From: Novosphingobium decolorationis
GTDB taxonomy: Bacteria; Pseudomonadota; Alphaproteobacteria; Sphingomonadales; Sphingomonadaceae
Assembly: GCF_018417475.1 (NCBI RefSeq)
Contig: NZ_CP054856.1
Location: 1,086,001 to 1,150,000 of the forward strand
DNA length: 64,000 nt
Direction: 5' to 3'
Part shown: positions 1-64,000 of the stretch, in pieces
Position numbering within the stretch: position 1 is the first letter of the stretch
Layout of the letters: each line of letters opens with the position of its first letter
Notes under the pieces: model-generated
Seen by the model: the letters and a program-made list of their open reading frames with translations, nothing else
What the model was told of the DNA's origin: nothing
Database searches by the model: none
Program-made: the position numbers and the translations under genes

Positions 1-345
1 GACCTCCTGGCTGCCAGTGACATCTACCTCAACACCTCGCGCTACGAGGGCGCATCGATCGCAATCCACGAAGCCATGTCGATGGGACTTCCCGTGGTCG
101 CCAGCGATGTCAACGGCAATCGCGGGCTGGTGGTGCCCGGGCGCAACGGCGCGCTGTGCGCGCTCGACAAGCCGTCCTCCTTCGCCAACGCGATCGCCCG
201 TCTTGCCCACAACGCCTATTACTACCACTCCTACTCGCAAGGCGCGCTCGCAACGAGCCAGAGCTACAGCCTGGAGGGCTCCGCGCAGCGCCATTTCGAC
301 CTCTACAAGTCCCTCCTTCGTTCCGGTCCTGCCCATAAGGACTAG
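1..345 (+). CDS. Glycosyltransferase family 4, C-terminal fragment (cut by window edge)
   Basis: The reading frame is open from base 1 and ends at TAG 343-345, so only the last 114 codons are present. The visible part is the end of a GT-B glycosyltransferase: a SRYEG motif is followed by AIHEAMSMGLPVVASD, the EX7E-type region that contacts the nucleotide-sugar phosphates in GT4 enzymes. It lies about 120 bp upstream of the Wzz/BY-kinase gene on the same strand, which fits a role in assembling the polysaccharide repeat unit on the cytoplasmic face. Donor and acceptor cannot be told from this fragment. Confidence 0.85.
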   Translation, partial: DLLAASDIYLNTSRYEGASIAIHEAMSMGLPVVASDVNGNRGLVVPGRNGALCALDKPSSFANAIARLAHNAYYYHSYSQGALATSQSYSLEGSAQRHFDLYKSLLRSGPAHKD

Positions 346-469
346 CCAGAAAAGAAGCAGGCCCCCTTCCGGATGCGCGATTTGTTCCCGCAGGGCCGTG
401 AACCATACTGCCCTCTCCTGACACCACACACATCGGATGGTCCCTGCGTCCAGCCCGAGGAGAGCGGAA

Positions 470-2824
470 ATGTCGACGTCGATCGCACATCACGACCCTG
501 ACGCTTCGGTTGCGCTGCACCGCACGTCCCCGCAGCCGGAAGGAAGCGCGATGGGTGCAGCCTCCGAACAGATCGGACCGCAGGACCTGGTGCGCTTGTT
601 CCACCGCTATCGGGGCATGATCCTCGCCATCGTCAGCGTGATCACCGTGCTCGTGCTCGCCCAGCAACTGGCCTCGCCCCCGCTCTATCAGTCCAGCTCC
701 AACGTCCAGGTCGAGTTGATCGACGAGGTCGGCACCAACCAGGCCGACGTCAACTCGCGCAACGCCGAGCGTGTCGCGAACACGGTGCGCCTGCACCGCT
801 CGCGTTCGGTGGCCGGCCAGATCATCAAGGACCTCGACCTCCTCAACGATGAGAGGTTCCGCAGTGAACTGGGCAACGACAATCTTACCGGCAAGGCCTT
901 GATGCAACTCGCGATCAACCACCTGCTCGGCATGCTGGCGATCAATGCCGAAAGCGGTTCCGACCTCATCCAGATCTCGGTGACGTCGCGTTCGCCCGAG
1001 CTTGCCGCCGATATCGCCAACCAGCTGCCCGTCTCGGTCGGCATCCTGCGCAACGCCAAGACCAACGAGCGGCGTCAGGAACTTCTCGGCTCGCTCGAGA
1101 AGGAACTGCAGACCCGCGAACAGGCCGCCCTCGACGCCGCCGCCAAGGTCGCCGAGTTCCGCACCCGCAACCGCATGCTTGTCGGCGCCGGCGGGGCCGA
1201 GGACCTGCAGCAGATCAACCGCATCGCCCTCCAGAGTGCAGCGGCCAACGCTGCACGCGATGCCTCGGCGGCCCGCAGCGCCGGAATTTCGCGCGCCAGC
1301 GAGATCCAGAGCACGGCGACTGCGACCTCGACCGCGCTCGATTCCCTCGAACGGCGCCGCGGCGAACTCGTGGCGGAAAAGGCCAAGCTGAGCACCAGCC
1401 TGGGCCCCAATCACCCCGACGTGCGCCGCGTCAACTCGCAGCTTGCCACGATCGACACCAGCATCGCTCGTGAACGCAACCAGGTTCAGGCCGCGACCCA
1501 GGCCGTCGCCCGTGCCGAAGGCGAGAAGATGGCTCAGCTTGCCCGCAGCGAAGCGGCCGGAGCCGCCGCCATGGCCGCGCGCCTGCAGAACGTCGTCGGC
1601 AGCCTGTCGTCCAGCGCCTATCGCAACGCGCAGAACACGGTGGAGCTCGACAAGCTGGTGCGCCAGTCCGATCTGGCCGAAGCGGCCTACAAGGTCCTCG
1701 CCGAGCGCGTGGAGCAGGTAGGTGCCCAGATGCAGCTGCAGGGCGTGGCCTCGACCATCGTCTCGCCCGCCGTTCCCGACTACGCACCGATCGCGCCCAA
1801 CCCTCTCAAGATGACGGTCACCGCGTTCCTGGGCTCGACCGTTCTTGCCTTCATGGCGGCCCTTACCCGCGAATTCCTGGACAACAAGCTGCGCACCGTC
1901 GCCCAGATCCGCCGCCTCTTCGGTCGGCCGACCCTGGGCATGCTGCCCCAGATCGCGCACGGTCTTTCGCAGGACCCCAAGGACAGCGTCGTGCTCACAG
2001 AACCGCAATCGCTGTTCTCCGAAGTTGCACGCTCGGCCTATTGCGACCTGCGCGCCCTGCGCCCGGGGCGAAAGGGCTCGCAGGTCGTCCTGATCAGCTC
2101 GCCTGTTCCCGGCGATGGCAAATCGACGGTCTCGCTCTCCCTCGCCGCGGCAGGTGTGGCGATGGGGGATCGCACCGTCGTCCTCGACCTCGACCTGCGC
2201 AAGCGCGGCGTGCTCCAACGCCTGCAGGAACAGTCGCTGGCCCCGGACCTGGTCGATATCGTGACAGGCCGCGCGGACCTTGACGGACTGATGCTCCAGC
2301 ATCGCCGGGTCGAAGGGCCGGACGACATCGCCCGGGACGAGCGCGATCTCGAGGCCATCCTGGACAGCGAGCCGAGCGAAAAGCGCATCTATCTCCTGAG
2401 CGCGAAGGCACCCGTCGCGGAGCCCGCCGTGATCCTGTCATCCCACCGCCTCACCGGCCTGCTCGAACAGCTTCGCGAACGCTTCGACCTCATCGTCATC
2501 AATGCCCCCGCCGCGCTGGCCGTGCGCGATGCGCGCACCATGTGTGACTTTGCCGACCAGACGATCCTGGTCGCGCGCTGGGGCAAGACCACCATCGACC
2601 AGATGCGCGCTGCCTTCGAGGTCATGGACACCGACAGGATCCGCGGCGTCATCTTCGACCAGGTCGACTACGCCGAACACGCCCGCCGCAGGTACGGGGA
2701 TTCGGTGCAGTTCTACCGCTATTCGGCCGAATACTACACCTCCGACATCCCGCCGATCCCGACCTGGGGCGAGCGCATCCGCCGCATGTTCGCGCGCGGT
2801 GATTACCAGCCAAGCGCGGCCTGA
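470..2824 (+). CDS. Polysaccharide co-polymerase / BY-kinase fusion (Wzz-Wzc type)
   Basis: A 784-residue inner-membrane protein expected to set chain length and drive export of exopolysaccharide. An N-terminal Wzz domain has its first membrane segment near residues 48-66, then a long Ala/Glu/Arg-rich coiled-coil periplasmic region and a second membrane segment near 445-465. The cytoplasmic kinase domain follows: Walker A PGDGKST (GDGKST at 548-553), Walker A' LDLDLR, and a C-terminal tyrosine cluster (FYRYSAEYYTSD) typical of autophosphorylated BY-kinases. The Walker B stretch reads FDLIVINAP, with Asn678 where these kinases normally have Asp. I chose ATG 470 because GAGGAG lies 7 bases upstream; an earlier in-frame ATG at 437 has no good ribosome site. 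The sugar transferase gene starts 6 bp downstream. Confidence 0.9.
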   Translation: MSTSIAHHDPDASVALHRTSPQPEGSAMGAASEQIGPQDLVRLFHRYRGMILAIVSVITVLVLAQQLASPPLYQSSSNVQVELIDEVGTNQADVNSRNAERVANTVRLHRSRSVAGQIIKDLDLLNDERFRSELGNDNLTGKALMQLAINHLLGMLAINAESGSDLIQISVTSRSPELAADIANQLPVSVGILRNAKTNERRQELLGSLEKELQTREQAALDAAAKVAEFRTRNRMLVGAGGAEDLQQINRIALQSAAANAARDASAARSAGISRASEIQSTATATSTALDSLERRRGELVAEKAKLSTSLGPNHPDVRRVNSQLATIDTSIARERNQVQAATQAVARAEGEKMAQLARSEAAGAAAMAARLQNVVGSLSSSAYRNAQNTVELDKLVRQSDLAEAAYKVLAERVEQVGAQMQLQGVASTIVSPAVPDYAPIAPNPLKMTVTAFLGSTVLAFMAALTREFLDNKLRTVAQIRRLFGRPTLGMLPQIAHGLSQDPKDSVVLTEPQSLFSEVARSAYCDLRALRPGRKGSQVVLISSPVPGDGKSTVSLSLAAAGVAMGDRTVVLDLDLRKRGVLQRLQEQSLAPDLVDIVTGRADLDGLMLQHRRVEGPDDIARDERDLEAILDSEPSEKRIYLLSAKAPVAEPAVILSSHRLTGLLEQLRERFDLIVINAPAALAVRDARTMCDFADQTILVARWGKTTIDQMRAAFEVMDTDRIRGVIFDQVDYAEHARRRYGDSVQFYRYSAEYYTSDIPPIPTWGERIRRMFARGDYQPSAA

Positions 2825-2830
2825 GCGTCG

Positions 2831-3502
2831 ATGCCCCCCCCCACCGATGACCCCTTGCAGGACACCGCCGCGCACGAGCCATCCCCGGCCACCCGCCCCG
2901 GCGGCTCGCGTCTGGCTACGCGCGCGCTTGCCGTGCTGATGCTTGTCCCTTGCGCGCCCGTCATCGGCGTTCTGGGGCTGGGCGTGGCGCTCAGCATGGG
3001 CCGCCCGATCCTGTTCCGGCAGGAACGCTCCGGACTTCACCAGGCACGCTTCACGCTCTTCAAGTTGCGCTCGATGCGCAGCGCCTTCGATGCAGCGGGA
3101 GCGCCCCTCCCCGACGAGGCGCGCGTCACAGGCCTGGGCAAGTTCCTGCGCCGAAGCCGTCTCGACGAACTGCCAGGCCTGTGGAACGTGGTGCGCGGCG
3201 ACATGGCCTTCGTGGGGCCGCGCCCGCTCCTTCCCGAAACCATCGCACAGCTCGGCGAACGCGGCCGCCAGCGCGCGCGCGTGCGTCCCGGGCTCACCGG
3301 TTGGTCGCAGGTCAACGGCAACACCCTGCTCTCACTTGACGAGAAGGTCGCGCTCGACATGTGCTACATCGACAACGCGAGCCCGCGCCTCGACATGCAG
3401 ATCCTTTTGCGCACGTTCTGGGTGATGCTGGGCGGCGAACGCCGGGCCCCGAAGATCGAAACGCCCCGGGTCGAGGCCTGCCCATCCGACGCTGCCGAAT
3501 AG
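2831..3502 (+). CDS. Bacterial sugar transferase (monotopic phosphoglycosyl transferase)
   Basis: A 223-residue enzyme of the WbaP/ExoY/PglC superfamily. It should move a sugar-1-phosphate from a UDP-sugar to undecaprenyl phosphate, the first membrane step of repeat-unit assembly. An N-terminal hydrophobic hairpin (about residues 27-52) is followed by the family signatures: FRQERSG, FKLRSMR, LRRSRLDELPGLWNVVRGDM, FVGPRPLLPE and RPGLTGWSQVNG. The Asp-Glu pair of the LDELP motif is intact. The length fits the minimal catalytic form without the extra N-terminal membrane domain of full WbaP. It directly follows the co-polymerase gene and is probably co-transcribed with it. The sugar used cannot be read from sequence. 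Confidence 0.9.
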   Translation: MPPPTDDPLQDTAAHEPSPATRPGGSRLATRALAVLMLVPCAPVIGVLGLGVALSMGRPILFRQERSGLHQARFTLFKLRSMRSAFDAAGAPLPDEARVTGLGKFLRRSRLDELPGLWNVVRGDMAFVGPRPLLPETIAQLGERGRQRARVRPGLTGWSQVNGNTLLSLDEKVALDMCYIDNASPRLDMQILLRTFWVMLGGERRAPKIETPRVEACPSDAAE

Positions 3503-3517
3503 GCACCGCCCCGGACC

Positions 3518-4246
3518 TTACCGCGCGCCCACCGCACCTTTGCGAAGCGCAAGCGCATCCAGCGAACCCACGACATGGTGCGCGCGGTGCGCAAGGGTAG
3601 GTGCCGCGCCGCGATGAACCCGTTCGGGCCGCAGGATCTGGATCGTCGTCCACCCGCGTCGGCGCGGCTCGAGAAAGTCCTTGGCCGCGTTATCCGCGAT
3701 ATAGACATGCGCCTCGGGAGGACGCTGCGACCATTCCTCGACTAGGGCATAGCCAAGGGGGTGCGGCTTGCCGCAGCCGGGGCCGAGTTCGCCGGTCAGA
3801 ACGATCCGTCCCAGCCTTTCCTCCAGACCAAGCGCGCGCACCTTGGAGCGCTGCATGCCCGCAGGCCCATCCGAGATCAGCGCGCTGCTTGCGCACGGCG
3901 CCCGTGCAAGAAAGCGCGCCGCATCGGAGGCGAGCGCGATCTGCGGATCATGCGCGCGGTAGGCCCCGACAAGTTCGCGGATCAGTTCCTCTTCGCCCGC
4001 AGCACCCAGCTCCGCCAGCGCCTGGTTGAAAATCGTTCCACGAAGGCCTGCCTCGAACAGGGTGCGGCAAGCCCGGGCAAAGCCCGTCCGGCCCATACGC
4101 TGGAAGACCAACGGCTCCAGCGCGGCAAAGCCGCTGAACGCGAAGTCGCGTTCGAGGTAGAGCGTATCGTCGAGATCGAGCACGAGGACGCGGTCCGTCA
4201 GATCGAGACATCCGCTGTCCTCTGCCAAGTACGGATCAGCCAACAA
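3518..4246 (-). CDS. HAD-superfamily hydrolase of the polysaccharide locus
   Basis: A 242-residue HAD phosphatase. Motif I is DLDDTLY (Asp24 and Asp26), motif II is in ALISDG, the conserved Lys is in GKPHPLGY, and the acidic motif IV lies in YIADNAAKD. The HAD_2/PGP-like cap suggests a small phosphorylated substrate. The start is uncertain: the longest frame begins with TTG at 4246, overlapping the end of the ATP-grasp gene by 11 bp. It is the last gene of a three-gene reverse-strand operon (GT4, ATP-grasp, HAD) inside the polysaccharide locus. The pairing suggests an ATP-grasp ligase and a phosphatase acting on one precursor, but the substrate is unknown. Confidence 0.8.
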   Translation of the reverse strand: MLADPYLAEDSGCLDLTDRVLVLDLDDTLYLERDFAFSGFAALEPLVFQRMGRTGFARACRTLFEAGLRGTIFNQALAELGAAGEEELIRELVGAYRAHDPQIALASDAARFLARAPCASSALISDGPAGMQRSKVRALGLEERLGRIVLTGELGPGCGKPHPLGYALVEEWSQRPPEAHVYIADNAAKDFLEPRRRGWTTIQILRPERVHRGAAPTLAHRAHHVVGSLDALALRKGAVGAR

Positions 4247-5207
4247 AATGCGCCGCGTCGTAGCGCACCATGGTCACCCCGGCGCGCCAGTCAGAAGGGT
4301 CCACCGGTGCGCGGCCCAAGACCCGGCGCAGGAGATTTTCGGCAAAGCGTCCTCCCGCATGATCGGCAAGCGGGTACCCGCCTCCGAAGCGCGCGTTGAT
4401 CTCGAACACGCGCAGGCCATGGCAGGGGTCATCGATCAGTTGGAAGCACAGCGCCCCTTGCGCGCCGGGCAGGGTCTGCGCGATGGCCTCTGCAATCTCG
4501 ATCATGCGCGGGTCGCGCAAGGTGCGCCCCTTCTCCACTTCCCCCGCGCGGACCGAAAGGCGTTCGTGGGGAATGGCGCACAGCATATGCCCCTCGCCAT
4601 CAAGGTACATGTTGATCGTGTATTCGGGGCCTTCGAGCAGGTCCTGCACCAGCATCGGCTCTTCGTAGAGGGCACAGATGTCACCGGGACCTTCCAGCAC
4701 TCCGATACCGCGGCTGGCGCTCCCTCCGACCGGCTTGGCAAAGAGCGGCCAACTCCAGTCCCCCGGCGCCGCGCGCACCGCCTCGATGGGGGCGGTCCGC
4801 GGCACCGGAACGCCGGCGCGCTCGAGCACCTCGGTCGTCCGGGCCTTGTCCCGGACAATGGCAATCGTCTCGGGCGCGCTGACATGAACCAGCGTCCCCA
4901 CTGCCGCGAAGTCCTCGCGCGCGGCGGCCAGCGCCTCAAGCTCGGTGTCGATGGTCGGCACCAGCAGGTCGATCCCGTTCGCCCGGCAGTAGTCGAGAAG
5001 GCGCGGCACATAGTCCGGGCTCGTGCAGCGCGGTACGGCAAAGCTGGCATCGGCATCAAGACACGCGGCGCTGAGGTGCGGCGTGAGGTCGCAGGCATGC
5101 ACCTCGATGGCGACGTCGAGCACCGTGCCCGCTCGCCGGAAGCATCGGGTCAGCTCGACCCGGCGTCCCGCCGAAGTGAACAGCACCCGCAGCATCTGCA
5201 CGCTCAT
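4236..5207 (-). CDS. ATP-grasp ligase (carbamoyl-phosphate-synthase-like fold)
   Basis: A 323-residue ATP-grasp protein. A preATP-grasp Rossmann region opens with LRVLFTSAGRRVEL, followed by the ATP-binding lysine region PLFAKPVGGSASRGIG, the hinge PMLVQDLLEGPEYTINMYLD, and the metal-binding acidic residues in ALCFQLIDD and FEINARFGGGYPL. Such enzymes activate a carboxylate with ATP and join it to an amine or similar nucleophile. I chose ATG 5207 because GAGGAG precedes it and because it overlaps the stop of the upstream GT4 gene as ATGA, which implies translational coupling. The product might be an amide-linked modification of the polymer or its precursor; this is inference. Confidence 0.82.
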   Translation of the reverse strand: MSVQMLRVLFTSAGRRVELTRCFRRAGTVLDVAIEVHACDLTPHLSAACLDADASFAVPRCTSPDYVPRLLDYCRANGIDLLVPTIDTELEALAAAREDFAAVGTLVHVSAPETIAIVRDKARTTEVLERAGVPVPRTAPIEAVRAAPGDWSWPLFAKPVGGSASRGIGVLEGPGDICALYEEPMLVQDLLEGPEYTINMYLDGEGHMLCAIPHERLSVRAGEVEKGRTLRDPRMIEIAEAIAQTLPGAQGALCFQLIDDPCHGLRVFEINARFGGGYPLADHAGGRFAENLLRRVLGRAPVDPSDWRAGVTMVRYDAAHFVG

Positions 5208-6403
5208 TCGCTCCTCGCCAGAGCATGCGCCCTGTCCCTTGGAGACCGGCGCGCGCCTCGCCGTGAACCTCCTGCGGACAGACCATGGCCGGGAGGATGC
5301 CGCAAGACCTCGTCCCAGCGGCGCAGCACGTAAGCCGGGCGAAAGCGCAGCATCGAACACGTCGCCGCCTGGCCCAGTCGCTCGCGCAGCGGCGCGTCGC
5401 CGAGCAGTCGCGCGAGCGCGGCGCCCAGCGCAGCGTGTGCGCCCTCGTCCTTGACCAGGAGACCGTTCTCACCGTCCCGGATCATGTCCTCGGGACCGAA
5501 ATCACATCGGGTTGCCAGCACGGGGAGACCGGCCGCCATGGCCTCGGCCAGGGCATTGGGGAACCCCTCGTAGCGCGAAGAGAGCACGAAGACGTCGGCC
5601 TCGCGGATCCAGGAACGCGGCCTTTCGCCAAGTCCGCGCAGGACAATGCGCCCCTCCAGGCTCCTCTCGCGTATACGCGCCTCAAGCGCCTCGCGATCAG
5701 GGCCTTCGCCCCAGATGGCGAGGCGCCATTGCGGGTAATCGGCGGCGATGTCGGCGAAGGCCTCGATCAGCCGATCGAACCCCTTCTGGTAGGTGAGACG
5801 CCCGACCGCGCAGACGGTGTAGGTAGTCCCCTCCCCGCGCACGACATCGGGTTCGGGAACGGGGTTGGGAATGGTCACCAGCCGCCCCTGCAGGTCATGT
5901 GCAAAGCAGCGGCGTACCCCCTCGGTCTGGCAGATGATGGTGTCGGCTCGGCGGTAGAACCAGCGCAGCGCCAGGTTCCACAAGGGATGCAGTTGCTGCT
6001 GCTCGGGGTTGTTGCGCTCGGCGCAGATCAGGCGAGCGGGATGGCCCTGAACCGCCAAGGCCGCCACCAGGTTGATCTTGGTCAGGAACGAGAGGACGAC
6101 ATCGGGACGGCGCCGGGCGACGAGACCGCGAAGCGCCCTGACCCGTCCTGCAACGCCCACAAGTCCGGAGCGCCCGCCCAGCCGGAAGACCCGGCTCACG
6201 ACGGGAAGCTCGTGGTAGATGCGCGCCTCGTCGGTATCGAAGGCGGCGACGTCCACCTCATGGCCAGCTTCGACCAGATGGTGCGCCAGCTGCGCTATGA
6301 CCTGTTCCGCGCCCCCCGCACCAAGGCCCGAGGTCACGATGAGAATGTGTTGGGGTGGGGTCTGGCTAGAAGGCACGCGGCAAAATCCGTCTTCCGGTTT
6401 CAC
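5204..6403 (-). CDS. Glycosyltransferase family 4
   Basis: A 399-residue GT-B enzyme. The N-terminal domain opens with a Gly-rich loop (TSGLGAGGAEQV, about 24-35); the C-terminal domain has VGRLTYQKGFDRLIEAF (200-216) and the EX7E signature E279-E287 within RYEGFPNALAEAMAAGLPV. It resembles the RfaB/PglJ-like retaining transferases that use UDP- or GDP-sugars on lipid-linked acceptors. The last 35 or so residues are an Arg/Gly-rich tail of low complexity. It is the first gene of the reverse-strand GT4/ATP-grasp/HAD set, and its stop overlaps the ATP-grasp start by 4 bp. Confidence 0.88.
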   Translation of the reverse strand: MKPEDGFCRVPSSQTPPQHILIVTSGLGAGGAEQVIAQLAHHLVEAGHEVDVAAFDTDEARIYHELPVVSRVFRLGGRSGLVGVAGRVRALRGLVARRRPDVVLSFLTKINLVAALAVQGHPARLICAERNNPEQQQLHPLWNLALRWFYRRADTIICQTEGVRRCFAHDLQGRLVTIPNPVPEPDVVRGEGTTYTVCAVGRLTYQKGFDRLIEAFADIAADYPQWRLAIWGEGPDREALEARIRERSLEGRIVLRGLGERPRSWIREADVFVLSSRYEGFPNALAEAMAAGLPVLATRCDFGPEDMIRDGENGLLVKDEGAHAALGAALARLLGDAPLRERLGQAATCSMLRFRPAYVLRRWDEVLRHPPGHGLSAGGSRRGARRSPRDRAHALARSE

Positions 6404-6669
6404 GCAAGGAGCCCCCGCACGGAGCTCTGTCGGTCTTGCCGAGCGTATCAGATCGTGCCCCCCGGAAATCTGGGAATACGGTCTACCCCTTTTGGCCCGG
6501 CCTGCAGCCCTTGGGAGGGCCGCGCCCCCGCTTCGAGCCCGCCCGACGCTCTCCCGTTCCCCTTCGTGGGAGGCGCGACCCGGAATGGGTACGCCCGAAT
6601 CGTGCTCGCCTCGCGGCCTGCCGATCCGTCAGATTTCACAGGATCAACAGCGGGAAATGCAGGCCACAG

Positions 6670-8337
6670 ATGCAACGTGTCGAAATCGCCGAGGACTGGA
6701 TGGAGCTTCGCCCCGAATACGCCGAGGCCGTGCATGTGCGCCCGCGGCCAAAGCCTCTTGCCCGTCTCGAACTGGTAGGGCTCGGGGTTCTCGGGATCGT
6801 ATTCCTGGGGCTTGCGGGACGGCTCATGTCCACCCCGCTCAGCCGGGACGAAAACCTGTTCCTCACGGTCGCCCGGCTGGGTGGGACGCAGGACATCTAT
6901 CTTGACCTTGGCTACAACCACCTGCCCATCCTGCCCTGGCTGCTGGGCGGCCTTTACGACCTTGTCGGAACCGAACATTTCCTCCTCGTCGCGCGCCTTC
7001 TGGTGTTGGCCGGATGGGCCGCGGCACTTGGCGCGATCTGGCTGATCTGCCGCCGGACCGAAGCGGGGTTCCTTGCTTTCTTCACCGCCGCGTGCCTGCT
7101 GATGGGCAACGTCCTGCTGCTGGGCGGGGCGGGGATGCTGGCCACCAACAACCTGCTCCCGCTCGCCCCTGCGTTGCTGGCTTTCTACGCGCTGCTGCAC
7201 GGGATCGGATCCACCCGCCCCGCGCCGCTCGCCTACTTTGCCGCAGGTGTCCTGGTCTCCTGCGCCATCGGTCTCAAGGCCAACTACATCTTTCTGGCCC
7301 CGTTCTTTGCGCTTGCGACCCTGTTCGCGCCGACCTCGCGCGGGTTCGCGCTGCGACTTCTGGCCGGGACCCTTCCGCTGGCGGCAGGCGGCCTGCTCGC
7401 AGGGCTACCCGTCCTGATGTACGTCCTGTTCGATACGCAGAGCTTCTTTGCCCACACCCTGCGCTATTTCACCGAGTTACAGCCGGCCTATTGGGCCGCT
7501 TCCAGCGAGCCCAAGGTGGACACACTGGCCGCCAGGATACTGCTCGCCGAGAGCATCTGGCTTGCGAATGCAACGCTGCTCAGCCTCGTAGGGATCGTGG
7601 CGCTCGCGCTCATCCCGGCCATGCGCACGAACATGCGTGAGAGCCTACGGCTTGTCCGGGGCTGGAGCGTTGTCCTGGCGCTGGGCCTTGCCGCGACAGG
7701 CTTCGTGGTGGCCTTCGTCCCCTCGCCTTCTTTCCCGCAGTATTTCGTACCCCCGATCCCGTTCCTGATTCTGGCTGTTGTCCTGCTGCGCGCCCGCACG
7801 GCAACGCCCGACCTTCCGGGAGCCCAAGCGGTGCTTGGGGCCGTGGCGCTCCTCGCCCTTGTCGGATGTGCATCGCGGATCGGGCCCGGGCTTGTCCAGC
7901 TGGCCCGCCCCCAACAGTGGGAGACGATCAGCCTGCACCGCGACATGCGCGCCCTGGCGCGCGAGGCGGGCTTTTCCGGCGGTGAACGGGTCGCAACGCT
8001 CACCCCGGCCCTTGCGCTCGCGGGGAACTTCGCCGTGCCCCCCGAATTCGCGGCGGGCCAGTTCGTGTACCGCGTTGCGCCCTACATCCCTGAAGGTGAC
8101 CGGCGCTACTACACCACGACCTCCGCCGCCGGGCTGGCCGCCTTCCTCGACGCCGCCCCGCCGCCCGCGATCCTGATCAGTGGCGAGGAAAAGCTGGAAG
8201 AGCCCTTCAAGGCCTATGCGCTGTCCCACGGCTACACCGGCTTTCGGCGCCGCCACAAGGGACGGACCATCGAACTGTACCGCCGCCCGGATGCGACGCC
8301 TGTCCTGCCCCCGGCGGGCGGGCCCTCCACCCTTTGA
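6670..8337 (+). CDS. Multi-pass membrane glycosyltransferase, GT-C type (GT39-like)
   Basis: A protein of about 555 residues with an Arg/Pro-rich N-terminus, some ten hydrophobic helices from residue 34 on, and a soluble C-terminal domain. The first extracytoplasmic loop contains LSRDENLFLTVA, matching the acidic loop motif of polyprenyl-phosphate-sugar-dependent GT-C enzymes (GT39/ArnT/PMT), and YNHLPILPWLLGGLYDL follows as in that superfamily. It probably transfers a sugar from a polyprenyl-phosphate donor on the periplasmic side. The start is uncertain: ATG 6670 has only a weak ribosome site, while ATG 6700 has GAGGA just upstream. It is divergent from the reverse-strand GT4 gene and upstream of the deoxysugar operon. 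Confidence 0.7.
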   Translation: MQRVEIAEDWMELRPEYAEAVHVRPRPKPLARLELVGLGVLGIVFLGLAGRLMSTPLSRDENLFLTVARLGGTQDIYLDLGYNHLPILPWLLGGLYDLVGTEHFLLVARLLVLAGWAAALGAIWLICRRTEAGFLAFFTAACLLMGNVLLLGGAGMLATNNLLPLAPALLAFYALLHGIGSTRPAPLAYFAAGVLVSCAIGLKANYIFLAPFFALATLFAPTSRGFALRLLAGTLPLAAGGLLAGLPVLMYVLFDTQSFFAHTLRYFTELQPAYWAASSEPKVDTLAARILLAESIWLANATLLSLVGIVALALIPAMRTNMRESLRLVRGWSVVLALGLAATGFVVAFVPSPSFPQYFVPPIPFLILAVVLLRARTATPDLPGAQAVLGAVALLALVGCASRIGPGLVQLARPQQWETISLHRDMRALAREAGFSGGERVATLTPALALAGNFAVPPEFAAGQFVYRVAPYIPEGDRRYYTTTSAAGLAAFLDAAPPPAILISGEEKLEEPFKAYALSHGYTGFRRRHKGRTIELYRRPDATPVLPPAGGPSTL

Positions 8338-8482
8338 GTGTCCACCTGGCTAAACCCGCCTAACCCCGATGCCCATTTCGCCGCATCCCGCTCAAGCCTT
8401 ACCCTTCCTGCATGTCCCGAAGCGAGACCTTCAGGAGCGCTTCCCAACCGCTGATCCCACACACTGATCGGAGCCTTGGAAC

Positions 8483-9304
8483 ATGAAAGTCGTGTTGCTC
8501 GCAGGGGGCCTGGGCTCCCGCCTTGCCGAAGAGACGGTCCGCGTCCCCAAGCCCATGGTGGAGGTCGCCGGACGGCCGATCATGCTCCACGTCATGGATA
8601 TCTATGACCACTGGGGGCACAACGACTTCATCGTCGCGTGCGGCTACAAGGCCATGGCGATCAAGAGCTTCTTCCAGGACCTGCACCTGATGTCGAACGA
8701 CTTCACGGTGGGGATCGGCAATGGCGAGATGGCGCTGCGCCCGACCAGCAAGATCGACTGGCGCGTCTCGGTCGTCGACACCGGGCTCGCCACGATGACC
8801 GGCGGGCGCCTGCGCCGCCTGCGCTCCTGGCTCGACGATGAAACCTTCATGGTCACGTATGCCGATGGCGTGGGCAACGTCGACATCGGCGCGCTTCTCG
8901 ACTTTCATCGTTCACACGGCAAGCTTGCGACGGTGACCGCGGTGCGCCCGCCCGCCCGCTTCGGCAACCTCGAGATCGAGGATGGCCAGGTGGTCGAATT
9001 CACCGAGAAGGTGCGCAAGTACGAAACCTGGATCAACGGCGGTTTCTTCATCTTCGAGCCGGGTGTTCTCGACTACCTCGAGGGCGACGAGGAACCGCTC
9101 GAGCAGGCCCCGCTCACCCGCCTTGCCCACGACGGCGAACTTATGGCCTACCAGCACAAGGGCTTCTGGCATCCCATGGACACCGTGCGCGACCGCGACA
9201 CGCTCGATGCCCTCGCCACTCAGGCCCTGCCGCCCTGGATGGATTTCGAGAACGGGCAGGCCGTGCTGACCACCGATGCGCCGACGAAGCTCATCAATGT
9301 CTGA
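8483..9304 (+). CDS. rfbF: Glucose-1-phosphate cytidylyltransferase
   Basis: A 273-residue nucleotidyltransferase that makes CDP-glucose from CTP and glucose-1-phosphate, the entry point to CDP-linked 6-deoxy sugars. The N-terminal signature is VLLAGGLGSRLAEET, followed by the PKPMVEVAGRPI substrate loop; YADGVGNVD carries the metal-binding Asp. WINGGFFIFEPG and GFWHPMDTVRD are typical of RfbF rather than RmlA. Its length is slightly above the usual 257. The stop overlaps the start of rfbG by 8 bp, so translation is probably coupled. It is the first gene of the CDP-deoxysugar run. Confidence 0.93.
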   Translation: MKVVLLAGGLGSRLAEETVRVPKPMVEVAGRPIMLHVMDIYDHWGHNDFIVACGYKAMAIKSFFQDLHLMSNDFTVGIGNGEMALRPTSKIDWRVSVVDTGLATMTGGRLRRLRSWLDDETFMVTYADGVGNVDIGALLDFHRSHGKLATVTAVRPPARFGNLEIEDGQVVEFTEKVRKYETWINGGFFIFEPGVLDYLEGDEEPLEQAPLTRLAHDGELMAYQHKGFWHPMDTVRDRDTLDALATQALPPWMDFENGQAVLTTDAPTKLINV

Positions 9305-10454
9305 AGTCTACCCTTCTCTCGGGCAGACGCTGGCCGACACGTATCGCGGCAAGCGGGTGCTGGTAACAGGGCACACCGGCTTCAAGGGGGCCTGGCTCAC
9401 CCTGTGGCTGAAGGCGCTCGGCGCCGAAGTCACGGGCATTGCCCTTCCCACCGATCCCGACGGCCCCGATTTCGGCCGCAGCGTGGGGATTTCCGAGCTC
9501 ATCGACCACCGCATCGCCGACATCCGCGACGAGCGCGCCTTTGCAGAGACGTGCGCGGGGCTTGCTCCGGACATCGTGTTCCACCTTGCAGCCCAGGCGC
9601 TGGTGCGCCCCTCCTACGCCGCGCCGGTCGAGACGTTCGCCACCAATGTCACCGGCACGGCCGTGGTTCTCGATGCGGTACGCCGTATGCCCAGCGCCCG
9701 CGCGGTCGTCGTGGTGACTAGCGACAAATGCTATGACAATCGCGAATGGCACTGGGCCTATCGCGAGACCGACCCTCTGGGCGGAGCCGATCCCTACAGC
9801 GCATCCAAAGGCTGCACCGAGCTGGTCGCAGAGGCCTTTCGCCGCTCGTTCTTCAGTGCCCCCGAGGGGTGCCAGATCGCCACCGCGCGCGCGGGCAACG
9901 TCATTGGCGGCGGCGATGCCTCGCTCGACCGACTGCTTCCGGACATCGTGCGCGCAACTCTGGCCGGCCAGCCGGTCACGATCCGCAATCCGGCCAGCGT
10001 GCGCCCCTGGCAGCATGTACTCGAACCCCTGGGAGGTTATCTCCTCCTTGGCGCACGCCTCATGGGCGAGGACGGCCAGCGCTATGCGCAGGGCTGGAAC
10101 TTCGGGCCGAGTGCCGACGACTTCCTCGACGTCGAAGCCATTACGCAGCACGTCATCGCAGCCTGGGGCGAAGGGGCCCCGCGTATCCTGTTCGGCAAAC
10201 GGCCAGATGATCCGCACGAGGCGGGTATGCTCACGCTCGACAGCAGCAAGGCGCGCGCCGTGCTCGGCTGGACACCGCGTCTCTCCACCGGGGAGGCCGT
10301 GCGCATGAGCGTGGAATGGTACCGCGAGGCCTGTGCCCACGCCGCCGACATGCGCGCCTTCAGCGCCGCGCAGATCGCCCGCTACAGCGAACACCCGACA
10401 TCCCTCACCCCGCGTCAACCATCCATCGAAAGGGCGGCAGCAGCATGCGCGTAA
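9297..10454 (+). CDS. rfbG: CDP-glucose 4,6-dehydratase
   Basis: A 385-residue extended short-chain dehydrogenase/reductase that converts CDP-glucose to CDP-4-keto-6-deoxyglucose. The NAD-binding motif is GHTGFKGAW (TGxxGxxG variant typical of RfbG); the catalytic Ser/Thr region is VTSDKCYDN, and the catalytic Tyr/Lys pair sits in DPYSASKGC. RAGNVIGGGD and RPWQHVLEPLGGYL follow as in CDP-glucose dehydratases. I chose ATG 9297, inside the last codons of rfbF. The 3' end overlaps the start of the dehydrase gene by 10 bp. Confidence 0.93.
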   Translation: MSEVYPSLGQTLADTYRGKRVLVTGHTGFKGAWLTLWLKALGAEVTGIALPTDPDGPDFGRSVGISELIDHRIADIRDERAFAETCAGLAPDIVFHLAAQALVRPSYAAPVETFATNVTGTAVVLDAVRRMPSARAVVVVTSDKCYDNREWHWAYRETDPLGGADPYSASKGCTELVAEAFRRSFFSAPEGCQIATARAGNVIGGGDASLDRLLPDIVRATLAGQPVTIRNPASVRPWQHVLEPLGGYLLLGARLMGEDGQRYAQGWNFGPSADDFLDVEAITQHVIAAWGEGAPRILFGKRPDDPHEAGMLTLDSSKARAVLGWTPRLSTGEAVRMSVEWYREACAHAADMRAFSAAQIARYSEHPTSLTPRQPSIERAAAACA

Positions 10455-11665
10455 ACTACGGCCAGACAGTCCACGGCGAGGAGGAAATCGCCGCCGTGCT
10501 CGAGGTGCTGCGCACCTCTACCCAGATGGGCCTCAAGGTCCGCGAGATGCAGGAGAAGGTCGCCGCGCTCTTCGCGAAAGACCATGGGATCATGGTCAAC
10601 TCCGGGTCCTCGGCAAACTACCTCGCGGTCGAACTGCTCGACCTGCCCAAGGGGAGCGAGGTCATTACCCCGGTGCTGACTTTCGCAACGACGGTCGCCC
10701 CGCTCGTGCGCGCAGGGCTCGTGCCCAGCTTCGTCGATGCCGCGCCTGGCACCTACAACATCGATGTCGACAAGATCGAGGCGATGATCACGCCGCGCAC
10801 CAGGGCGATGATGATCCCCTCGCTGATCGGCAACCTGCCCGACTGGGACCGTATCTGGGAGATCGCCCAGGCCCATGGCCTCATGGTGATCGAGGACAGC
10901 GCCGACACGCTGGGCGCCACCTTGCATGGCACCAGCACGGGCACGCGCTCGCACATCTCGACGACCAGCTTCTATGGCAGCCACGTCATCAACGCGGCGG
11001 GGAACGGGGGCATGCTCTGCGTGTCCGATCCGGATCTGGCGCGGCGGGGTCTGCTGCTGCGTTCGTGGGGGCGGACAAGTTCGCTCTACGTCGATTCCGA
11101 AAGCATCGACAAGCGCTTCAACGTCGAGCTCGATGGCTTCAGCTACGATGCCAAGTTCCTGTTCGAGGAGCTGGGTTTCAACGTCGAGCCGTCGGAAATC
11201 GGCGCGGCCTTCGGTCTGGTCCAGCTGGGCAAGCTGGAACACAACATCGCCGCGCGCGAACACAACTTCCAGCGCCAGTACGACTTCTTCAAGGCCTATG
11301 AGGACTGGTTCGAACTGCCCCGCCAGATGCCCGGCTCGCGCACCGGCTGGCTGGCCTTCCCGCTTACCATTCGCGAGGATGCCCCCTTCACCCGGCGCGA
11401 GCTTCAGACGTGGCTGGAGGGGTGTGACATCCAGACCCGACCGGTCTTTACCGGCAACATCCTGCGCCAGCCGGCCATGAAGTCGGTCACCGTGGCGCGC
11501 GATCCCGCAGGCTATCCAGTCGCCGACGATGTGATGCGCGGCGGCATCCTGCTTGCCTGCCACCACGGTCTTACGGACGCGCATATCGACTACATGCACG
11601 CCCGTTTCGAGGATTTCAGCAACGCGCTCGCCGACCAGCGCAGCCGGGAGGTTTCGAATGCCTGA
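10445..11665 (+). CDS. DegT/RfbH-like PLP-dependent sugar 3-dehydrase lacking the Fe-S cysteines
   Basis: A 406-residue DegT/DnrJ/EryC1-fold enzyme. The position normally held by the PLP-binding lysine is His180 (TSFYGSHVINAAG), as in the 3-dehydrases RfbH/E1 and ColD that remove the C3 hydroxyl of 4-keto-6-deoxy sugars. True RfbH has four cysteines binding a [2Fe-2S] cluster just after the SWGR motif; here that stretch reads SWGRTSSLYVDSESID and contains none. An RfbI-type reductase is also absent from the window. It therefore looks like a ColD-like or repurposed dehydrase acting on the CDP-4-keto sugar. The start at 10445 follows a Gly/Ser-rich purine stretch; the stop overlaps the methyltransferase start by 8 bp. 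Confidence 0.8.
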   Translation: MRVNYGQTVHGEEEIAAVLEVLRTSTQMGLKVREMQEKVAALFAKDHGIMVNSGSSANYLAVELLDLPKGSEVITPVLTFATTVAPLVRAGLVPSFVDAAPGTYNIDVDKIEAMITPRTRAMMIPSLIGNLPDWDRIWEIAQAHGLMVIEDSADTLGATLHGTSTGTRSHISTTSFYGSHVINAAGNGGMLCVSDPDLARRGLLLRSWGRTSSLYVDSESIDKRFNVELDGFSYDAKFLFEELGFNVEPSEIGAAFGLVQLGKLEHNIAAREHNFQRQYDFFKAYEDWFELPRQMPGSRTGWLAFPLTIREDAPFTRRELQTWLEGCDIQTRPVFTGNILRQPAMKSVTVARDPAGYPVADDVMRGGILLACHHGLTDAHIDYMHARFEDFSNALADQRSREVSNA

Positions 11666-12917
11666 GAACACGACCATGCCGCCGCTCGCCACCAACGCCA
11701 CGCTCACCGCCTGCCGGGCCTGCAAGGCGCCTTCGCCCTACCTCTTCCTGCCGCTGGGCGACCATGCGCCAGCACAGATGCTGATCCGTCCCGAGGACCT
11801 CGATCGCCCCCAGCCCGCGTTCCCGCTCAACACCCAGGTGTGCCTTGAATGTGGCCTGATCGAGATCGCCGACCAGATCCCGGCCGATTTCTTCCGCCAC
11901 TACCTCTACGTCCCCTCGGGCGCCGCGCGGATGCACACGCATTTCCACGATTTCGCGGAGGTCCTTGCCGGGATCGCGGGCGAGGAGCTGATCGTGGACA
12001 TCGGCAGCAACGACGGGCTGCTACTCGCCGCCTGCAACACGCTGGGCTGCACGACACTGGGTTTCGATCCGGCCGAGAACATCGCCGAACTTGCCGCCCA
12101 GCGCGGGGTCGAGACCTTCCTTGCCTACTTCACGCCCGAGACGGCCGCGCAGGTCCGTGACGCGCGCGGGCCGGCCAAGGTGATCGTCACCACCAACACT
12201 TTCAATCACATCGGTGACCTGCACACCTTCATGGAAGCGATCTGCATTCTCCTGGCTCCCAACGGCACGTTCGTGATCGAGGTACCGCGCGCCAAGGAGT
12301 ACATCGAGCACACCGAATTCGACAACATCTACCACGAACACGTCTCCGAGTTCAGCCTGCTCTCGATTGCCAAGCTCGCCGCGAACTTCGACCTGGAAGT
12401 CACCGACGCGCTTTCGCTTCCTGACATCCACGGCGGCTCGATGCGCGTCTTTCTCACCCGCAAGGAAGCGCCCCGCGCGCCCAGTGACCGGGTGGGAGCG
12501 ATGCTCGCCGAGGAAATGGGTTCGGGGATGCTCGAACAAAGTACCTACGACGAGCTCGCCTCGCGGGTCGAGGAGATGGGCCGGGAAACCCGTGCCATGC
12601 TCGATGACCTGAAGGCGCAAGGGCTCAAGATCGCGGGATACGGCGCCTCGGCGCGCGGCAACACGCTGATCACGCACTTCGGCATCGATACGCGGTATCT
12701 CGATTTCCTCGTCGATCGCAACCCGCTCAAGCACGGGCTCTACTCCCCCAACACGCGCATTCCGATCAAGCCGGTGAGCGCAATCGAGGAAAAGGCACCC
12801 GACGTCCTGTTCGTCCTGGCCTGGAATTTCTTCGACGAGATCTACGAGCAGCAGGAGGCCTTCCGCGCGCGCGGCGGCAAGTTCCTGGTCCCCCTGCCCT
12901 CGCCGCAGATCGTCTGA
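11658..12917 (+). CDS. Sugar C-methyltransferase (TylC3/NovU type)
   Basis: A 419-residue SAM-dependent methyltransferase with the three-part layout of deoxysugar C-methyltransferases. There is an N-terminal zinc-binding part with two CxxC pairs (Cys19/Cys22 and Cys62/Cys65), a central Rossmann SAM domain with VDIGSNDGLLL (113-123) and the catalytic-region motif YHEHVSEFS, and a C-terminal domain with IAGYGASARGNTLI. In the family, the enzyme methylates the carbon next to the keto group of an NDP-4-keto-deoxysugar. Here the likely substrate is the CDP-linked product of the preceding genes, giving a C-methyl-branched sugar. A GGAGG site lies 7 bp before the ATG. Confidence 0.88.
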   Translation: MPENTTMPPLATNATLTACRACKAPSPYLFLPLGDHAPAQMLIRPEDLDRPQPAFPLNTQVCLECGLIEIADQIPADFFRHYLYVPSGAARMHTHFHDFAEVLAGIAGEELIVDIGSNDGLLLAACNTLGCTTLGFDPAENIAELAAQRGVETFLAYFTPETAAQVRDARGPAKVIVTTNTFNHIGDLHTFMEAICILLAPNGTFVIEVPRAKEYIEHTEFDNIYHEHVSEFSLLSIAKLAANFDLEVTDALSLPDIHGGSMRVFLTRKEAPRAPSDRVGAMLAEEMGSGMLEQSTYDELASRVEEMGRETRAMLDDLKAQGLKIAGYGASARGNTLITHFGIDTRYLDFLVDRNPLKHGLYSPNTRIPIKPVSAIEEKAPDVLFVLAWNFFDEIYEQQEAFRARGGKFLVPLPSPQIV

Positions 12918-12942
12918 CTGACGCCCACCTCAGGAGGATTGC

Positions 12943-13959
12943 GTGCTTCCCAGTGTCTCATTCGTGACAGGTGCCGCCGGCTTCGTCGGCGCGCACCTGG
13001 TGCGGAGCCTCCTTGAACGCGGGGCGCAGGTCCACGCTCTCGTGCGGCCCTCGACCCGGCTCGAACGGCTGGCACCCGTGCTGGACCGGATCACGCTGCA
13101 CAGGATCGACCTGAGCGACCGCACCGCCCTCGAGGCCTGCCTCAAGGAGGTTTCGCCCACCCACGTCTATCATCTTGCCGCGGATACACGGCCTCGGGCG
13201 GCATCCCCCATCGAGGCGGTCGACTCCGCGATACACTCCAGCCTCACGACCACGCTGCCCCTTGTAGAGGCCCTCGCCGGCCTGCCCGTCCCGCCCCGGA
13301 TCGTTGTCCGCGCGGGAACGTTGGCCGAATATGGCCCGACAGACGTGCCCAGCCGTGAAGACGGCCCCGTCCGCCCGGCCACGCCCTATGGCGCGGGCAT
13401 GCTCGCTTTGACCGCCGCCCTCGACGTGCTGGCTGCCAGCCTGCCCTTCCCCGTCGTCACGGCCCGGCTCGCCTTGTGCTACGGCCCAAGCCAATCACGC
13501 GCATTTCTCCTTGCCGAGGCGATCGACGCCTTCCTCGACGAGCGCCCGATTACCCTGAGCGCACCAGACGACCGCCGCGATCTGATGCACGTCGAGGATG
13601 CCGTTGCGGGCCTGATGCGGATCGCCGACATCGTGCCCGCCAACTGCCCTGTCATCAATATCGGATCGGGCCATGCCCCGCGCATGGCCGACGTGCTCGA
13701 GACGTTGCGCGCCCTGATCGGCGCCCCCGCGGACTTCGTGCGACTGGACAGTGGAGCCTCGCGACGTCCTGTGACGGAACTTCGCACCTGCCCGGAACTT
13801 GCCTGGCATCGTCTTGGCTGGCGCTGTGCGATCGGGCTGGAGGAAGGCCTTGTGCAAACCATCGCATCCGAGCGCCGCGCACGCGCCGCACGCCTCGCCC
13901 AGAACCATCTTGCCCAGAACCATCTTGCCAAGGCCCATCTAGCCGAGACCTGGTCGTGA
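12943..13959 (+). CDS. Extended SDR (NAD-dependent epimerase/dehydratase-like) with altered active site
   Basis: A 338-residue SDR that starts with GTG, chosen because a perfect AGGAGG lies 5 bp upstream. The N-terminus has the cofactor motif TGAAGFVGAHLV, then YHLAADT. The usual YxxxK pair is Tyr149-GAG-Met153, so the catalytic Lys is replaced by Met. The rest of the fold is kept (ARLALCYGP, RRDLMHVEDAVAG, INIGSG). By position it would reduce or epimerise the C-methylated CDP-keto sugar, but the missing Lys makes ordinary SDR chemistry doubtful. The C-terminus ends in a repeated LAxxH pentapeptide encoded by a 15-bp tandem repeat. The stop overlaps the GT2 start as GTGA. Confidence 0.78.
   Translation: MLPSVSFVTGAAGFVGAHLVRSLLERGAQVHALVRPSTRLERLAPVLDRITLHRIDLSDRTALEACLKEVSPTHVYHLAADTRPRAASPIEAVDSAIHSSLTTTLPLVEALAGLPVPPRIVVRAGTLAEYGPTDVPSREDGPVRPATPYGAGMLALTAALDVLAASLPFPVVTARLALCYGPSQSRAFLLAEAIDAFLDERPITLSAPDDRRDLMHVEDAVAGLMRIADIVPANCPVINIGSGHAPRMADVLETLRALIGAPADFVRLDSGASRRPVTELRTCPELAWHRLGWRCAIGLEEGLVQTIASERRARAARLAQNHLAQNHLAKAHLAETWS
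13894..13950 (+). repeat. 15-bp coding tandem repeat (LAxxH units)
   Basis: Two near-identical 15-base units (13894-13908 and 13909-13923, ending CCCAGAACCAT) are followed by one diverged unit (13924-13938) and a partial fourth. They encode LAQNH, LAQNH, LAKAH and LAET at the extreme C-terminus of the SDR. The unit length is a multiple of three, so copy number can change without a frameshift. Confidence 0.85.
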
Positions 13960-14969
13960 CCGGCCCTGGCATCACCGGGTCCACCTGCACGCCCCGGACG
14001 CTGGTCTCGGTCCTGGTTCCGGCCTACAACGAGGAAGGTAACGTCGTTCGCTGCTACGAAACCATCGTCAAGGTCTTCCGCCAGCTGCCCGACTATGACT
14101 ACGAGATCATCGTCACCGACAACCACTCGACCGACCGGACCTTCCCGCTGCTGGAAGAACTGGCAGCAAAGGATCCCGCGCTCAAGGTGATCCGCTTCTC
14201 GCGCAACTACGGCTACCAGCGCTCACTGCTGACGGCCTATCAGGCGGCCAGCGGGGCCTGCGCGATCCAGCTCGACTGCGATCTGCAGGACCCGCCCGAA
14301 CTGATCCCCAAGATGCTGCAACTCTGGCGCATCGGGCACCAGGTCGTCTACGGTATCCGGCGCACCTTGCAGGACGGGTTCGTGATCGCCTCGCTGCGGC
14401 GCCTCTACTACCGCTTCGTGTCGTTCATCAGCGAGGACGAACTCCCCGTCAACGTGGGCGAATTCCGCCTCGTCGACCGGCGCATCCTGGTTGAACTCCA
14501 GAAGGTCACCGATGCCTCGCCCTACTTGCGCGGGCTCATCAGCGCGATGGGCTTTTCCCAGGTCGGGCTCGAGTACGACCGCATGGGCCGCACCGAGGGG
14601 GAGAGCAAGTTCCCTCTCAAGTCGATGCTCTCGCTCGCGGTCGATGGGGTGCTCAACCATTCGCTGCTGCCGCTGCGCCTGGCCTCGATTGCAGGGCTGG
14701 TGATCGGCCTGCTCAGCCTCCTCTTGACCTTCGTCTACCTGGTCGGGCGGCTCATCTTCGGCCAGTCCTGGCCGGACGGCTTTGCCACCACCACGATCCT
14801 CCTCCTGATGTCGATCGCGATCAACGCGATCTTCATGGGGATCCTGGGCGAATACGTGGGCCGCCTGTTCCTGCAGGCCAAGACCGAGATCAAGCCGATC
14901 GTCGAGAGCCAGCTCAACTTTCCGCAGGTCGTCTCGCTTGTGAAGAACGGAAAACAAGGCAGCGAGTGA
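13956..14969 (+). CDS. Glycosyltransferase family 2 (DPM1/GtrB/ArnC-like polyprenyl-phosphate glycosyltransferase)
   Basis: A 337-residue GT-A enzyme with two C-terminal membrane helices (about 237-262 and 273-300). The N-terminal motif SVLVPAYNEEGN, the DNHSTD turn and the QLDCDLQDPPELI segment with its metal-binding acidic residues identify the polyprenyl-phosphate hexose synthase class. Such enzymes load a sugar onto undecaprenyl phosphate for later use by a GT-C enzyme such as the one at 6670-8337. The start is GTG 13956, whose last bases form the stop of the preceding SDR (GTGA). The 3' end overlaps the convergent GtrA gene by 56 bp. Confidence 0.88.
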   Translation: MTGPGITGSTCTPRTLVSVLVPAYNEEGNVVRCYETIVKVFRQLPDYDYEIIVTDNHSTDRTFPLLEELAAKDPALKVIRFSRNYGYQRSLLTAYQAASGACAIQLDCDLQDPPELIPKMLQLWRIGHQVVYGIRRTLQDGFVIASLRRLYYRFVSFISEDELPVNVGEFRLVDRRILVELQKVTDASPYLRGLISAMGFSQVGLEYDRMGRTEGESKFPLKSMLSLAVDGVLNHSLLPLRLASIAGLVIGLLSLLLTFVYLVGRLIFGQSWPDGFATTTILLLMSIAINAIFMGILGEYVGRLFLQAKTEIKPIVESQLNFPQVVSLVKNGKQGSE

Positions 14970-15369
14970 GAACGAACAGGCAGGCGGCATAGGCCAGGAC
15001 GGCCAGTCCCTGCACCAGCGGACTGCCCACATGACCCAGCGCCCGCCCCGCGGCCACGACCCCCAGATTGACGCCATAGGACGCCGCAAAGGCGAGTGCA
15101 TAGGCCCGCAGAGCCTGGCGGCTCATCGCCTCCCGGCGTCGATAGGTAAGCCTGTGGTGCAGCGCATAGGAGATCGGAAAGCCCAACGCGAAGCCCAGAA
15201 CGTTGGCGCCATAGTCACCGACGCCCGCAAGGAGCCAGGCCAGAATCAGGCCATAGCCGATCGCCGTATTGGCAAGCCCGACAAGACCGAAGCGCAGAGC
15301 CAGCACGAGTTCGGAGCGCAGGGCCGCCCCCCTCAGCCGGGTCACCCCTGCACCTGCCACGCCGCACAA
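14914..15369 (-). CDS. GtrA-like membrane protein
   Basis: A four-helix protein of up to 151 residues matching the GtrA/DPMS-associated family: LRFGLVGLANTAIGYGLI for helix 1, then FALGFPISYALHHRLTYRR, the hallmark loop with conserved Asn/Tyr and basic residues. GtrA proteins are thought to help flip polyprenyl-phosphate sugars made by a GtrB-type GT2. Here the GT2 is the convergent neighbour and the two genes overlap at their 3' ends, unlike the usual gtrA-gtrB operon. The start is uncertain: TTG 15369 is the longest, with GTG codons a few positions in. Confidence 0.82.
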   Translation of the reverse strand: MCGVAGAGVTRLRGAALRSELVLALRFGLVGLANTAIGYGLILAWLLAGVGDYGANVLGFALGFPISYALHHRLTYRRREAMSRQALRAYALAFAASYGVNLGVVAAGRALGHVGSPLVQGLAVLAYAACLFVLTRCLVFRSSQARRPAES

Positions 15370-15777
15370 GGGAGGCTCCTCGGGCTCGGACCACTAGCGG
15401 AAGAGTAAAGCCGGACAGGGGTTGCCACGAAGACACTCCTTTCAGGGGCCAGGGGGACATGTGCGTGGACATGCACGCGGACAGGCGCGCCAACCTTGAC
15501 GCACGACCTCCACGCTGCCCTTGCGCCCTCGCCGGAACAAGGGCGCAAAGGGGGTGGTCCATGGCCTTTCAGGGGCTCCCCGAAGTCACCCCGTCCATGC
15601 CTTTTCGCTCCATCTTTCGAGGCACATCGCGGCAATTCAGGGCAATTGACCCGGGCCGCCTTCCCCGCGACGCTCGGCCTGCGTCCCCGCGGTATCCGGC
15701 ATCGGCAAGTCCCCGCTCTTGCCATCTGCCCTCGACCATCTTGGGAGCCAGAACAGGATCACCAGGCCCTTTCGCCC
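15370..15777. other. 408-bp divergent intergenic region
   Basis: This gap lies between the GtrA gene (leftward) and the acyltransferase gene (rightward), so it must hold promoters for both. I see no convincing protein, hairpin or repeat. Open frames crossing it lack ribosome sites and recognisable sequence. Confidence 0.5.
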
Positions 15778-16911
15778 ATGCTCGACCGGCTCGACACCCT
15801 CGCCCCGACGGCTCCCGACCGCCTTGCCCCGCGCACGGCTCAGAACGCGGCCGCGCCCGAGCGCCCGCACGTTCAGGAGCGGACCTTCAACACCACCGTC
15901 CATGCCCTTCGCGGCGTGGCCGCGTTCATGGTCTTCCTCGCCCATATGCTCGGCGGCGTGGGCGAGCACGTCTACGCCAACGTTCCGGCCTATCTTGGCC
16001 TGACGTACGCGCCCTGGAACTTCGGACGCTGGGGCGTGTGGTTGTTCTTCGTGATCAGCGGCTTCGTCATTCTACCCAGTGTCATGCGTTATTCCCCGCG
16101 CGAGTTCGCCCTGCGCCGCCTGCTGCGGCTCTACCCGCTGTTCCTCGCCTTCTCGCTCGTGTTCATTTGCGCGAACGCCCTCACCAACGCCTATCCCGCG
16201 CTCAACGACTGGCGCTCGATCGTGCCTGCGCTGCTGATGATCAACCTGCTTACCCACACCGAGCAATTGACGCCCAACGCGTGGAGCCTGAGCTACGAAG
16301 TCGTCTTCTACACGCTTTGCTGCCTCATCGTGCACACCGGCGTTCGCACCGGGAACAAGAGCCTCACGCTGGCCCTCGCGGCCATTTCGCTGGTGTTCCT
16401 GTGGCGCTATCCCGCCATGGCGTTCTTCCTCGGTGGGATCGCGGTACGCCTGCTCCACGAACGCCAGGTCTGGCCGCCGCTGCGCCTGCGCCCCTGGCTC
16501 GAGATCCTGGCCTTCGCCGCATGCCTTATCCTGGCCTCGGTGCGGCACTATACCTTCGGGCACGGCGATCTCTCGGACCCGCGTACCTATGCCGTTTTTC
16601 TTGCCACGGTCGCCTACTTCTACCTGGCGATCAGCCCGAACAGCCTGACCTCACGCCTTCTGGCAAACCGCTTCTCATCCTATCTCGGCACGGTCAGCTA
16701 CAGCCTCTACATCTGCCATCCCTACACCTATTACGGGCTGCGCACGGTATTCGTGAAAGCTGGCCTGTTCACATCGGACTGGCTCGTCTCGATCGCACTC
16801 TTCCTCGCCTGCACGATCCCGCTGACGCTGCTGCTGACCGAAGGTGTCTACCGCGCGCTGGAGCGCTACCCCTACCGGCGCTTCTTCCACGAGCGCATCT
16901 TCCACAAGTGA
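15778..16911 (+). CDS. Acyltransferase family 3 (OafA/YrhL-like)
   Basis: A 377-residue multi-pass membrane protein. The first helix carries ALRGVAAFMVFLAHM, the RG...H signature of membrane O-acyltransferases that add acetyl or similar groups to surface sugars. Further marks are WGVWLFFVISGFVI, the RR pair in LRRLLRLYPLF, and SLSYEVVFY. About ten helices are predicted. I chose ATG 15778; the 94 codons upstream in the same frame are low-complexity and not family-like. It probably O-acylates the polysaccharide on the periplasmic side. Confidence 0.88.
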   Translation: MLDRLDTLAPTAPDRLAPRTAQNAAAPERPHVQERTFNTTVHALRGVAAFMVFLAHMLGGVGEHVYANVPAYLGLTYAPWNFGRWGVWLFFVISGFVILPSVMRYSPREFALRRLLRLYPLFLAFSLVFICANALTNAYPALNDWRSIVPALLMINLLTHTEQLTPNAWSLSYEVVFYTLCCLIVHTGVRTGNKSLTLALAAISLVFLWRYPAMAFFLGGIAVRLLHERQVWPPLRLRPWLEILAFAACLILASVRHYTFGHGDLSDPRTYAVFLATVAYFYLAISPNSLTSRLLANRFSSYLGTVSYSLYICHPYTYYGLRTVFVKAGLFTSDWLVSIALFLACTIPLTLLLTEGVYRALERYPYRRFFHERIFHK

Positions 16912-17086
16912 GGCCTGGCACTGACCGGAAGAGCCACAAGGCCACCTCCGACATGCCCCTTTTTACGCAGCGCTCAACCTAAGAGGTAATTGCGAGGCTA
17001 CACGCCCAACTTGTACCTAAGTCGCACCGACAACCGTTCACGTTGCCGGCCGTGGCAGTGCATCAACCAGAAGGCCTTGTCCGCCC

Positions 17087-17917
17087 ATGCAGTTCAATGA
17101 CATCGACTTCGTCATCATTGGAGCCGCCAAATCGGCGACCACCTGGCTCCAGAAGCAACTGCAGTCCGATCCGGGTGTCCATATGCCGGACCCGGAACTT
17201 CATTACTTCTCGCGGGAATACGCGCGCGGTCAGGACTGGTACCTCTCCCAGTTCGACACGGACCCGGCGGGCCGGACCGTTGGCGAAAAGTCCAACTCGT
17301 ACCTCTATTCTCCCGAGGCAGCGGCCCGTCTGCATCGCCACCTTCCGCACGTGAAGCTGGTTGCCCAACTGCGCAATCCGGTCGAACGCGCCTACTCGGG
17401 CTACTGCATGCTGTTCCGGCGCGGAGAGGTCGGCTCGGACATCACGTCCTACCTCGATCCTGCGACCAGCGAGAACATGCAACTCCTGGGTTCGGGGAAC
17501 TTCGCCGCGCACCTGAAGCCCTATATCGAGCTCTTCGGTGAGGAGCGGCTTCTGGTCCTGTTCTTCGAAGGCGTCATGAGCGATCCCGACGCGCAGATGG
17601 CCCTTGTTCGCTCCCACCTGGGCTTGCCATCACGCGCTCTCGCCCGCGATGGCGGAGGGAAGGTCAAGGACAAGACGGCCCCGCTCGTCCCGCCCATCCT
17701 GCGAAGGCGCCTTGCCTGGATGAAGCCCCTCGCCCGGCCCTTGCGCGGCACGTCCGCCTTCGAATCCCTGCGGGGTCTGATTGCCCGCAAGGTCCAGTAC
17801 CCGCCACTGACAGAGGATCTGCGCAAGCGCCTCAACGACTATTACAGTCCCTCGATCGAGGCCCTGGAGCGGATCAGCGGCCAATCCCTTCGCCACTGGT
17901 ATGGCCCCACGGCATGA
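17087..17917 (+). CDS. Sulfotransferase (PAPS-dependent)
   Basis: A 276-residue soluble enzyme of the sulfotransferase superfamily. The 5'-phosphosulfate-binding loop is IIGAAKSATTWLQKQL (residues 10-25), and the 3'-phosphate-binding motif is LRNPVERAYSGY. The protein should transfer sulfate from PAPS to a hydroxyl, here most likely on a sugar of the locus polymer or its precursor. It follows the acyltransferase by 175 bp and precedes a pyruvyltransferase-like gene, grouping three decoration functions. The true acceptor is unknown; heparan-type and NodH-like members share these motifs. Confidence 0.87.
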   Translation: MQFNDIDFVIIGAAKSATTWLQKQLQSDPGVHMPDPELHYFSREYARGQDWYLSQFDTDPAGRTVGEKSNSYLYSPEAAARLHRHLPHVKLVAQLRNPVERAYSGYCMLFRRGEVGSDITSYLDPATSENMQLLGSGNFAAHLKPYIELFGEERLLVLFFEGVMSDPDAQMALVRSHLGLPSRALARDGGGKVKDKTAPLVPPILRRRLAWMKPLARPLRGTSAFESLRGLIARKVQYPPLTEDLRKRLNDYYSPSIEALERISGQSLRHWYGPTA

Positions 17918-18245
17918 GGTGGGCATGCGAATGTCTACGCTGAGGGGCTCGGCATCCCCCTCCACGTGTGGGTCGCCCGGTCCTTCGCGCTCGGGCCCCG
18001 CGCCTATCGGCATATGCGATGTCGATAACGTGCTAATCCCCTTTATGCAGATGTACCCCGGCGCACGCCCTGATATCGCAGACCCTGCGAAGGCTCCCGC
18101 CAAGACGGCACGATACATGTGCAGACACATATTCATGACACGCTGTGATCGAAACATCTTCCCGGGAAACGAATGGCAGGACCGCCAAGGCCGCCCCCTA
18201 CTCCGGGATCACTGAATGCGGACACAGCGGGAGAGGGCAACAGCG
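17918..18245. other. 328-bp intergenic gap with no recognised gene
   Basis: The sequence between the sulfotransferase and pyruvyltransferase-like genes has an open frame on the + strand (17901-18215), but it overlaps the previous gene, has no ribosome site and resembles nothing known. A purine-rich GAGAGGG just before 18246 is the ribosome site of the next gene. No clear terminator is visible. Confidence 0.5.
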
Positions 18246-19460
18246 ATGAGAAAATTCGTGATCACCGGCATACAAATGCGAAACAAGGGCTCCCAGGCCA
18301 TGTTTCTCTCGCTGTATTACACCCTTCGCTCCCTCTATCCCGACTGCGAGGTCGTGGGGTTTGCCAACAAGTATGATCACCCGGAACAATACACCTTCAA
18401 CATGCTGCCCTACGACGACTACACCCGCCGTGTATTCAAGTATCACCTCAATAAGATCCTGCCCCTGGAATCGCTCCTGACCTATTCGGTCGGCCTCTGG
18501 AAAAAGAGCGACAAGTGGAACGGCAAGGTCCCCGCCATGGAAAAGGCGCTGCGCGAAGCTGACGCCATCTTCGATGCCAGCGGCTACACGCTCGGCTCCG
18601 GCTGGAGCAAACAGGCCGGAGAACTGCTGCTCCAGACGATCCGGATAGCCCGGTCCTATAACAAGAAGATCATCCTGATGCCGCAAAGCTTCGGCCCCTT
18701 CGACTGGGCCGATGAGGACAATTCCGAGTTCCTAGCCCGGATCAAGGACGAACTGGAATACTGCCTCAAGATCTACGCGCGCGAAAAGGAGGGGTACGAC
18801 TGCCTCACATCGCTTGGCCTCACGAACGTCGCCTTGTCGCAGGATATGGTCATCCGCGAAAAGATCTTCCCGACAGCAAATGACATCCATACGTCCCTGG
18901 CAGCCAAACCGTTCGATCTCCCCCCTGAAGATTCCGTCGGCTTCATCATCAACCAGAACGTCTTCCGGATCGGCGATCCAGACGCCGTCCTCGATCTCTA
19001 TGCGAAGATCCTCGACCGGCTCATCGATAACGGAGAGAATGTCTACATCATCAACACGTCCACCGCCGACACAAACCTTGTGAACAGTGTGCTCGGCAAG
19101 GTCTGCAAGCCCGAGCACATAAAGATCATAAGCGGAGAACACTCGAGCCCGACCCTGATCGAGATCATCAGCCGGTTCAAATACGTCGTTGCATCGCGCT
19201 ACCACTCGGTGGTGTTTGCCTACAGGAGCGGGGTTCCGGCCGTAATCCTGGGCTGGGCCAGCAAGTACACCGACCTCGCCGAGCACTTCGAGCAGCAGGA
19301 CTACGTCGTTGACATCCGGGACCCCGACACCGGCCGGATATTCCAGCAGATCGACCGCATGAGCGCGGAACACGCAAACGAATCCATACGCATCAAAGGC
19401 GCACTGGAGAGTATACAGACCTCCTCCGTCGTTCGCGAAGCGGTCAGCATTCTGGCCTAG
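18246..19460 (+). CDS. Polysaccharide pyruvyl transferase family protein (WcaK-like)
   Basis: A 404-residue protein of the PS_pyruv_trans family, with N-terminal MRKFVITGIQMRNKGSQAM and C-terminal SRYHSVVFAYRSGVPAVILGW, the family's most conserved block. Members transfer pyruvate from phosphoenolpyruvate to sugar hydroxyls as acetals, adding negative charge; some relatives have other roles. Codon use differs from the neighbours: more AT-ending codons and many Lys, Ile and Asn residues, which suggests a later acquisition. I chose ATG 18246 after GAGAGGG; an upstream in-frame ATG at 18216 is poorer. Confidence 0.85.
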   Translation: MRKFVITGIQMRNKGSQAMFLSLYYTLRSLYPDCEVVGFANKYDHPEQYTFNMLPYDDYTRRVFKYHLNKILPLESLLTYSVGLWKKSDKWNGKVPAMEKALREADAIFDASGYTLGSGWSKQAGELLLQTIRIARSYNKKIILMPQSFGPFDWADEDNSEFLARIKDELEYCLKIYAREKEGYDCLTSLGLTNVALSQDMVIREKIFPTANDIHTSLAAKPFDLPPEDSVGFIINQNVFRIGDPDAVLDLYAKILDRLIDNGENVYIINTSTADTNLVNSVLGKVCKPEHIKIISGEHSSPTLIEIISRFKYVVASRYHSVVFAYRSGVPAVILGWASKYTDLAEHFEQQDYVVDIRDPDTGRIFQQIDRMSAEHANESIRIKGALESIQTSSVVREAVSILA

Positions 19461-19642
19461 CTGCGCATGGCCCCGCGATGGCGATGGCGATGGCAACGCC
19501 AGCCTGACAGCCTCGTCGCCTCGCGCCGAGGCAAAGTCGGTTGACGCCGATACGAGAGGTTACACCTACCTTCCCCCTAGGCCGCCGTTTTAATTTGGCA
19601 TTTACCCTCATGGCCTTCCCGGCACGGCAAAAGGGGTATGGG

Positions 19643-21043
19643 ATGGAGCACGACATTCTCACCATTGATGGCGATCCCATCATGACCCAGATTCTCATCG
19701 AACAGCTCGCCCCACTGACGCGGCCGCGCGTAGCCGCGAACGCAAGTGAGGCGATGAAGCAGATCGCACGGCGCGTGCCCGACCTGATCCTGCTGGACAC
19801 CGAGTTGCCCGGCACCCACGGGATTGACCTGTGCCGTGCGCTGCACAGCGACGCGCGGCTTGCCCACGTGCCGATCATCTTCCTCACGGCCCAGACCGGG
19901 GAAAGCTTCGAGATCGAAGGTCTGGAAAGCGGCGCCGTGGACTTCATCTCCAAGCCACCCCGCGGAGCGGTTCTGCGCGCCCGCGTGAAAACGCAGTTGG
20001 AACTGGCCCGCCTGACCCGCGAGCTTGAGTTGCTCAACCTGACCGATCCGCTGACCGGGCTCATCAACCGACGCCGCTATGACGAGGTGCTGCACAACGA
20101 GCTGGCCCGCGCTCGGCGAAGCCGCGAACCGCTCAGCCTGATCCTCGTCGACCTCGATGATTTCAAGCTCTTCAACGACCAATATGGCCATGGTGCGGGT
20201 GACGAGTGCCTGTGCAAGGTCGCGCAGCTCCTGCAAACCTGCGCGCGCCGTCCCGCGGACGCAGTGGCGCGCATTGGCGGGGAGGAACTGGCCCTGATCC
20301 TGCCTCACACCCCTGCGGCCGGGGGCATGGAGGTGGCACAGACGATCCTGACAACTCTGGAGGACGCCGCGCTCCCGCACCTGCGCTCCCAGGTCGCAGA
20401 CCATGTCACCGTCAGCCTGGGCCTTGCCTGCCTGGAGCCATCCAGCGACATCGACACCGAAACCACGGTCGAGGCCATAGGCCGTGACCTAGGCGAACGT
20501 GCTGCGCAGGCCCTCTCCGAAGCGAAAGATTCAGGCCGGGCGCGCTTCGTCTATCGTTCGGGTCGCCGCCGTCCGGTACCTCCCCCGGAAACATCCCCTG
20601 AAAAAGATGCTCCCTGGCCCGAAATCAAAGGCATCGACAACGAGTTGTCGCACCAGCGCCTGTGTGGCAATCGCGAGCTGTTCATCACCCTTGTCGCCAA
20701 GTTGCTTGACCAGTTCGAGGACCTTGTAGAACCGCGCAAGTACGCGGACATGGAGGAAGATGAGGCCACCCTGCACTTCGCCCGCCGGCTCTTCAAACTG
20801 AAAGGGAGCGCCGACACGCTCGGCGCAACGCACCTGCAGTCCCTTGCCGCGGGTGCCGAGACGGCTTTGCGTCAGGCCGATGATGCGCAGATCGCGCTCC
20901 TGGTACGCACCATCCACGAGCACATGGACGAGATGCGCGCCAGCTGCGAGGCACTTTCCCCGCTCCCCTTCCAGATACCCAGCACACCAACGGCCTTCCC
21001 GCTGCGCGCGACAGCTGCCGGCAACAACATCGCTCGCCCCTGA
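19643..21043 (+). CDS. REC-GGDEF diguanylate cyclase with degenerate C-terminal Hpt domain
   Basis: A 466-residue signalling protein. An N-terminal receiver domain (1-120) has Asp52 in LLDTELPG and a Lys in ISKPP. A GGDEF domain (about 135-295) has an active-site GGEEL at 212-216, and the inhibitory RxxD site is Arg203-Asp206, so it should make cyclic di-GMP and be feedback-inhibited. The last ~115 residues match an Hpt domain, but the phospho-accepting His is Phe384 (RLFKLKGSADTLG instead of AHxLKGSA). AAGGGG precedes the ATG. It sits just after the polysaccharide locus, so c-di-GMP control of polymer output is plausible but inferred. Confidence 0.88.
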   Translation: MEHDILTIDGDPIMTQILIEQLAPLTRPRVAANASEAMKQIARRVPDLILLDTELPGTHGIDLCRALHSDARLAHVPIIFLTAQTGESFEIEGLESGAVDFISKPPRGAVLRARVKTQLELARLTRELELLNLTDPLTGLINRRRYDEVLHNELARARRSREPLSLILVDLDDFKLFNDQYGHGAGDECLCKVAQLLQTCARRPADAVARIGGEELALILPHTPAAGGMEVAQTILTTLEDAALPHLRSQVADHVTVSLGLACLEPSSDIDTETTVEAIGRDLGERAAQALSEAKDSGRARFVYRSGRRRPVPPPETSPEKDAPWPEIKGIDNELSHQRLCGNRELFITLVAKLLDQFEDLVEPRKYADMEEDEATLHFARRLFKLKGSADTLGATHLQSLAAGAETALRQADDAQIALLVRTIHEHMDEMRASCEALSPLPFQIPSTPTAFPLRATAAGNNIARP

Positions 21044-21179
21044 CGCCAGGGGACACATGTAACTGAGGCGGAGGCACGCAGTTCGGCACGGTGCAACCCT
21101 GCCTGCCACCTTCGGCAACCGCGAAGCGACTACTTGGTCTTCGCCCCCCGGGCAATTCCTGGACATTGTTTGGAAAAGG

Positions 21180-21255
21180 TGGTGAGCCCTGCTGGGTTCG
21201 AACCAGCGACCTACTGATTAAAAGTCAGTTGCTCTACCGACTGAGCTAAGGGCCC
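21180..21255 (-). tRNA. tRNA-Lys (anticodon UUU)
   Basis: The minus strand folds as a full cloverleaf. The 7-bp acceptor stem is GGGCCCT paired with AGGGCTC (one G-U pair), the D arm contains AGCTCAGTCGGTAGAGC, and the anticodon stem closes a CTTTTAA loop with anticodon TTT. The T arm is GCTGG-TTCGAAC-CCAGC. Discriminator A and the CCA end are encoded (21180-21183). Confidence 0.97.
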
Positions 21256-21285
21256 CCGACGCCGCTTTGCGGATCTGGTGGAGGC

Positions 21286-21828
21286 TCACCTAGGGGCATG
21301 TCGGGGCTTGGTCAAGCGCGTGTGTAACTGGTTGATCGACAAACCTGTCAGAGGATCCCGCCAGGTGCCCGCTATGGTGCGTGCCGGGGCGAGGACGAAA
21401 TCGCGTTGGCGGAAGACGGGGTGGGGCAGGACGAGACTGGTGTGTCCGTCATCCTCGGCCCAGGGGCCCGCGCTCCACAGCACGATATCAAGGTCAAGGA
21501 CGCGCGATTGCCAGTCCTGGCCGAGGCGCTTTCGCCCCAGCCGCGCCTCGATCGCGAGAAGTGCCCGCATCACGGCCAAGGGAGCCTGCCCAGTCTCGAC
21601 GATGGCGGCCGCGTTGAGGTAGCGTCGGCGCGAGGGGCCGACCGGGGGTGTCTCAAGGAACGGCGAAATCGCCGTGACTTCGCCGATCTCCTCCCCGATC
21701 AGATCCAGCGCGCGCGTAAGGACCCGGCGCGGCGAGCCGATGCGCGGGTGGCGCATGTTCGACCCCAGCGCGACGAGATAGGCGCCCTCCTCATCCCGAG
21801 CCACGCCATGCCCCGCCGTGCCGGTCAC
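21286..21828 (-). CDS. folK: Hydroxymethyldihydropteridine pyrophosphokinase
   Basis: A 180-residue HPPK that pyrophosphorylates 6-hydroxymethyl-7,8-dihydropterin in folate synthesis. Motifs are YLVALGSNMRHP (substrate loop), SPFLETPPVGPSRRRYLNAA, and RLGRKRLGQDWQSRVLDLDIVLW with the two metal-binding Asp residues in LDLDI. PHPVFRQRDFVLAPA closes the fold. The start is taken as GTG 21828, 4 bp after the aguB stop; an overlapping ATG at 21858 is an alternative. It is probably the last gene of a reverse-strand methyltransferase-aguB-folK run. Confidence 0.93.
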   Translation of the reverse strand: MTGTAGHGVARDEEGAYLVALGSNMRHPRIGSPRRVLTRALDLIGEEIGEVTAISPFLETPPVGPSRRRYLNAAAIVETGQAPLAVMRALLAIEARLGRKRLGQDWQSRVLDLDIVLWSAGPWAEDDGHTSLVLPHPVFRQRDFVLAPARTIAGTWRDPLTGLSINQLHTRLTKPRHAPR

Positions 21829-21832
21829 GCTC

Positions 21833-22708
21833 TCAGACGTCCTGCGCGATGCGGCCATAAAGCTGGGGGCGGCGATCCCGGAAAAAGCCCATCCCTGCGC
21901 GGTGCTTCGCCGCACGTGCAAGATCAAGCGTTGCCACCAGCACGCCCGTCTCTTGCTTACCGAATTCGGTGACGTAATCCCCCCATTCGTCGGAAATGAA
22001 GGAGTGGCCGTAGAAGGTCTGCTCGGTCCCGCACTCAGTTTCGACGCCAATGCGGTTGGCGGCAATCACCGGCATGCAGTTGGAGACCGAGTGACCGATC
22101 ATTGCGCGACGCCACATGCGACTGGTGTCGAGCGTGGCGTCGTAGGGCTCGGAACCAATGGCTGTGGGGTAGAGCAGAAGCTCGGCGCCCATCAGTGCCA
22201 TGACGCGCGCGCATTCGGGATACCACTGGTCCCAGCACACCCCCACGCCCACGCGCACGACCTCGCCGTTCACCGGAACGTCCCAGACCTTGAACCCGTC
22301 GTTGCCCGGGCGGAAGTAGTACTTCTCCTCGTAGCCCGGCCCGTCGGGAATATGGCTCTTGCGGTAGGTCCCCATGATCGCGCCGTCCGGTCCGATCACC
22401 GCGAGCGTGTTGTAGTAGTGGTGCCCGTCCTTCTCGAAGAAGCTGGTGGGAATCGTCACCTTCCACTTCGCCGCCAGCTCACGCATGGCGATGACGGAAG
22501 GATGAGCCTCGGTCGGACGCGCCAATGCGAAAAGCTCTTCCTCTTCGGTCTTGCAGAAGTAGGGGCCCGAGAACAGTTCGGGTGGCAGGATCAGCTGCGC
22601 GCCCTTGCCCGCTGCCTCCTCGACGAGCGCGGAGACAGCGGCGATGTTCTCGGCCTCGACCTGCGAGCCGAGGGGAAGCTGGAGTGCGGCGACGGTGATG
22701 GTGCTCAT
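21833..22708 (-). CDS. aguB: N-carbamoylputrescine amidase
   Basis: A 291-residue nitrilase-superfamily enzyme that hydrolyses N-carbamoylputrescine to putrescine, CO2 and ammonia in the agmatine route. The catalytic triad is visible: Glu44 (LPPELF), Lys117 (YRKSHIPDGPGYEEK) and Cys158 (GVGVCWDQWYPE). The block FRPGNDGFKVWDVPVNG and the C-terminal HRAGMGFFRDRRPQLY are diagnostic for AguB. The start ATG is 14 bp after the preceding methyltransferase gene. No agmatine deiminase (aguA) is in the window. Confidence 0.93.
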   Translation of the reverse strand: MSTITVAALQLPLGSQVEAENIAAVSALVEEAAGKGAQLILPPELFSGPYFCKTEEEELFALARPTEAHPSVIAMRELAAKWKVTIPTSFFEKDGHHYYNTLAVIGPDGAIMGTYRKSHIPDGPGYEEKYYFRPGNDGFKVWDVPVNGEVVRVGVGVCWDQWYPECARVMALMGAELLLYPTAIGSEPYDATLDTSRMWRRAMIGHSVSNCMPVIAANRIGVETECGTEQTFYGHSFISDEWGDYVTEFGKQETGVLVATLDLARAAKHRAGMGFFRDRRPQLYGRIAQDV

Positions 22709-22722
22709 GGGCCGGGCCGATA

Positions 22723-23574
22723 TCAGTCCCGCTTGCGGAAAAGAAGCGTCATGCGGTCGCTTTCACCGATGGCCGCATACTTGGCCTTATCCTGCTCCTT
22801 GAGCGCGAACTGCGGCGGCAGCGTCCACACGCCGCCTTCCCAGTTGGCGGGGTCCTTGGCGTTGGCATTGATCTCCGAGCTGGCGACGAGCTCGAAGCCG
22901 TTAAGCTCCATCAGCCGCACGACATCGGCCTGGCGCAGGTAACCCTTGCTGCCATTGGTATAGCTGAAGGGCGCATCGGCCTTGGCGCGGTGCTGGACAA
23001 CGCCCAGCAGGCCATCGTCCTTGAGGAGCGTGCGCATGGCCTTGATTTCGGAATCCGCGATGTTCCAGTTCATCATGTTGTGCAGCATGCGGAAGAGGAC
23101 GATGCGGTCGTACGAGCCCTTCTCGGCATCGGGAATGTCCTTCAGCGTCATGCCCGAGACCGAATCGGGATCGACGCCGGTCCATTCGACGACCTTGCCC
23201 GGAAAAGCCGCAGCCGATTCGGCGAGCTTGCTTCCATCGAAGGGCACCACGTCCGGGTTGAAGTAGAGGCCGGTCAGATGCCCCTCCTCGGCAAGGTAGG
23301 GGGCCAGCATGCGCGAATACCAGCCGCCGCCCGGTGCGTATTCGCCGACCTTCATGTCGGGCGCAACGCCCATGAACTTAAGGGTTTCCACGGGGTGGCG
23401 GTAGACATCGCGGGCGCGGTCGTCCTTGCGGGCTGGGGTGGCGGCCGCAAGTTCGAGCAGCGCCTCGCAGCCATTGCACGAGACGACTTCGGCGCCATCC
23501 TCGGCCGCATCAGCCGTGACCGGGGCCGCGATCAGCCCAAGACAGGTGGAAAGAGCAAGCATGAAACGGCGCAT
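22723..23574 (-). CDS. Exported methyltransferase-like protein
   Basis: A 283-residue protein with a clear Sec signal peptide (MRRFMLALSTCLGLIAAPVTADA). After it comes a class I SAM-methyltransferase fold: KVGEYAPGGGWYSRMLAPYL is the SAM loop, and a YDRIVLFRMLHNMMNW segment follows. The family (COG4798-like predicted methyltransferases) is common in Sphingomonadales but has no defined substrate. A methyltransferase in the periplasm is unusual because SAM is cytoplasmic. The start at 23574 has AGGAGG upstream; an in-frame extension to 23673 is not needed. Confidence 0.8.
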   Translation of the reverse strand: MRRFMLALSTCLGLIAAPVTADAAEDGAEVVSCNGCEALLELAAATPARKDDRARDVYRHPVETLKFMGVAPDMKVGEYAPGGGWYSRMLAPYLAEEGHLTGLYFNPDVVPFDGSKLAESAAAFPGKVVEWTGVDPDSVSGMTLKDIPDAEKGSYDRIVLFRMLHNMMNWNIADSEIKAMRTLLKDDGLLGVVQHRAKADAPFSYTNGSKGYLRQADVVRLMELNGFELVASSEINANAKDPANWEGGVWTLPPQFALKEQDKAKYAAIGESDRMTLLFRKRD

Positions 23575-23733
23575 CGGTATCCTCCTAGGCAGGGCGCGGG
23601 CTCCATCCGGAAGGGAGTGTCCACGCGCTAATTCCCTGAAGCGCGAACCTAGTGTCCGCCCGGCCAATGACAAGCACGGTTTCGATCCCTATCTGCACAG
23701 GGTACCCCCCCGATCACAAGGACAGGACAGATC

Positions 23734-24270
23734 ATGGAAACAGCCATCGTGGCAGGCGGATGCTTCTGGTGCACCGAAGCGGTATTCCGCGACGTCATCG
23801 GCGTCACCGAAGTCGAGAGCGGCTATATCGGCGGCACCACCGAGAACCCGACCTACAAGGAGGTATGCACGGGCGCGACCGGCCATGCCGAAGGCGTGCG
23901 CCTGACGTACGATCCGGCCGCCATCTCCTATGCCCAGATCCTCGACGTGTTCCTGGGCACGCACGATCCGACGCAGCTCAACCGCCAGGGCAATGACGTG
24001 GGCACGCAGTACCGCTCGGCGATCTTCCCCCTCGACGATGCGCAACGCGCCGAAGCCAAGGCCGCGATCGCACGTGCGGGCGAGGCCAACACGGCTCCGG
24101 TGGTGACCTCCATCGAGGGGCCCGCGACCTGGTACCCGGCCGAGGACTATCACCAGGAGTACTGGGAAGGCGAAGGCCAGCGCAATCCCTACTGCATGGC
24201 CGTGATTCCGCCCAAGCTGATGAAACTTCGCAAGAGTTTCCAGAACGCCGTAAAAAGCGAAAAGGCCTGA
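23734..24270 (+). CDS. msrA: Peptide-methionine (S)-S-oxide reductase
   Basis: A 178-residue MsrA that repairs methionine-S-sulfoxide in oxidised proteins. The catalytic GCFWC motif lies at residues 9-13 (nucleophile Cys10). Other marks are SGYIGGTTENPTYKEVCTGATGHAEGV, DPTQLNRQGNDVGTQYRS and YHQEYW. The family's usual resolving Cys in the C-terminal tail may correspond to the one in NPYCMAV. It stands alone on the + strand, divergent from the exported methyltransferase; an 11-bp inverted repeat lies 15 bp past its stop. Confidence 0.95.
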   Translation: METAIVAGGCFWCTEAVFRDVIGVTEVESGYIGGTTENPTYKEVCTGATGHAEGVRLTYDPAAISYAQILDVFLGTHDPTQLNRQGNDVGTQYRSAIFPLDDAQRAEAKAAIARAGEANTAPVVTSIEGPATWYPAEDYHQEYWEGEGQRNPYCMAVIPPKLMKLRKSFQNAVKSEKA

Positions 24271-24285
24271 CGCCTACCGTGCACG

Positions 24286-24314
24286 AAGGACTGTCCTTGG
24301 ACGGGACAGTCCTT
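24286..24314 (+). terminator. Perfect 11-bp inverted repeat after msrA
   Basis: The arms AAGGACTGTCC and GGACAGTCCTT enclose a 7-base loop. The hairpin follows the msrA stop and precedes the PEP-CTERM gene. There is no strong T-run, so it may be a weak terminator or a transcript-stabilising stem. Confidence 0.55.
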
Positions 24315-24398
24315 CAATTAACCTTTATACAATTGCCAAGTCCTAGTAAGCGAACCGAAAGTCCGGCATCCGCCGTTAACCCAGGTTTTCCTTACTCC

Positions 24399-25478
24399 AT
24401 GACCGATATTCGCAAGATTGCCCTTGGCGTGGCCACCCTGGCCGCAGCCCTCGCCCCTTCGGCCGTTCTTGCCGACTCGATCCCGATGGTCTCGGGGCTC
24501 GACATTCTGCGAACCTGGAACCTGGTAGTCCTGGGCGACCTCGATTCCACCTCGGAAGTCGAAGGCAAGACCTGGGTCGGAGGAAACCTCACCGGATCGT
24601 CCTCGAACTACCAGATTTCGGGCAGCGTCGACAATTCGAACGGCGTTTCGGGGCTGACCGTCGTTGGCGATGTCACCGGCAACATCAAGAACCTCAACAA
24701 CGGATCGGGCGCCATTGTCGGCGGCAACGTAGCGAGCGGGTTCAACCTCAATGGCGGCACGCAGACGGTGCTGGTCGGCGGATCGATCAGCAACACCAAC
24801 GTGAACAGTAACGTGGTGCAGGCGGGCCTTGGCGCCAGCGATCCCGCCTTCATCCAGAACCTCACCCAGCAAAAGAGCCTGATTTCCACCTCCACCCAGG
24901 AACTTTCCTATACGCTGGGTCAGATGGCGGCGACCAACACGGTCGCGATCAACGGCAACCGCGCGACCTTCACGGCAACGCCCGGAGCCGACGGTACGGC
25001 CGTCTTCAACATCACCGCGGCACAGCTCGACAGCGTGGGTGAGATTTCGTTCGACACCGGCGGCGCGGACACCGTCATCGTCAATGTCTCGGGCAAGTCG
25101 ATCACGCTCAACGACAACTTCCTCGGCGATGCGAGCGGCCTTGGCGAGAACGTGATCTGGAACTTCCCCGAGGCCGAGGAACTGACCCTCTCGACCGCGT
25201 GGAAAGGCTCGGTCCTCGCTCCGCACGCGAACGCGCGCACGGGCAACTACATCGAGGGTTCGGCCGTCTTCGGCAGCCTCGACCAGGACGGCGAGATGCA
25301 CGTGGGCACCTTCGCAGGTGGCTGGGACCCCAGCGGCGATCCCCACAGCGGCTCGACCTCGGGCGGCAGCACCTCGGGCGGAACCGATGTACCCGAGCCG
25401 GGCATGCTGCTGCTCTTCGGCCTTGGCCTGGGCGGCCTTGCCCTGATGGTGCGCCGCCGCCGCGCCCTCGTGGGCTGA
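24399..25478 (+). CDS. Choice-of-anchor A family protein with PEP-CTERM sorting signal
   Basis: A 359-residue secreted protein. The signal peptide runs to about residue 25 (ALAPSAVLADS). The body is rich in Gly, Asn, Ser and Thr, with repeated β-type segments (NLVVLGDLDSTSEVEGKTWVGGNL, NITAAQLDS), as in choice-of-anchor A domains. A Ser/Gly/Thr linker leads to the C-terminal signal VPEPGMLLLFGLGLGGLALMVRRRR: a PEP motif, one hydrophobic helix and an Arg cluster recognised by exosortase. Such proteins go to the cell surface or matrix and usually co-occur with exopolysaccharide loci, as here. ATG 24399 gives the signal peptide; the longer frame from 24279 does not. Confidence 0.85.
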   Translation: MTDIRKIALGVATLAAALAPSAVLADSIPMVSGLDILRTWNLVVLGDLDSTSEVEGKTWVGGNLTGSSSNYQISGSVDNSNGVSGLTVVGDVTGNIKNLNNGSGAIVGGNVASGFNLNGGTQTVLVGGSISNTNVNSNVVQAGLGASDPAFIQNLTQQKSLISTSTQELSYTLGQMAATNTVAINGNRATFTATPGADGTAVFNITAAQLDSVGEISFDTGGADTVIVNVSGKSITLNDNFLGDASGLGENVIWNFPEAEELTLSTAWKGSVLAPHANARTGNYIEGSAVFGSLDQDGEMHVGTFAGGWDPSGDPHSGSTSGGSTSGGTDVPEPGMLLLFGLGLGGLALMVRRRRALVG

Positions 25479-25503
25479 AAAGAACACCGGTGAAAGGGTG
25501 ATT

Positions 25504-25710
25504 CCGAGGGCCATCGCCCTCGGGCACCCCAAACTGTCTAGCACAGTGTGCTCGCGCGGTGCTGGCGGAGGTGGGAAAGGCTGTTATCCGGAAAATTGAG
25601 GGGCGAAGCCCCTCTAGAATGATCCGAGGCGTGCCCTCACCGCCCGCCCACGACATGGGCTGACAAAGGTGAGGTCGCCAGTTCTGGGGTCAAGGGGCGA
25701 TGGCCCCTTG
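25504..25710. repeat. Hairpin-ended intergenic element, copy A (207 bp, enlarged)
   Basis: The left end is an 8-bp stem CCGAGGGC/GCCCTCGG with CATC loop (25504-25523), and the right end an 8-bp stem CAAGGGGC/GCCCCTTG with GATG loop (25691-25710). Sequences next to the ends match the 113-bp copies (ACCCCAAACTGTC; AGGTGAGGTCGCC), but about 94 extra bases sit in the middle. These include another hairpin, GAGGGGC-GAA-GCCCCTC (25598-25614). It lies between the convergent PEP-CTERM and rsmB genes. Confidence 0.85.
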
Positions 25711-25724
25711 ATAAATGATCTCTT

Positions 25725-26963
25725 CTACACCTTGCGCCAGCGCGCGATGAAGAAGCCGTCGAGCCCCCCCTGCCCGGCCAGCATGCCGGGATCGGTGCGC
25801 AGCCAGCCTTCTTCTGTCGGCGCCAGACCATCGGGAAGTTCCGCCTGCGTAATCGCTTCGGGCTGGAGTCCTTCGAGCGCGCGCGCCTGCGCTTCGCCTT
25901 CGGCCTCCTCCAGCGAGCAGACAGCATAGACCAGCACCCCGCCCGGCGCGAGCCACTCGGCGGCGCGGGCAAGCAGCTTTGCCTGAATCTCGGCCATCTC
26001 GTCGATCTGGCGCGGGCCGATGCGGTGCAGCACTTCGGGGTGACGGCGGCAAGTTCCGGTTGCGGTGCACGGTGCGTCGAGCAGGATTGCGTCGAACGGC
26101 GCCTCGGGCTCCCATTTCAAAGCGTCGGCCTGAACAACCTCGGCACCAAGGTTCGTGCGTTCCAGATTCGCCCTCAGGCGTTCGAGACGACGTCCGGCAA
26201 TGTCGAGCGCGGTCACGTCCCAGCCAGCCGCAGCCAGCTGCATGGTCTTGCCCCCGGGAGCCGCGCATAGGTCGAGCGCACGGCGCCCCACGCCACCAGG
26301 CCCGAGAAGGCGCGCAGGCAGGCTCGCCGCAAGGTCCTGCACCCACCAGGCACCCTCACCGAATCCGGCAAGCTCGGTCACAGGGGTGCCACGTCCCAGC
26401 CGCACGTGCCCAGGCATGAGCGAGGTTCCGCCCAGCTTCTCGGCCCAGTTCTGCGTCTCGGACGCATCGCGCAGGGCAATGTCAAGCGGGGGCGGCAGCG
26501 CGAGCCCCTTCGCAATGCCCTCGACACGGCCACCCCAACGCTCATACGGCGCGTCGGGCAAAGTGGGCACGTCCGGAAGAAAAATGCCGCGCCTGGTGAG
26601 CGTGGAAAACACCCCATGTGCCAGACGGCGCGGACCACCAGCCAGGAGCGGCAGGCCAGTAGCGATCACGGCGTGGGCGGGCGTCTCGAGACGCAGCACC
26701 TGCGCCAGCATGATCTCCAGCACGGCCCGGGCCTTGGCGTCATCGGCGAGCGGCATGCGCGTGGCGCTGTCGATCAACTCGTCGAGGTCGGCGCGCCAGC
26801 GCAGCACCTCACCCGCGATCGCGCGGGCCAGCGCCCGGTCGGGCTCGCCACGCACGCGCGAAAGTGCCGAACTGGCGGCCTGGTCGAGCGTTTCGCCCCG
26901 CCGCAGCACGGCATCGATGAGATTAAGCGCGGCACGGCGCGCGGGAAGACCGGGAATATCCAT
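25725..26963 (-). CDS. rsmB: 16S rRNA m5C967 methyltransferase
   Basis: A 412-residue RsmB/Sun-type RNA methyltransferase. The N-terminal ~135 residues form the NusB-like RNA-binding domain. The SAM-binding loop is DLCAAPGGKT (231-240), and the two conserved cysteines are Cys299 in DAPCTATG and the catalytic Cys349 in YAVCSLEEAEGE. RRHPEVLHR between them is typical. The gene stands alone: convergent with the PEP-CTERM gene (repeat copy A between) and divergent from the small DUF1674 gene 55 bp away. Confidence 0.93.
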   Translation of the reverse strand: MDIPGLPARRAALNLIDAVLRRGETLDQAASSALSRVRGEPDRALARAIAGEVLRWRADLDELIDSATRMPLADDAKARAVLEIMLAQVLRLETPAHAVIATGLPLLAGGPRRLAHGVFSTLTRRGIFLPDVPTLPDAPYERWGGRVEGIAKGLALPPPLDIALRDASETQNWAEKLGGTSLMPGHVRLGRGTPVTELAGFGEGAWWVQDLAASLPARLLGPGGVGRRALDLCAAPGGKTMQLAAAGWDVTALDIAGRRLERLRANLERTNLGAEVVQADALKWEPEAPFDAILLDAPCTATGTCRRHPEVLHRIGPRQIDEMAEIQAKLLARAAEWLAPGGVLVYAVCSLEEAEGEAQARALEGLQPEAITQAELPDGLAPTEEGWLRTDPGMLAGQGGLDGFFIARWRKV

Positions 26964-27018
26964 CGCAGCGCCTTACAGGCGATTGCCTTTTCCCGCCAGT
27001 CGTCGCAGTAGGGGCTCC

Positions 27019-27201
27019 ATGATCAAGCGCGCAACAACCCGTCCCGAAGGCTTCGTGAAGCCCGCACACTGGACGAACGAGCCTGCGCCCGAGCCCACGG
27101 GCGAGACCAAGACCACAGCACCCGAAGGGGAAGAGCCCGAAGGCATCTCCCCCACGCGCTACGGCGACTGGGTACTCAAGGGTATCGCGGTCGACTTCTG
27201 A
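27019..27201 (+). CDS. DUF1674 family protein (SdhAF4-like)
   Basis: A 60-residue protein. The C-terminal block ISPTRYGDWVLKGIAVDF is the conserved core of DUF1674, the bacterial relatives of succinate dehydrogenase assembly factor 4. In that family the C-terminus binds flavinylated SdhA and protects it before complex assembly. The N-terminal part is Pro/Glu-rich and probably disordered. No sdh genes are nearby, so the role rests on family membership only. The start ATG 27019 follows a GGGG stretch. Confidence 0.78.
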   Translation: MIKRATTRPEGFVKPAHWTNEPAPEPTGETKTTAPEGEEPEGISPTRYGDWVLKGIAVDF

Positions 27202-27226
27202 GCCAGGCCTGATCGCTCCCGAGCGG

Positions 27227-28723
27227 TCAGTTTGTCTCGGAATTTCCCGGAGCCTGGGACGCGTCTGCAGCCGCCTGCGCGGCGGCGGCTTCCTCATCCG
27301 CGTCCTTCTGCCAGCCACCGCCCAGCGCCAGGAACACGGCGATCTGGTTGTCGACCAGCGCGGCTTCGGCCGCGGCATGGGAGACTTCCGCGCTCGCCAG
27401 TTCACGCTGTGCGGTCAGGAGCGAGAGAAAATCCGCGCGGCCAAAGCGGAACAACTTGTTCGCCTGCGCCGCGGAAACCCCGGCGCTGTCCGCCGCCTTG
27501 CCCAGTGCCGCCGCGCGTTCACGGCCCCGCGCGTACTCGTCGAGCGAAGTCTCGGCCGAGCGCAGCGCTTCCAGAACCGTCGCATCGAAACGGGCGATAT
27601 CCCCGCGCACCTGCGAGTTCGCCTGGTCGATCCGGGCACGGACCTGGGACTGGTAGGGCCAGCTCCAGCTCAGCAAAGGACCGAGACCAAAGCTCAACGA
27701 TTCCTGCTTGGGCAGGTTCTTCGCCTGGTTGAACGCCATGATCCCGCCCGCAAGGCTGATCGAGGGGTACAGGTCCGCCGTCACCACGCCGATACGCGCG
27801 GTGTCCGCCGCAATCGTACGTTCCGCCTCGCGGATATCAGGCCGGCGGCGGATCAGCGCCGCGCCATCGCCAATGGGCAAGGGGCGTGAAAGTCGGGGCA
27901 GGCTCGCACAGTTCTCGACATCGCGCGGATAGTCCGCAGGCGCCTTCCCGAGCAGGGTCGCAAGCAGATAGAGCGCACCTTTACGCCGCGCATAGAGTGC
28001 CGGAAGGTTCGCCCGGCTCGCATCGACCGCGGTCTGCGCCCGGCTGACATCGAAGCTGGTGCCACGCCCGCCCTTCTGGAGCCGCTTCGTCGCATCGAGC
28101 GTCTCTTCCTGCAGCCTCACCACCTTCTTTACGGTCGCGATCTGGTAGTTGCTCGTACAGACATTGGCATAGGCGCGCGCGGTCGCCGCCGCGACCGTCG
28201 TGCGCACCGTGTCACGCGCCGCCTCGCGCGCCGCGCGGTCTGCCAGGCTCGCCTCGATGCCGCGCTTGATCTTGCCGTGCAGGTCGAGCGGATAGGTGAC
28301 CGAAAGACCAAAGGTTCCGGTCAGCACGCCAGGCAGGTTGGTGTTGGCCGAACGCAGCGAATAGTTGCGCTCCTGCTGGACGTTGCCGGAAAGCTCGGTT
28401 CCGAAACCATATTCCCCGGCCTGCTCGCGCACGACGCCATCGGCGCGCAGCACGTTTTCCTCGGCCGCGCGCAGGTCGGCATTGGCGCTCAGAGCTTCCT
28501 CCACCAGCGCGTCGAGACGCGGGTCCTCGTAAAGCCGCCACCAGTGGTCGGGCAGATCAGCCTGCGCGAAGGCGTCGTCGTCGCCCGAATCGAAGCTGCC
28601 CTGCGCAGCCGGGGTATTCGCCACGGAGTGTTCGGGCGGCGTATAGTCGGGCCCGGCCGTCGCGCAGCCAGCCAGCGCCAGCCCGAGCGCACCAAGGGCG
28701 ACGTAGGAACGCAGCGTTCGCAT
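27227..28723 (-). CDS. Outer-membrane efflux lipoprotein, NodT family
   Basis: A 498-residue TolC-like outer-membrane factor. The lipoprotein signal ends at the lipobox LALAGC (Cys20), followed by PDYTPPEHS, usual for NodT-type channels. Two OEP repeats with long Ala-rich helices form the trans-periplasmic tunnel (HWWRLYEDPRLDALVEEALSAN; RRRPDIREAERTIAADTARIGV). It is the last gene of the MarR-FUSC-DUF1656-HlyD-NodT operon. ATG 28723 overlaps the HlyD stop by one base (TGATG); a GTG three bases earlier is less likely. Confidence 0.93.
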   Translation of the reverse strand: MRTLRSYVALGALGLALAGCATAGPDYTPPEHSVANTPAAQGSFDSGDDDAFAQADLPDHWWRLYEDPRLDALVEEALSANADLRAAEENVLRADGVVREQAGEYGFGTELSGNVQQERNYSLRSANTNLPGVLTGTFGLSVTYPLDLHGKIKRGIEASLADRAAREAARDTVRTTVAAATARAYANVCTSNYQIATVKKVVRLQEETLDATKRLQKGGRGTSFDVSRAQTAVDASRANLPALYARRKGALYLLATLLGKAPADYPRDVENCASLPRLSRPLPIGDGAALIRRRPDIREAERTIAADTARIGVVTADLYPSISLAGGIMAFNQAKNLPKQESLSFGLGPLLSWSWPYQSQVRARIDQANSQVRGDIARFDATVLEALRSAETSLDEYARGRERAAALGKAADSAGVSAAQANKLFRFGRADFLSLLTAQRELASAEVSHAAAEAALVDNQIAVFLALGGGWQKDADEEAAAAQAAADASQAPGNSETN

Positions 28724-29625
28724 CACTGCCCCTCGCTCTTCGGCTCGGCCTTGACCTTTTCATGCTGCTCGACCGTCACCGTCGCCGTGCGGCCCAGCAC
28801 GAGACGCACATCCTTGGGCACGTCGATCAGCTTCACGCGTACCGGGATACGCTGGGGCAGACGCACCCAGGCGAAAGTCGCCTCGACGTCAGGCAGGAGG
28901 TTGCTGGCGTTTCCGCGCGAGCTGTCCGAGATACCCGCCGCGATGCTCTCAACCCGGCCCTTGAGGTCCTTTTCCTCGCCCATGAGATGCACCGTCACCG
29001 GCGCGCCAATGTGGATCATGGGAAGCTTGGTTTCCTCGAAGTAGCCCTCGATGCGCAGCGAGTTGCGGTCGACCAGCGCCATCGCCTGGTTGCCCGCGGC
29101 AAGGTAGTCGCCCGGATGCAGGTCAAGGTTGGTCACCGTGCCATCAACCGAAGCCACGACCTGCGTACGCTCCAGATTGAGCCTTGCGCCATCGAGCGCA
29201 CTCTTCGCCTCGGCGAGTGCGGCCTCTGCCGTCTGCACGCGGGCCAGGTTCTGCTCGTGGGTTTCGGTGGCGACAAGATCGCCGAGGGCGCGGTCGCGGT
29301 TCGCCTCCCGGCGGGCCTGCGCCAGTGTCGCCTGCGCGCTCGCCACCCCGGCCTGTGCCTGTTCGACCGCCAGCGTATAGCGCGGCTTGTCGAGCACGAA
29401 GAGCAGGTCGCCCGCCTTCACCTTCTGGTTGTCCTGGACCTCGACCGAGGTGACGAGCCCGGAAATGTCCGGGGTCACGCGCACGACTTCGGCCCGGACC
29501 CGCCCGTCGCGCGTCCAGGGGCTGCGCTCATAATGGTTCCACATCCAGATCGCGATCACGATCGCGATGAGGACAATGACGATGGTGGCCGCGCTGCGGC
29601 CGATCATGGCGAGTATGTTTTTCAT
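28723..29625 (-). CDS. HlyD/EmrA/AaeA-type membrane fusion protein
   Basis: A 300-residue periplasmic adaptor anchored by one N-terminal helix (about 10-30), followed by the family motif YERSPWTRDGRVRAEVVRVTPDISG. Lipoyl halves (VEVQDNQKVKAGDLLFVLD and VVASVDGTVTNLDLHPGDYL) flank a coiled-coil hairpin. It links the inner-membrane FUSC protein to the NodT channel. Start ATG 29625 overlaps the DUF1656 stop (ATGA). Confidence 0.92.
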   Translation of the reverse strand: MKNILAMIGRSAATIVIVLIAIVIAIWMWNHYERSPWTRDGRVRAEVVRVTPDISGLVTSVEVQDNQKVKAGDLLFVLDKPRYTLAVEQAQAGVASAQATLAQARREANRDRALGDLVATETHEQNLARVQTAEAALAEAKSALDGARLNLERTQVVASVDGTVTNLDLHPGDYLAAGNQAMALVDRNSLRIEGYFEETKLPMIHIGAPVTVHLMGEEKDLKGRVESIAAGISDSSRGNASNLLPDVEATFAWVRLPQRIPVRVKLIDVPKDVRLVLGRTATVTVEQHEKVKAEPKSEGQ

Positions 29626-29837
29626 GGGGCGAAACCGAAATGGGGAGCAAGAAAGGCCACGGCACCGAAGACGATGACGTAGAGGGCGAAGTCCACCAGC
29701 GCGCGATAGGCCACGAAGCGGTAGATGCCGAAGCGGTTGAACAGCCGGATCAGGACAATCGTGCAAAGCGACGCGATGATCCCGAAGACCAGCAGAGACG
29801 GCACGTAGATGCCGTTAAGCGAGAACTCTCCGTTCAT
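29622..29837 (-). CDS. DUF1656 family small membrane protein (AaeX-like)
   Basis: A 71-residue inner-membrane protein with two hydrophobic helices. It opens with the family pattern GEFSLNGIYVPSLLV and is almost always found between FUSC and HlyD genes, as here. Its function is unknown; it is the equivalent of AaeX of the aromatic-acid efflux system. A strong GGAGG lies just before the ATG. Both ends overlap neighbours by ATGA. Confidence 0.9.
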   Translation of the reverse strand: MNGEFSLNGIYVPSLLVFGIIASLCTIVLIRLFNRFGIYRFVAYRALVDFALYVIVFGAVAFLAPHFGFAP

Positions 29838-31921
29838 GGCTTTCCTCCGGGAGGGGTGGAGACGCCCGTGAATGGCGGAGCGTCGGCGAAAAGGGTGCGA
29901 CGAAGGGTGATCAGGGGCAGTGCGGCGCGGCGCCGGACGCTTTCCACAGGATTGGCCTGAAAACGTGCAAGAGCCGCGTCGATCCGGGCCAAGAGCGTGG
30001 GATCGTCGGTGGGCGGCTCCTCGGGCGTGAGCTTGCGGTAATAGCCCTGCATCCCCACCAGCACGTCCGTAAGGGGCGCGTGCTGTGTCTTGTCGATATC
30101 CAGGCGCAGGGCACGCAACTCGCCGACGGCGACACCTGCGCGCAGATCGCGCAAGATGTCGTAATGCGGCTCCACCGGAGCCTTGCCTGCCGCCTTAAGC
30201 CGCGGTCCGAGCTGGGCCTGGCGGTCCAGCATGCGGGAGATCCAGCCTTGCAGGTTGGGACGGGCCCATCGGTTGCTGCGCTCGGCCAGATCGTTCCAGC
30301 CCGCGCGTAAGCTGCGCTTGATGGCGTGATGGACGCCGGCTGTCTGAATGATGCGGACCATACCTGCGGCAAAGAAGATCGCCACGAACGTCGCCATCTG
30401 GGAATTGAGGAAGGTCGCGAAGGTTGCAGGCACCCCGGGCCCCAGGTCCGCGCCATACTGCTCGGAGATGATGAAGGGACTTCCCAGCCCCAACATCGTA
30501 GGCAGTGCAAACCCGGCCGTCTTCGGATTGGCGATCAGCGCGCCCAGCACCAGAAGCGCCGGTGCCAGTGAAACCGCCATTTCGGGAAATCCGTCGAGCA
30601 TGGGCAGGATCGCGAAGCCATAGGCCCCTGCGATAACGACGGAAAGAACCGTTCCCTTGAAGAAGCCGACGACCGGAGGGAGGGAATTATCCATCGCCCC
30701 GAACAGCGCCGGGAAAACCGAGGCCAGCATCAGGAAGGTGCCCCCATCGCTCCAACCGCTGAAATGCCAGATCAGCGAGCCCACGACGACCGTCAGCATC
30801 GCGCCGCCTGCCGCACGCGCCGCGCCGCCGTAGTCGCGATTGAGCTGGCGCTCGCCGATGTCGGCGAGAAGCGCAGGAATGCGGGCAGAGACCGGACGCG
30901 TCGAGGGCGCGACATACTGCGCCTTGAGCACCCGGCAGTTGAGATGGGCACGAACCAGTTCGCCAAGCCGCGCGACCAGGCTCATGTGGAGCAAGGCCAC
31001 CCAGTCGCTCTGGGCATCAATCCCGGGTTCCAGTTCCGAGCAGCGCACCATCAGGGCATCGCCGGTTTCCTCTATGGCTTCCAGGTCGTCATTCAGCGTG
31101 TCGATCCAGCTGCGAATATCGGCCATCAGGGCCATGGTGCTCTCGGGCAGCGCCTCGTGCGCACGCAAGGTGGCAATGCGATCGGCGATGGCCGCGCCCA
31201 GCGGCATGAGGTGGGCGAGATTGTCCTCCATCGCGCGCACCAGTTTCACGCGCGGCGCAAGTTGGGTGGTCTCGAAGGGAAGGTGAACCGACTGCTGATG
31301 CAATTCGGTAATGTCCTGGGCAAGACGGCGACGCTCGATATCGATCTTCGGATCGGGTTCAAGGTCGAGCGTGTCGCGGCTCCAGACTTCCGCGTCCTTC
31401 AGAATCGCCGCCATGCGCCCTGCCAGCGCGCGCGACACCGAGCCTGGAAGGACGACGCCGTGGATGAGCGCGGAGCAGAGGATGCCGATAGCGATCTCCT
31501 GCGCGCGCAGGGTCGCAACGTCGAACACATGCTGCGGCGCATCGACAATCGGCCACACGATGAGGCCCGCCGTATAGCCCGAAAGCACGAACATGTACGA
31601 GGTCGGCTTGCGGTCGAGAAGCGAAAGGAAGACGCAGAACCCCAGCCAGCACGTCATGGCGCTGACCAGCAGCACAGGGCTGTGCGCCAGCGGCGGCGCG
31701 ATGAAGATCGCAAAGCACGCGCCCACGAAAGTACCGATCAGGCGGAACAGGGCGCGCGAGACGACTGCGCCTGCAAACGGGCCAGAGACGATGTAGGCAG
31801 TAAGGAACGCCCAGTAGGGACGCTCCAGCCCGATCGAGAAGGCGATGAAGGTCGCCAGCATGGAAGCGATGTAGCACTTGAGTGAAAACACCGCGGCACT
31901 GATGCCCCAGCGGTTGGTCAT
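29834..31921 (-). CDS. FUSC/AaeB-type inner-membrane efflux protein
   Basis: A 695-residue protein with two sets of about five to six membrane helices separated by a long cytoplasmic region (roughly residues 165-370). The N-terminal half (LATFIAFSIGLERPYWAFLTAYIVSGPFAGAVVSRALFR region) and the repeat near 375-520 match FUSC/p-hydroxybenzoate efflux proteins such as AaeB. With the adaptor and NodT channel it should form a tripartite pump, in known cases for aromatic carboxylic acids. Both ends overlap neighbours by ATGA. Confidence 0.9.
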   Translation of the reverse strand: MTNRWGISAAVFSLKCYIASMLATFIAFSIGLERPYWAFLTAYIVSGPFAGAVVSRALFRLIGTFVGACFAIFIAPPLAHSPVLLVSAMTCWLGFCVFLSLLDRKPTSYMFVLSGYTAGLIVWPIVDAPQHVFDVATLRAQEIAIGILCSALIHGVVLPGSVSRALAGRMAAILKDAEVWSRDTLDLEPDPKIDIERRRLAQDITELHQQSVHLPFETTQLAPRVKLVRAMEDNLAHLMPLGAAIADRIATLRAHEALPESTMALMADIRSWIDTLNDDLEAIEETGDALMVRCSELEPGIDAQSDWVALLHMSLVARLGELVRAHLNCRVLKAQYVAPSTRPVSARIPALLADIGERQLNRDYGGAARAAGGAMLTVVVGSLIWHFSGWSDGGTFLMLASVFPALFGAMDNSLPPVVGFFKGTVLSVVIAGAYGFAILPMLDGFPEMAVSLAPALLVLGALIANPKTAGFALPTMLGLGSPFIISEQYGADLGPGVPATFATFLNSQMATFVAIFFAAGMVRIIQTAGVHHAIKRSLRAGWNDLAERSNRWARPNLQGWISRMLDRQAQLGPRLKAAGKAPVEPHYDILRDLRAGVAVGELRALRLDIDKTQHAPLTDVLVGMQGYYRKLTPEEPPTDDPTLLARIDAALARFQANPVESVRRRAALPLITLRRTLFADAPPFTGVSTPPGGKP

Positions 31922-32370
31922 GTGCGTGCGCGCCGCTCATTGATACGGGCTGCAATGAGATCCAGAACCTCGACCGTCGTGGCGAGGTCCTCTTCACTGA
32001 TCCCGTCGAGCAGTTCGGCGCGCAGCTCGATGAGCCGGGCATCAATCTTGCGCGCCAGGCCTGCGCCTTCGCCCGTCAGGTCGAGGATCTTGGCACGACC
32101 GTCCTCGGGATCACCTTCGCGCGAGACAAGGCCCGCCCGTTCGAGATGTTGCAAGGTACGCACCAGCGAGGCCTCGGTAATACCGATCTCACGCGCCAGG
32201 TCGGACTGGCGCATGCCTCCCCCCCGACGCTCGAGATGGAGCAGCGCGTAGCCCGTCGAATTCGAGATCTCGAGCGAGGCCAGCACCCGATCGGCCAGCT
32301 GCCGCCAGCTACGGGCAAGTGTCATGACATGCGCTGGCAGAGCAGCGGACAGGGAATCGCGGTGAGGCAT
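31918..32370 (-). CDS. MarR family transcriptional regulator
   Basis: A 150-residue winged-helix regulator: RQSDLAREIGITEASLVRTLQHLERAGLVSREGDPEDGRAKILDLT spans the recognition helix and wing, the latter with its conserved Asp-Arg pair. It is the first gene of the efflux operon and overlaps the FUSC gene by ATGA. Palindromes lie directly before its start (32375-32394), so it probably represses itself and the pump, with release by a phenolic or aromatic ligand, as for other MarR-controlled AaeB-type pumps. Confidence 0.92.
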   Translation of the reverse strand: MPHRDSLSAALPAHVMTLARSWRQLADRVLASLEISNSTGYALLHLERRGGGMRQSDLAREIGITEASLVRTLQHLERAGLVSREGDPEDGRAKILDLTGEGAGLARKIDARLIELRAELLDGISEEDLATTVEVLDLIAARINERRART

Positions 32371-32374
32371 GGAT

Positions 32375-32394
32375 GCTTAGTTAGGCTCCTAAGC
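32375..32394. promoter_or_regulatory. Candidate MarR operator
   Basis: Two nested inverted repeats lie 4 bp before the marR start: outer GCTTAG-N8-CTAAGC (32375-32394) and inner TTAGG-CT-CCTAA (32381-32392). The ~20-bp size, TTAG/CTAA half-sites and position suit a MarR-family autorepressor site. Confidence 0.65.
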
Positions 32395-32512
32395 TTTTTC
32401 CGCAACAGGGTGTGTTTTGCGTTTTACATTGCAGCAATGTCGCTTTTTGCAACCCGGAAAAGAAAGAAATGCCTGCGCGGCACGCGCGCACAGCCGCGCA
32501 TCATGCCTTTTA

Positions 32513-33025
32513 TCAGGGACGGATCTCGATGGGCGTGCCGTCGGGTACGGCCTCCCACAAGGCCTCGATCTCAGCATTGGAGAGCGCGATACAGCCGTCG
32601 GTCCAGTCCCCCGGCACACGCCCCTCCCCCCAACCGTTGGGCTGACCGTGCAGCATGATCATCCCGCCCGGCGAACGCCCCCGCGCCCTCGCGTAGGCCC
32701 GGTCGGCTGCGTTGGGATAGGAGATGTGGAGCGAGAGATGGTAGCGCAAATTGGGATTGCCCCAGTCGATGACGTAGCGGCCCTCGGGCGTGCGCTCATC
32801 CCCCTCGAAGCGCTTGTGGCCTTGCGGGCTGTCCCCGAACTGCAGTCCCTCGATCACGTGGACGAGACGGCCGCCCTTCCCCGGCTCTCCTTGCCAGAGT
32901 TCCAGCGTGCGCGCGGACTTGGTGACGCGTAGGAAGTCGAGAACCGGCAGCGGCAACGACCCAGGAGCCTCCGCCGCGGCGGGAACCAGGGCCCAAAACA
33001 GAAGGATCGGGGCAAGCCTGCGCAT
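32513..33025 (-). CDS. L,D-transpeptidase family protein (YkuD fold)
   Basis: A 170-residue secreted protein with a signal peptide (MRRLAPILLFWALVPAAAEA). The YkuD catalytic signature is HG-x17-GC: His126 in MIMLHGQPNG and Cys145 in GDWTDGCIAL. LELWQ and ERTPEGRYVIDW match the YafK/DpaA-like subgroup of murein L,D-transpeptidases and related amidases. It probably acts on peptidoglycan cross-links or on peptidoglycan-bound lipoprotein. The start codon lies in the loop of a perfect 10-bp hairpin (33004-33035). Confidence 0.85.
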   Translation of the reverse strand: MRRLAPILLFWALVPAAAEAPGSLPLPVLDFLRVTKSARTLELWQGEPGKGGRLVHVIEGLQFGDSPQGHKRFEGDERTPEGRYVIDWGNPNLRYHLSLHISYPNAADRAYARARGRSPGGMIMLHGQPNGWGEGRVPGDWTDGCIALSNAEIEALWEAVPDGTPIEIRP

Positions 33026-33035
33026 GCCCCGATCC
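33004..33035 (-). promoter_or_regulatory. 10-bp hairpin enclosing the start codon of the L,D-transpeptidase gene
   Basis: On the transcribed strand GGATCGGGGC (33035-33026) pairs perfectly with GCCCCGATCC (33013-33004) around a 12-base loop. The loop begins with the ATG (33025-33023), and the AGGA ribosome site overlaps the outer arm. Such a stem could limit translation initiation. Confidence 0.6.
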
Positions 33036-33094
33036 TATCAGGCCCTCAGCGGGCCGCCAGTCCGCACGTATGCGGAGCAAAGCACCGCCTGCGT

Positions 33095-34384
33095 TCAGTC
33101 CGCGAAGGGATCGCGCACGAGGATGGTGTCTTCACGCTCGGGGCTGGTCGAGACCAGCGCAACCGGGGTCTCGATCAGTTCCTGCACGCGCTGGATGTAC
33201 TTGATCGCCTGCGCGGGAAGGTCCGCCCACGAGCGCGCGCCCGCGGTCGTGCCCTGCCAGCCGTCCATTTCCTCGTAGATCGGCTCGACGTTCGCCTGGT
33301 CGGCGGCGTGGCTCGGGAAGTAGTCCAGGACCTTGCCGTTAAGGCGATAGCCGGTGCAGATCTTGACCTTCTCGAAGCCGTCAAGGACGTCGAGCTTGGT
33401 CAGCGCAATGCCGGTCACGCCCGAGATGGCGCAGGACTGACGGGTGAGGACCGCGTCGAACCAGCCGCAGCGGCGCTTGCGGCCGGTGACGGTGCCGAAT
33501 TCATGGCCACGTTCGCCAAGACGCTGGCCGGTTTCATCGTCGAGTTCGGTCGGGAACGGGCCCGACCCCACGCGCGTGGTGTAGGCCTTGACGATGCCCA
33601 GCACGAAGCCGGTGGCCGACGGGCCAAGGCCCGAACCGCTCGCCGCCGTGCCCGACACCGTGTTCGAGCTGGTGACGAAGGGGTAGGTGCCGTGGTCGAC
33701 GTCGAGCAGAACGCCCTGCGCGCCTTCGAAGAGGACGCGGGCGCCCGCCTTCTTGACCTTGTTGAGACGGCGCCAGGTCGGCCCTGCAAACTGCAGCACG
33801 AACGGTGCGATCTCGGCCAGTTCCTTGAGCAGCGCTTCGCGGTCGATGGGCGGCTGGCCGAAGCCGGCGCGCAGCGCATCGTGGTGGGCGCACAGGCGGT
33901 CAAGCTGCGGCTCGAGCGCGTCGAGGTGCGCCAGATCGCACACGCGGATCGCGCGGCGGCCGACCTTGTCCTCGTAAGCCGGGCCAATGCCGCGACCGGT
34001 GGTGCCGATCTTGCCCGCACCTGCCGCCGCTTCACGCAGACCGTCAAGTTCGCGGTGGACCGGCAGGATCAGCGGGCAGTTGTCCGCGATCGCGAAGTTG
34101 TCCGCGTTGATCTCCACGCCCTGGCCGCGCAGCTTCTCGATTTCGGACTTGAGGTGCCAGGGATCGAGCACAACACCGTTGCCGATGATCGACAGCGTGC
34201 CGGTCACGATGCCCGAAGGCAGCAGCGACAGCTTGTAGACCTGCTCGCCCACGACGAGCGTGTGCCCGGCGTTGTGGCCGCCCTGGAAACGGACAACCGC
34301 GTCGGCCCGGCTGGCCAGCCAGTCCACGATCTTGCCCTTGCCCTCATCGCCCCACTGGGCGCCGATCACCGTTACGTTTGCCAA
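33095..34384 (-). CDS. purA: Adenylosuccinate synthetase
   Basis: A 429-residue enzyme joining IMP and aspartate with GTP in AMP synthesis. The GTP/IMP site signature [14 protein letters not shown] opens the protein (catalytic Asp and the GDEGKGK loop), with GHNAGHT next. [36 protein letters not shown] and the GTP base-specific region near [18 protein letters not shown] are all present at normal length. It lies downstream of hisZ on the same strand after a 150-bp gap. Confidence 0.97.
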
Positions 34385-34536
34385 CGCTTCACGCTTTCAC
34401 TGCTAATTGAAGTTCCGAGGCGCGCCCTAGGGGAAGGAGGCGCCAAGGGCAAGGTTTGGACGCCGCCATCTGCAATAGAATTGCCATGAAGGCCGCCTTG
34501 CGGGGAATTGCATTACCCACAAGGCCACCCTGCCCC

Positions 34537-35661
34537 TTACAGCGCGACCGCCTCGCGCCCTTCCAGAACGTGCGAGCAGCCCAGCCCACGGGGATCGTCG
34601 CTGTCCGACAGCGCGGCCAGCGTAATCCAGCCCACGGCGCGCTGCTGGGCAGCCACCTGCACGTCGTAACCCAACGGGAGGAAAAGCTTTTGCGGCTCGT
34701 CCGAGGTGGCGGCAAGCGCGCCGATGAGCGGGTCGGGATAGAGCGAGAAGCCGGTCGCGGCCTCGGGCTCCTCGCCCGCCTGGCCGAGAATCTGGTAGGT
34801 CCCGCCCCGGCCCAGGCTGCCCGAAATGCCCTCGGCATAGATCGTGAAGCCGAACCAGGACTGGTATTCAAAGCCATGGCGCTCGGACGGGTCGAGCGTG
34901 AGGCGGGCCTTGCCGCCCACGCGCGCGGCAATGGCGCGCAGCCCCTCGATACGGCTGTCGAGCGCACCGCCCGCCTGGAACGACTCCAGCTGCGCGATGG
35001 CGCTCTCGAACGGGCCGACCGCATAAAGCAGCGGGAGATAGCCCTCGCCGCCCACGTCGACGAGCCCGCCTGCGTCCTTGGCATCGAGCATCTCGCGCAC
35101 CTTCTCGATCTGCGCAGCGTCCAGCGGCAGCGGCCCGGCGCTCAGCGTGTCGACAAGATCCGGCAGCGTGAAGTCGACCGAGATCCCGGTCGCCCCGGCG
35201 CTCGCCAGGGTCTCGATGGCCAGCTCCACGATCTCGGCGGCCGCCGCGACCGTGTCGGTGCCAACCAGCTCGGCGCCCAGCTGCAGACGCTCGCGCGCGG
35301 GGTCGAGGCCATCGCCCTTGATGGTCGAGACCGGGCCCGAATAGGACAGGCGCAGCGGGCGCGGCGCGGTGGCGAGGCTGGTCGCGGCCATGCGCGCGAC
35401 TTGCGCGGTGATGTCCGAGCGCAGCGCAAGAAGGCGCAGCGACGCGGGATCGACGAAACGGAACATGCGGCGCGCCTGGACACCGGCCATGCGGCTCGCC
35501 AGCGACTTCTCGAATTCGAGAAGCGGCGGCTCGACGCGCGCGTAGCCGTGGCTGGCCAGAACGTCATGCCCCACGCGGCGCACATGCTGTGCGGCACGGG
35601 CCTGCGCGGGCAGACGGTCTCCAAGCCCTTCGGGCAACAGGTCGCGGTCGGTATCCTGCAT
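34537..35661 (-). CDS. hisZ: ATP phosphoribosyltransferase regulatory subunit
   Basis: A 374-residue catalytically inactive paralogue of histidyl-tRNA synthetase. It binds short-form HisG and confers histidine feedback control. Class II synthetase motifs remain in altered form: LLPEGLGDRLP, ARRMFRFVDPASLRLLALRSDITAQVARM and a Gly-rich GRGGTYQIL near the C-terminus. The presence of hisZ implies a short HisG elsewhere in the genome. ATG 35661 is chosen over a TTG at 35682 in the same frame. Confidence 0.9.
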   Translation of the reverse strand: MQDTDRDLLPEGLGDRLPAQARAAQHVRRVGHDVLASHGYARVEPPLLEFEKSLASRMAGVQARRMFRFVDPASLRLLALRSDITAQVARMAATSLATAPRPLRLSYSGPVSTIKGDGLDPARERLQLGAELVGTDTVAAAAEIVELAIETLASAGATGISVDFTLPDLVDTLSAGPLPLDAAQIEKVREMLDAKDAGGLVDVGGEGYLPLLYAVGPFESAIAQLESFQAGGALDSRIEGLRAIAARVGGKARLTLDPSERHGFEYQSWFGFTIYAEGISGSLGRGGTYQILGQAGEEPEAATGFSLYPDPLIGALAATSDEPQKLFLPLGYDVQVAAQQRAVGWITLAALSDSDDPRGLGCSHVLEGREAVAL

Positions 35662-35867
35662 GTGAACGTTTCCAAACTCCAATGGCCGGACGGCAGATCG
35701 GGCGATCCGGCGCTTTCGAACCGCGCGCGGGAAGTGCGCGGCCTTGTTCGGGTGCGCCTATAGGGCCAGCAAGACGGATTCAGCAAGCCGCGAGCCACCC
35801 CCGCGCACGATCTTGCCAGCTCCGCCCCGATTTCACGCCCCTATCGGCCCCAGGGACGATACCCAGG

Positions 35868-35914
35868 TTGACACAGTTGACACTGTCCAGAGGAAGATCG
35901 TGTCACCTGTCACC
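35868..35914. promoter_or_regulatory. Cluster of TTGACAC / TGTCACC motifs
   Basis: TTGACAC occurs twice 10 bp apart, with the inverted repeat ACAGT-TGAC-ACTGT (35873-35886) across the second. Tandem TGTCACC-TGTCACC follows at 35901-35914. The arrangement suggests a transcription-factor site (TetR-like size) about 210 bp before hisZ; no binding protein can be named. Confidence 0.4.
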
Positions 35915-36137
35915 CTGCGCCACCCCGCCCCGCCGTCCGGCCCTTGCAGAATTGTACCGCCACGCATCCCTTACCTTTCCGACCGCCCCAACACGGCAGA
36001 GCGAACGGAGAGAATACCCCAGGCGCCCCGGTGTAGGAAAATCCAATCTCACCGCGCGCAAGGCCAAGGCCCTGCCGGCGTCCTCGCACGTGCCTTGCTT
36101 GAAAATGCGGCTAAAAAAAGCGGAAAGAGGTTGAGTT

Positions 36138-36157
36138 CCGAGGGCCATCGCCCTCGG
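36138..36157. repeat. Half element, left (single terminal hairpin)
   Basis: An 8-bp stem CCGAGGGC/GCCCTCGG with CATC loop, followed by GCTCCCCAAAC as in the CCGAGGG end of copies B-D. No partner CAAGGGG end follows before the next gene. Confidence 0.85.
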
Positions 36158-36259
36158 GCTCCCCAAACAGCCTAGGTCAGCGGCGCGCGTCCCCCGCGAA
36201 TGGCCGCGATCCTTCTTTGCAGATCGTGATGTGAAGACCCGTCATGCCTCGCGATGCAC

Positions 36260-36874
36260 TCAAGTTTCCGCATTCGGCGCATCGGGTGCTTGAATGCTGA
36301 AGCGGATCAGCAACTCCTCAACATACGAGACCGGGACAGAATCTTTATCGTACAATCTGGTGAACGCCTGTCCTCGTACTTGCTGGCAGGCCACATCGGC
36401 ATAGGGACTGCTCTGCGCCGAGGCCCCTTGGCAATCTGCGACCCGCCCTTCGCCGTCGATGTACACCGAAACCGGCACATCCAGTTGATTTTCATTCTCG
36501 CCGGGCAGGTTTGCGACGAATAGCTCCATATCGGGATTCGCTTTCAACCCGAGGTCAATTCGTCTCGTCCCTGCTTGAAATATATAGCGCAGTCTGCCGT
36601 ACGCGCGGCCTCCATCGGCCTCGGCAGGCTTCAACATTTTCATCTGCATAAGAGTGGGGCAAATGGCTTCGGCCATTTTCGAATTGCCCTTGCTCCGCAG
36701 TATTTTGCAGCGCAACGGTTTGCCCTCGGGCGACAGTATCAGGTCAAGTTCTGCCGCGACATTGCCATCTATTCGCAGTTGCGCCAGGCCCGAGCCAATT
36801 TCCAGAATCTTGTCGCGACTTAAAGTTGGCGCCGTCAAGTTTGACGACAGCCCAAGTAAAATCAAAGAAAGCAT
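36260..36874 (-). CDS. Secreted protein with two TonB C-terminal-like domains
   Basis: A 204-residue protein with an N-terminal hydrophobic segment (MLSLILLGLSSNLTA). Two repeats resemble the TonB C-terminal fold, each with a VxxxDLxLSPEGKPLxC- or VPVSVYIDGEGRVADC-type strand followed by a second Cys (CKILRS...AIC and CQGASA...VAC). Such stand-alone TonB-like proteins are common in Sphingomonadales; their role is unclear. Codon use is less GC-rich than the neighbours. ATG 36874 has GGAGG 7 bp upstream. The gene sits between two half copies of the intergenic element, in inverted orientation. Confidence 0.72.
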   Translation of the reverse strand: MLSLILLGLSSNLTAPTLSRDKILEIGSGLAQLRIDGNVAAELDLILSPEGKPLRCKILRSKGNSKMAEAICPTLMQMKMLKPAEADGGRAYGRLRYIFQAGTRRIDLGLKANPDMELFVANLPGENENQLDVPVSVYIDGEGRVADCQGASAQSSPYADVACQQVRGQAFTRLYDKDSVPVSYVEELLIRFSIQAPDAPNAET

Positions 36875-37090
36875 GACCACACCTCCGCCCCGAGAACCTT
36901 CAACAACGCGAATGTCTCTTTCTGAAGATCATGACACTAAAAGGTTCTTGAGAAGACACAATCGCTCCATTCCTCACAACACCATCAATGCGAGCTTCGC
37001 CCAGACGGCACCGGACCGACCCTGGCGAGAACAGCGACAGCAGGAGGAAGCGACCTCTCCAATAGGCCACAGCTCTCCGATTCCGGGAGC

Positions 37091-37110
37091 GCGAGGGCGA
37101 TGGCCCTCGC
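37091..37110. repeat. Half element, right (single terminal hairpin)
   Basis: An 8-bp stem GCGAGGGC/GCCCTCGC with GATG loop, preceded by CCGGGAGC. This mirrors the GGGGAGC before the CCGAGGG end of copies B and D. It is the inverted counterpart of the half element at 36138. Confidence 0.82.
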
Positions 37111-37230
37111 ATTTGTCTTCCTTCCCCTTCTTCGAGGTTCCCAGCCCCTTCGAAACGAAAAGAGGGCGAGCCCGAAGGCCCGCCCCCATGATCGTTCGTA
37201 ACTACGACAGCCCGGAGGCCGCGGCGGGGA

Positions 37231-38817
37231 TCAGGCGAACTTGAGCGCCTTGACCAGCTTCACGCCCGGAAGGGCTTCGGCCTGCTTGAGCACGTCCTCG
37301 GGGACCGCGCTGTCGACCGAGAGCATCAGCACGGCTTCGCCGCCGGTCTCGCGCCGACCCAGGTTGAAGGTGCCGATGTTGATGCCGTTTTCGCCCAGCA
37401 GCGTACCGATGCGGCCGATGAAGCCCGGGGCGTCCTCGTTGACGATGTACATCATGTCGCCCGACAGGTCGGATTCGACGCTGATGCCGAACAGTTCGAT
37501 CAGGCGCGGGTCCTGGTTGTTGAACAGCGTGCCGGCCACCGAACGCTCACCAGCTTCGGTCTTGACCGAGACGCGGATCAGCGTGTGGTAGTTGCCTTCG
37601 CGCTCGGTCTTCACTTCGCGCACTTCCAGACCGCGCTCCTTGGCGAGGTAGGGGGCGTTGACCATGTTCACCGAGTCCGACTGGACGCGCAGGAACCCGG
37701 CGAGAACAGCGGCGACCATCGGGCGCATGTTGAGTTCGGCGGCCGCACCTTCGGTGTGGATCGAGATGCGCGGGACCGAATCGCGGGTCAGCTGGCCGAC
37801 GAGGCTGCCGAGCTGTTCGGCGAGCTTCATGTAGGGCTTGAGCTTGGGCGCTTCCTCGGCCGAGAGCGAGGGCATGTTGAGCGCGTTGGTGACGCCGCCG
37901 TTGACGAGGTAGTCGGCAAGCTGCTCGGCCACCTGCAGCGCGACGTTGACCTGCGCTTCGGTGGTCGAGGCGCCCAGGTGCGGGGTGCAGATGAAGTTCG
38001 CGCACTCGAACAGCGGCGAGTCCTTGGCCGGCTCGGTCTGGAACACGTCGAGCGCGGCACCGGCGACGTGGCCGCTGTCGAGCATCTTCTTGAGCGCGTT
38101 CTCGTCGATCAGACCGCCACGCGCGCAGTTGACGATGCGCACGCCCTTCTTGGTCTTGGCGAGGTTGTCTTCCGAGAGGATGTTGCGGGTCTGCTCGGTC
38201 AGCGGCGTGTGCAGCGTGATGAAGTCGGCCTTGCCCAGGACGGTGTCGAGGTCGGCCTTCTCCACGCCCATTTCCACGGCGCGCTCAGGGGTCAGGAACG
38301 GATCGTAGGCGACGACCTTCATCTTGAGGCCGAGCGCACGGCTGGCAACGATCGAGCCGATGTTGCCCGCGCCGATGAGGCCGAGCGTCTTGCCGGTGAC
38401 TTCCACGCCCATGAAGGCGTTCTTCGGCCACTTGCCTTCCTTGGTCTGCGCGTTGGCTTCCGGGATCTGGCGAGCCAGCGCGAACATCATGGCGATGGCG
38501 TGCTCGGCGGTGGTGATCGAGTTGCCGAACGGGGTGTTCATGACAACCACGCCCTTGCCCGAGGCATAGGGGATGTCGACGTTGTCGACGCCGATGCCGG
38601 CGCGGCCGATGACCTTGAGGTTGGTCGCGGCATCAAGGATTTCCTTGGTGACCTTGGTCGAGGAACGGATGGCGAGACCATCGTATTCGCCGATGCGGGC
38701 GATCAGCTGCTCGGGCGTTTCGCCGGTGATGACGTCCACGTCGCAGCCGCGCTCTTCGAAGATGCGCGCAGCGTTGGGGTCCATCTTGTCCGAAATGAGA
38801 ACCTTGGGCTTGGTCAT
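37231..38817 (-). CDS. serA: D-3-phosphoglycerate dehydrogenase
   Basis: A 528-residue long-form SerA that oxidises 3-phosphoglycerate in the first step of serine synthesis. NAD-binding is at GLIGAGNIGSIVASRA; the catalytic Arg, Glu and His lie in NCARGGLIDENAL, the following acidic stretch and TPHLGASTTEAQ. The intervening ASB domain and a C-terminal ACT domain (MMYIVNEDAPGFIGRIGTLLGENGINIGTFNLGR) suggest allosteric control. It lies 126 bp downstream of serC on the same strand. ATG 38817 has AAGGA upstream. Confidence 0.96.
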   Translation of the reverse strand: MTKPKVLISDKMDPNAARIFEERGCDVDVITGETPEQLIARIGEYDGLAIRSSTKVTKEILDAATNLKVIGRAGIGVDNVDIPYASGKGVVVMNTPFGNSITTAEHAIAMMFALARQIPEANAQTKEGKWPKNAFMGVEVTGKTLGLIGAGNIGSIVASRALGLKMKVVAYDPFLTPERAVEMGVEKADLDTVLGKADFITLHTPLTEQTRNILSEDNLAKTKKGVRIVNCARGGLIDENALKKMLDSGHVAGAALDVFQTEPAKDSPLFECANFICTPHLGASTTEAQVNVALQVAEQLADYLVNGGVTNALNMPSLSAEEAPKLKPYMKLAEQLGSLVGQLTRDSVPRISIHTEGAAAELNMRPMVAAVLAGFLRVQSDSVNMVNAPYLAKERGLEVREVKTEREGNYHTLIRVSVKTEAGERSVAGTLFNNQDPRLIELFGISVESDLSGDMMYIVNEDAPGFIGRIGTLLGENGINIGTFNLGRRETGGEAVLMLSVDSAVPEDVLKQAEALPGVKLVKALKFA

Positions 38818-38911
38818 TTTACAAATTCCTTGTCGTCGTCCCGCGCGTCCACACATGGACAGCTGGCGGGGAGCACAGGCGGCACATGGCCAGGCCTGCG
38901 GGAGAACCGGC

Positions 38912-38929
38912 CCCGGCGCAATGGCCGGG
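38912..38929 (-). other. Small hairpin between serC and serA
   Basis: CCCGGC and GCCGGG pair around a 6-base loop in the 126-bp serC-serA spacer. There is no T-run, so it may stabilise or process the transcript rather than terminate it. Confidence 0.4.
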
Positions 38930-38943
38930 ACACAGCGACAAAA

Positions 38944-40077
<1,134 letters not shown>

Positions 40078-40155
40078 TTAAGACTCTCCTCACAGAGAGC
40101 ACGCGCGGCGTTGGGACCGCGTGGCCCGAAGCCGCATCTAAAGCGTTGCCCGATC
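40078..40155 (-). promoter_or_regulatory. Structured leader of serC (candidate serC RNA motif)
   Basis: The leader on the minus strand has a GC-rich imperfect stem (GCCACGCGG near 40126-40118 against CCGCGCGTGC near 40109-40099). A second hairpin CTCTC-TGTGAG-GAGAG (40099-40084) follows, whose 3' arm contains the GGAG ribosome site 6-8 bp before the ATG. A conserved serC leader motif is known from alphaproteobacteria; the match is by memory and position, not a model search. Confidence 0.55.
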
Positions 40156-40286
40156 ATGTCAAACGATTCCCGCTGCCAATCGGGGCAATTGTACGATGGT
40201 CGGATACATCTCGGACCCAAAGGGCACTTTCGCGTGATGGCGCCCGCGCAGAGACGTCCGCCAGACACGAAAAAGAAGTTGTCTTT

Positions 40287-40399
40287 CAAGGGGCCATCGC
40301 CCCTTGACCCCAAGATCGGCACCCTCACCAGTCTCCGCCAAGGCGGCGCGACAAAGGTGAGCTTGACAGTTTGGGGAGCCCGAGGGCGATGGCCCTCGG
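40287..40399. repeat. Hairpin-ended intergenic element, copy B (113 bp)
   Basis: The left end is CAAGGGGC-CATC-GCCCCTTG (40287-40306) and the right end CCGAGGGC-GATG-GCCCTCGG (40380-40399). Inside are GACCCCA, CCCTCACC, AAGGTGAGC, TTGACAG and TGGGGAGC. It lies between the divergent serC and extensin-like genes, and its length equals that of copies C and D. Confidence 0.9.
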
Positions 40400-40525
40400 A
40401 AACATCTTTCTACCTTTTTCCGACTGCTGCCCTGCCCGCAGCGCCAACTCCTTGGAACTCCAGCGATCTCCACGGGTTGAGTGAGCAACCTCACGTTAAC
40501 CACGCAGGTGTGATAAGCTCGTTCC

Positions 40526-41209
40526 ATGCGCAGAAACCTGCTGATCCTGCCCCTTGTGGGCCTGCTCGGCGCCTGCATCGGCAGCCCGCAGCCGCCTGCC
40601 TCGCAGCGCGAGAGCGCACGGCAGTCCCAATCCTCGCGGCCATCGCGCGCCTACAGCCGCCCCAGCCCCGCCTTTGGCCAATGCCTGAGCGAACTGAGCG
40701 CGCAGCACGCCGCCTTCCAGCCGCTCGACGACAAGTACTTCGGCAAGGGCTGTTCAACCGTGAACACGGTGCGTCTGTCCAGCCTTGCCAGCGACACCGC
40801 CTCGCTTGGCCTCTCCAACCTGGGGCCGGTGACCTGCACGGTGGCGACCGGGTTTGCCGGATGGGCGCGCTTTGGCGTCGACCGCGCGGCCGAGCAGATC
40901 CTGGGCAGCCGCATCGCGCGGATCGAGACCTTCGGCAGCTACAACTGCCGCAACGTGGCGGGGACCGCGAAGCGTTCGGGCCATGCCACCGCCAACGCCA
41001 TCGACGTCTCCGGCTTCGTCCTTGCCGACGGACGGCGGATTTCGGTCCTGGACGACTGGGAACAGGGATCCGGCGCGGAAAAGCGCTTCCTGCGCGTCGT
41101 CCACGAGAGCGCCTGCAAGCGGTTCGGCATGGTGCTGGGTCCCGATTACAACGCCGCACATGCCAACCACTTCCACCTGGAAGCGAGCGGCGGGAGCTAT
41201 TGCCGCTAA
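40526..41209 (+). CDS. Extensin-like C-terminal family lipoprotein
   Basis: A 227-residue lipoprotein (lipobox LLGAC, Cys17), with a Ser/Arg/Pro-rich linker and then an extensin-like C domain. Marks are GSYNCRNVAGT, SGHATANAIDVSGFVLADGRRISVLDDW and HANHFHLE. The His/Asp/His arrangement resembles M15-type zinc peptidases, so a cell-wall amidase or carboxypeptidase role is likely but unproven. Cysteines in CTV, CRN, ACKRF and SYCR could form disulfides in the periplasm. Confidence 0.85.
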   Translation: MRRNLLILPLVGLLGACIGSPQPPASQRESARQSQSSRPSRAYSRPSPAFGQCLSELSAQHAAFQPLDDKYFGKGCSTVNTVRLSSLASDTASLGLSNLGPVTCTVATGFAGWARFGVDRAAEQILGSRIARIETFGSYNCRNVAGTAKRSGHATANAIDVSGFVLADGRRISVLDDWEQGSGAEKRFLRVVHESACKRFGMVLGPDYNAAHANHFHLEASGGSYCR

Positions 41210-41237
41210 TCGGCGGCTGTCCCCCAGCCCCCTTCCC

Positions 41238-41750
41238 TCAACTCCCGAAGGCGCGGATTTCAAAGGGGCGCGCGATGTCGAGCATGACTTGCGCGCAGGG
41301 GCGCCGCCGGGGCCCCTTGCCCGGCTTGATGAGAACGCGCGCCTTGCACAGGATCAAGGTCTGGGTCAGGCGCCAGTCCTCGGCCCATTCGGCGTAGATC
41401 GACGACAGGCTCGGCGGCAGGTAGCCGATGCCTTCGCCCGTGATGTGGACGGCGATGCGGTTGCAGGCAAAGCCATTGGGCGCGGTCTCGACCAGCCGGG
41501 CGAGAAAATCGCGCCCGAGCACTTTTGCCTGACTGGTCCCATGCGTGACGATCCCCGCCACGGCTGTGGGCGGCTCAGCCCCCCAGGCCAGCGCCGAATG
41601 GCCCCGGGCCAGCCGCACCACCTCATGCGTGTACTGCCCCTTGCCCGCGAGGAAGTAGCCCTTCCCTTCGGTGCGCACGTCGCGCATGCGCGCCGCCGAA
41701 CTGCTCTGCGCAGGCCCGCGGCCACCTTTTCTGAACAATCCAAGGCCCAT
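41238..41750 (-). CDS. Uncharacterised protein with a possible HIRAN-like core
   Basis: A 170-residue protein I do not recognise with certainty. The N-terminus is basic and Gly-rich. The central part has a pattern resembling HIRAN domains (NRIAVHITGEGIGYLPPSLSSIYAEW: Asn, AV-x-V, then GYLP and an aliphatic helix), but similarity is weak. I chose ATG 41750 because GGAG lies in the right place inside the preceding codons; ATG 41762 is an alternative. It lies between the extensin-like gene (convergent) and the Anbu operon. Confidence 0.55.
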   Translation of the reverse strand: MGLGLFRKGGRGPAQSSSAARMRDVRTEGKGYFLAGKGQYTHEVVRLARGHSALAWGAEPPTAVAGIVTHGTSQAKVLGRDFLARLVETAPNGFACNRIAVHITGEGIGYLPPSLSSIYAEWAEDWRLTQTLILCKARVLIKPGKGPRRRPCAQVMLDIARPFEIRAFGS

Positions 41751-41858
41751 GATCCGCTCCATTCTTGTGGGGGAGTCGAAGCCTTGGGGTACCACGCAGG
41801 CAGGCGCGTTAGCAGCGCCAACTAACTCGGAAATGGAGGTGTTTTGCGCTCTCGCGGA

Positions 41859-42623
41859 TCAGGCCGACAGGCCACCCGCATCGCCGTCCATGCGGTAATC
41901 GGGCAGCGCTTCCAACGCCTGGCGCAGCGCCTCGCCCCAGCCGTCCGAAACCGACTGCAGATAGGGGTCGCCCGCCTCGATGCGCCGCTCGTGGAGCGGG
42001 GTGAAGCGGTCGCGCTCGATCACCAGAAGATCGAGCGGGAGGCCCACCGAGAGATTGGCCTTGAGGGTCGAATCGAAGGACACGGTCAGCAGCTTCACCG
42101 CCGCCTCGAAGCTCATGTCGGGCTCGTAGCCGCGCAGGAGGATGGGGCGGCCGTACTTGGTCTCCCCGATCTGGAAGAAAGGGGTGTCGAAACTCGCCTC
42201 GATGAAGTTGCCTTCCGGGTAGATCATGAACAGGCGCGGCTCCATCCCTGCGATCTGGCCCGCCACGATGATCGTCGCGCTGAAGGTGCCCGCCGCCGCG
42301 CGCTGGCCGTTGTCCTCGACCCGGCTGGCGATCGTCTCGTGAAGGAGGTTGCCCACGATCGTGGCGACCTGGAACATCGTCTCGGCCTCGAGCAGCGAGT
42401 TGTGCCGGTCCGAAGGGGCCTTGTTGCGCTCTTCCAGCTGGCTGATCACGGCCTGCGTGGTGGCCAGGTTGCCCGCCGTCATGATCGTGATGATTCGCTC
42501 ACCGGGCACTTCCCAGTGGTTCATCTTGCGGAAGGTCGAGATATTATCGACCCCCGAATTGGTCCGCGTGTCGCTCATGCACACGAGGCCACGCTCCAGC
42601 ATCATGCCAACGCAGTACGTCAT
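41859..42623 (-). CDS. Anbu (ancestral β-subunit) proteasome-type peptidase
   Basis: A 254-residue Ntn-hydrolase of the Anbu/BPH family. MTYCVGMMLERGLV places Thr2 to become the N-terminal nucleophile after Met removal; SDTRTNSGVDNISTFRKM and ERIITIMTAGNLATTQAVI are the family's next blocks. Anbu forms open-ring or helical assemblies unlike HslV or the 20S core, and its substrates are not established. It ends the operon ATP-grasp, alpha-E, transglutaminase, Anbu, the classical Anbu neighbourhood in proteobacteria. Confidence 0.92.
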   Translation of the reverse strand: MTYCVGMMLERGLVCMSDTRTNSGVDNISTFRKMNHWEVPGERIITIMTAGNLATTQAVISQLEERNKAPSDRHNSLLEAETMFQVATIVGNLLHETIASRVEDNGQRAAAGTFSATIIVAGQIAGMEPRLFMIYPEGNFIEASFDTPFFQIGETKYGRPILLRGYEPDMSFEAAVKLLTVSFDSTLKANLSVGLPLDLLVIERDRFTPLHERRIEAGDPYLQSVSDGWGEALRQALEALPDYRMDGDAGGLSA

Positions 42624-42720
42624 GGAAGCTCTTGTTCCTGCAAACTTTTCTGAGGAGCGCCGGAGCCCTGCCCCGAACGTCTCACGTCCCGTAACCTGAA
42701 CAGACGGGACAGATCGACCT

Positions 42721-43596
42721 TCAGGCCGAGCCGCTTCCCGTCTGCTGCTGCTGCACCCCGTCGCCGGATTGCTGCTGCTGCTGTCCTCCTAGCAGCTTCT
42801 CCGCCACCGACAAATGGACATCGAGGCTCGTCGCGCCGCCGCCTTGGGAAATACCTGTAACCGGCGCAGCCTCGCGATAATCGCAACCCGTGGCTACGCG
42901 GATGTACCGCTCATCCGGGCAGACCTTGTTGGAGATATCGAAACCGACCCAGCCCAACCCCTGGACGTACGCCTCGGCCCAGCCGTGCCCGGCCTCCTGC
43001 TCCTCGCGGTCGTCCATCTTGAGATAGCCGCCCACGTAGCGCATCGGAATGTCGAGCAGGCGTCCGGCGCTGATGAAGATATGGGCGTGGTCCTGGCACA
43101 CCCCCTTGCCCGCCGCGAGAGCCTGCTCGGCCGTCGTCGTCGTGTCGGTCTCGCCCGGCAGGTACTCGACCGCCTCGCCCACCGCGTAGGACAGCGCGTG
43201 GAGGAACCCGAGCGTATCCTCCCGGTCCGCCTCGACCGAGGCGACGAGCTGGCGCACCTTGTTGCCCGCACGGGTAAGGTCGGTCGGACGCAGGAAGCAC
43301 CACAGCGGCATGTGCCCGCAATGCATGCCCGTGACCCCGTCGCTGATCGAGGTCTGCACCGAGCCCTTGCAGGTCACGATCACTTCGCGCGCGCCCGCCT
43401 CCAGCGAGACGAGCGCGGTGTGGTTGTTGTGCTGGTCGTCGTACTCGGCCTCGACCTTCGCGCCGGTCAGCTCCATCGTCCAGTCGAGCACCTCCTGCCC
43501 GTGGGTGGACTTGGGTTTCAGGCGCAGGCGCTGCAATCCATGCGAAACGGGGTCTTCGAAGACATAGCGGGTCGTATGGGAAACGGTCAGCAGCAC
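42721..43596 (-). CDS. Transglutaminase-like cysteine peptidase of the Anbu cluster
   Basis: A 291-residue protein. The N-terminal β-domain (LTVSHTTRYVFEDPVSHGLQRLRLKP) precedes a transglutaminase core with catalytic Cys167 (GKGVCQDHAH), His204 (AGHGWAEAYV) and Asp220 (GFDISN). An unusual Gln/Gly/Ser-rich tail follows, with two poly-Gln runs in the last 22 residues. In Anbu operons this protein is thought to act on a peptide made or tagged by the ATP-grasp and alpha-E partners. Confidence 0.9.
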   Translation of the reverse strand: MLLTVSHTTRYVFEDPVSHGLQRLRLKPKSTHGQEVLDWTMELTGAKVEAEYDDQHNNHTALVSLEAGAREVIVTCKGSVQTSISDGVTGMHCGHMPLWCFLRPTDLTRAGNKVRQLVASVEADREDTLGFLHALSYAVGEAVEYLPGETDTTTTAEQALAAGKGVCQDHAHIFISAGRLLDIPMRYVGGYLKMDDREEQEAGHGWAEAYVQGLGWVGFDISNKVCPDERYIRVATGCDYREAAPVTGISQGGGATSLDVHLSVAEKLLGGQQQQQSGDGVQQQQTGSGSA

Positions 43597-43605
43597 GAAG
43601 GCCCC

Positions 43606-44553
43606 TTACTCTGTGAAGCGGTAGTCGGCCGCGATCACGGCGCCGACCTCGTTGGTGCGGGTGATGAAGTCCTGCAGGAATTCGTGCAGGCCCTGGTCGA
43701 AGATTTCCTCGACATCGATCTGGTGCAGGCGCGAGAGCTTGTCGCGCAGGAGTTCGTGCGCGGACGTCTCTCCGCCGTACTCCTTGGCAAGGCCGGCCAG
43801 GTTGCTGCGGATCTTCTCGGCGCAGAACACCAGGCTGCGCGGGAACTGGCCATCCAGGATCAGGAAGCGGGCGATCTCGCGCGGGTCCATCGAGCCCGCG
43901 TTGAGCCAGGAGAAGGCCCGGTTGCCCGCAACCGAGCGCAGCAGCGTGTCCCACTGCTGGTTGTCGAGGTTGGAGCCGACCCAGGCGTTGGAAGGCAGCA
44001 GCACGTAGTACTTCACATCGAGAATGCGCGCGGTGTTGTCCGCGCGCTCGATGAAGGTGCCGATGCGCGCGAAGTTGTAGACCTCGTTGCGCAGCATGGT
44101 GCCTTCAAGCGCGCCGCGCACGAGCGTGCCGGTGCGCCGGATCGCGGTGAGCACTTCGCCCAGGTTCGTCTCGCGCACGGGCCGCGCGAGCATGTCCTTG
44201 AGCGTCATCCACCCCTCGTTCGTGGCTTCCCACACCGAGTTGGTGATGCTGGTGCGCACGACCCGCGCGTTGGTCCGCGCGTATTCGAGCATCTTGAGCA
44301 CCGAGCCCGGATTTTCGGGATCGCGCAGGATGTAGTTGAACACCTGCGGGCCGGAAAAATCGGAGTAGAGCGCCTCGTAATCCTCGATCAGGCCGGCCGT
44401 CGTCAGCACCGAGCGCCACTCGTCGTGCTGCGAATCCTTGCTCGATCCGGTGAGCGCGAGGTGGAAGCCCACGTCGATCAGGCGCGCGGTGTTCTCCGCC
44501 CGCTCCAGGTAGCGGGCCATCCAGTAAACGCCATTGGCAGCACGTCCGAGCAT
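43606..44553 (-). CDS. Alpha-E domain protein (DUF403)
   Basis: A 315-residue, mostly helical protein of the alpha-E family: LGRAANGVYWMARYLERAENTARLIDVGFHL at the N-terminus, then ERADNTARILDVKYYVLLP in the second half, an internal repeat rich in conserved Glu. It is always paired with circularly permuted ATP-grasp proteins and may support amide-bond formation. The ATG overlaps the ATP-grasp stop by one base (TGATG). Confidence 0.9.
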   Translation of the reverse strand: MLGRAANGVYWMARYLERAENTARLIDVGFHLALTGSSKDSQHDEWRSVLTTAGLIEDYEALYSDFSGPQVFNYILRDPENPGSVLKMLEYARTNARVVRTSITNSVWEATNEGWMTLKDMLARPVRETNLGEVLTAIRRTGTLVRGALEGTMLRNEVYNFARIGTFIERADNTARILDVKYYVLLPSNAWVGSNLDNQQWDTLLRSVAGNRAFSWLNAGSMDPREIARFLILDGQFPRSLVFCAEKIRSNLAGLAKEYGGETSAHELLRDKLSRLHQIDVEEIFDQGLHEFLQDFITRTNEVGAVIAADYRFTE

Positions 44554-45995
44554 CAGTCCTCCAGCACCCAGCTGTCCTTGGTGCCACCGCCCTGCGAGGA
44601 ATTGACCACCAGCGATCCTTTCTTGAGCGCGACGCGGGTGAGGCCGCCGGGCGTGATGTCGATCCCGTCGGGCGAGACCAGCACGAAGGGCCTCAGGTCC
44701 ACGTGGCGCGGCGCCAGCCCCTCGCGCGTGAAGATCGGCACCGTCGAGAGCGAGAGCGTGGGCTGGGCGATGTAGTTGTCGGGCTTGGCGCGCAGCTTCT
44801 GCTCGAAGGCGGCCAGCTCCTTCTTGGAGGAGGTAGGCCCGATCAGCATGCCGTAGCCGCCCGAGCCGTGGACTTCCTTGACCACCAGGTCTTTCAGGTT
44901 GTCGAGCACGTAGGCCAGCGAATCCGCTTCCGAACAGCGCCAGGTCGGCACATTGTTGAGGATCGGCTTTTCGCCCGTGTAGAATTCCACGATCTCGGGC
45001 ATGTAGCTGTAGATCGCCTTGTCATCGGCGATCCCTGTGCCCGGCGCGTTGGCGATGGTGACGCCGCCCGAACGGTAGACGTCCATGATGCCCGCCACGC
45101 CCAGCACCGAATCCGCGTTGAAAGTGAGCGGGTCGAGATAATCATCGTCGACACGGCGGTAGATGACGTCGATCGCCTTGTAGCCGGTCGTCGTGCGCAT
45201 CGCGACGCGCCCGTTCATGATGCGAAGGTCGCTGCCCTCCACCAGTTCCGCGCCCATCTGGTCGGCGAGGAAGGCGTGCTCGAAATAGGCCGAGTTGTAG
45301 ATGCCCGGCGTCAGCACCGCGACGACCGGGCGCTTGCCCCCGGCCGCGTTGTAGGCCGCGGGCGCACAGGCGCGCAGCGACCGGGCGAGACGGCGCGGGT
45401 AGTCGGAAACGGGGCGCACCGGGATCTGCGTGAACAGGTCCGGGAACATCGCCATCATCGTCTCGCGGTTCTCCAGCATGTAGGAGACGCCCGAGGGCGT
45501 GCGCGCATTGTCCTCCAGCACCATGAATTCATCGGGCCCCGTGCGCACGAGGTCGATGCCCACGATGTGGGTGTAGACGCCGCCCGGCGGGGTGAAGCCG
45601 ATCATCTGCGAGAGGAACGCCTCGTTGTTGCGCAAGGCGCTGATCGGGAGGCGTCCGGAGCGGATGATTTCCTGCCGGTGGTAAAGGTCCTGAAGGAAGG
45701 CGTTGATCGCGCGCACGCGCTGCTCGATGCCCTTGGTGAGCTTGCGCCATTCCTTCGCGGTGATGATCCGGGGGATCATGTCGAAGGGGATGAGGCGCTC
45801 TTCGGCGTCCGATTCCCCGTAGACATTGAAAGTAATTCCGATGCGCCGGAAGAAACGTTCCGCTTCCCCGTCCTGTCGTTTCAGCCAGGACTTGTCCTGC
45901 GCATCGTACCAATTGCGAAAATCGGCATAGGCGGAACGAACAGTTCCGTCCTCGTTGAGCATTTCGTCAAACTTCGGTGCGTTCGTCGTCGACAT
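44553..45995 (-). CDS. Circularly permuted ATP-grasp type 2 protein
   Basis: A 480-residue protein of the DUF404/DUF407 family. Blocks seen are GITFNVYGESDAEERLIPFDMIPRII, GFTPPGGVYTHIVGIDLVRT with VLEDNARTPSGVSYMLENR, and VVKEVHGSGGYGMLIGP for ATP binding. The order of ATP-grasp elements is circularly permuted. It likely forms peptide-like bonds with its alpha-E partner. It is the first gene of the Anbu operon; the 164 bp upstream should hold the promoter. Confidence 0.92.
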   Translation of the reverse strand: MSTTNAPKFDEMLNEDGTVRSAYADFRNWYDAQDKSWLKRQDGEAERFFRRIGITFNVYGESDAEERLIPFDMIPRIITAKEWRKLTKGIEQRVRAINAFLQDLYHRQEIIRSGRLPISALRNNEAFLSQMIGFTPPGGVYTHIVGIDLVRTGPDEFMVLEDNARTPSGVSYMLENRETMMAMFPDLFTQIPVRPVSDYPRRLARSLRACAPAAYNAAGGKRPVVAVLTPGIYNSAYFEHAFLADQMGAELVEGSDLRIMNGRVAMRTTTGYKAIDVIYRRVDDDYLDPLTFNADSVLGVAGIMDVYRSGGVTIANAPGTGIADDKAIYSYMPEIVEFYTGEKPILNNVPTWRCSEADSLAYVLDNLKDLVVKEVHGSGGYGMLIGPTSSKKELAAFEQKLRAKPDNYIAQPTLSLSTVPIFTREGLAPRHVDLRPFVLVSPDGIDITPGGLTRVALKKGSLVVNSSQGGGTKDSWVLED

Positions 45996-46159
45996 CGTGA
46001 CTCCCGTTTGTCCACGTGATGCAACATAGAACGGGACTTGCCAAGGACCCCCCGCTGCAGGTGCGAAATAAAAGTTTCACACCCTGCAGAAGGGTTAAGG
46101 CAGACAGGAGAAATGTGTTCCAGCCAGAAGCACAGGCTGTGACGACAGGCGCCGCGCGC

Positions 46160-46771
46160 TCAGGCGAGCAGCCCCCGGGACGCAAGGTCGGCGCGCAGGG
46201 TGGGCGCATCCTGGAAATGATGGACATTCCAGCCGAGCGCCGCCGCAGCCTCGATATTGGCCGCGTTGTCATCGATGAAGAGCATGGCCGAAGGCGCGTG
46301 GCCAAAGCGCTGCGCGGCCAGGTCAAAGATGCGATGGTCGGGCTTTGCAATCTTTTCATCGCCCGAGACAACGATCTCCCCGAACAGGTCGAAGAGCGGT
46401 TCCTGCGCGCGGTATTCGCGCCAGAAGGGCGAGGCGAAGTTGGTGATCGCGAACAGCGGCATTCCCGAAGCGGCGAGTTCGCGCACGATCTCGTGTGAGC
46501 CCGGGATATTGCCGGGGATCGTCTCGAGGAAGCGCGTGGCGTAGGCGTCGATCAGGTGATCGTGGCCGGGAAACTCGGCCTTGCGCTCGGCGACAAGCTC
46601 GGAAAGCTCGCGGCCCTCGTCATGCTGATGGTGCCATTTCTCGGTGACGACCGTGGTGCAGAACCATTCCAGCTCCTGCGGATCGTCGATGAGCTGGGCA
46701 AACAGGCGGCGCATGTCCCATTGGACAAGCACACGGCCCACGTCGAAAACAACGGCATCTATTCCGGACAC
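46160..46771 (-). CDS. HAD-IA family hydrolase (YihX-like)
   Basis: A HAD phosphatase of about 203 residues. Motif I is VVFDVGRVLVQWD, with one nucleophile Asp and Gly where the second Asp often sits, as in YihX and related members. Motif II is in ITNFAS, Lys in KPDHRIF, and motif IV in LFIDDNAANI. The start is uncertain: GTG 46771 is preferred because the alternative ATG 46789 lies inside the terminator hairpin of the upstream rpmJ gene. Its substrate is unknown, with sugar phosphates likely by family. Confidence 0.8.
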   Translation of the reverse strand: MSGIDAVVFDVGRVLVQWDMRRLFAQLIDDPQELEWFCTTVVTEKWHHQHDEGRELSELVAERKAEFPGHDHLIDAYATRFLETIPGNIPGSHEIVRELAASGMPLFAITNFASPFWREYRAQEPLFDLFGEIVVSGDEKIAKPDHRIFDLAAQRFGHAPSAMLFIDDNAANIEAAAALGWNVHHFQDAPTLRADLASRGLLA

Positions 46772-46778
46772 GGCAAAA

Positions 46779-46797
46779 CCCCCGCACATGGCGGGGG
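46779..46797 (-). terminator. Rho-independent terminator of rpmJ
   Basis: On the minus strand CCCCCGC pairs with GCGGGGG around a 5-base loop, followed by TTTT (46778-46775). It lies 78 bp past the rpmJ stop and directly abuts the HAD gene start. Confidence 0.85.
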
Positions 46798-46874
46798 TCT
46801 CATGTCATCAGTGCACAGACCGACCGCCGTAAGTTTCCCCGCCGCCGACAGGCCGCGGGGACAGGCGAATCAGA

Positions 46875-47000
46875 TCAGCCCTGGCGCGCCTTGAAGCGGG
46901 GCTGCGTCTTGTTGATGACGTAGGTGCGGCCACGGCGACGGATCACGCGGTTATCGCGGTGACGGCCCTTGAGCGACTTGAGGCTGTTGCGAATCTTCAT
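46875..47000 (-). CDS. rpmJ: Ribosomal protein bL36 (short, zinc-free type)
   Basis: A 41-residue protein, [17 protein letters not shown] at the start and [12 protein letters not shown] at the end. It is the YkgO-like L36 found in alphaproteobacteria, without the four cysteine/histidine zinc ligands of the classical form. It is a structural part of the 50S subunit. A single-gene transcript is likely, ended by the hairpin at 46779-46797. Confidence 0.95.
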
Positions 47001-47221
47001 GTCTTGTCTCGTCCAGGTTGGTCAGGCGGTTACCGACCGCCGGAAATTTGAAGTCGGCCCGTTACTGGTTGGCGCGCACAGAGTCAAGCATCGCGCCGCG
47101 CCAGCAACGGCAAAACGGGGCCATTCATCTGCCAGCAACGCACGCAGATGCTATGGCCTTCGCGGGTCCGCTCCCCTACCCAGATCGCGCCCGACACGCC
47201 AGCCCCAAGGAAAAGACGCAC

Positions 47222-48130
47222 GTGGCCTATCGAGATCTTTCGCCGAATCGCCTGTCCATCGCTGGCCCTGTGCGCCGCGCCGCCGGGCGGGTGCTGACGG
47301 TTTCGCTGGCCAGCGCCCTCCTGATCTCCCCCGCCCTCGCCCAGCCGGGCTGGGGTTCGCGCTATGGCGGTTGGGGCGGATGGGGCGGATACGGGGGCTA
47401 TGGTGGCTGGCGCGGGCCGGGCTGGAGCGGCCCGATCGCACCGATGGCGCCGCGTTCCAGCCATCGTGAGAAGGACCCGCGCGATGGGCGCGTCCAGGTC
47501 AGCCGATTCGTGCGCGCCGATGCGCTCGCCGATGCGCTGGGCCACGGCCCGATCAAGGTCGTCACCACCGCGCAGGAAAACACGCACGACGACGGCCCCG
47601 AGACCGTGCCGGGGGCGGACTGGGTCAATCCCGCCCAGCGCGCCCGCTTCGAGGCCGCCGTGGTCAACTCGCTTGTGGCCGCCGGCTACGACACGCTCAA
47701 CACCACCGGCCCCGACACGCAGGTCGCCGCGCTCACGATTCGCCAGCGCGTGCTCGTCCCCGCCGAGATGGACCACAAGCCGGTCAGCGGCGCCGCGGCC
47801 GTCTCGGTCGGCACGCTGGGCACGGCCTATGGCCTCTCGGTCAATGTCGACATGTCCAAGCCGCGCACCGCGCTTGTCTCGACCCGGCTTGAGCTGACCA
47901 TCCGCGACCGGGCCGAGGGCAAGGTGCTGTGGGAAGGCAACGCCGAGATGGCCACCTACGAAGGCGACGAGGACTGGAGCGAGGCCGCCATCGCGACGCG
48001 GCTTGCCGATGCCCTGCTCGACCGCTTCCCCGACGGCGAGCCGGTCACCGTGCCCGTCACCGAGATCGGCATCCCCGAGGCGCCCGAAGTCCTGCCCGAT
48101 CCCCAAAACGGCGCCCTTCCCGCCAATTAG
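47222..48130 (+). CDS. DUF4136-like secreted protein with Gly/Trp/Tyr-rich linker
   Basis: A 302-residue exported protein starting at GTG 47222 (AAGGA upstream). A long signal peptide ends at ISPALAQ. A Gly/Tyr/Trp-rich segment follows (WGGWGGYGGYGGWRG), then a DUF4136-type β/α domain (about 110-270), with RLELTIRDRAEGKVLWEGNAEM near its end. Relatives are small periplasmic or outer-membrane lipoproteins of unknown function. The next gene encodes a second, lipid-anchored protein of similar type. Confidence 0.72.
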   Translation: MAYRDLSPNRLSIAGPVRRAAGRVLTVSLASALLISPALAQPGWGSRYGGWGGWGGYGGYGGWRGPGWSGPIAPMAPRSSHREKDPRDGRVQVSRFVRADALADALGHGPIKVVTTAQENTHDDGPETVPGADWVNPAQRARFEAAVVNSLVAAGYDTLNTTGPDTQVAALTIRQRVLVPAEMDHKPVSGAAAVSVGTLGTAYGLSVNVDMSKPRTALVSTRLELTIRDRAEGKVLWEGNAEMATYEGDEDWSEAAIATRLADALLDRFPDGEPVTVPVTEIGIPEAPEVLPDPQNGALPAN

Positions 48131-48248
48131 CGCGCTTGCATCCCGGCGCCCGGACGCCCACATCAGGGGGATCGACGCACCGATCGGTGCCCGAACGATC
48201 CACGCGCCCCTCCCCTTTGGGAGAACCGCACTTTCCGGGAGATCCGCA

Positions 48249-48872
48249 ATGCCAAGGCTGCCCTTTCCCCTGCTTGCGCTCACCGCAGGCGGCGTGCTGG
48301 CAAGCCTTGCCGCCTGCACGACAACGCCTGTGGCGGGGCCTGTCGAAGTCACCCGTTTCCACCGCCTGCCCGCAGCGCCCGGCACCCCGCGCGGGGCCTT
48401 GCGCCTCGAGCTCGTGACGAGCGATGCCAGCAGCCTGGAGCTTGCCCCCTACCGCGCGGCCATCGCCGCCGAGCTGACCCGCGCAGGCTACCGCGTCCTT
48501 CCCGCCTCCGCGGGCGAGGGCACCGCGCAGAGCGTCGCGCGCCTGCGCCTCGAGCAGGAGCGTTTCCGGCCCTCCTCCGGCCGCTCGCCGGTTTCGGTGG
48601 GCGGCAGCGCGGGGACCGGTGGCTACGGATCGGGGGTGGGCCTTGGCATCGGCCTCGACCTCACGCCGCGTCCCGGCGAGCAGATCGAGACCCGCCTCTT
48701 CCTCACCATCGATGACGCCGCATCGGGTGCGCGCCAGTGGGAGGGCCGCGCCCACCGGATCGTTTCGAGCAAATCCGACCTTGCCGCGCCCGACGCGAGC
48801 GCCCAGGCGCTCGCCCGCGCCCTACTTGAAGGTTTCCCCGGCGAATCGGGCGAAACCATCCTCGTGAAATGA
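48249..48872 (+). CDS. DUF4136-like lipoprotein
   Basis: A 207-residue lipoprotein (lipobox SLAAC, Cys23). The mature part is short, with strands [15 protein letters not shown], a Gly-rich loop ([21 protein letters not shown]) and [24 protein letters not shown]. It resembles the preceding protein and may interact with it; function unknown. GGGAG lies before the ATG. The stop overlaps the next gene by ATGA. Confidence 0.72.
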
Positions 48873-50029
48873 CAGAAAAGACCAGAATGACCGACATACA
48901 GATCCACGCCGACTTCGACGCGGGCAACATCGAGGTGCTCTCGATCGAGGGCGCCACGGCTCGCCTCGCCATCCAGCGCGACCACATGAGCGACTTCGCC
49001 CAGTGGTTCCACTTTCGCGTCTCGGGCGCAGCGGGCCGCGAGCTGACGCTCAAGATCACCGGCCTCAATGGCTCGGCCTACCCGATGGGCTGGCCCGGCT
49101 ACAACGCCTGCGTCTCCGAAGACCGCGCGCTGTGGACGCGCACCCCCAGCACGTTCGCAGAGGGCGATGAAGGGGGCAGCCTGACGATCCGCTACACGCC
49201 CAGCTCCGACCTCGCCTGGTTCGCCTACTTCGCGCCCTACTCGATGGAGCGCCACCACGACCTTCTCGCCGACGCCGCGCAGTGCGAGGGCGTGACGCTG
49301 CGCACGCTGGGCACCACGCTCGACGGCCAGCCGCTCGATTGCCTCGAAATGGGCACCGGCCCGGTCAGCGTGTGGCTCTACGCCCGCCAGCATCCCGGCG
49401 AATCGATGGCCGAATGGTGGATGGAAGGCGCGCTCGACCTGCTGACCGATCCGGCGAACTCGGTGGGCCGCGAACTGCGCCGCCGCGCCAGCTTCCACAT
49501 CGTGCCCAACTGCAACCCGGACGGCTCGCGCCGCGGGCACCTGCGCACGAACGCGGTGGGCACCAACCTCAACCGCGAATGGGCCGAGCCCACCCCCGAG
49601 AAGTCGCCCGAAGTCCTCGCCATCCGCAACGCGATGGACGCGACCGGGGTCGACTTTGCGATGGACGTCCACGGTGACGAGGCGATCCCCGCCGCATTCC
49701 TCGCCGGCTTCGAGGGCATTCCCTCGCTGACGCCCGCGCAGAAGGCCGGGTATGATCGCTTTGGCGAACTGCTCGACCGCCGCACGCCCGATTTCCAGCG
49801 CAAGCTGGGCTACCCGACCGCGCCTGCAGGCAAGGGCAACCTCGCGATGTCGACCAACCAGGTCGCCGAACGCTTCGGTGCCGTCTCGATGACGCTGGAA
49901 ATGCCCTTCAAGGACCACGATCCGGCCGCCGATCCGCGCCAGGCCTGGAGCCCGGAACGCTCGATGCAGCTGGGCCAGGATTGCCTGGGCGCGCTGCTTG
50001 AATGGCTCGAAGAGCGCGACGCGGGCTGA
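48869..50029 (+). CDS. M14-family zinc carboxypeptidase (AGBL/CCP-like)
   Basis: A 386-residue enzyme with an N-terminal β-domain (about 10-130) typical of cytosolic M14 carboxypeptidases, including [18 protein letters not shown]. The peptidase core has zinc ligands His175 and Glu178 (ARQHPGESM) and His268 (DVHGDE), substrate-binding NLNREW, and a Glu in SMTLEMPFK. Bacterial members may remove C-terminal acidic or amino-acid tags; the substrate is unknown. The start overlaps the lipoprotein stop (ATGA), linking the genes in one operon. Confidence 0.88.
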
Positions 50030-50050
50030 GATAAGCCAGAAGAGAGAGTT

Positions 50051-50163
50051 CCGAGGGCCATCGCCCTCGGGCTCCCCGAACTGTCGACCTCACCTTTCAC
50101 GCGCCACGGTGGCCGAGAATGGTGAGGTCGCCGATTCGGGGGGCAAGGGGCGATGGCCCCTTG
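50051..50163. repeat. Hairpin-ended intergenic element, copy C (113 bp)
   Basis: The left end is CCGAGGGC-CATC-GCCCTCGG (50051-50070) and the right end CAAGGGGC-GATG-GCCCCTTG (50144-50163). The central inverted repeat is GACCTCACCT (50086-50095) against GGTGAGGTC (50121-50129). Its orientation is opposite to B and D, and it lies between the convergent M14 peptidase and cdd genes. Confidence 0.92.
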
Positions 50164-50186
50164 AAAAAACTTCTTACTGCTTGCGC

Positions 50187-50645
50187 TTACGCGAGGTTGG
50201 CCGGACCGAACGCGTGCGGGATCAGCACCGAGAGCGGCTCTTCCAGGACGCCGTCCGCGCCATCGCTCCACACCACCGGGTCGGTGCCGCCCAGCTGAGC
50301 GACCTCGTTGAGCATCTGGCGGCAGCGCCCGCACGGCGTCACCACCATGCCCTCGCCCGGATGACCGGGAGCCCCGCCGGTCACCGCAACCGCGACCAGC
50401 CGCCCGGCCTCACCGGGCTGGGACAGGATCTTGGCGACCGCCACCGTCTCGGCGCAGAGCGAGAGACCGTAGCTCGCGTTCTCGACATTGGCGCCGGTCA
50501 CCACCGAGCCATCTCCCATCAGGAGCGCGGCCCCCACATGGAACTTCGAATAGGGCGCATAGGCGCTGTGCGCGGCCTCGCGCGCCTGGGCCAGCAGCGC
50601 GTCGCGCTGGGCCTCGGAAAGGGAATCGGGCGTTGTCCTCGTCAT
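50187..50645 (-). CDS. cdd: Cytidine deaminase
   Basis: A 152-residue enzyme deaminating (deoxy)cytidine in pyrimidine salvage. Zinc ligands are Cys64 (SLCAET, with catalytic Glu66) and Cys105/Cys108 (PCGRC). VENASYG is the substrate loop. The C-terminal LIPHAFGPANL is typical of the homotetrameric form. ATG 50645 overlaps the stop of the GH25 gene (ATGA). Confidence 0.95.
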   Translation of the reverse strand: MTRTTPDSLSEAQRDALLAQAREAAHSAYAPYSKFHVGAALLMGDGSVVTGANVENASYGLSLCAETVAVAKILSQPGEAGRLVAVAVTGGAPGHPGEGMVVTPCGRCRQMLNEVAQLGGTDPVVWSDGADGVLEEPLSVLIPHAFGPANLA

Positions 50646-51361
50646 GACGCGGGCCTTATCACGAGCCAGCGCAGATCGCCCGGGGCAATCTGTGTCGAAA
50701 GCGCGCTGTTGGCCGTCCACAGCATCCAGTCACGCCCCGCGTAGGAGGGCGCAAAGCGGTCGCGCACCAGCCACAGGTTACGGTCGAGCTTGCGCGCGAT
50801 GGCGTAGCGCGCCTGGAAGCCTTGCGTGACCTTGAGGATCGTGGGCTTGCCGGTGTGCGTTTCGACCTGGTTGAGGAAGGTCATCAGCTCACTTTCGACC
50901 CGCGCGTCGGAGACCTTGCCCGCGCAGCCATCGGCCAGCGTGTCGAGCTCGACCGCGGGGGGCAGCAGATCCCCCTCGCGCGGGACCGTGGTGACGAAGT
51001 TGGCCGCCTGCTTTTCGGCCGGTTGGCACGGATCGTAGCGGTGGACCGCCCCCACCTGCATCCCGGCACCGCGCGCGGCCTCGAAGTTGGCGACGAAACG
51101 CGGATCGCGCTCGTCCACACCGGCGCTGGCATCGATATAGGCAAAGTCCGCGCCGATGGCCTTCAGCGACTTCCAGCTGACCTCGCCGTCGCGCGCGCCG
51201 ATTTCCACCCCTTGCGTGGGATAGAGCGCGCGGTCGGGCAGCCAGCTATGCGCCCGGTACCAGGCCCAGCCTGCGCCGCTAAGGCCCAGCACCGCCAGCA
51301 CCACGACGAAGCGCACCAGCCAGCGCAGCCGTGCGGCCGCCTTCTTCCTTCGCGATGTCAT
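50642..51361 (-). CDS. GH25 lysozyme-like protein with exchanged catalytic acids
   Basis: A 239-residue protein with an N-terminal membrane anchor (about 15-37), then a GH25 fold: GADFAYIDASAGVDERDPRFVANFEAARGAGMQVGAVHRYDPC. In canonical GH25 muramidases the first β-strand has DVS and the catalytic pair is D-x-E; here these read EIG (Glu53) and E138-L-D140 in PPAVELD. Both acids are kept but swapped, so activity is uncertain. It lies between the UPF0262 gene and cdd in one reverse-strand operon. Confidence 0.82.
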   Translation of the reverse strand: MTSRRKKAAARLRWLVRFVVVLAVLGLSGAGWAWYRAHSWLPDRALYPTQGVEIGARDGEVSWKSLKAIGADFAYIDASAGVDERDPRFVANFEAARGAGMQVGAVHRYDPCQPAEKQAANFVTTVPREGDLLPPAVELDTLADGCAGKVSDARVESELMTFLNQVETHTGKPTILKVTQGFQARYAIARKLDRNLWLVRDRFAPSYAGRDWMLWTANSALSTQIAPGDLRWLVIRPAS

Positions 51362-51423
51362 GCCTTGATTGCGTCCCGGGACCTGTCGTCAGCGCGTGCA
51401 GTGTAAGTGTGAAGTATCGTCTT

Positions 51424-51439
51424 CGATCGTTAACAATCG
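51424..51439. promoter_or_regulatory. Near-perfect palindrome centred on GTTAAC
   Basis: The 16 bases directly after the UPF0262 stop read CGATCGTTAACAATCG, palindromic except for one mismatched pair. It precedes the GH25 start by 63 bp and could be an operator or part of a weak terminator. Confidence 0.35.
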
Positions 51440-51922
51440 TCAACCACGGATATGGAGCACGCAGATCAGCGTGAACAGACGCCGCGCGGTCGGATGGTCG
51501 GTCTCGACCTTGCCGTCGAGACGTTCGATCAGGAGTTCGGCGGCGTCGTTGTGGATGCCGCGCCGGGCCATGTCGATGGTCTCGATCTCCTGCGCGGTGG
51601 CCTTGCGAATCGCCTGGTAGTAGCTCTCGCAGATCGCGAAGTATTCGCGGATGGGCCGGCGAAAGCGCGCCAGGCCCAGCACCAGCGTTTCCAGCTCGGC
51701 GCCCTTTTCGTCCGAAACCTGCATCGAAAGCCGCCCGTCGCGTACCGAAAGATGCAGGTGGTAGGGCCCCTCGTGCCCGCCTTCGTAGGCGCGCAGCGGC
51801 TTGAACAGGTTGTCCTCGATCAGGTCGAAGATCGCGATCCGGCGCTCCTGCTCGATATCGGCATTGCGCCACAGGATCGTGGTATCGTCGAGTTCGATAT
51901 GAGAGATGCGCGGGTCCGCCAT
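51440..51922 (-). CDS. UPF0262 family protein
   Basis: A 160-residue protein of the alphaproteobacterial UPF0262 family, with SHIELDDTTILWRNADIEQERRIAIFDLIEDNLF at the N-terminus, FRRPIREYFAICESYYQAI in the middle and MARRGIHNDAAELLIERL near the end. Its function is unknown. A strong AGAGGA is upstream of ATG 51922. It is divergent from dnaB and upstream of the GH25-cdd pair. Confidence 0.9.
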   Translation of the reverse strand: MADPRISHIELDDTTILWRNADIEQERRIAIFDLIEDNLFKPLRAYEGGHEGPYHLHLSVRDGRLSMQVSDEKGAELETLVLGLARFRRPIREYFAICESYYQAIRKATAQEIETIDMARRGIHNDAAELLIERLDGKVETDHPTARRLFTLICVLHIRG

Positions 51923-52077
51923 GATTCCTCTGGCCTTACGCGCTTGCAGCAGGACCGGGCAACCCTGACCTTTGGTGCCCTTGCCACGCCCCATCCACAA
52001 GCTGGGGAAAAAATTCGCCATCGCCTGCGCGTCGCCCCCTTGCCCGCTGGCGCGTGCGGGCGCATTGGGGAAGGCTT

Positions 52078-53604
52078 ATGGCACAGCAGGACGTTCTCAA
52101 ACTCGCCGAAGTCTCGAGCGACGACACGCAGGGCGCGCGCGCCCTTCCCTCGAACGTGGAGGCCGAAGCCGCGTTCCTGGGCGCGCTGCTGATCGACAAC
52201 CGCGTGCTGGAAGAACTCCAGACCCAGCTGGGCCCCCAGCACTTCTTCGAGCCCGTCCACGCCCGCATCTTCGAGCGCATCGTCACCCTGCTCGACCGCA
52301 AGGCGGTGGTCACTCCGGTCACGCTGCGCCCCTATTTCGAAGCCGACGAACAGCTGAAAGCGCTGGGCGGCGTGTCCTACCTCGCCCGCCTCACCGCCGA
52401 CGGACAGGGCCTCCTGGCCCCGCGCGAGCTGGCCGACCAGATCTACGACCTGGCGCTCCTGCGCGAACTGATCACGGTGGGCCGCACCCTCGTCGAAGGG
52501 GCGATGGACACCTCCGAGGCGGTCGAGCCGCAGCAGCAGATCGAACAGGCCGAAGCCGCGCTCTACAAGGTGGCAGAAGGCGCCGCCTCGGCCAACGAGG
52601 CCAAGAGCTTCGCGCAGGCCACCCACACCGCGATCTTCAACATCGAGAAGGCGTTCAATTCGGGCGGCAACATCTCGGGCAAGACGACCGGTCTTGAATC
52701 GGTCAACTCCAAGATCGGTGGCCTTCACGATTCCGACTTGATCATCCTGGCCGGACGTCCCGGCATGGGCAAGACCTCGCTCGTCACCAACATCGCGTTC
52801 AACACCTCGCAGCGCTATGTCGACGACATGGCCCTGGGGATCGAGCCGCGCCGCTCGGTGGGCGCGCCGACCGCCTTCTTCAGCCTGGAAATGAGCGCCG
52901 ACCAGCTGGCCACGCGTATCCTGGCCGAACAGTCGGGCATCAGCTCCGAAGCGCTGCGCATGGGCAAGATCAGCCGCGAGGACTTCCAGCAGCTCTCCTT
53001 TGCCAGCCAGCGCCTCGCCGAGCTGCCGCTCTACATCGATGACACGCCGGGCCTCTCGATCGCCGCGCTGCGCACCCGCGCGCGCCGCTTGAAGCGCCGC
53101 TACAACATCGGCCTCATCATCATCGACTACCTGCAGCTGCTCTCCGGCTCGGGCCGCGCCAACGACAACCGCGTGAACGAAATTTCGGAAATTTCGCGTG
53201 GCTTGAAGACGCTGGCGAAGGAACTGGAAGTGCCCGTGATCGCGCTCTCCCAGCTCAGCCGCGCGGTGGAAAGCCGCGAGGACAAGAAGCCGATGCTCTC
53301 CGACCTTCGCGAATCCGGCTCGATCGAGCAGGACGCCGACATGGTCTGGTTCGTCTTCCGCGAAGACTACTACGTCAACGCGACCGAGCCCAAGTTCCCC
53401 GCCGAAGGCGATCCGCCAGACGTGGTCGACAAGTGGGAAGCCTGGCGCCAGCGCATGGAGCAGGTCACCGGCCTTGCCGAACTGATCGTCGCCAAGCAGC
53501 GCCACGGCTCCACCGGCCGCGTGCGCCTGAAGTTCGAGGCGCGCATCACGAAGTTCTCGGACCTCGATGCCGACGATCCGCGCGGTGGGTTCGTTTCGGA
53601 CTAA
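52078..53604 (+). CDS. dnaB: Replicative DNA helicase
   Basis: A 508-residue hexameric 5'-3' helicase. The N-terminal DnaB-N domain (SNVEAEAAFLGALLIDNRVLEEL) is followed by a RecA-like core: Walker A GRPGMGKTS (226-234), FFSLEMSADQLATR, Walker B LIIIDYLQLL, and SQLSRAVESR with the arginine finger region. Length and motifs are normal, and no intein is present. ATG 52078 follows GGGGAAGG. Repeat copy D starts 13 bp after the stop. Confidence 0.97.
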   Translation: MAQQDVLKLAEVSSDDTQGARALPSNVEAEAAFLGALLIDNRVLEELQTQLGPQHFFEPVHARIFERIVTLLDRKAVVTPVTLRPYFEADEQLKALGGVSYLARLTADGQGLLAPRELADQIYDLALLRELITVGRTLVEGAMDTSEAVEPQQQIEQAEAALYKVAEGAASANEAKSFAQATHTAIFNIEKAFNSGGNISGKTTGLESVNSKIGGLHDSDLIILAGRPGMGKTSLVTNIAFNTSQRYVDDMALGIEPRRSVGAPTAFFSLEMSADQLATRILAEQSGISSEALRMGKISREDFQQLSFASQRLAELPLYIDDTPGLSIAALRTRARRLKRRYNIGLIIIDYLQLLSGSGRANDNRVNEISEISRGLKTLAKELEVPVIALSQLSRAVESREDKKPMLSDLRESGSIEQDADMVWFVFREDYYVNATEPKFPAEGDPPDVVDKWEAWRQRMEQVTGLAELIVAKQRHGSTGRVRLKFEARITKFSDLDADDPRGGFVSD

Positions 53605-53616
53605 GAAGATATTTTC

Positions 53617-53729
53617 CAAGGGGCCATCGCCCCTTGACCCCAAAACGGGCGACCTCACCTCTCGCGCGCCACGGCGGCTGCGAAAGGTGAGGTCGACAGT
53701 ATGGGGAGCCCGAGGGCGATGGCCCTCGG
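53617..53729. repeat. Hairpin-ended intergenic element, copy D (113 bp)
   Basis: The left end is CAAGGGGC-CATC-GCCCCTTG (53617-53636) and the right end CCGAGGGC-GATG-GCCCTCGG (53710-53729). The central arms GACCTCACCT (53651-53660) and AGGTGAGGTC (53685-53694) are a perfect 10-bp inverted repeat. It fills nearly all the space between the convergent dnaB and NCS1 permease genes. Confidence 0.93.
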
Positions 53730-53736
53730 AATCTCT

Positions 53737-55218
53737 TTATTCTGCGGCCTGGACTTCCCCGGCGGGCACCTCCTGCACGCCCATCCGCATGAGCCCGGCA
53801 TAGACGCCCAGCGCCACCAGCACGCCGACGAACCAGGCGTAGGTGTAGACCTGCCCCCAGAACCAGCCCACGCCGGCGAAGTTCGCCGGGAACGAGACGG
53901 CAAGGAAGCCCGGCACGTTGGGCGCGATGCCCGCGGCCAGCGCGATCAGGGCCTTGGGGTTCCAGCCATTGCCATAGCGATAGGGCCCGTGCTCCTGGTA
54001 GAGCCCCTCGACGTCGAGCCGTGTTCCGCGCACCAGCCAGTAGTCGGCAATGAGGATGCCCGCGATGGGCCCGAGCAGCGCGCCGTAGCCGGTGAGCCAG
54101 GTGTAGATGTAGCCGTTGGTGCTCTCCAGGAGCTTCCAGGGCATCATGAACAGGCCGATGAAGGCGGTGAACAGCGCCCCGGTGCGGTAGGAGATGCGGG
54201 TGGGGTAGAGCGCGGCAAAGTCATAGGCCGAGCACACCAGGTTCGCCGCGATGTTGCACGAGACGGTATCGACCGCGATGACGATGAGACCCAGCAGCAC
54301 GAAGGGCCCTGAGAGCGTTCCGGCCAGTTGCACCGGATCCCAGATCGCCTCGCCGTAGATCACCACCGTCGCCGAGGTCGTCATCACGCTGATCAGCGCG
54401 ACAAGGCCCATCGTCGGGGGCAGGCCCAGCGTCTGGCCGATCATCTGGTCCTTCTGGCTTTTGGCGAAGCGCGTGAAGTCGGGAATGTTGAGTGCCAGCG
54501 TCCCCCAGAAGCCGACCATGGCGGTGAGCGAGGGCAGGAAGACCAGCCAGAACTCGCCTTCGCGCGCGCCGCCCGGAACGAAGGCCGAGGGGCTGGAGAA
54601 GATCGGCCCGACACCGCCTGCGGCATCGAGCGCCCACCACAGGAGGCCGAAGCAGGCCACCATCTTCAAGGGCGCGGTCCAGGTCTCCAGACGCCTGATT
54701 GTGAGGATGCCCTTGCGCACGAAGGCCAGCTGGATCGTCCAGAACGCCAGGAACGCGAGCAGTTCACCCAGGCCAATGCCGAAGAAAGGCAGCGGGCTTC
54801 CGCGCATGTCCGCGCCGAGGAAGATGCCCAGCAGGGTGAGGAGCGCCTCGCCCCCGATCCAGGTCTGGATGCCGTACCACCCGCAGGCGACGAGCGCGCG
54901 GGCCGCGGCCGGAAGGCGCCCGCCCACGGTCCCGAAGGAGGCGCGCACCAGCACCGCGAAGGGCACGCCGTAGCGCGCGCCGGGGTGCCCGATCAGCAGC
55001 ATGGGGATGAGGATGATCACGTTGCCCAGGATGACCACGCTGGTCGCCTGGAGCGCGGACATGCCCTGCTCGATCAGCCCTGCCGCCAGCATCCAGGTCG
55101 GCACCGCCACGATCATGCCCACCCACAGCGCGGCAAAATGGTACCAGCGCCAGGTGCGCTGCTCCGGCCCGCTGGGCGCCAGATCCTCGTTCCACAGCGA
55201 ATCGCGTCCCTCGCTCAC
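53737..55218 (-). CDS. NCS1 family purine/cytosine permease
   Basis: A 493-residue symporter with about 12 membrane helices. The N-terminal signature RTWRWYHFAALWVGMIVAVPTWMLA, GHPGARYGVPFAVLVRASFG, and ALNIPDFTRFAKSQKDQMIGQ are characteristic of NCS1 (codB/Mhp1-like) proteins. The likely substrate is a nucleobase, hydantoin or allantoin; the neighbours give no further clue. GTG 55218 is chosen because a GAGGGGG stretch lies at the right distance. Confidence 0.9.
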   Translation of the reverse strand: MSEGRDSLWNEDLAPSGPEQRTWRWYHFAALWVGMIVAVPTWMLAAGLIEQGMSALQATSVVILGNVIILIPMLLIGHPGARYGVPFAVLVRASFGTVGGRLPAAARALVACGWYGIQTWIGGEALLTLLGIFLGADMRGSPLPFFGIGLGELLAFLAFWTIQLAFVRKGILTIRRLETWTAPLKMVACFGLLWWALDAAGGVGPIFSSPSAFVPGGAREGEFWLVFLPSLTAMVGFWGTLALNIPDFTRFAKSQKDQMIGQTLGLPPTMGLVALISVMTTSATVVIYGEAIWDPVQLAGTLSGPFVLLGLIVIAVDTVSCNIAANLVCSAYDFAALYPTRISYRTGALFTAFIGLFMMPWKLLESTNGYIYTWLTGYGALLGPIAGILIADYWLVRGTRLDVEGLYQEHGPYRYGNGWNPKALIALAAGIAPNVPGFLAVSFPANFAGVGWFWGQVYTYAWFVGVLVALGVYAGLMRMGVQEVPAGEVQAAE

Positions 55219-55487
55219 GTCATCCCCCTCATCTTGCCGCACCTTCGCGAAACCCCCGAAGCGGAGAAGGATGCTGCATTGCACAAGATTGGCAAGTGAA
55301 ACCGCATTTCGCTGTTCATCTGGCGGATAAGGCCGGGCATTTGCGCCACAGGTGGCCCTCACCTTCCCGGCCACACTTGTTCACACCCGCAGGTGGCGGG
55401 CGAAAGGTTCGCCAACTATAGGCGCGCTAACTTGCGATTCAGCCCCGCTCACCTACATTAGGGAGCGAAAGGACAGGTACTACACAC

Positions 55488-57419
<1,932 letters not shown>

Positions 57420-57449
57420 TGGCCGGTATGGCTTTCTGATCCCGCCTAT

Positions 57450-57484
57450 GGTTCCCGAGAGGGGCTAACGGTTCCCGAGAGGGG
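57450..57484 (+). repeat. 15-bp direct repeat after ftsH
   Basis: GGTTCCCGAGAGGGG occurs at 57450-57464 and 57470-57484 with a 5-base spacer, just before the ftsH terminator. No function is obvious. Confidence 0.85.
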
Positions 57485-57492
57485 AATGCAGG

Positions 57493-57525
57493 AGGGGCGC
57501 CGGGTTTACCCTGACGCCCCTTTTT
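57493..57525 (+). terminator. Rho-independent terminator after ftsH
   Basis: AGGGGCG (57493-57499) pairs with CGCCCCT (57515-57521), with an inner GGGT/ACCC extension, followed by TTTT. It is placed 74 bp after the ftsH stop. Confidence 0.88.
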
Positions 57526-57550
57526 GCTGCCCGCAGCATATTGGCCTTCC

Positions 57551-58564
57551 TCAGCCGACCAGGCCGAGGAAGAGCAGGATCATCGTGAACAGCAGGGCGA
57601 TCACGCCGATGAAGACGAGGAGCACCAGCCAGCGCCACACGGTGGAGCGGTGCGAAAGCTCGTAGGTGCCTTTCAGGTGCCGGTAGATGTGGATCACCGC
57701 AGCGAAGGTGAAGATGTTCACCAGCCACGTGGAGGGCACGCCCAGCCCGCTCGCGATGGTGAGCACGATCCCCATGAAGGACATGAAAGCGAGCGAATAG
57801 GTCACGAAGACCGCGTGGTCGTAGAGGCCGAAGCGCCGCCGCCACAGGAACAGCAGCGCCACGAAGGGCACCGACAGCGGGATCAGCAGCCAGGAGAACT
57901 TGTAGGCGCTCGTCTGGAGCTTGTAGAGCATGAGGCCCGGGTTCTGGCGCCACTTGTCGATGCCCTTGTCGAGCCGCTTCCAGCCCGAATGGAGCGAATT
58001 GAAGCGCGCCTCGCTCTCGGCCTCGCGGGTGTAGCTCGGAAAGGCGCGCAGCTTTTCCTGCTCCTCGGCATTGGCGGCCAGTTCCTTGTCGATCTTGGCC
58101 CGTTCGGGGGATCCGGGCCGGGTGAAACCGCGCGCCTTCTCCAGGTTCCCCCGCTGGTCCTTGAGGTCCTCCTCCAACCCGTGGAACTGGGCCTGCATCG
58201 CGCCTCCCGTATCGACCGGCGGCGCGATGCCCATGATCTGGAACACCGCGAACATCACGAAGACCGAGAACAGGAACATCGCCATGGGCGAGACGAAACG
58301 CACCCGCGCGCCTTCGATATAGGCGCGGGTCAGCTCGCCCGGCTTCCAGGCGAGCCTGGGCAGCGTTGCCCAGGTCCGGCCCTCGAAGTGGAGGACCCCG
58401 TGCAGGATGTCGTGAAACAGCGCACCGATCGTGCGGTGCAGGTGCGCGTGCTGGCCGCACTGCACGCAGTACGGACCGCTCAGCGCCGTTCCGCAATTCA
58501 GACAGGCGGTCTCGTGCGTGTGTCCGTCCGCCTCGGCCAGGTGGCCTTCGACATTCGTGCTCAT
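57551..58564 (-). CDS. DUF3667 membrane protein with N-terminal zinc ribbon
   Basis: A 337-residue protein. A short zinc ribbon (CLNCGTALSGPYCVQCGQ, about 22-39) precedes a DUF3667-type region with HTIGALFHDILHGVLHFEGRTWATLPRLAWKPGELTRAYIEG split around it, several C-terminal membrane helices and a charged coiled-coil middle (about 130-200). Function is unknown; the family is widespread in Sphingomonadales and Bacteroidetes. ATG 58564 has AAGGGG upstream. Confidence 0.85.
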   Translation of the reverse strand: MSTNVEGHLAEADGHTHETACLNCGTALSGPYCVQCGQHAHLHRTIGALFHDILHGVLHFEGRTWATLPRLAWKPGELTRAYIEGARVRFVSPMAMFLFSVFVMFAVFQIMGIAPPVDTGGAMQAQFHGLEEDLKDQRGNLEKARGFTRPGSPERAKIDKELAANAEEQEKLRAFPSYTREAESEARFNSLHSGWKRLDKGIDKWRQNPGLMLYKLQTSAYKFSWLLIPLSVPFVALLFLWRRRFGLYDHAVFVTYSLAFMSFMGIVLTIASGLGVPSTWLVNIFTFAAVIHIYRHLKGTYELSHRSTVWRWLVLLVFIGVIALLFTMILLFLGLVG

Positions 58565-58660
58565 TTCATGCCCCTTGCTGTGCAACAGGGACGCTAGCGC
58601 AGGTGTACAGCTGCGAAAAGACGGCGAACGCCCTCCTCGCCATTCGGATGTGCGACCAGA

Positions 58661-59485
58661 TCAGCCGCGCCGTTCGGCCAGCTTGCGCTCGATGGCACCC
58701 CACAGGTTTGCAAAGGCGCGCGCGGCCGGGCTGCCCGGTGCGATCTCGCCGACCGGGCGATGCTGCACCGCACATTGCTCCAGCGCGCTCGCATAGGGCA
58801 CCGCTGGCCAGCCCGGATGCTGCTCGCGCACCTCGCGGTGGAGTGTGCGGCGCATGTCGAGCATCGAGAGCACCGGCAGGATCGGCGGATGGCGCCGGGT
58901 GTTCCCGGCGATCTCGCGTACGACAAGATCGAAGGCGCGTGTGGAAAGCGGCGATGGCGGCAGCGGCACGATGACAAGATCGGCCGCGCGCACGATCTGG
59001 GCGGAAAGCTCGTTGATCACCGGCGGGCAGTCGAGAATGACGCGCGCGTAGTCCGCGCCCAGCGCCCGGGTCAGCTTCGCCAGACGCCGCCTCTTGCCGA
59101 TCTCGGTCAGGCGCGCGTCAATCGCGCGGATGGATTCGTCGGCGGGCAACAGGTGGATGCGCGAATAGCCGGTCTTCTGGATCAGCTTTTCGGGCGCGCG
59201 CTCTTTGGCAAAGACATCGTGCGCGGGCTTCGTCCCCTTGGGTTCCAGCCCATAGAGAAACCCCGAACCACCTGCGGCATCAAGGTCCCACAGCAATGTC
59301 CTGTGCCCGGAGATCTGCGCCGAGCACCAGGCCAGGTTGCTGGCGAAGGTGGTTTTGCCGACGCCGCCCTTGACGCTGTAGATCGCGATGGTGGCGCCCA
59401 ATGCGCCAGAGGGATCGCCCTTCGTATCAGGCGATCCCCCGGTCAAACCCGCAATGCGGGGCAAAGTTCGTTTCTTCCCGGCCAC
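58661..59485 (-). CDS. ParA/MinD-like P-loop ATPase
   Basis: A 274-residue ATPase with deviant Walker A KGGVGKTT (39-46), Walker A' LLWDLDAAGG, and Walker B RVILDCPPVINELS. It fits the ParA family used in chromosome, protein or polymer positioning. No parB-like partner or centromere-like repeat is next to it, so it is an orphan ParA. It lies 46 bp downstream of rpoZ on the same strand. Confidence 0.85.
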   Translation of the reverse strand: MAGKKRTLPRIAGLTGGSPDTKGDPSGALGATIAIYSVKGGVGKTTFASNLAWCSAQISGHRTLLWDLDAAGGSGFLYGLEPKGTKPAHDVFAKERAPEKLIQKTGYSRIHLLPADESIRAIDARLTEIGKRRRLAKLTRALGADYARVILDCPPVINELSAQIVRAADLVIVPLPPSPLSTRAFDLVVREIAGNTRRHPPILPVLSMLDMRRTLHREVREQHPGWPAVPYASALEQCAVQHRPVGEIAPGSPAARAFANLWGAIERKLAERRG

Positions 59486-59531
59486 ATCGCAATGTCTTGC
59501 GCGTCAGGCCGGGGAGGTCAAGCGGCGAGGA

Positions 59532-59876
59532 TCAACCGTCGTAATCGCCACCGATCGAGGTGTTGCGCGTGGGCGCAGAGGCCGTGATGCGCAGGGCCTC
59601 GGCCGACTGGCTGAGCGAGCCGATCTCGTCCATCTCGTCGTCGTCGTCGGGCAGCACGCGCTGCATCGAGGTGACGAGCGATTCCTTGAGGTTGGTGGGG
59701 ACCACGGTCTGCTCGGCGATCTCGCGCAGGGCAACGACGGGGTTCTTGTCACGGTCGCGGTCGACGGTGAGCTCGGCGCCACCCGAGATCTCGCGCGCAC
59801 GCTGTGCGGCAAGCAGAACGAGATCGAAACGGTTGGGGATCTTGTCGACGCAATCTTCGACGGTAACGCGCGCCAT
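59532..59876 (-). CDS. rpoZ: RNA polymerase omega subunit
   Basis: A 114-residue omega subunit. [30 protein letters not shown] is the conserved N-terminal block that wraps around β'; [12 protein letters not shown] follows. The acidic C-terminal tail ([12 protein letters not shown]) is common in Sphingomonadales. ATG 59876 is preceded by GGAG; an in-frame start two codons earlier is possible. The usual neighbours spoT and gmk are not present here. Confidence 0.93.
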
Positions 59877-60237
59877 GGGCACTCCGTAAGAAACTGGTTT
59901 TCCTGAAAGGACGCTGCTTAGTGGAGGCCGCCGAAGAAGTCAAGAAAATCCCGAAAAACGCCGCTTTTCCGGACCTTTCACACACTTCTCGCAAAGGCTC
60001 CAAAGGTAGATCCCGGCCCGTTTGCGCGAAGGGGAGGCCAATCGGGTGCCGATTGATTGGTGATCCGATCCCGGCGTGCCCGCCTCCTTCCCGCGAAGCT
60101 TTCAAGTAGACGCCTGTCACAGAAAAAGAGAAGCGTAGCAAAAGAACAGTCACGCATTCGCCATCAAACTTGCGTTCGACTGACACAATCCCCGCTTAAC
60201 TGGAGCGCCATCTTCAAATGGATGGGGCTCTTCCAGC
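59877..60237. other. 361-bp divergent region with a possible Pho-box
   Basis: The gap between rpoZ (leftward) and the PhoX gene (rightward) must contain both promoters. Pho-box half-sites resembling CTGTCAC occur at 60114-60120 and, imperfectly spaced, as CAGTCAC-GCAT-TCGCCAT at 60147-60164. No reliable protein-coding frame is seen. Confidence 0.4.
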
Positions 60238-62688
60238 ATGACACCTCTCGATCCTGCCTGCGGTTACAGCGACGGCGACGTCGACACCAACGATACCACC
60301 ACGCCTTCGCTCGAAACGCTTGCGGACAACCGCTTCTCGCGCCGCCAGACCATCATGGGCGGCGCCAAGGCCACCGGCATGGCGCTGATGGGCACCGCGA
60401 TGCTGGCCGCCTGCGACGATGACGACACAGGCTCCGATGCGGGCATCATCGTCAACGCGGGCACCAACGCGGCCACCAGCGCGGGCCGTGTCGTCACGCT
60501 GACCGGCACCGTGGTCGCCGGATCGGCAAGCTCCACCACCTGGGTCCAGACCGACGGCCCGGATGTCGAGCTGACGCTTGACGGCACCACCGCGACGTTC
60601 CTCGCGCCCGCCGTCGAGGAGGCCACCGACCTCGAATTCACCTTCATCGCCACCACCAGCGACGGCATCGAGCGCAAGGCCGTGACCTACGTGCGCGTCT
60701 CGCCTGCGGTCCTGGGCTTCACCGCGGTCGAGCACAGCCTCGCCGACACGGTCGTCGTGCCCACCGGCTACTCGGTCACGGTCATGACGCGCCTGGGCGA
60801 TCCGCTCACCGCCGCGACCTCGGCCTATGCCAACGACGGCACCGACACCGACTTTGCCAACCGCATCGGCGACCACGCCGACGCGCTGCACTACTTCGGC
60901 CTCTCCGCCGCCGGCGCGCCCGACGACATGGCCAACACCCGCGGCCTCATGGTGCAGAACCACGAGAACATCACCGAGGAGTACCTCCACCCGGCTGGCC
61001 CCACGACCATCGGCGGCGCGCGTCCGCTCGATGAAGTGCGCAAGGAGATCGAGTGCCACGGCGTCTCGGTCGCCGAATATGTCGACAGCGGCAACCGCAC
61101 CTGGTCGTACGTTCAGGACAGCAGCTTCAACCGCCGCATCACCCCCAACACGCCGATGACGCTGTCGGGCCCGGCGGCCGGCTCGGCCTGGATGCGCACC
61201 GCCTATTCCGCCAATGGCACGAGCGGGCGCGGCACCATCAACAACTGCGCCAACGGCATCTCGGCCTGGCACACCAACCTCACCTGCGAGGAAAACTGGG
61301 CGGGCTACTTCCGCCGCGACAGCGGTGATGACGCCAACCGCACCCCCGCGCAGCTGACCTCGCTCCAGCGCTACGGCGTGCGCAGCACGAACGGCAACTA
61401 CCGCTGGTCGAGCGCGTCCACCACCGACACCACGATCACCCGCTGGAACGCGACGATCCTGGGCGCCGATGCCACCGAGGACTTCCGCAACGAGCCCTTC
61501 CAGTTCGGCTGGGTCGTCGAGATCGATCCCTACGATCCCACCTCGACGCCGCGCAAGCGCACCGCGCTTGGCCGCTTTGGCCATGAAGGCGCCTTCGTGC
61601 GCGCCGTCGCCGGGCAGCCGGTCGGTGCCTACATGGGCGACGATTCGCGCGGCGAATACCTCTACAAGTACGTTTCCAACGCGAACTGGAACGCCGGCGA
61701 TGCCGACAACGCCGACCGCCTCGCGGTGGGCGACAAGTACCTCGACCACGGGACGCTCTACGTCGCGCGCTTCAACGCGGACGGCACCGGCGAGTGGCTC
61801 CCCCTCGTCTTTGGCCAGGTCCCGCCGCGCCCCGCCTCGGGCAGCTATCCCGCGTACACCTTCGCCGACCAGGCCGACATCCTGATCAACCCGCGCCTTG
61901 CCGCCGACGCGCTGGGCGCCACTCCGATGGACCGCCCGGAATGGACCGCGGGCAACCCGGTCACGGGTGAGATCTACCTGACCCTCACCAACTCGAACAA
62001 CTCCAACCGCCCGGTCGACGGCACCAACGCGGCCAACCCGCGCTCGTACTGGAATTCGGGCAACCCCAACGGGCACATCGTGCGCCTGCGCGAGGACGGC
62101 GACACCACGGCGGCGCGCACCTTCGCCTGGGACATCTACATGTTCGGTGCGGACACGCTCGACTGCGACACCGCCTTCGAGCAGACCAACATCAACATCT
62201 CGGACCTGGACACCAGCAACGACTTCTCGAGCCCGGACGGCGCCTACTTCTCGCGCGAGAGCGCGGTCTCGGGCCAGTTCAATCCGGTGTTCTGGATCCA
62301 GACCGACGATGGCGCGATGACCGACGTGACCAACTGCATGATGCTGGCCGCGATGCCCGGCACCGTGGGCGATGGCAACGCCTTCACCGTCACCAACACC
62401 GATGGCGCGCAGACCACCACCCAGGGCACGCACGTCGGCGCCCTCGCCACCCCCGCCTCGCTGCGCCGCTTCCTCGTCGGCCCGGTCGAGTGCGAGATCA
62501 CCGGCGTCGACATGACGCCCGATGGCCGCACGCTCTTCGTGGGCATCCAGCACCCGGGCGAACGCGGCGATGCCGGTAACGTGACCAGCCACTGGCCCGA
62601 AAGCCAGACCAACGCGTCGGCCACCTCGCGCCCCCGCTCGGCGGTGGTCGCGATCACCAAGGACGATGGCGGCGTGATCGCGCTCTAA
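60238..62688 (+). CDS. PhoX-type (DUF839) phosphatase, Tat-exported
   Basis: An 816-residue secreted protein of the DUF839/PhoX family, calcium/iron-dependent phosphatases that release phosphate from esters. A twin-arginine motif (FSRRQTIMGG, Arg35-Arg36) is followed by a hydrophobic stretch and a lipobox-like LAAC (Cys59), so it may be a Tat-exported lipoprotein. Family blocks include VQNHENITEEY, HGVSVAEY, FGHEGAFV, GEYLYKYVS and CEITGVDMTPDGRTLFVGIQHPGE. An additional N-terminal Ig-like domain (about 70-160) is inserted before the phosphatase part. Phosphate-starvation control is likely, given the family and the Pho-box-like upstream sequences. Confidence 0.88.
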   Translation: MTPLDPACGYSDGDVDTNDTTTPSLETLADNRFSRRQTIMGGAKATGMALMGTAMLAACDDDDTGSDAGIIVNAGTNAATSAGRVVTLTGTVVAGSASSTTWVQTDGPDVELTLDGTTATFLAPAVEEATDLEFTFIATTSDGIERKAVTYVRVSPAVLGFTAVEHSLADTVVVPTGYSVTVMTRLGDPLTAATSAYANDGTDTDFANRIGDHADALHYFGLSAAGAPDDMANTRGLMVQNHENITEEYLHPAGPTTIGGARPLDEVRKEIECHGVSVAEYVDSGNRTWSYVQDSSFNRRITPNTPMTLSGPAAGSAWMRTAYSANGTSGRGTINNCANGISAWHTNLTCEENWAGYFRRDSGDDANRTPAQLTSLQRYGVRSTNGNYRWSSASTTDTTITRWNATILGADATEDFRNEPFQFGWVVEIDPYDPTSTPRKRTALGRFGHEGAFVRAVAGQPVGAYMGDDSRGEYLYKYVSNANWNAGDADNADRLAVGDKYLDHGTLYVARFNADGTGEWLPLVFGQVPPRPASGSYPAYTFADQADILINPRLAADALGATPMDRPEWTAGNPVTGEIYLTLTNSNNSNRPVDGTNAANPRSYWNSGNPNGHIVRLREDGDTTAARTFAWDIYMFGADTLDCDTAFEQTNINISDLDTSNDFSSPDGAYFSRESAVSGQFNPVFWIQTDDGAMTDVTNCMMLAAMPGTVGDGNAFTVTNTDGAQTTTQGTHVGALATPASLRRFLVGPVECEITGVDMTPDGRTLFVGIQHPGERGDAGNVTSHWPESQTNASATSRPRSAVVAITKDDGGVIAL

Positions 62689-62735
62689 GGCGCCAGGCCA
62701 GCACCACCGTCCTTCGGGACGCAAGATCCGTGCCG

Positions 62736-62766
62736 GAGGGAGGGCGCCCAAGCGGGCCCCTCCCTC
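62736..62766 (+). terminator. Strong hairpin after the PhoX gene
   Basis: GAGGGAGGG (62736-62744) pairs with CCCTCCCTC (62758-62766), with an inner GCCC/GGGC extension, giving about 13 bp. A short T-rich stretch follows. It is a likely terminator. Confidence 0.75.
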
Positions 62767-62859
62767 TTCGCATATCCATGCGCTGAACAGGGCCGCAATC
62801 GCCTCTCGCGCCGCGCGCGCACAGCGCCTAGCCTCCCTTCACGGCAGGAGGGAGCACGA

Positions 62860-63285
62860 ATGGCGGTTCATGTGGTCTACGCCCGGGCGGACGGACATTC
62901 CTGCCTGGCCCCCGTCACGTTACGAACGGCCCCGGCCTATGGCGATCCCCCGTTCTCCACCCCCGGCTGGCGCACGCTGGTCTGGGACAGCGGACCGCTT
63001 GTCGACCCCTTCCATACTTCCCGAGGCTGCGGCAGCTTCCAGCTCATCCTCGCAGGCGCCCTGCGCATCCGCGTGACCGGCGGGCCCTTGCGCGAAGCGA
63101 TCGCCCGGCCCGGCGATGCCTTCGTCTTCGTCGACACGCAGGGTCAGGGCCACGAAGCATCCCGGCTCGAAGGTGTCCCCCTTACCGCACTCAACCTTCG
63201 CTTTCCCGCCGATTGGGACGCGCTGCGCCAGCCCTTTGCCGACTGGCCACAAGAGGCTGTCCCGTTCCCGGCGCCCAGCACCTGA
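62860..63285 (+). CDS. Cupin-like protein of unknown function
   Basis: A 141-residue protein I do not recognise clearly. The pattern SFQLILAGALRIRVTGGPLREAIARPGDAFVFVDTQGQGHEASRL fits a single cupin β-barrel (G...PGD..F). The usual His-containing metal-binding motifs are mostly absent, with one His in GHEA. An N-terminal HVVYARADGHSCLAPV precedes it. GGAGGGAGC lies upstream of the ATG. It lies between the PhoX and cytochrome c' genes with no obvious link. Confidence 0.6.
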   Translation: MAVHVVYARADGHSCLAPVTLRTAPAYGDPPFSTPGWRTLVWDSGPLVDPFHTSRGCGSFQLILAGALRIRVTGGPLREAIARPGDAFVFVDTQGQGHEASRLEGVPLTALNLRFPADWDALRQPFADWPQEAVPFPAPST

Positions 63286-63413
63286 CAGGCTGTCATGGTG
63301 CTGCAAGACACGAAGGCCAAAGCCTTTTGCTTCGCAGCTGCAACATTCTGTCACTTCATTCGTTCCGGACTTTCGGTATAACGCCGTCAAAATACGCAAC
63401 AGGAGAACCGCAC

Positions 63414-63944
63414 ATGGCCTTGAAGTCTGTCACCGGGCTTGCCGCGCCCGCCCTCGCCCTTGCCCTTTCGCTCTCGGCCTGCAGCGGCTCGGAGCCCGCC
63501 GGCGATCCGACCGAGGCCGCCAGCGTCGATCCCTCGATCGGTGCGGTTGACGCCGAAGCCACGATCGAGGCGCGCGAGGACAACTTCAAGTCGCTCGCCA
63601 AGGCGATGAAGGCCAACAAGGCCGAGCTCGACGAGAGCAGCCCCGATTTCGAGGACATCGGCGAGAACGCGACCGCGATGGTCACCGCCGCCCAGAAGAT
63701 CCCCGCCCTCTTCCCCGCCGGCACCGGCCCGGAATCGGGTGAGGAAACCGACGCGCTTCCCACCGTCTGGGAACGTCCCGAGGACTTCGAGGCCGCCGCC
63801 ACCAAGCTGATCGACGCGACCATGGCGCTGCGCACCGCCGCCCAGAGCGAAGACGCGGCCGCCACCAAGGAAGCCTTCGGCAACGTCGGCATGGCCTGCA
63901 AGGGCTGCCACGACGACTTCCGCAAGGAAAAGAAGGAAGGCTGA
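63414..63944 (+). CDS. Cytochrome c' (class II) lipoprotein
   Basis: A 176-residue protein with a lipobox (LSLSAC, Cys23), a Ser/Glu/Ala-rich linker, and a four-helix cytochrome c' domain (EDNFKSLAKAMKANKAEL, IPALFPAGTGPESG, WERPEDFEAAATKL). The C-terminal heme site is CKGCH followed by DDFRKEKK, the canonical class II layout. Such proteins bind NO or transfer electrons in the periplasm; here it is probably membrane-tethered by lipid. AGGAG precedes the ATG. A cytochrome b gene seems to start 5 bp later. Confidence 0.92.
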   Translation: MALKSVTGLAAPALALALSLSACSGSEPAGDPTEAASVDPSIGAVDAEATIEAREDNFKSLAKAMKANKAELDESSPDFEDIGENATAMVTAAQKIPALFPAGTGPESGEETDALPTVWERPEDFEAAATKLIDATMALRTAAQSEDAAATKEAFGNVGMACKGCHDDFRKEKKEG

Positions 63945-63948
63945 CGTA

Positions 63949-64000
63949 ATGACGGAAGGTCCCGCACAGACCCGTATCCGGCTCTGGGACCTTCCGGTCC
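63949..64000 (+). CDS. Start of a probable cytochrome b561/b-type gene (cut by window edge)
   Basis: ATG 63949 lies 4 bp after the cytochrome c' stop, with GAAGGA upstream, and is open to the window edge. The 17 visible codons give MTEGPAQTRIRLWDLPV. The IRLWDLPV segment is the typical opening of di-heme cytochrome b561/hydrogenase-type b subunits (RLWDLPxRLFHW), which often follow cytochrome c' genes. Confidence 0.6.
   Translation, partial: MTEGPAQTRIRLWDLPV

Follow-up and report, generated by a model that had tools for sequence, protein, structure and literature searches.

The window analysed here, a 64,000-nucleotide stretch of the Novosphingobium decolorationis genome (G000), harbors three hairpin doublets (copies B, C and D), a longer version of the same pair and two facing hairpins that bracket a short open reading frame. 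These features are listed below by position, with G166 denoting the sister species N. profundi.

25504..25710, minus strand: longer, 207-bp form of the pair, with the B hairpin on the left, the A hairpin on the right and convergent genes on either side
36138..36157, no strand assigned: left-hand (L) hairpin, CCGAGGGCCATCGCCCTCGG, of the pair with cargo
36260..36880, minus strand: 206-aa ORF between the L and R hairpins, with a weak TonB_C match; the DNA of G166 differs here
37091..37110, no strand assigned: right-hand (R) hairpin, GCGAGGGCGATGGCCCTCGC, of the pair with cargo
40269..40278, no strand assigned: outer flank of copy B, purine-rich (a pyrimidine tract on the other strand)
40287..40399, plus strand: copy B, 113-bp doublet, A hairpin left and B hairpin right; G166 has the same site
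50051..50163, minus strand: copy C, 113-bp doublet, B hairpin left and A hairpin right; G166 has the same site
53617..53729, plus strand: copy D, 113-bp doublet, A hairpin left and B hairpin right
53730..53743, plus strand: outer flank of copy D, AA and then pyrimidine-rich, overlapping the end of the permease gene

Re-examination of the sequence confirmed that copies B, C and D are exactly 113 bp each and occur in both orientations, as an earlier note on this DNA had claimed. Each comprises one CAAGGGGC/GCCCCTTG hairpin and one CCGAGGGC/GCCCTCGG hairpin with a CATC or GATG loop, while the central inverted GACCTCACCT pair that the note ascribed to every copy is degenerate in copy B. Its statement that all copies lie between genes holds for copy C, filling the gap between convergent M14-peptidase-like and cytidine-deaminase-like genes, and for copy D, filling that between the convergent dnaB and cytosine/purine permease genes; the genes around copy B are less certain calls. 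A search of the window for the two hairpins, allowing up to 3 mismatches, yielded 8 and 12 strand-matches vs. shuffled means of 0.06 and 0.21, counts reached in 0 of 100 shuffles. Among window gaps of at least 30 bp, elements occupy 3/6 convergent, 1/22 tandem and 1/9 divergent ones. The facing hairpins at 36138-36157 and 37091-37110 form a 973-bp pair around the 206-aa ORF.

The earlier note had proposed looking for further copies in the genome, and more than 100 hairpins were counted: AGGGSNATSSCCCT is found at 148 places in the whole genome (0 for the reversed control), and the A-type hairpin, with at most 1 mismatch, has 108 matches on the forward strand. We catalogued 65 facing pairs of up to 260 bp, these being inverted pairs of conserved ~20-nt hairpins with a spacer of set length; 49 are exactly 113 bp, 5 are 112-115 bp, 1 is 94 bp and 10 are 183-207 bp. 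The note's description of a BIME/REPIN-like, intergenic, fixed-length hairpin doublet was borne out, and the doublet occurs genome-wide. Gene context could be classified for 57 pairs (34 convergent, 20 tandem and 3 divergent), with convergent pairs lying at medians of ~25 and 22 nt from the two stop codons. Each element is built of two inverted units of one oriented type, both pointing outward from the spacer. In order, the unit has GGGGAGC or GGGGTC, a stem of 8 bp with the loop GATG, the dinucleotide AA and, last, a pyrimidine tract. Across the outer flanks of 160 ends, A occupies +1 in 86% and a pyrimidine +9 to +12 in 91-95%, with A at +1/+2 and T-rich sequence mainly from about +6 to +12. 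The spacer evolves fast and keeps its length, and the central-stem pairing is without covariation, only pair 8/13 clearly changing on both sides (C-G in 53 vs. T-A in 8) among the 61 distinct copies from which a consensus was built.

The L and R cores are exact reverse complements, and their loops covary (Fisher p=0.004 for the first four combinations: CATC-GATG 48, CATC-AATG 8, CATT-AATG 4 and CATT-GATG 1, with four others seen once each). Kissing or long L-R pairing is accordingly a possibility, and is held at that level because the A hairpins of N. organovorum (G002) have other loops and the copies are related. Minimum-energy folds of the 65 pairs with flanks kept both local hairpins in 39 and not in 26. 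An outer stem formed by the purine and pyrimidine flanks was rejected: in-register complementarity was no better than shuffled (the observed value was reached in 895 of 1000 shuffles), and the free duplex energy was only a slight improvement on shuffled flanks, matched by 14 of 200 shuffles.

Comparison with N. profundi G166, about 94% identical over aligned stretches, revealed 19 element sites where both species carry hairpins in the same position. Substitutions were compared at 14 of these sites, where changes affected 10/448 stem positions (2.2%) and 4/111 loop positions, vs. 97/359 positions in the centre (27%) and 2568/16468 fourfold codon sites (15.6%). Judged from the sequence, the elements are old and held by selection on their hairpins, and not recently spread in this species, because the stems changed far less than the fourfold sites and the centre; of the earlier note's "recent spread or strong selection", selection on the hairpins therefore stands, while recent spread is at odds with the 19 shared sites. 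In the pyrimidine tract, changes lean toward C<->T (45:37, against 834:1344 for the fourfold sites; p=0.004), and the rate of Y<->R change taken alone was not significantly below that of fourfold sites (p=0.10). At the dnaB site, two other species have, by eye, a pair laid out alike but made of different hairpins, and N. organovorum and N. profundi F72 lack the element there despite the convergent permease neighbour.

Hairpins also stand beside gene cargo in low-copy genomes, in a set of 20 loci from 18 of 39 low-copy positive Novosphingobium genomes. In a test of 18 hairpin sites (leaving out L145 with its contig ends, L155, and repeat copies in L142 and L151), GC over 300-1500 bp on each side was below 0.60 on the inner side in 15/18 and on the outer side in 0/18 (means 0.52 vs. 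0.67; Wilcoxon p=4e-5); L155 is an empty 83-bp pair without a GC dip, and its inclusion makes low inner GC 15/19. The same or a variant partner hairpin was present on the inner side in 6/19 rows. The control, over 212,808 bp, gave 6 hits, all within L151: three belong to the family itself, and the other three are a single sequence that is repeated. A PADLOC search of 22 of the 27 listed cargo ORFs gave matches (E<=1e-3) in 6/15 low-GC loci, namely Drt2, HNH, SIR2/PDC-S25, TIR effector, KAP/PDC-S49 and a short ParA match; Pfam added SocA_Panacea and HSDR_N in 2 more, and 5/15 were without a family match. In G166, the same hairpins enclose unrelated cargo at two loci, and at the window cargo site identity with G166 stops 11 and 19 nt inside the hairpins. 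An 1818-bp gene beside the low-copy hairpins was considered as typA, a call rejected on its translation, which by eye reads as LepA. Elsewhere in G000, a tandem duplication accounts for the 969-bp spacing at 1616057, which was rejected as a cargo series.

We surmise that these elements constitute an orphan family of REP doublets in Novosphingobium, BIME/REPIN-like but untagged, that probably serves as a two-way transcript-end boundary, a reading to which we assign a probability of about 0.6. In the RNA of each strand, the outward hairpin and pyrimidine tract would end or protect the transcript; as this combination is found on each strand, a single element could act as a 3'-end boundary for both convergent genes. 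The elements have the GC stem of a classic intrinsic terminator and differ from it in that the pyrimidine tract begins several bases past the stem; a terminator scan of 35000-54999 returned fewer hits than shuffled sequence (9 vs. a mean of 13.3), so that its flagging of the R hairpins at 37091 and 53710 carries no weight. That the copies are ordinary intrinsic terminators grown alike by convergence, with no dispersed family behind them, is very improbable: such terminators would be placed after stop codons with outward hairpins and pyrimidine tails, as these are, but the copies have sequence in common beyond the stems, keep the 113-bp spacing and match one another over their full length in blastn between loci (82-91% identity), and standard terminators with T directly after the stem exist at some other genes here. 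Convergent placement would also suit sites that work at the DNA level, taking up supercoils or being bound by a nucleoid protein or a methylase, roles that have been proposed for BIMEs. This is consistent with strong folding of the single strand (z from -4.8 to -8.7 over five folds) and with GANTC spanning the outer hairpin junction at 36/175 ends vs. 9.7% expected from the columns; we consider it unlikely, as the pyrimidine tracts that point outward from either side are read more readily at the RNA level.

With respect to mobility, we postulate that the transcript-boundary family spread in the past by hairpin recognition, through an enzyme now lost, distant or unknown, that its copies are now maintained in place by the boundary job, and that inversions, deletions and repeat recombination may reshape the element centres. 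The active RAYT-driven REPINs suggested by the earlier note would share with the family its inverted doublets, its conserved ends and a spacer that is free but of constant length, features described in passages on REPINs (PMC3116915), but this reading is already largely refuted and we give it very little credence. A PF01797 profile search found no Y1_Tnp in G000, the same search being positive in 5/14 genomes as control, and the high-copy genomes G002, G030, G131 and G166 fall by elimination outside the 48/149 Y1-positive genomes. In addition, the family hairpin was not seen within the fetched flanks of 30 Novosphingobium Y1 loci, six of RAYT-like size, a GTAG or GTGG foot occurs in neither the inner nor the outer four bases of 175 hairpin ends, and the long alignments with the sister species showed no new insertion. 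A different origin, to which we give somewhat less than even odds, is that the hairpins are the ends of moving or exchanged gene cassettes, the original element bracketing foreign and in some cases defence-like genes, with the 113-bp doublets as empty derivatives, much as MITEs relate to transposons. The low inner GC, the inner-side partner hairpins, the PADLOC and Pfam matches and the unrelated G166 cargo between the same hairpins all point this way, but partner hairpins were not found in 13/19 rows, and the five loci without a family match weigh against it. Moreover, the searched cargo ORFs gave no transposase or integrase match, no target duplication was noticed by eye in the listed flanks (left ones purine-rich, right ones pyrimidine-rich), and same-site cargo swaps could also arise by ordinary recombination through flanking genes. 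As only 3 of 30 SIR2_2 loci in the genus have an outward generic hairpin, with 2 inward hits as control, most SIR2_2 genes travel otherwise; L345, which is the L153 gene, was missed by the strict hairpin test. Tentatively, and with the odds against it, the idea may be extended: in Novosphingobium, an oriented hairpin with its outward pyrimidine tract would mark both ends of a hitherto unrecognised gene cassette, with foreign, often anti-phage-like cargo between facing hairpins at shared chromosomal sites, e.g. downstream of lepA, and exchanged between strains at the hairpin boundaries with no mover of its own, the 113-bp doublets being empty and domesticated forms that, after spreading through a few species, now insulate convergent genes. 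A cassette origin is compatible with a later transcript-boundary role of the doublets. Should the hairpins also delimit defence cassettes that can be exchanged, they would represent a new kind of hotspot boundary and a route to find such genes.

In Rfam, only a tRNA scored above the gathering score in the window, with two weak miRNA hits at copy D far below theirs; a phage search gave no match and a plasmid search one Novosphingobium record, at 4 places. In the open-licence literature we found no paper on Novosphingobium palindromic intergenic repeat elements and no report of hairpin- or REP-bounded defence cassettes. By description, the family resembles Caulobacter CIR elements, which contain GANTC, and Rhizobium RIMEs in being ~100-bp intergenic inverted repeats of Alphaproteobacteria. 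MITEs, which are short, non-coding, dispersed inverted-repeat elements, are alike in these respects; for our family, no parent transposon was found among the searched cargo ORFs, and no target duplication was noticed by eye in the listed flanks. Alphaproteobacterial REP doublets without a transposase have been described before as CGTC REPs (Di Nocera 2013), for which passages of that paper report apparently no dedicated transposase, a CGTC-2 family in N. aromaticivorans and, in S. wittichii, most convergent copies <20 bp from both 3' ends (PMC3733652). Going by the same passages, the two families share an 8-bp stem, a 4-nt loop, dimers and convergent copies near both 3' ends, but ours is without the CGTC/TGTC/CCTC tag, the AT at the stem base and the CCA tail (PMC3733652): CGTC and TGTC, in either sense, occur at 0/175 ends, with one inner GAGG (CCTC reversed), the base of the stem reads CA, CC or GC, and the tail reads ACCCC or GCTCCCC. 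A separate CGTC-type REP is present in the stretch starting at G000 1207431. For REP-like persistence without RAYT, the family offers a clean case, combining many copies, a sister species and measurable hairpin selection with no Y1 found. As far as passages on REPINs and BIMEs go (PMC3116915, PMC2817692, PMC6006769), it shares with them ~20-nt hairpins in inverted pairs, conserved ends, a variable spacer of conserved length, intergenic location, high copy number and tandem clusters, and differs from them in that the genome search gave no RAYT, the GTAG/GTGG foot is lacking, an element usually combines two distinct hairpin types, pyrimidine tracts lie outside and related pairs hold gene cargo.

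The hairpins of the 113-bp doublets are under selection, and the doublets themselves are real, numerous and old. The three copies that the earlier note described in the window are all present exactly, including copy D (53617-53729) next to dnaB, and both of their hairpins occur in the window far above chance. Two further pairs belong to the same set:

25504-25710, longer pair of 207 bp
36138/37091, facing pair with cargo (genes between the hairpins), enclosing a 206-aa ORF

A search of the complete N. decolorationis genome (G000; 4.75 Mb in two contigs, that of the window being 4.64 Mb) recovered many more copies. The pattern AGGGSNATSSCCCT lies at 148 places (reversed control 0), the A-type hairpin has 108 forward-strand matches with at most one mismatch, and blastn found at least 43 distinct places, a lower bound given that 40 of 241 candidates were scored. 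Tandem arrangements also occur: four 113-bp doublets with a 169-bp period at G000:C1:1417095-1417714 (L085), and four B hairpins spaced by ~969 bp at G000:C1:1616057-1619070 (L084), where a gene stretch has been duplicated in tandem with the hairpin as anchor.

The catalogue, drawn from 58 merged stretches totalling 275,950 bp, contains 166 candidate hairpins; in 146 the 8-bp stem is perfect, and a few are doubtful. The usual order is L (loop CATC on the plus strand) then R (loop GATG). Of the 65 pairs no longer than 260 bp, 49 measure 113 bp, with the next size group at 183-207 bp. Each hairpin carries GGGGAGC or GGGGTC on its inner side and, on its outer side, AA followed by a pyrimidine tract of variable sequence peaking at +9 to +12; since hairpins were picked by pattern, conservation among the listed copies is partly by construction. 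GANTC, a CcrM-type site, bridges the outer junction in 36 of the 175 G000 hairpin ends, about twice the column expectation. Five folds clearly exceed those of shuffled sequences (z -4.8 to -8.7). Because the L core is the reverse complement of the R core, they take the form of two local hairpins or of a single long one. There is little covariation: one stem pair with compensatory changes and an association between the loops. Based on gene calls from a codon-usage script written for this analysis, 57 of the 61 pairs examined could be classified (of the other four, 3 sat at the edge of a stretch and 1 overlapped with a called gene), with 34 convergent, 20 tandem and 3 divergent. Convergent pairs lie at median distances of ~25 and ~22 nt from the two stop codons, so the element is often almost the entire convergent gap. 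We surmise that the doublets act as transcript boundaries.

Selection was assessed against the sister species N. profundi EaN21-2 (G166), in an alignment of 156,864 columns, some stretches being counted twice, with 93.6% identity. All 19 element sites within aligned stretches have hairpins in both species; since alignments break at large gaps, elements present in one species only could be missed at alignment ends. Five long ones, of 9.5 to 20 kb, have no breaks. A hairpin in either species sufficed for entry, rendering this test less exposed to pattern-selection bias. At 14 of these sites (5 were excluded for length, single hairpin or inversion), substitutions amount to 2.2% in stems, 3.6% in loops and 5.7% in inner boxes, vs. 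12.9% in the conserved arm, 22.9% in the other arm, 27.0% in the centre and 20.1% in the outer flank; the codon references are 15.6% for fourfold sites and 0.9% for second codon positions. Of the earlier proposal of recent spread or strong selection, selection on the hairpins thus stands, but the doublets are old rather than recent. Changes in the pyrimidine tract are biased to C<->T (p=0.004), whereas the Y<->R rate in the tract, taken by itself, is not significantly reduced (p=0.10). The centre evolves faster than fourfold sites, to which flipping of arm and centre probably contributes, as judged by 3362309, where the element is inverted between the two species with a hybrid hairpin present, and by 3464571, where G166 has the whole element and G000 retains only a 20-bp hybrid hairpin.

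Among named organisms, DnaB finds its best matches in Novosphingobium, headed by N. profundi EaN21-2 (99%). The exact 18-mer CGAGGGCGATGGCCCTCG is present in 44 of 149 same-genus genomes (156 copies in G166, 129 in G000, 119 in N. rosa (G030), 41 in G131, 17 in N. organovorum (G002), 1-4 in other positives). In a family-wide sample, 3 of 397 genomes contain it, two of them, including G000, from this genus. When copy D was compared by blastn with 61 genomes (G000 and relatives), 10 were positive, every one of the genus, and 0 of 24 from outside it matched. The element also occurs at four places on a 256-kb plasmid of Novosphingobium sp. MBES04 (AP026900.1).

Downstream of dnaB, 28 of 80 fetched loci were read by eye. 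The element is present in N. profundi EaN21-2 and degenerate in N. sp. BW1, while N. clariflavum and Sphingomonas sp. IC081 carry a pair built to the same layout from different hairpins. Neither the element nor a purine tract occurs in N. organovorum or N. profundi F72, which share the permease neighbour; in most remaining loci the downstream gene differs. Two loci here (L223, L224) carry facing pairs of the same layout with different stems, which suggests several such hairpin-pair families in the genus.

Long L..R pairs enclose genes, and the hairpins may be linked to gene cassettes as their putative boundaries. G166 carries unrelated cargo at two such pairs. At 36138/37091 it has 1,643 bp of unrelated DNA in the interior, and identity with G000 covers 31 bp from the L hairpin start and 39 bp back from the R hairpin end; at 1354125-1355999, G000 has DUF4747 plus a membrane-protein-like ORF where G166 encodes a SIR2 protein and a ParA-like ATPase, and the two genomes share ~247 bp on the inner side of the L hairpin and 31 bp on that of the R hairpin. 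Downstream of lepA, G106 (L359) has a single hairpin and, vs. its close relative G160, lacks the interior exactly from the L hairpin base. In a survey of 20 loci from 18 of 39 low-copy genomes, inner GC was below 0.60 at 15 of 18 hairpin sites and outer GC at 0 of 18; L145 (contig end), repeat copies and L155, whose 83-bp pair is empty and shows no GC dip, were excluded (15/19 if L155 is counted). However, a partner hairpin turned up in 6 of 19 rows, and the reverse test from 30 SIR2 loci gave outward hairpins at 3. Defence-, restriction- or antitoxin-type matches at 8 of the 15 low-GC loci are a raw count, PADLOC covering 22 of 27 listed cargo ORFs.

PADLOC or Pfam matches at the low-GC loci
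Defence-, restriction- or antitoxin-type: L142, L146, L153, L154, L156, L158, L160, L161
Other domains: L144, L150
No match: L143, L147, L148, L149, L151

At L142 4345-6456 (N. resinovorum, G029), a Drt2-like reverse transcriptase split over two frames is flanked by identical facing hairpins.

The likeness to RAYT-mobilised REP doublets drawn in the earlier note found no support as regards mobilisation. Pfam Y1_Tnp has no match in G000, which, like G002, G030, G131 and G166, is not among the 48 of 149 genus genomes positive for it; the hairpin was not seen at 30 Y1 loci, six of which have a RAYT-like size, and a GTAG, GTGG or CGTC tag is absent from all 175 hairpin ends. The 2013 paper on GTAG and CGTC REPs (PMC3733652) reports dimeric CGTC REPs from Alphaproteobacteria that apparently lack a transposase; their placement is the same as that of the 113-bp doublets. 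The doublet family works like CGTC REPs and REPINs but fits neither the tag nor the transposase definition, and it is therefore a variant, rather than a member, of these families.
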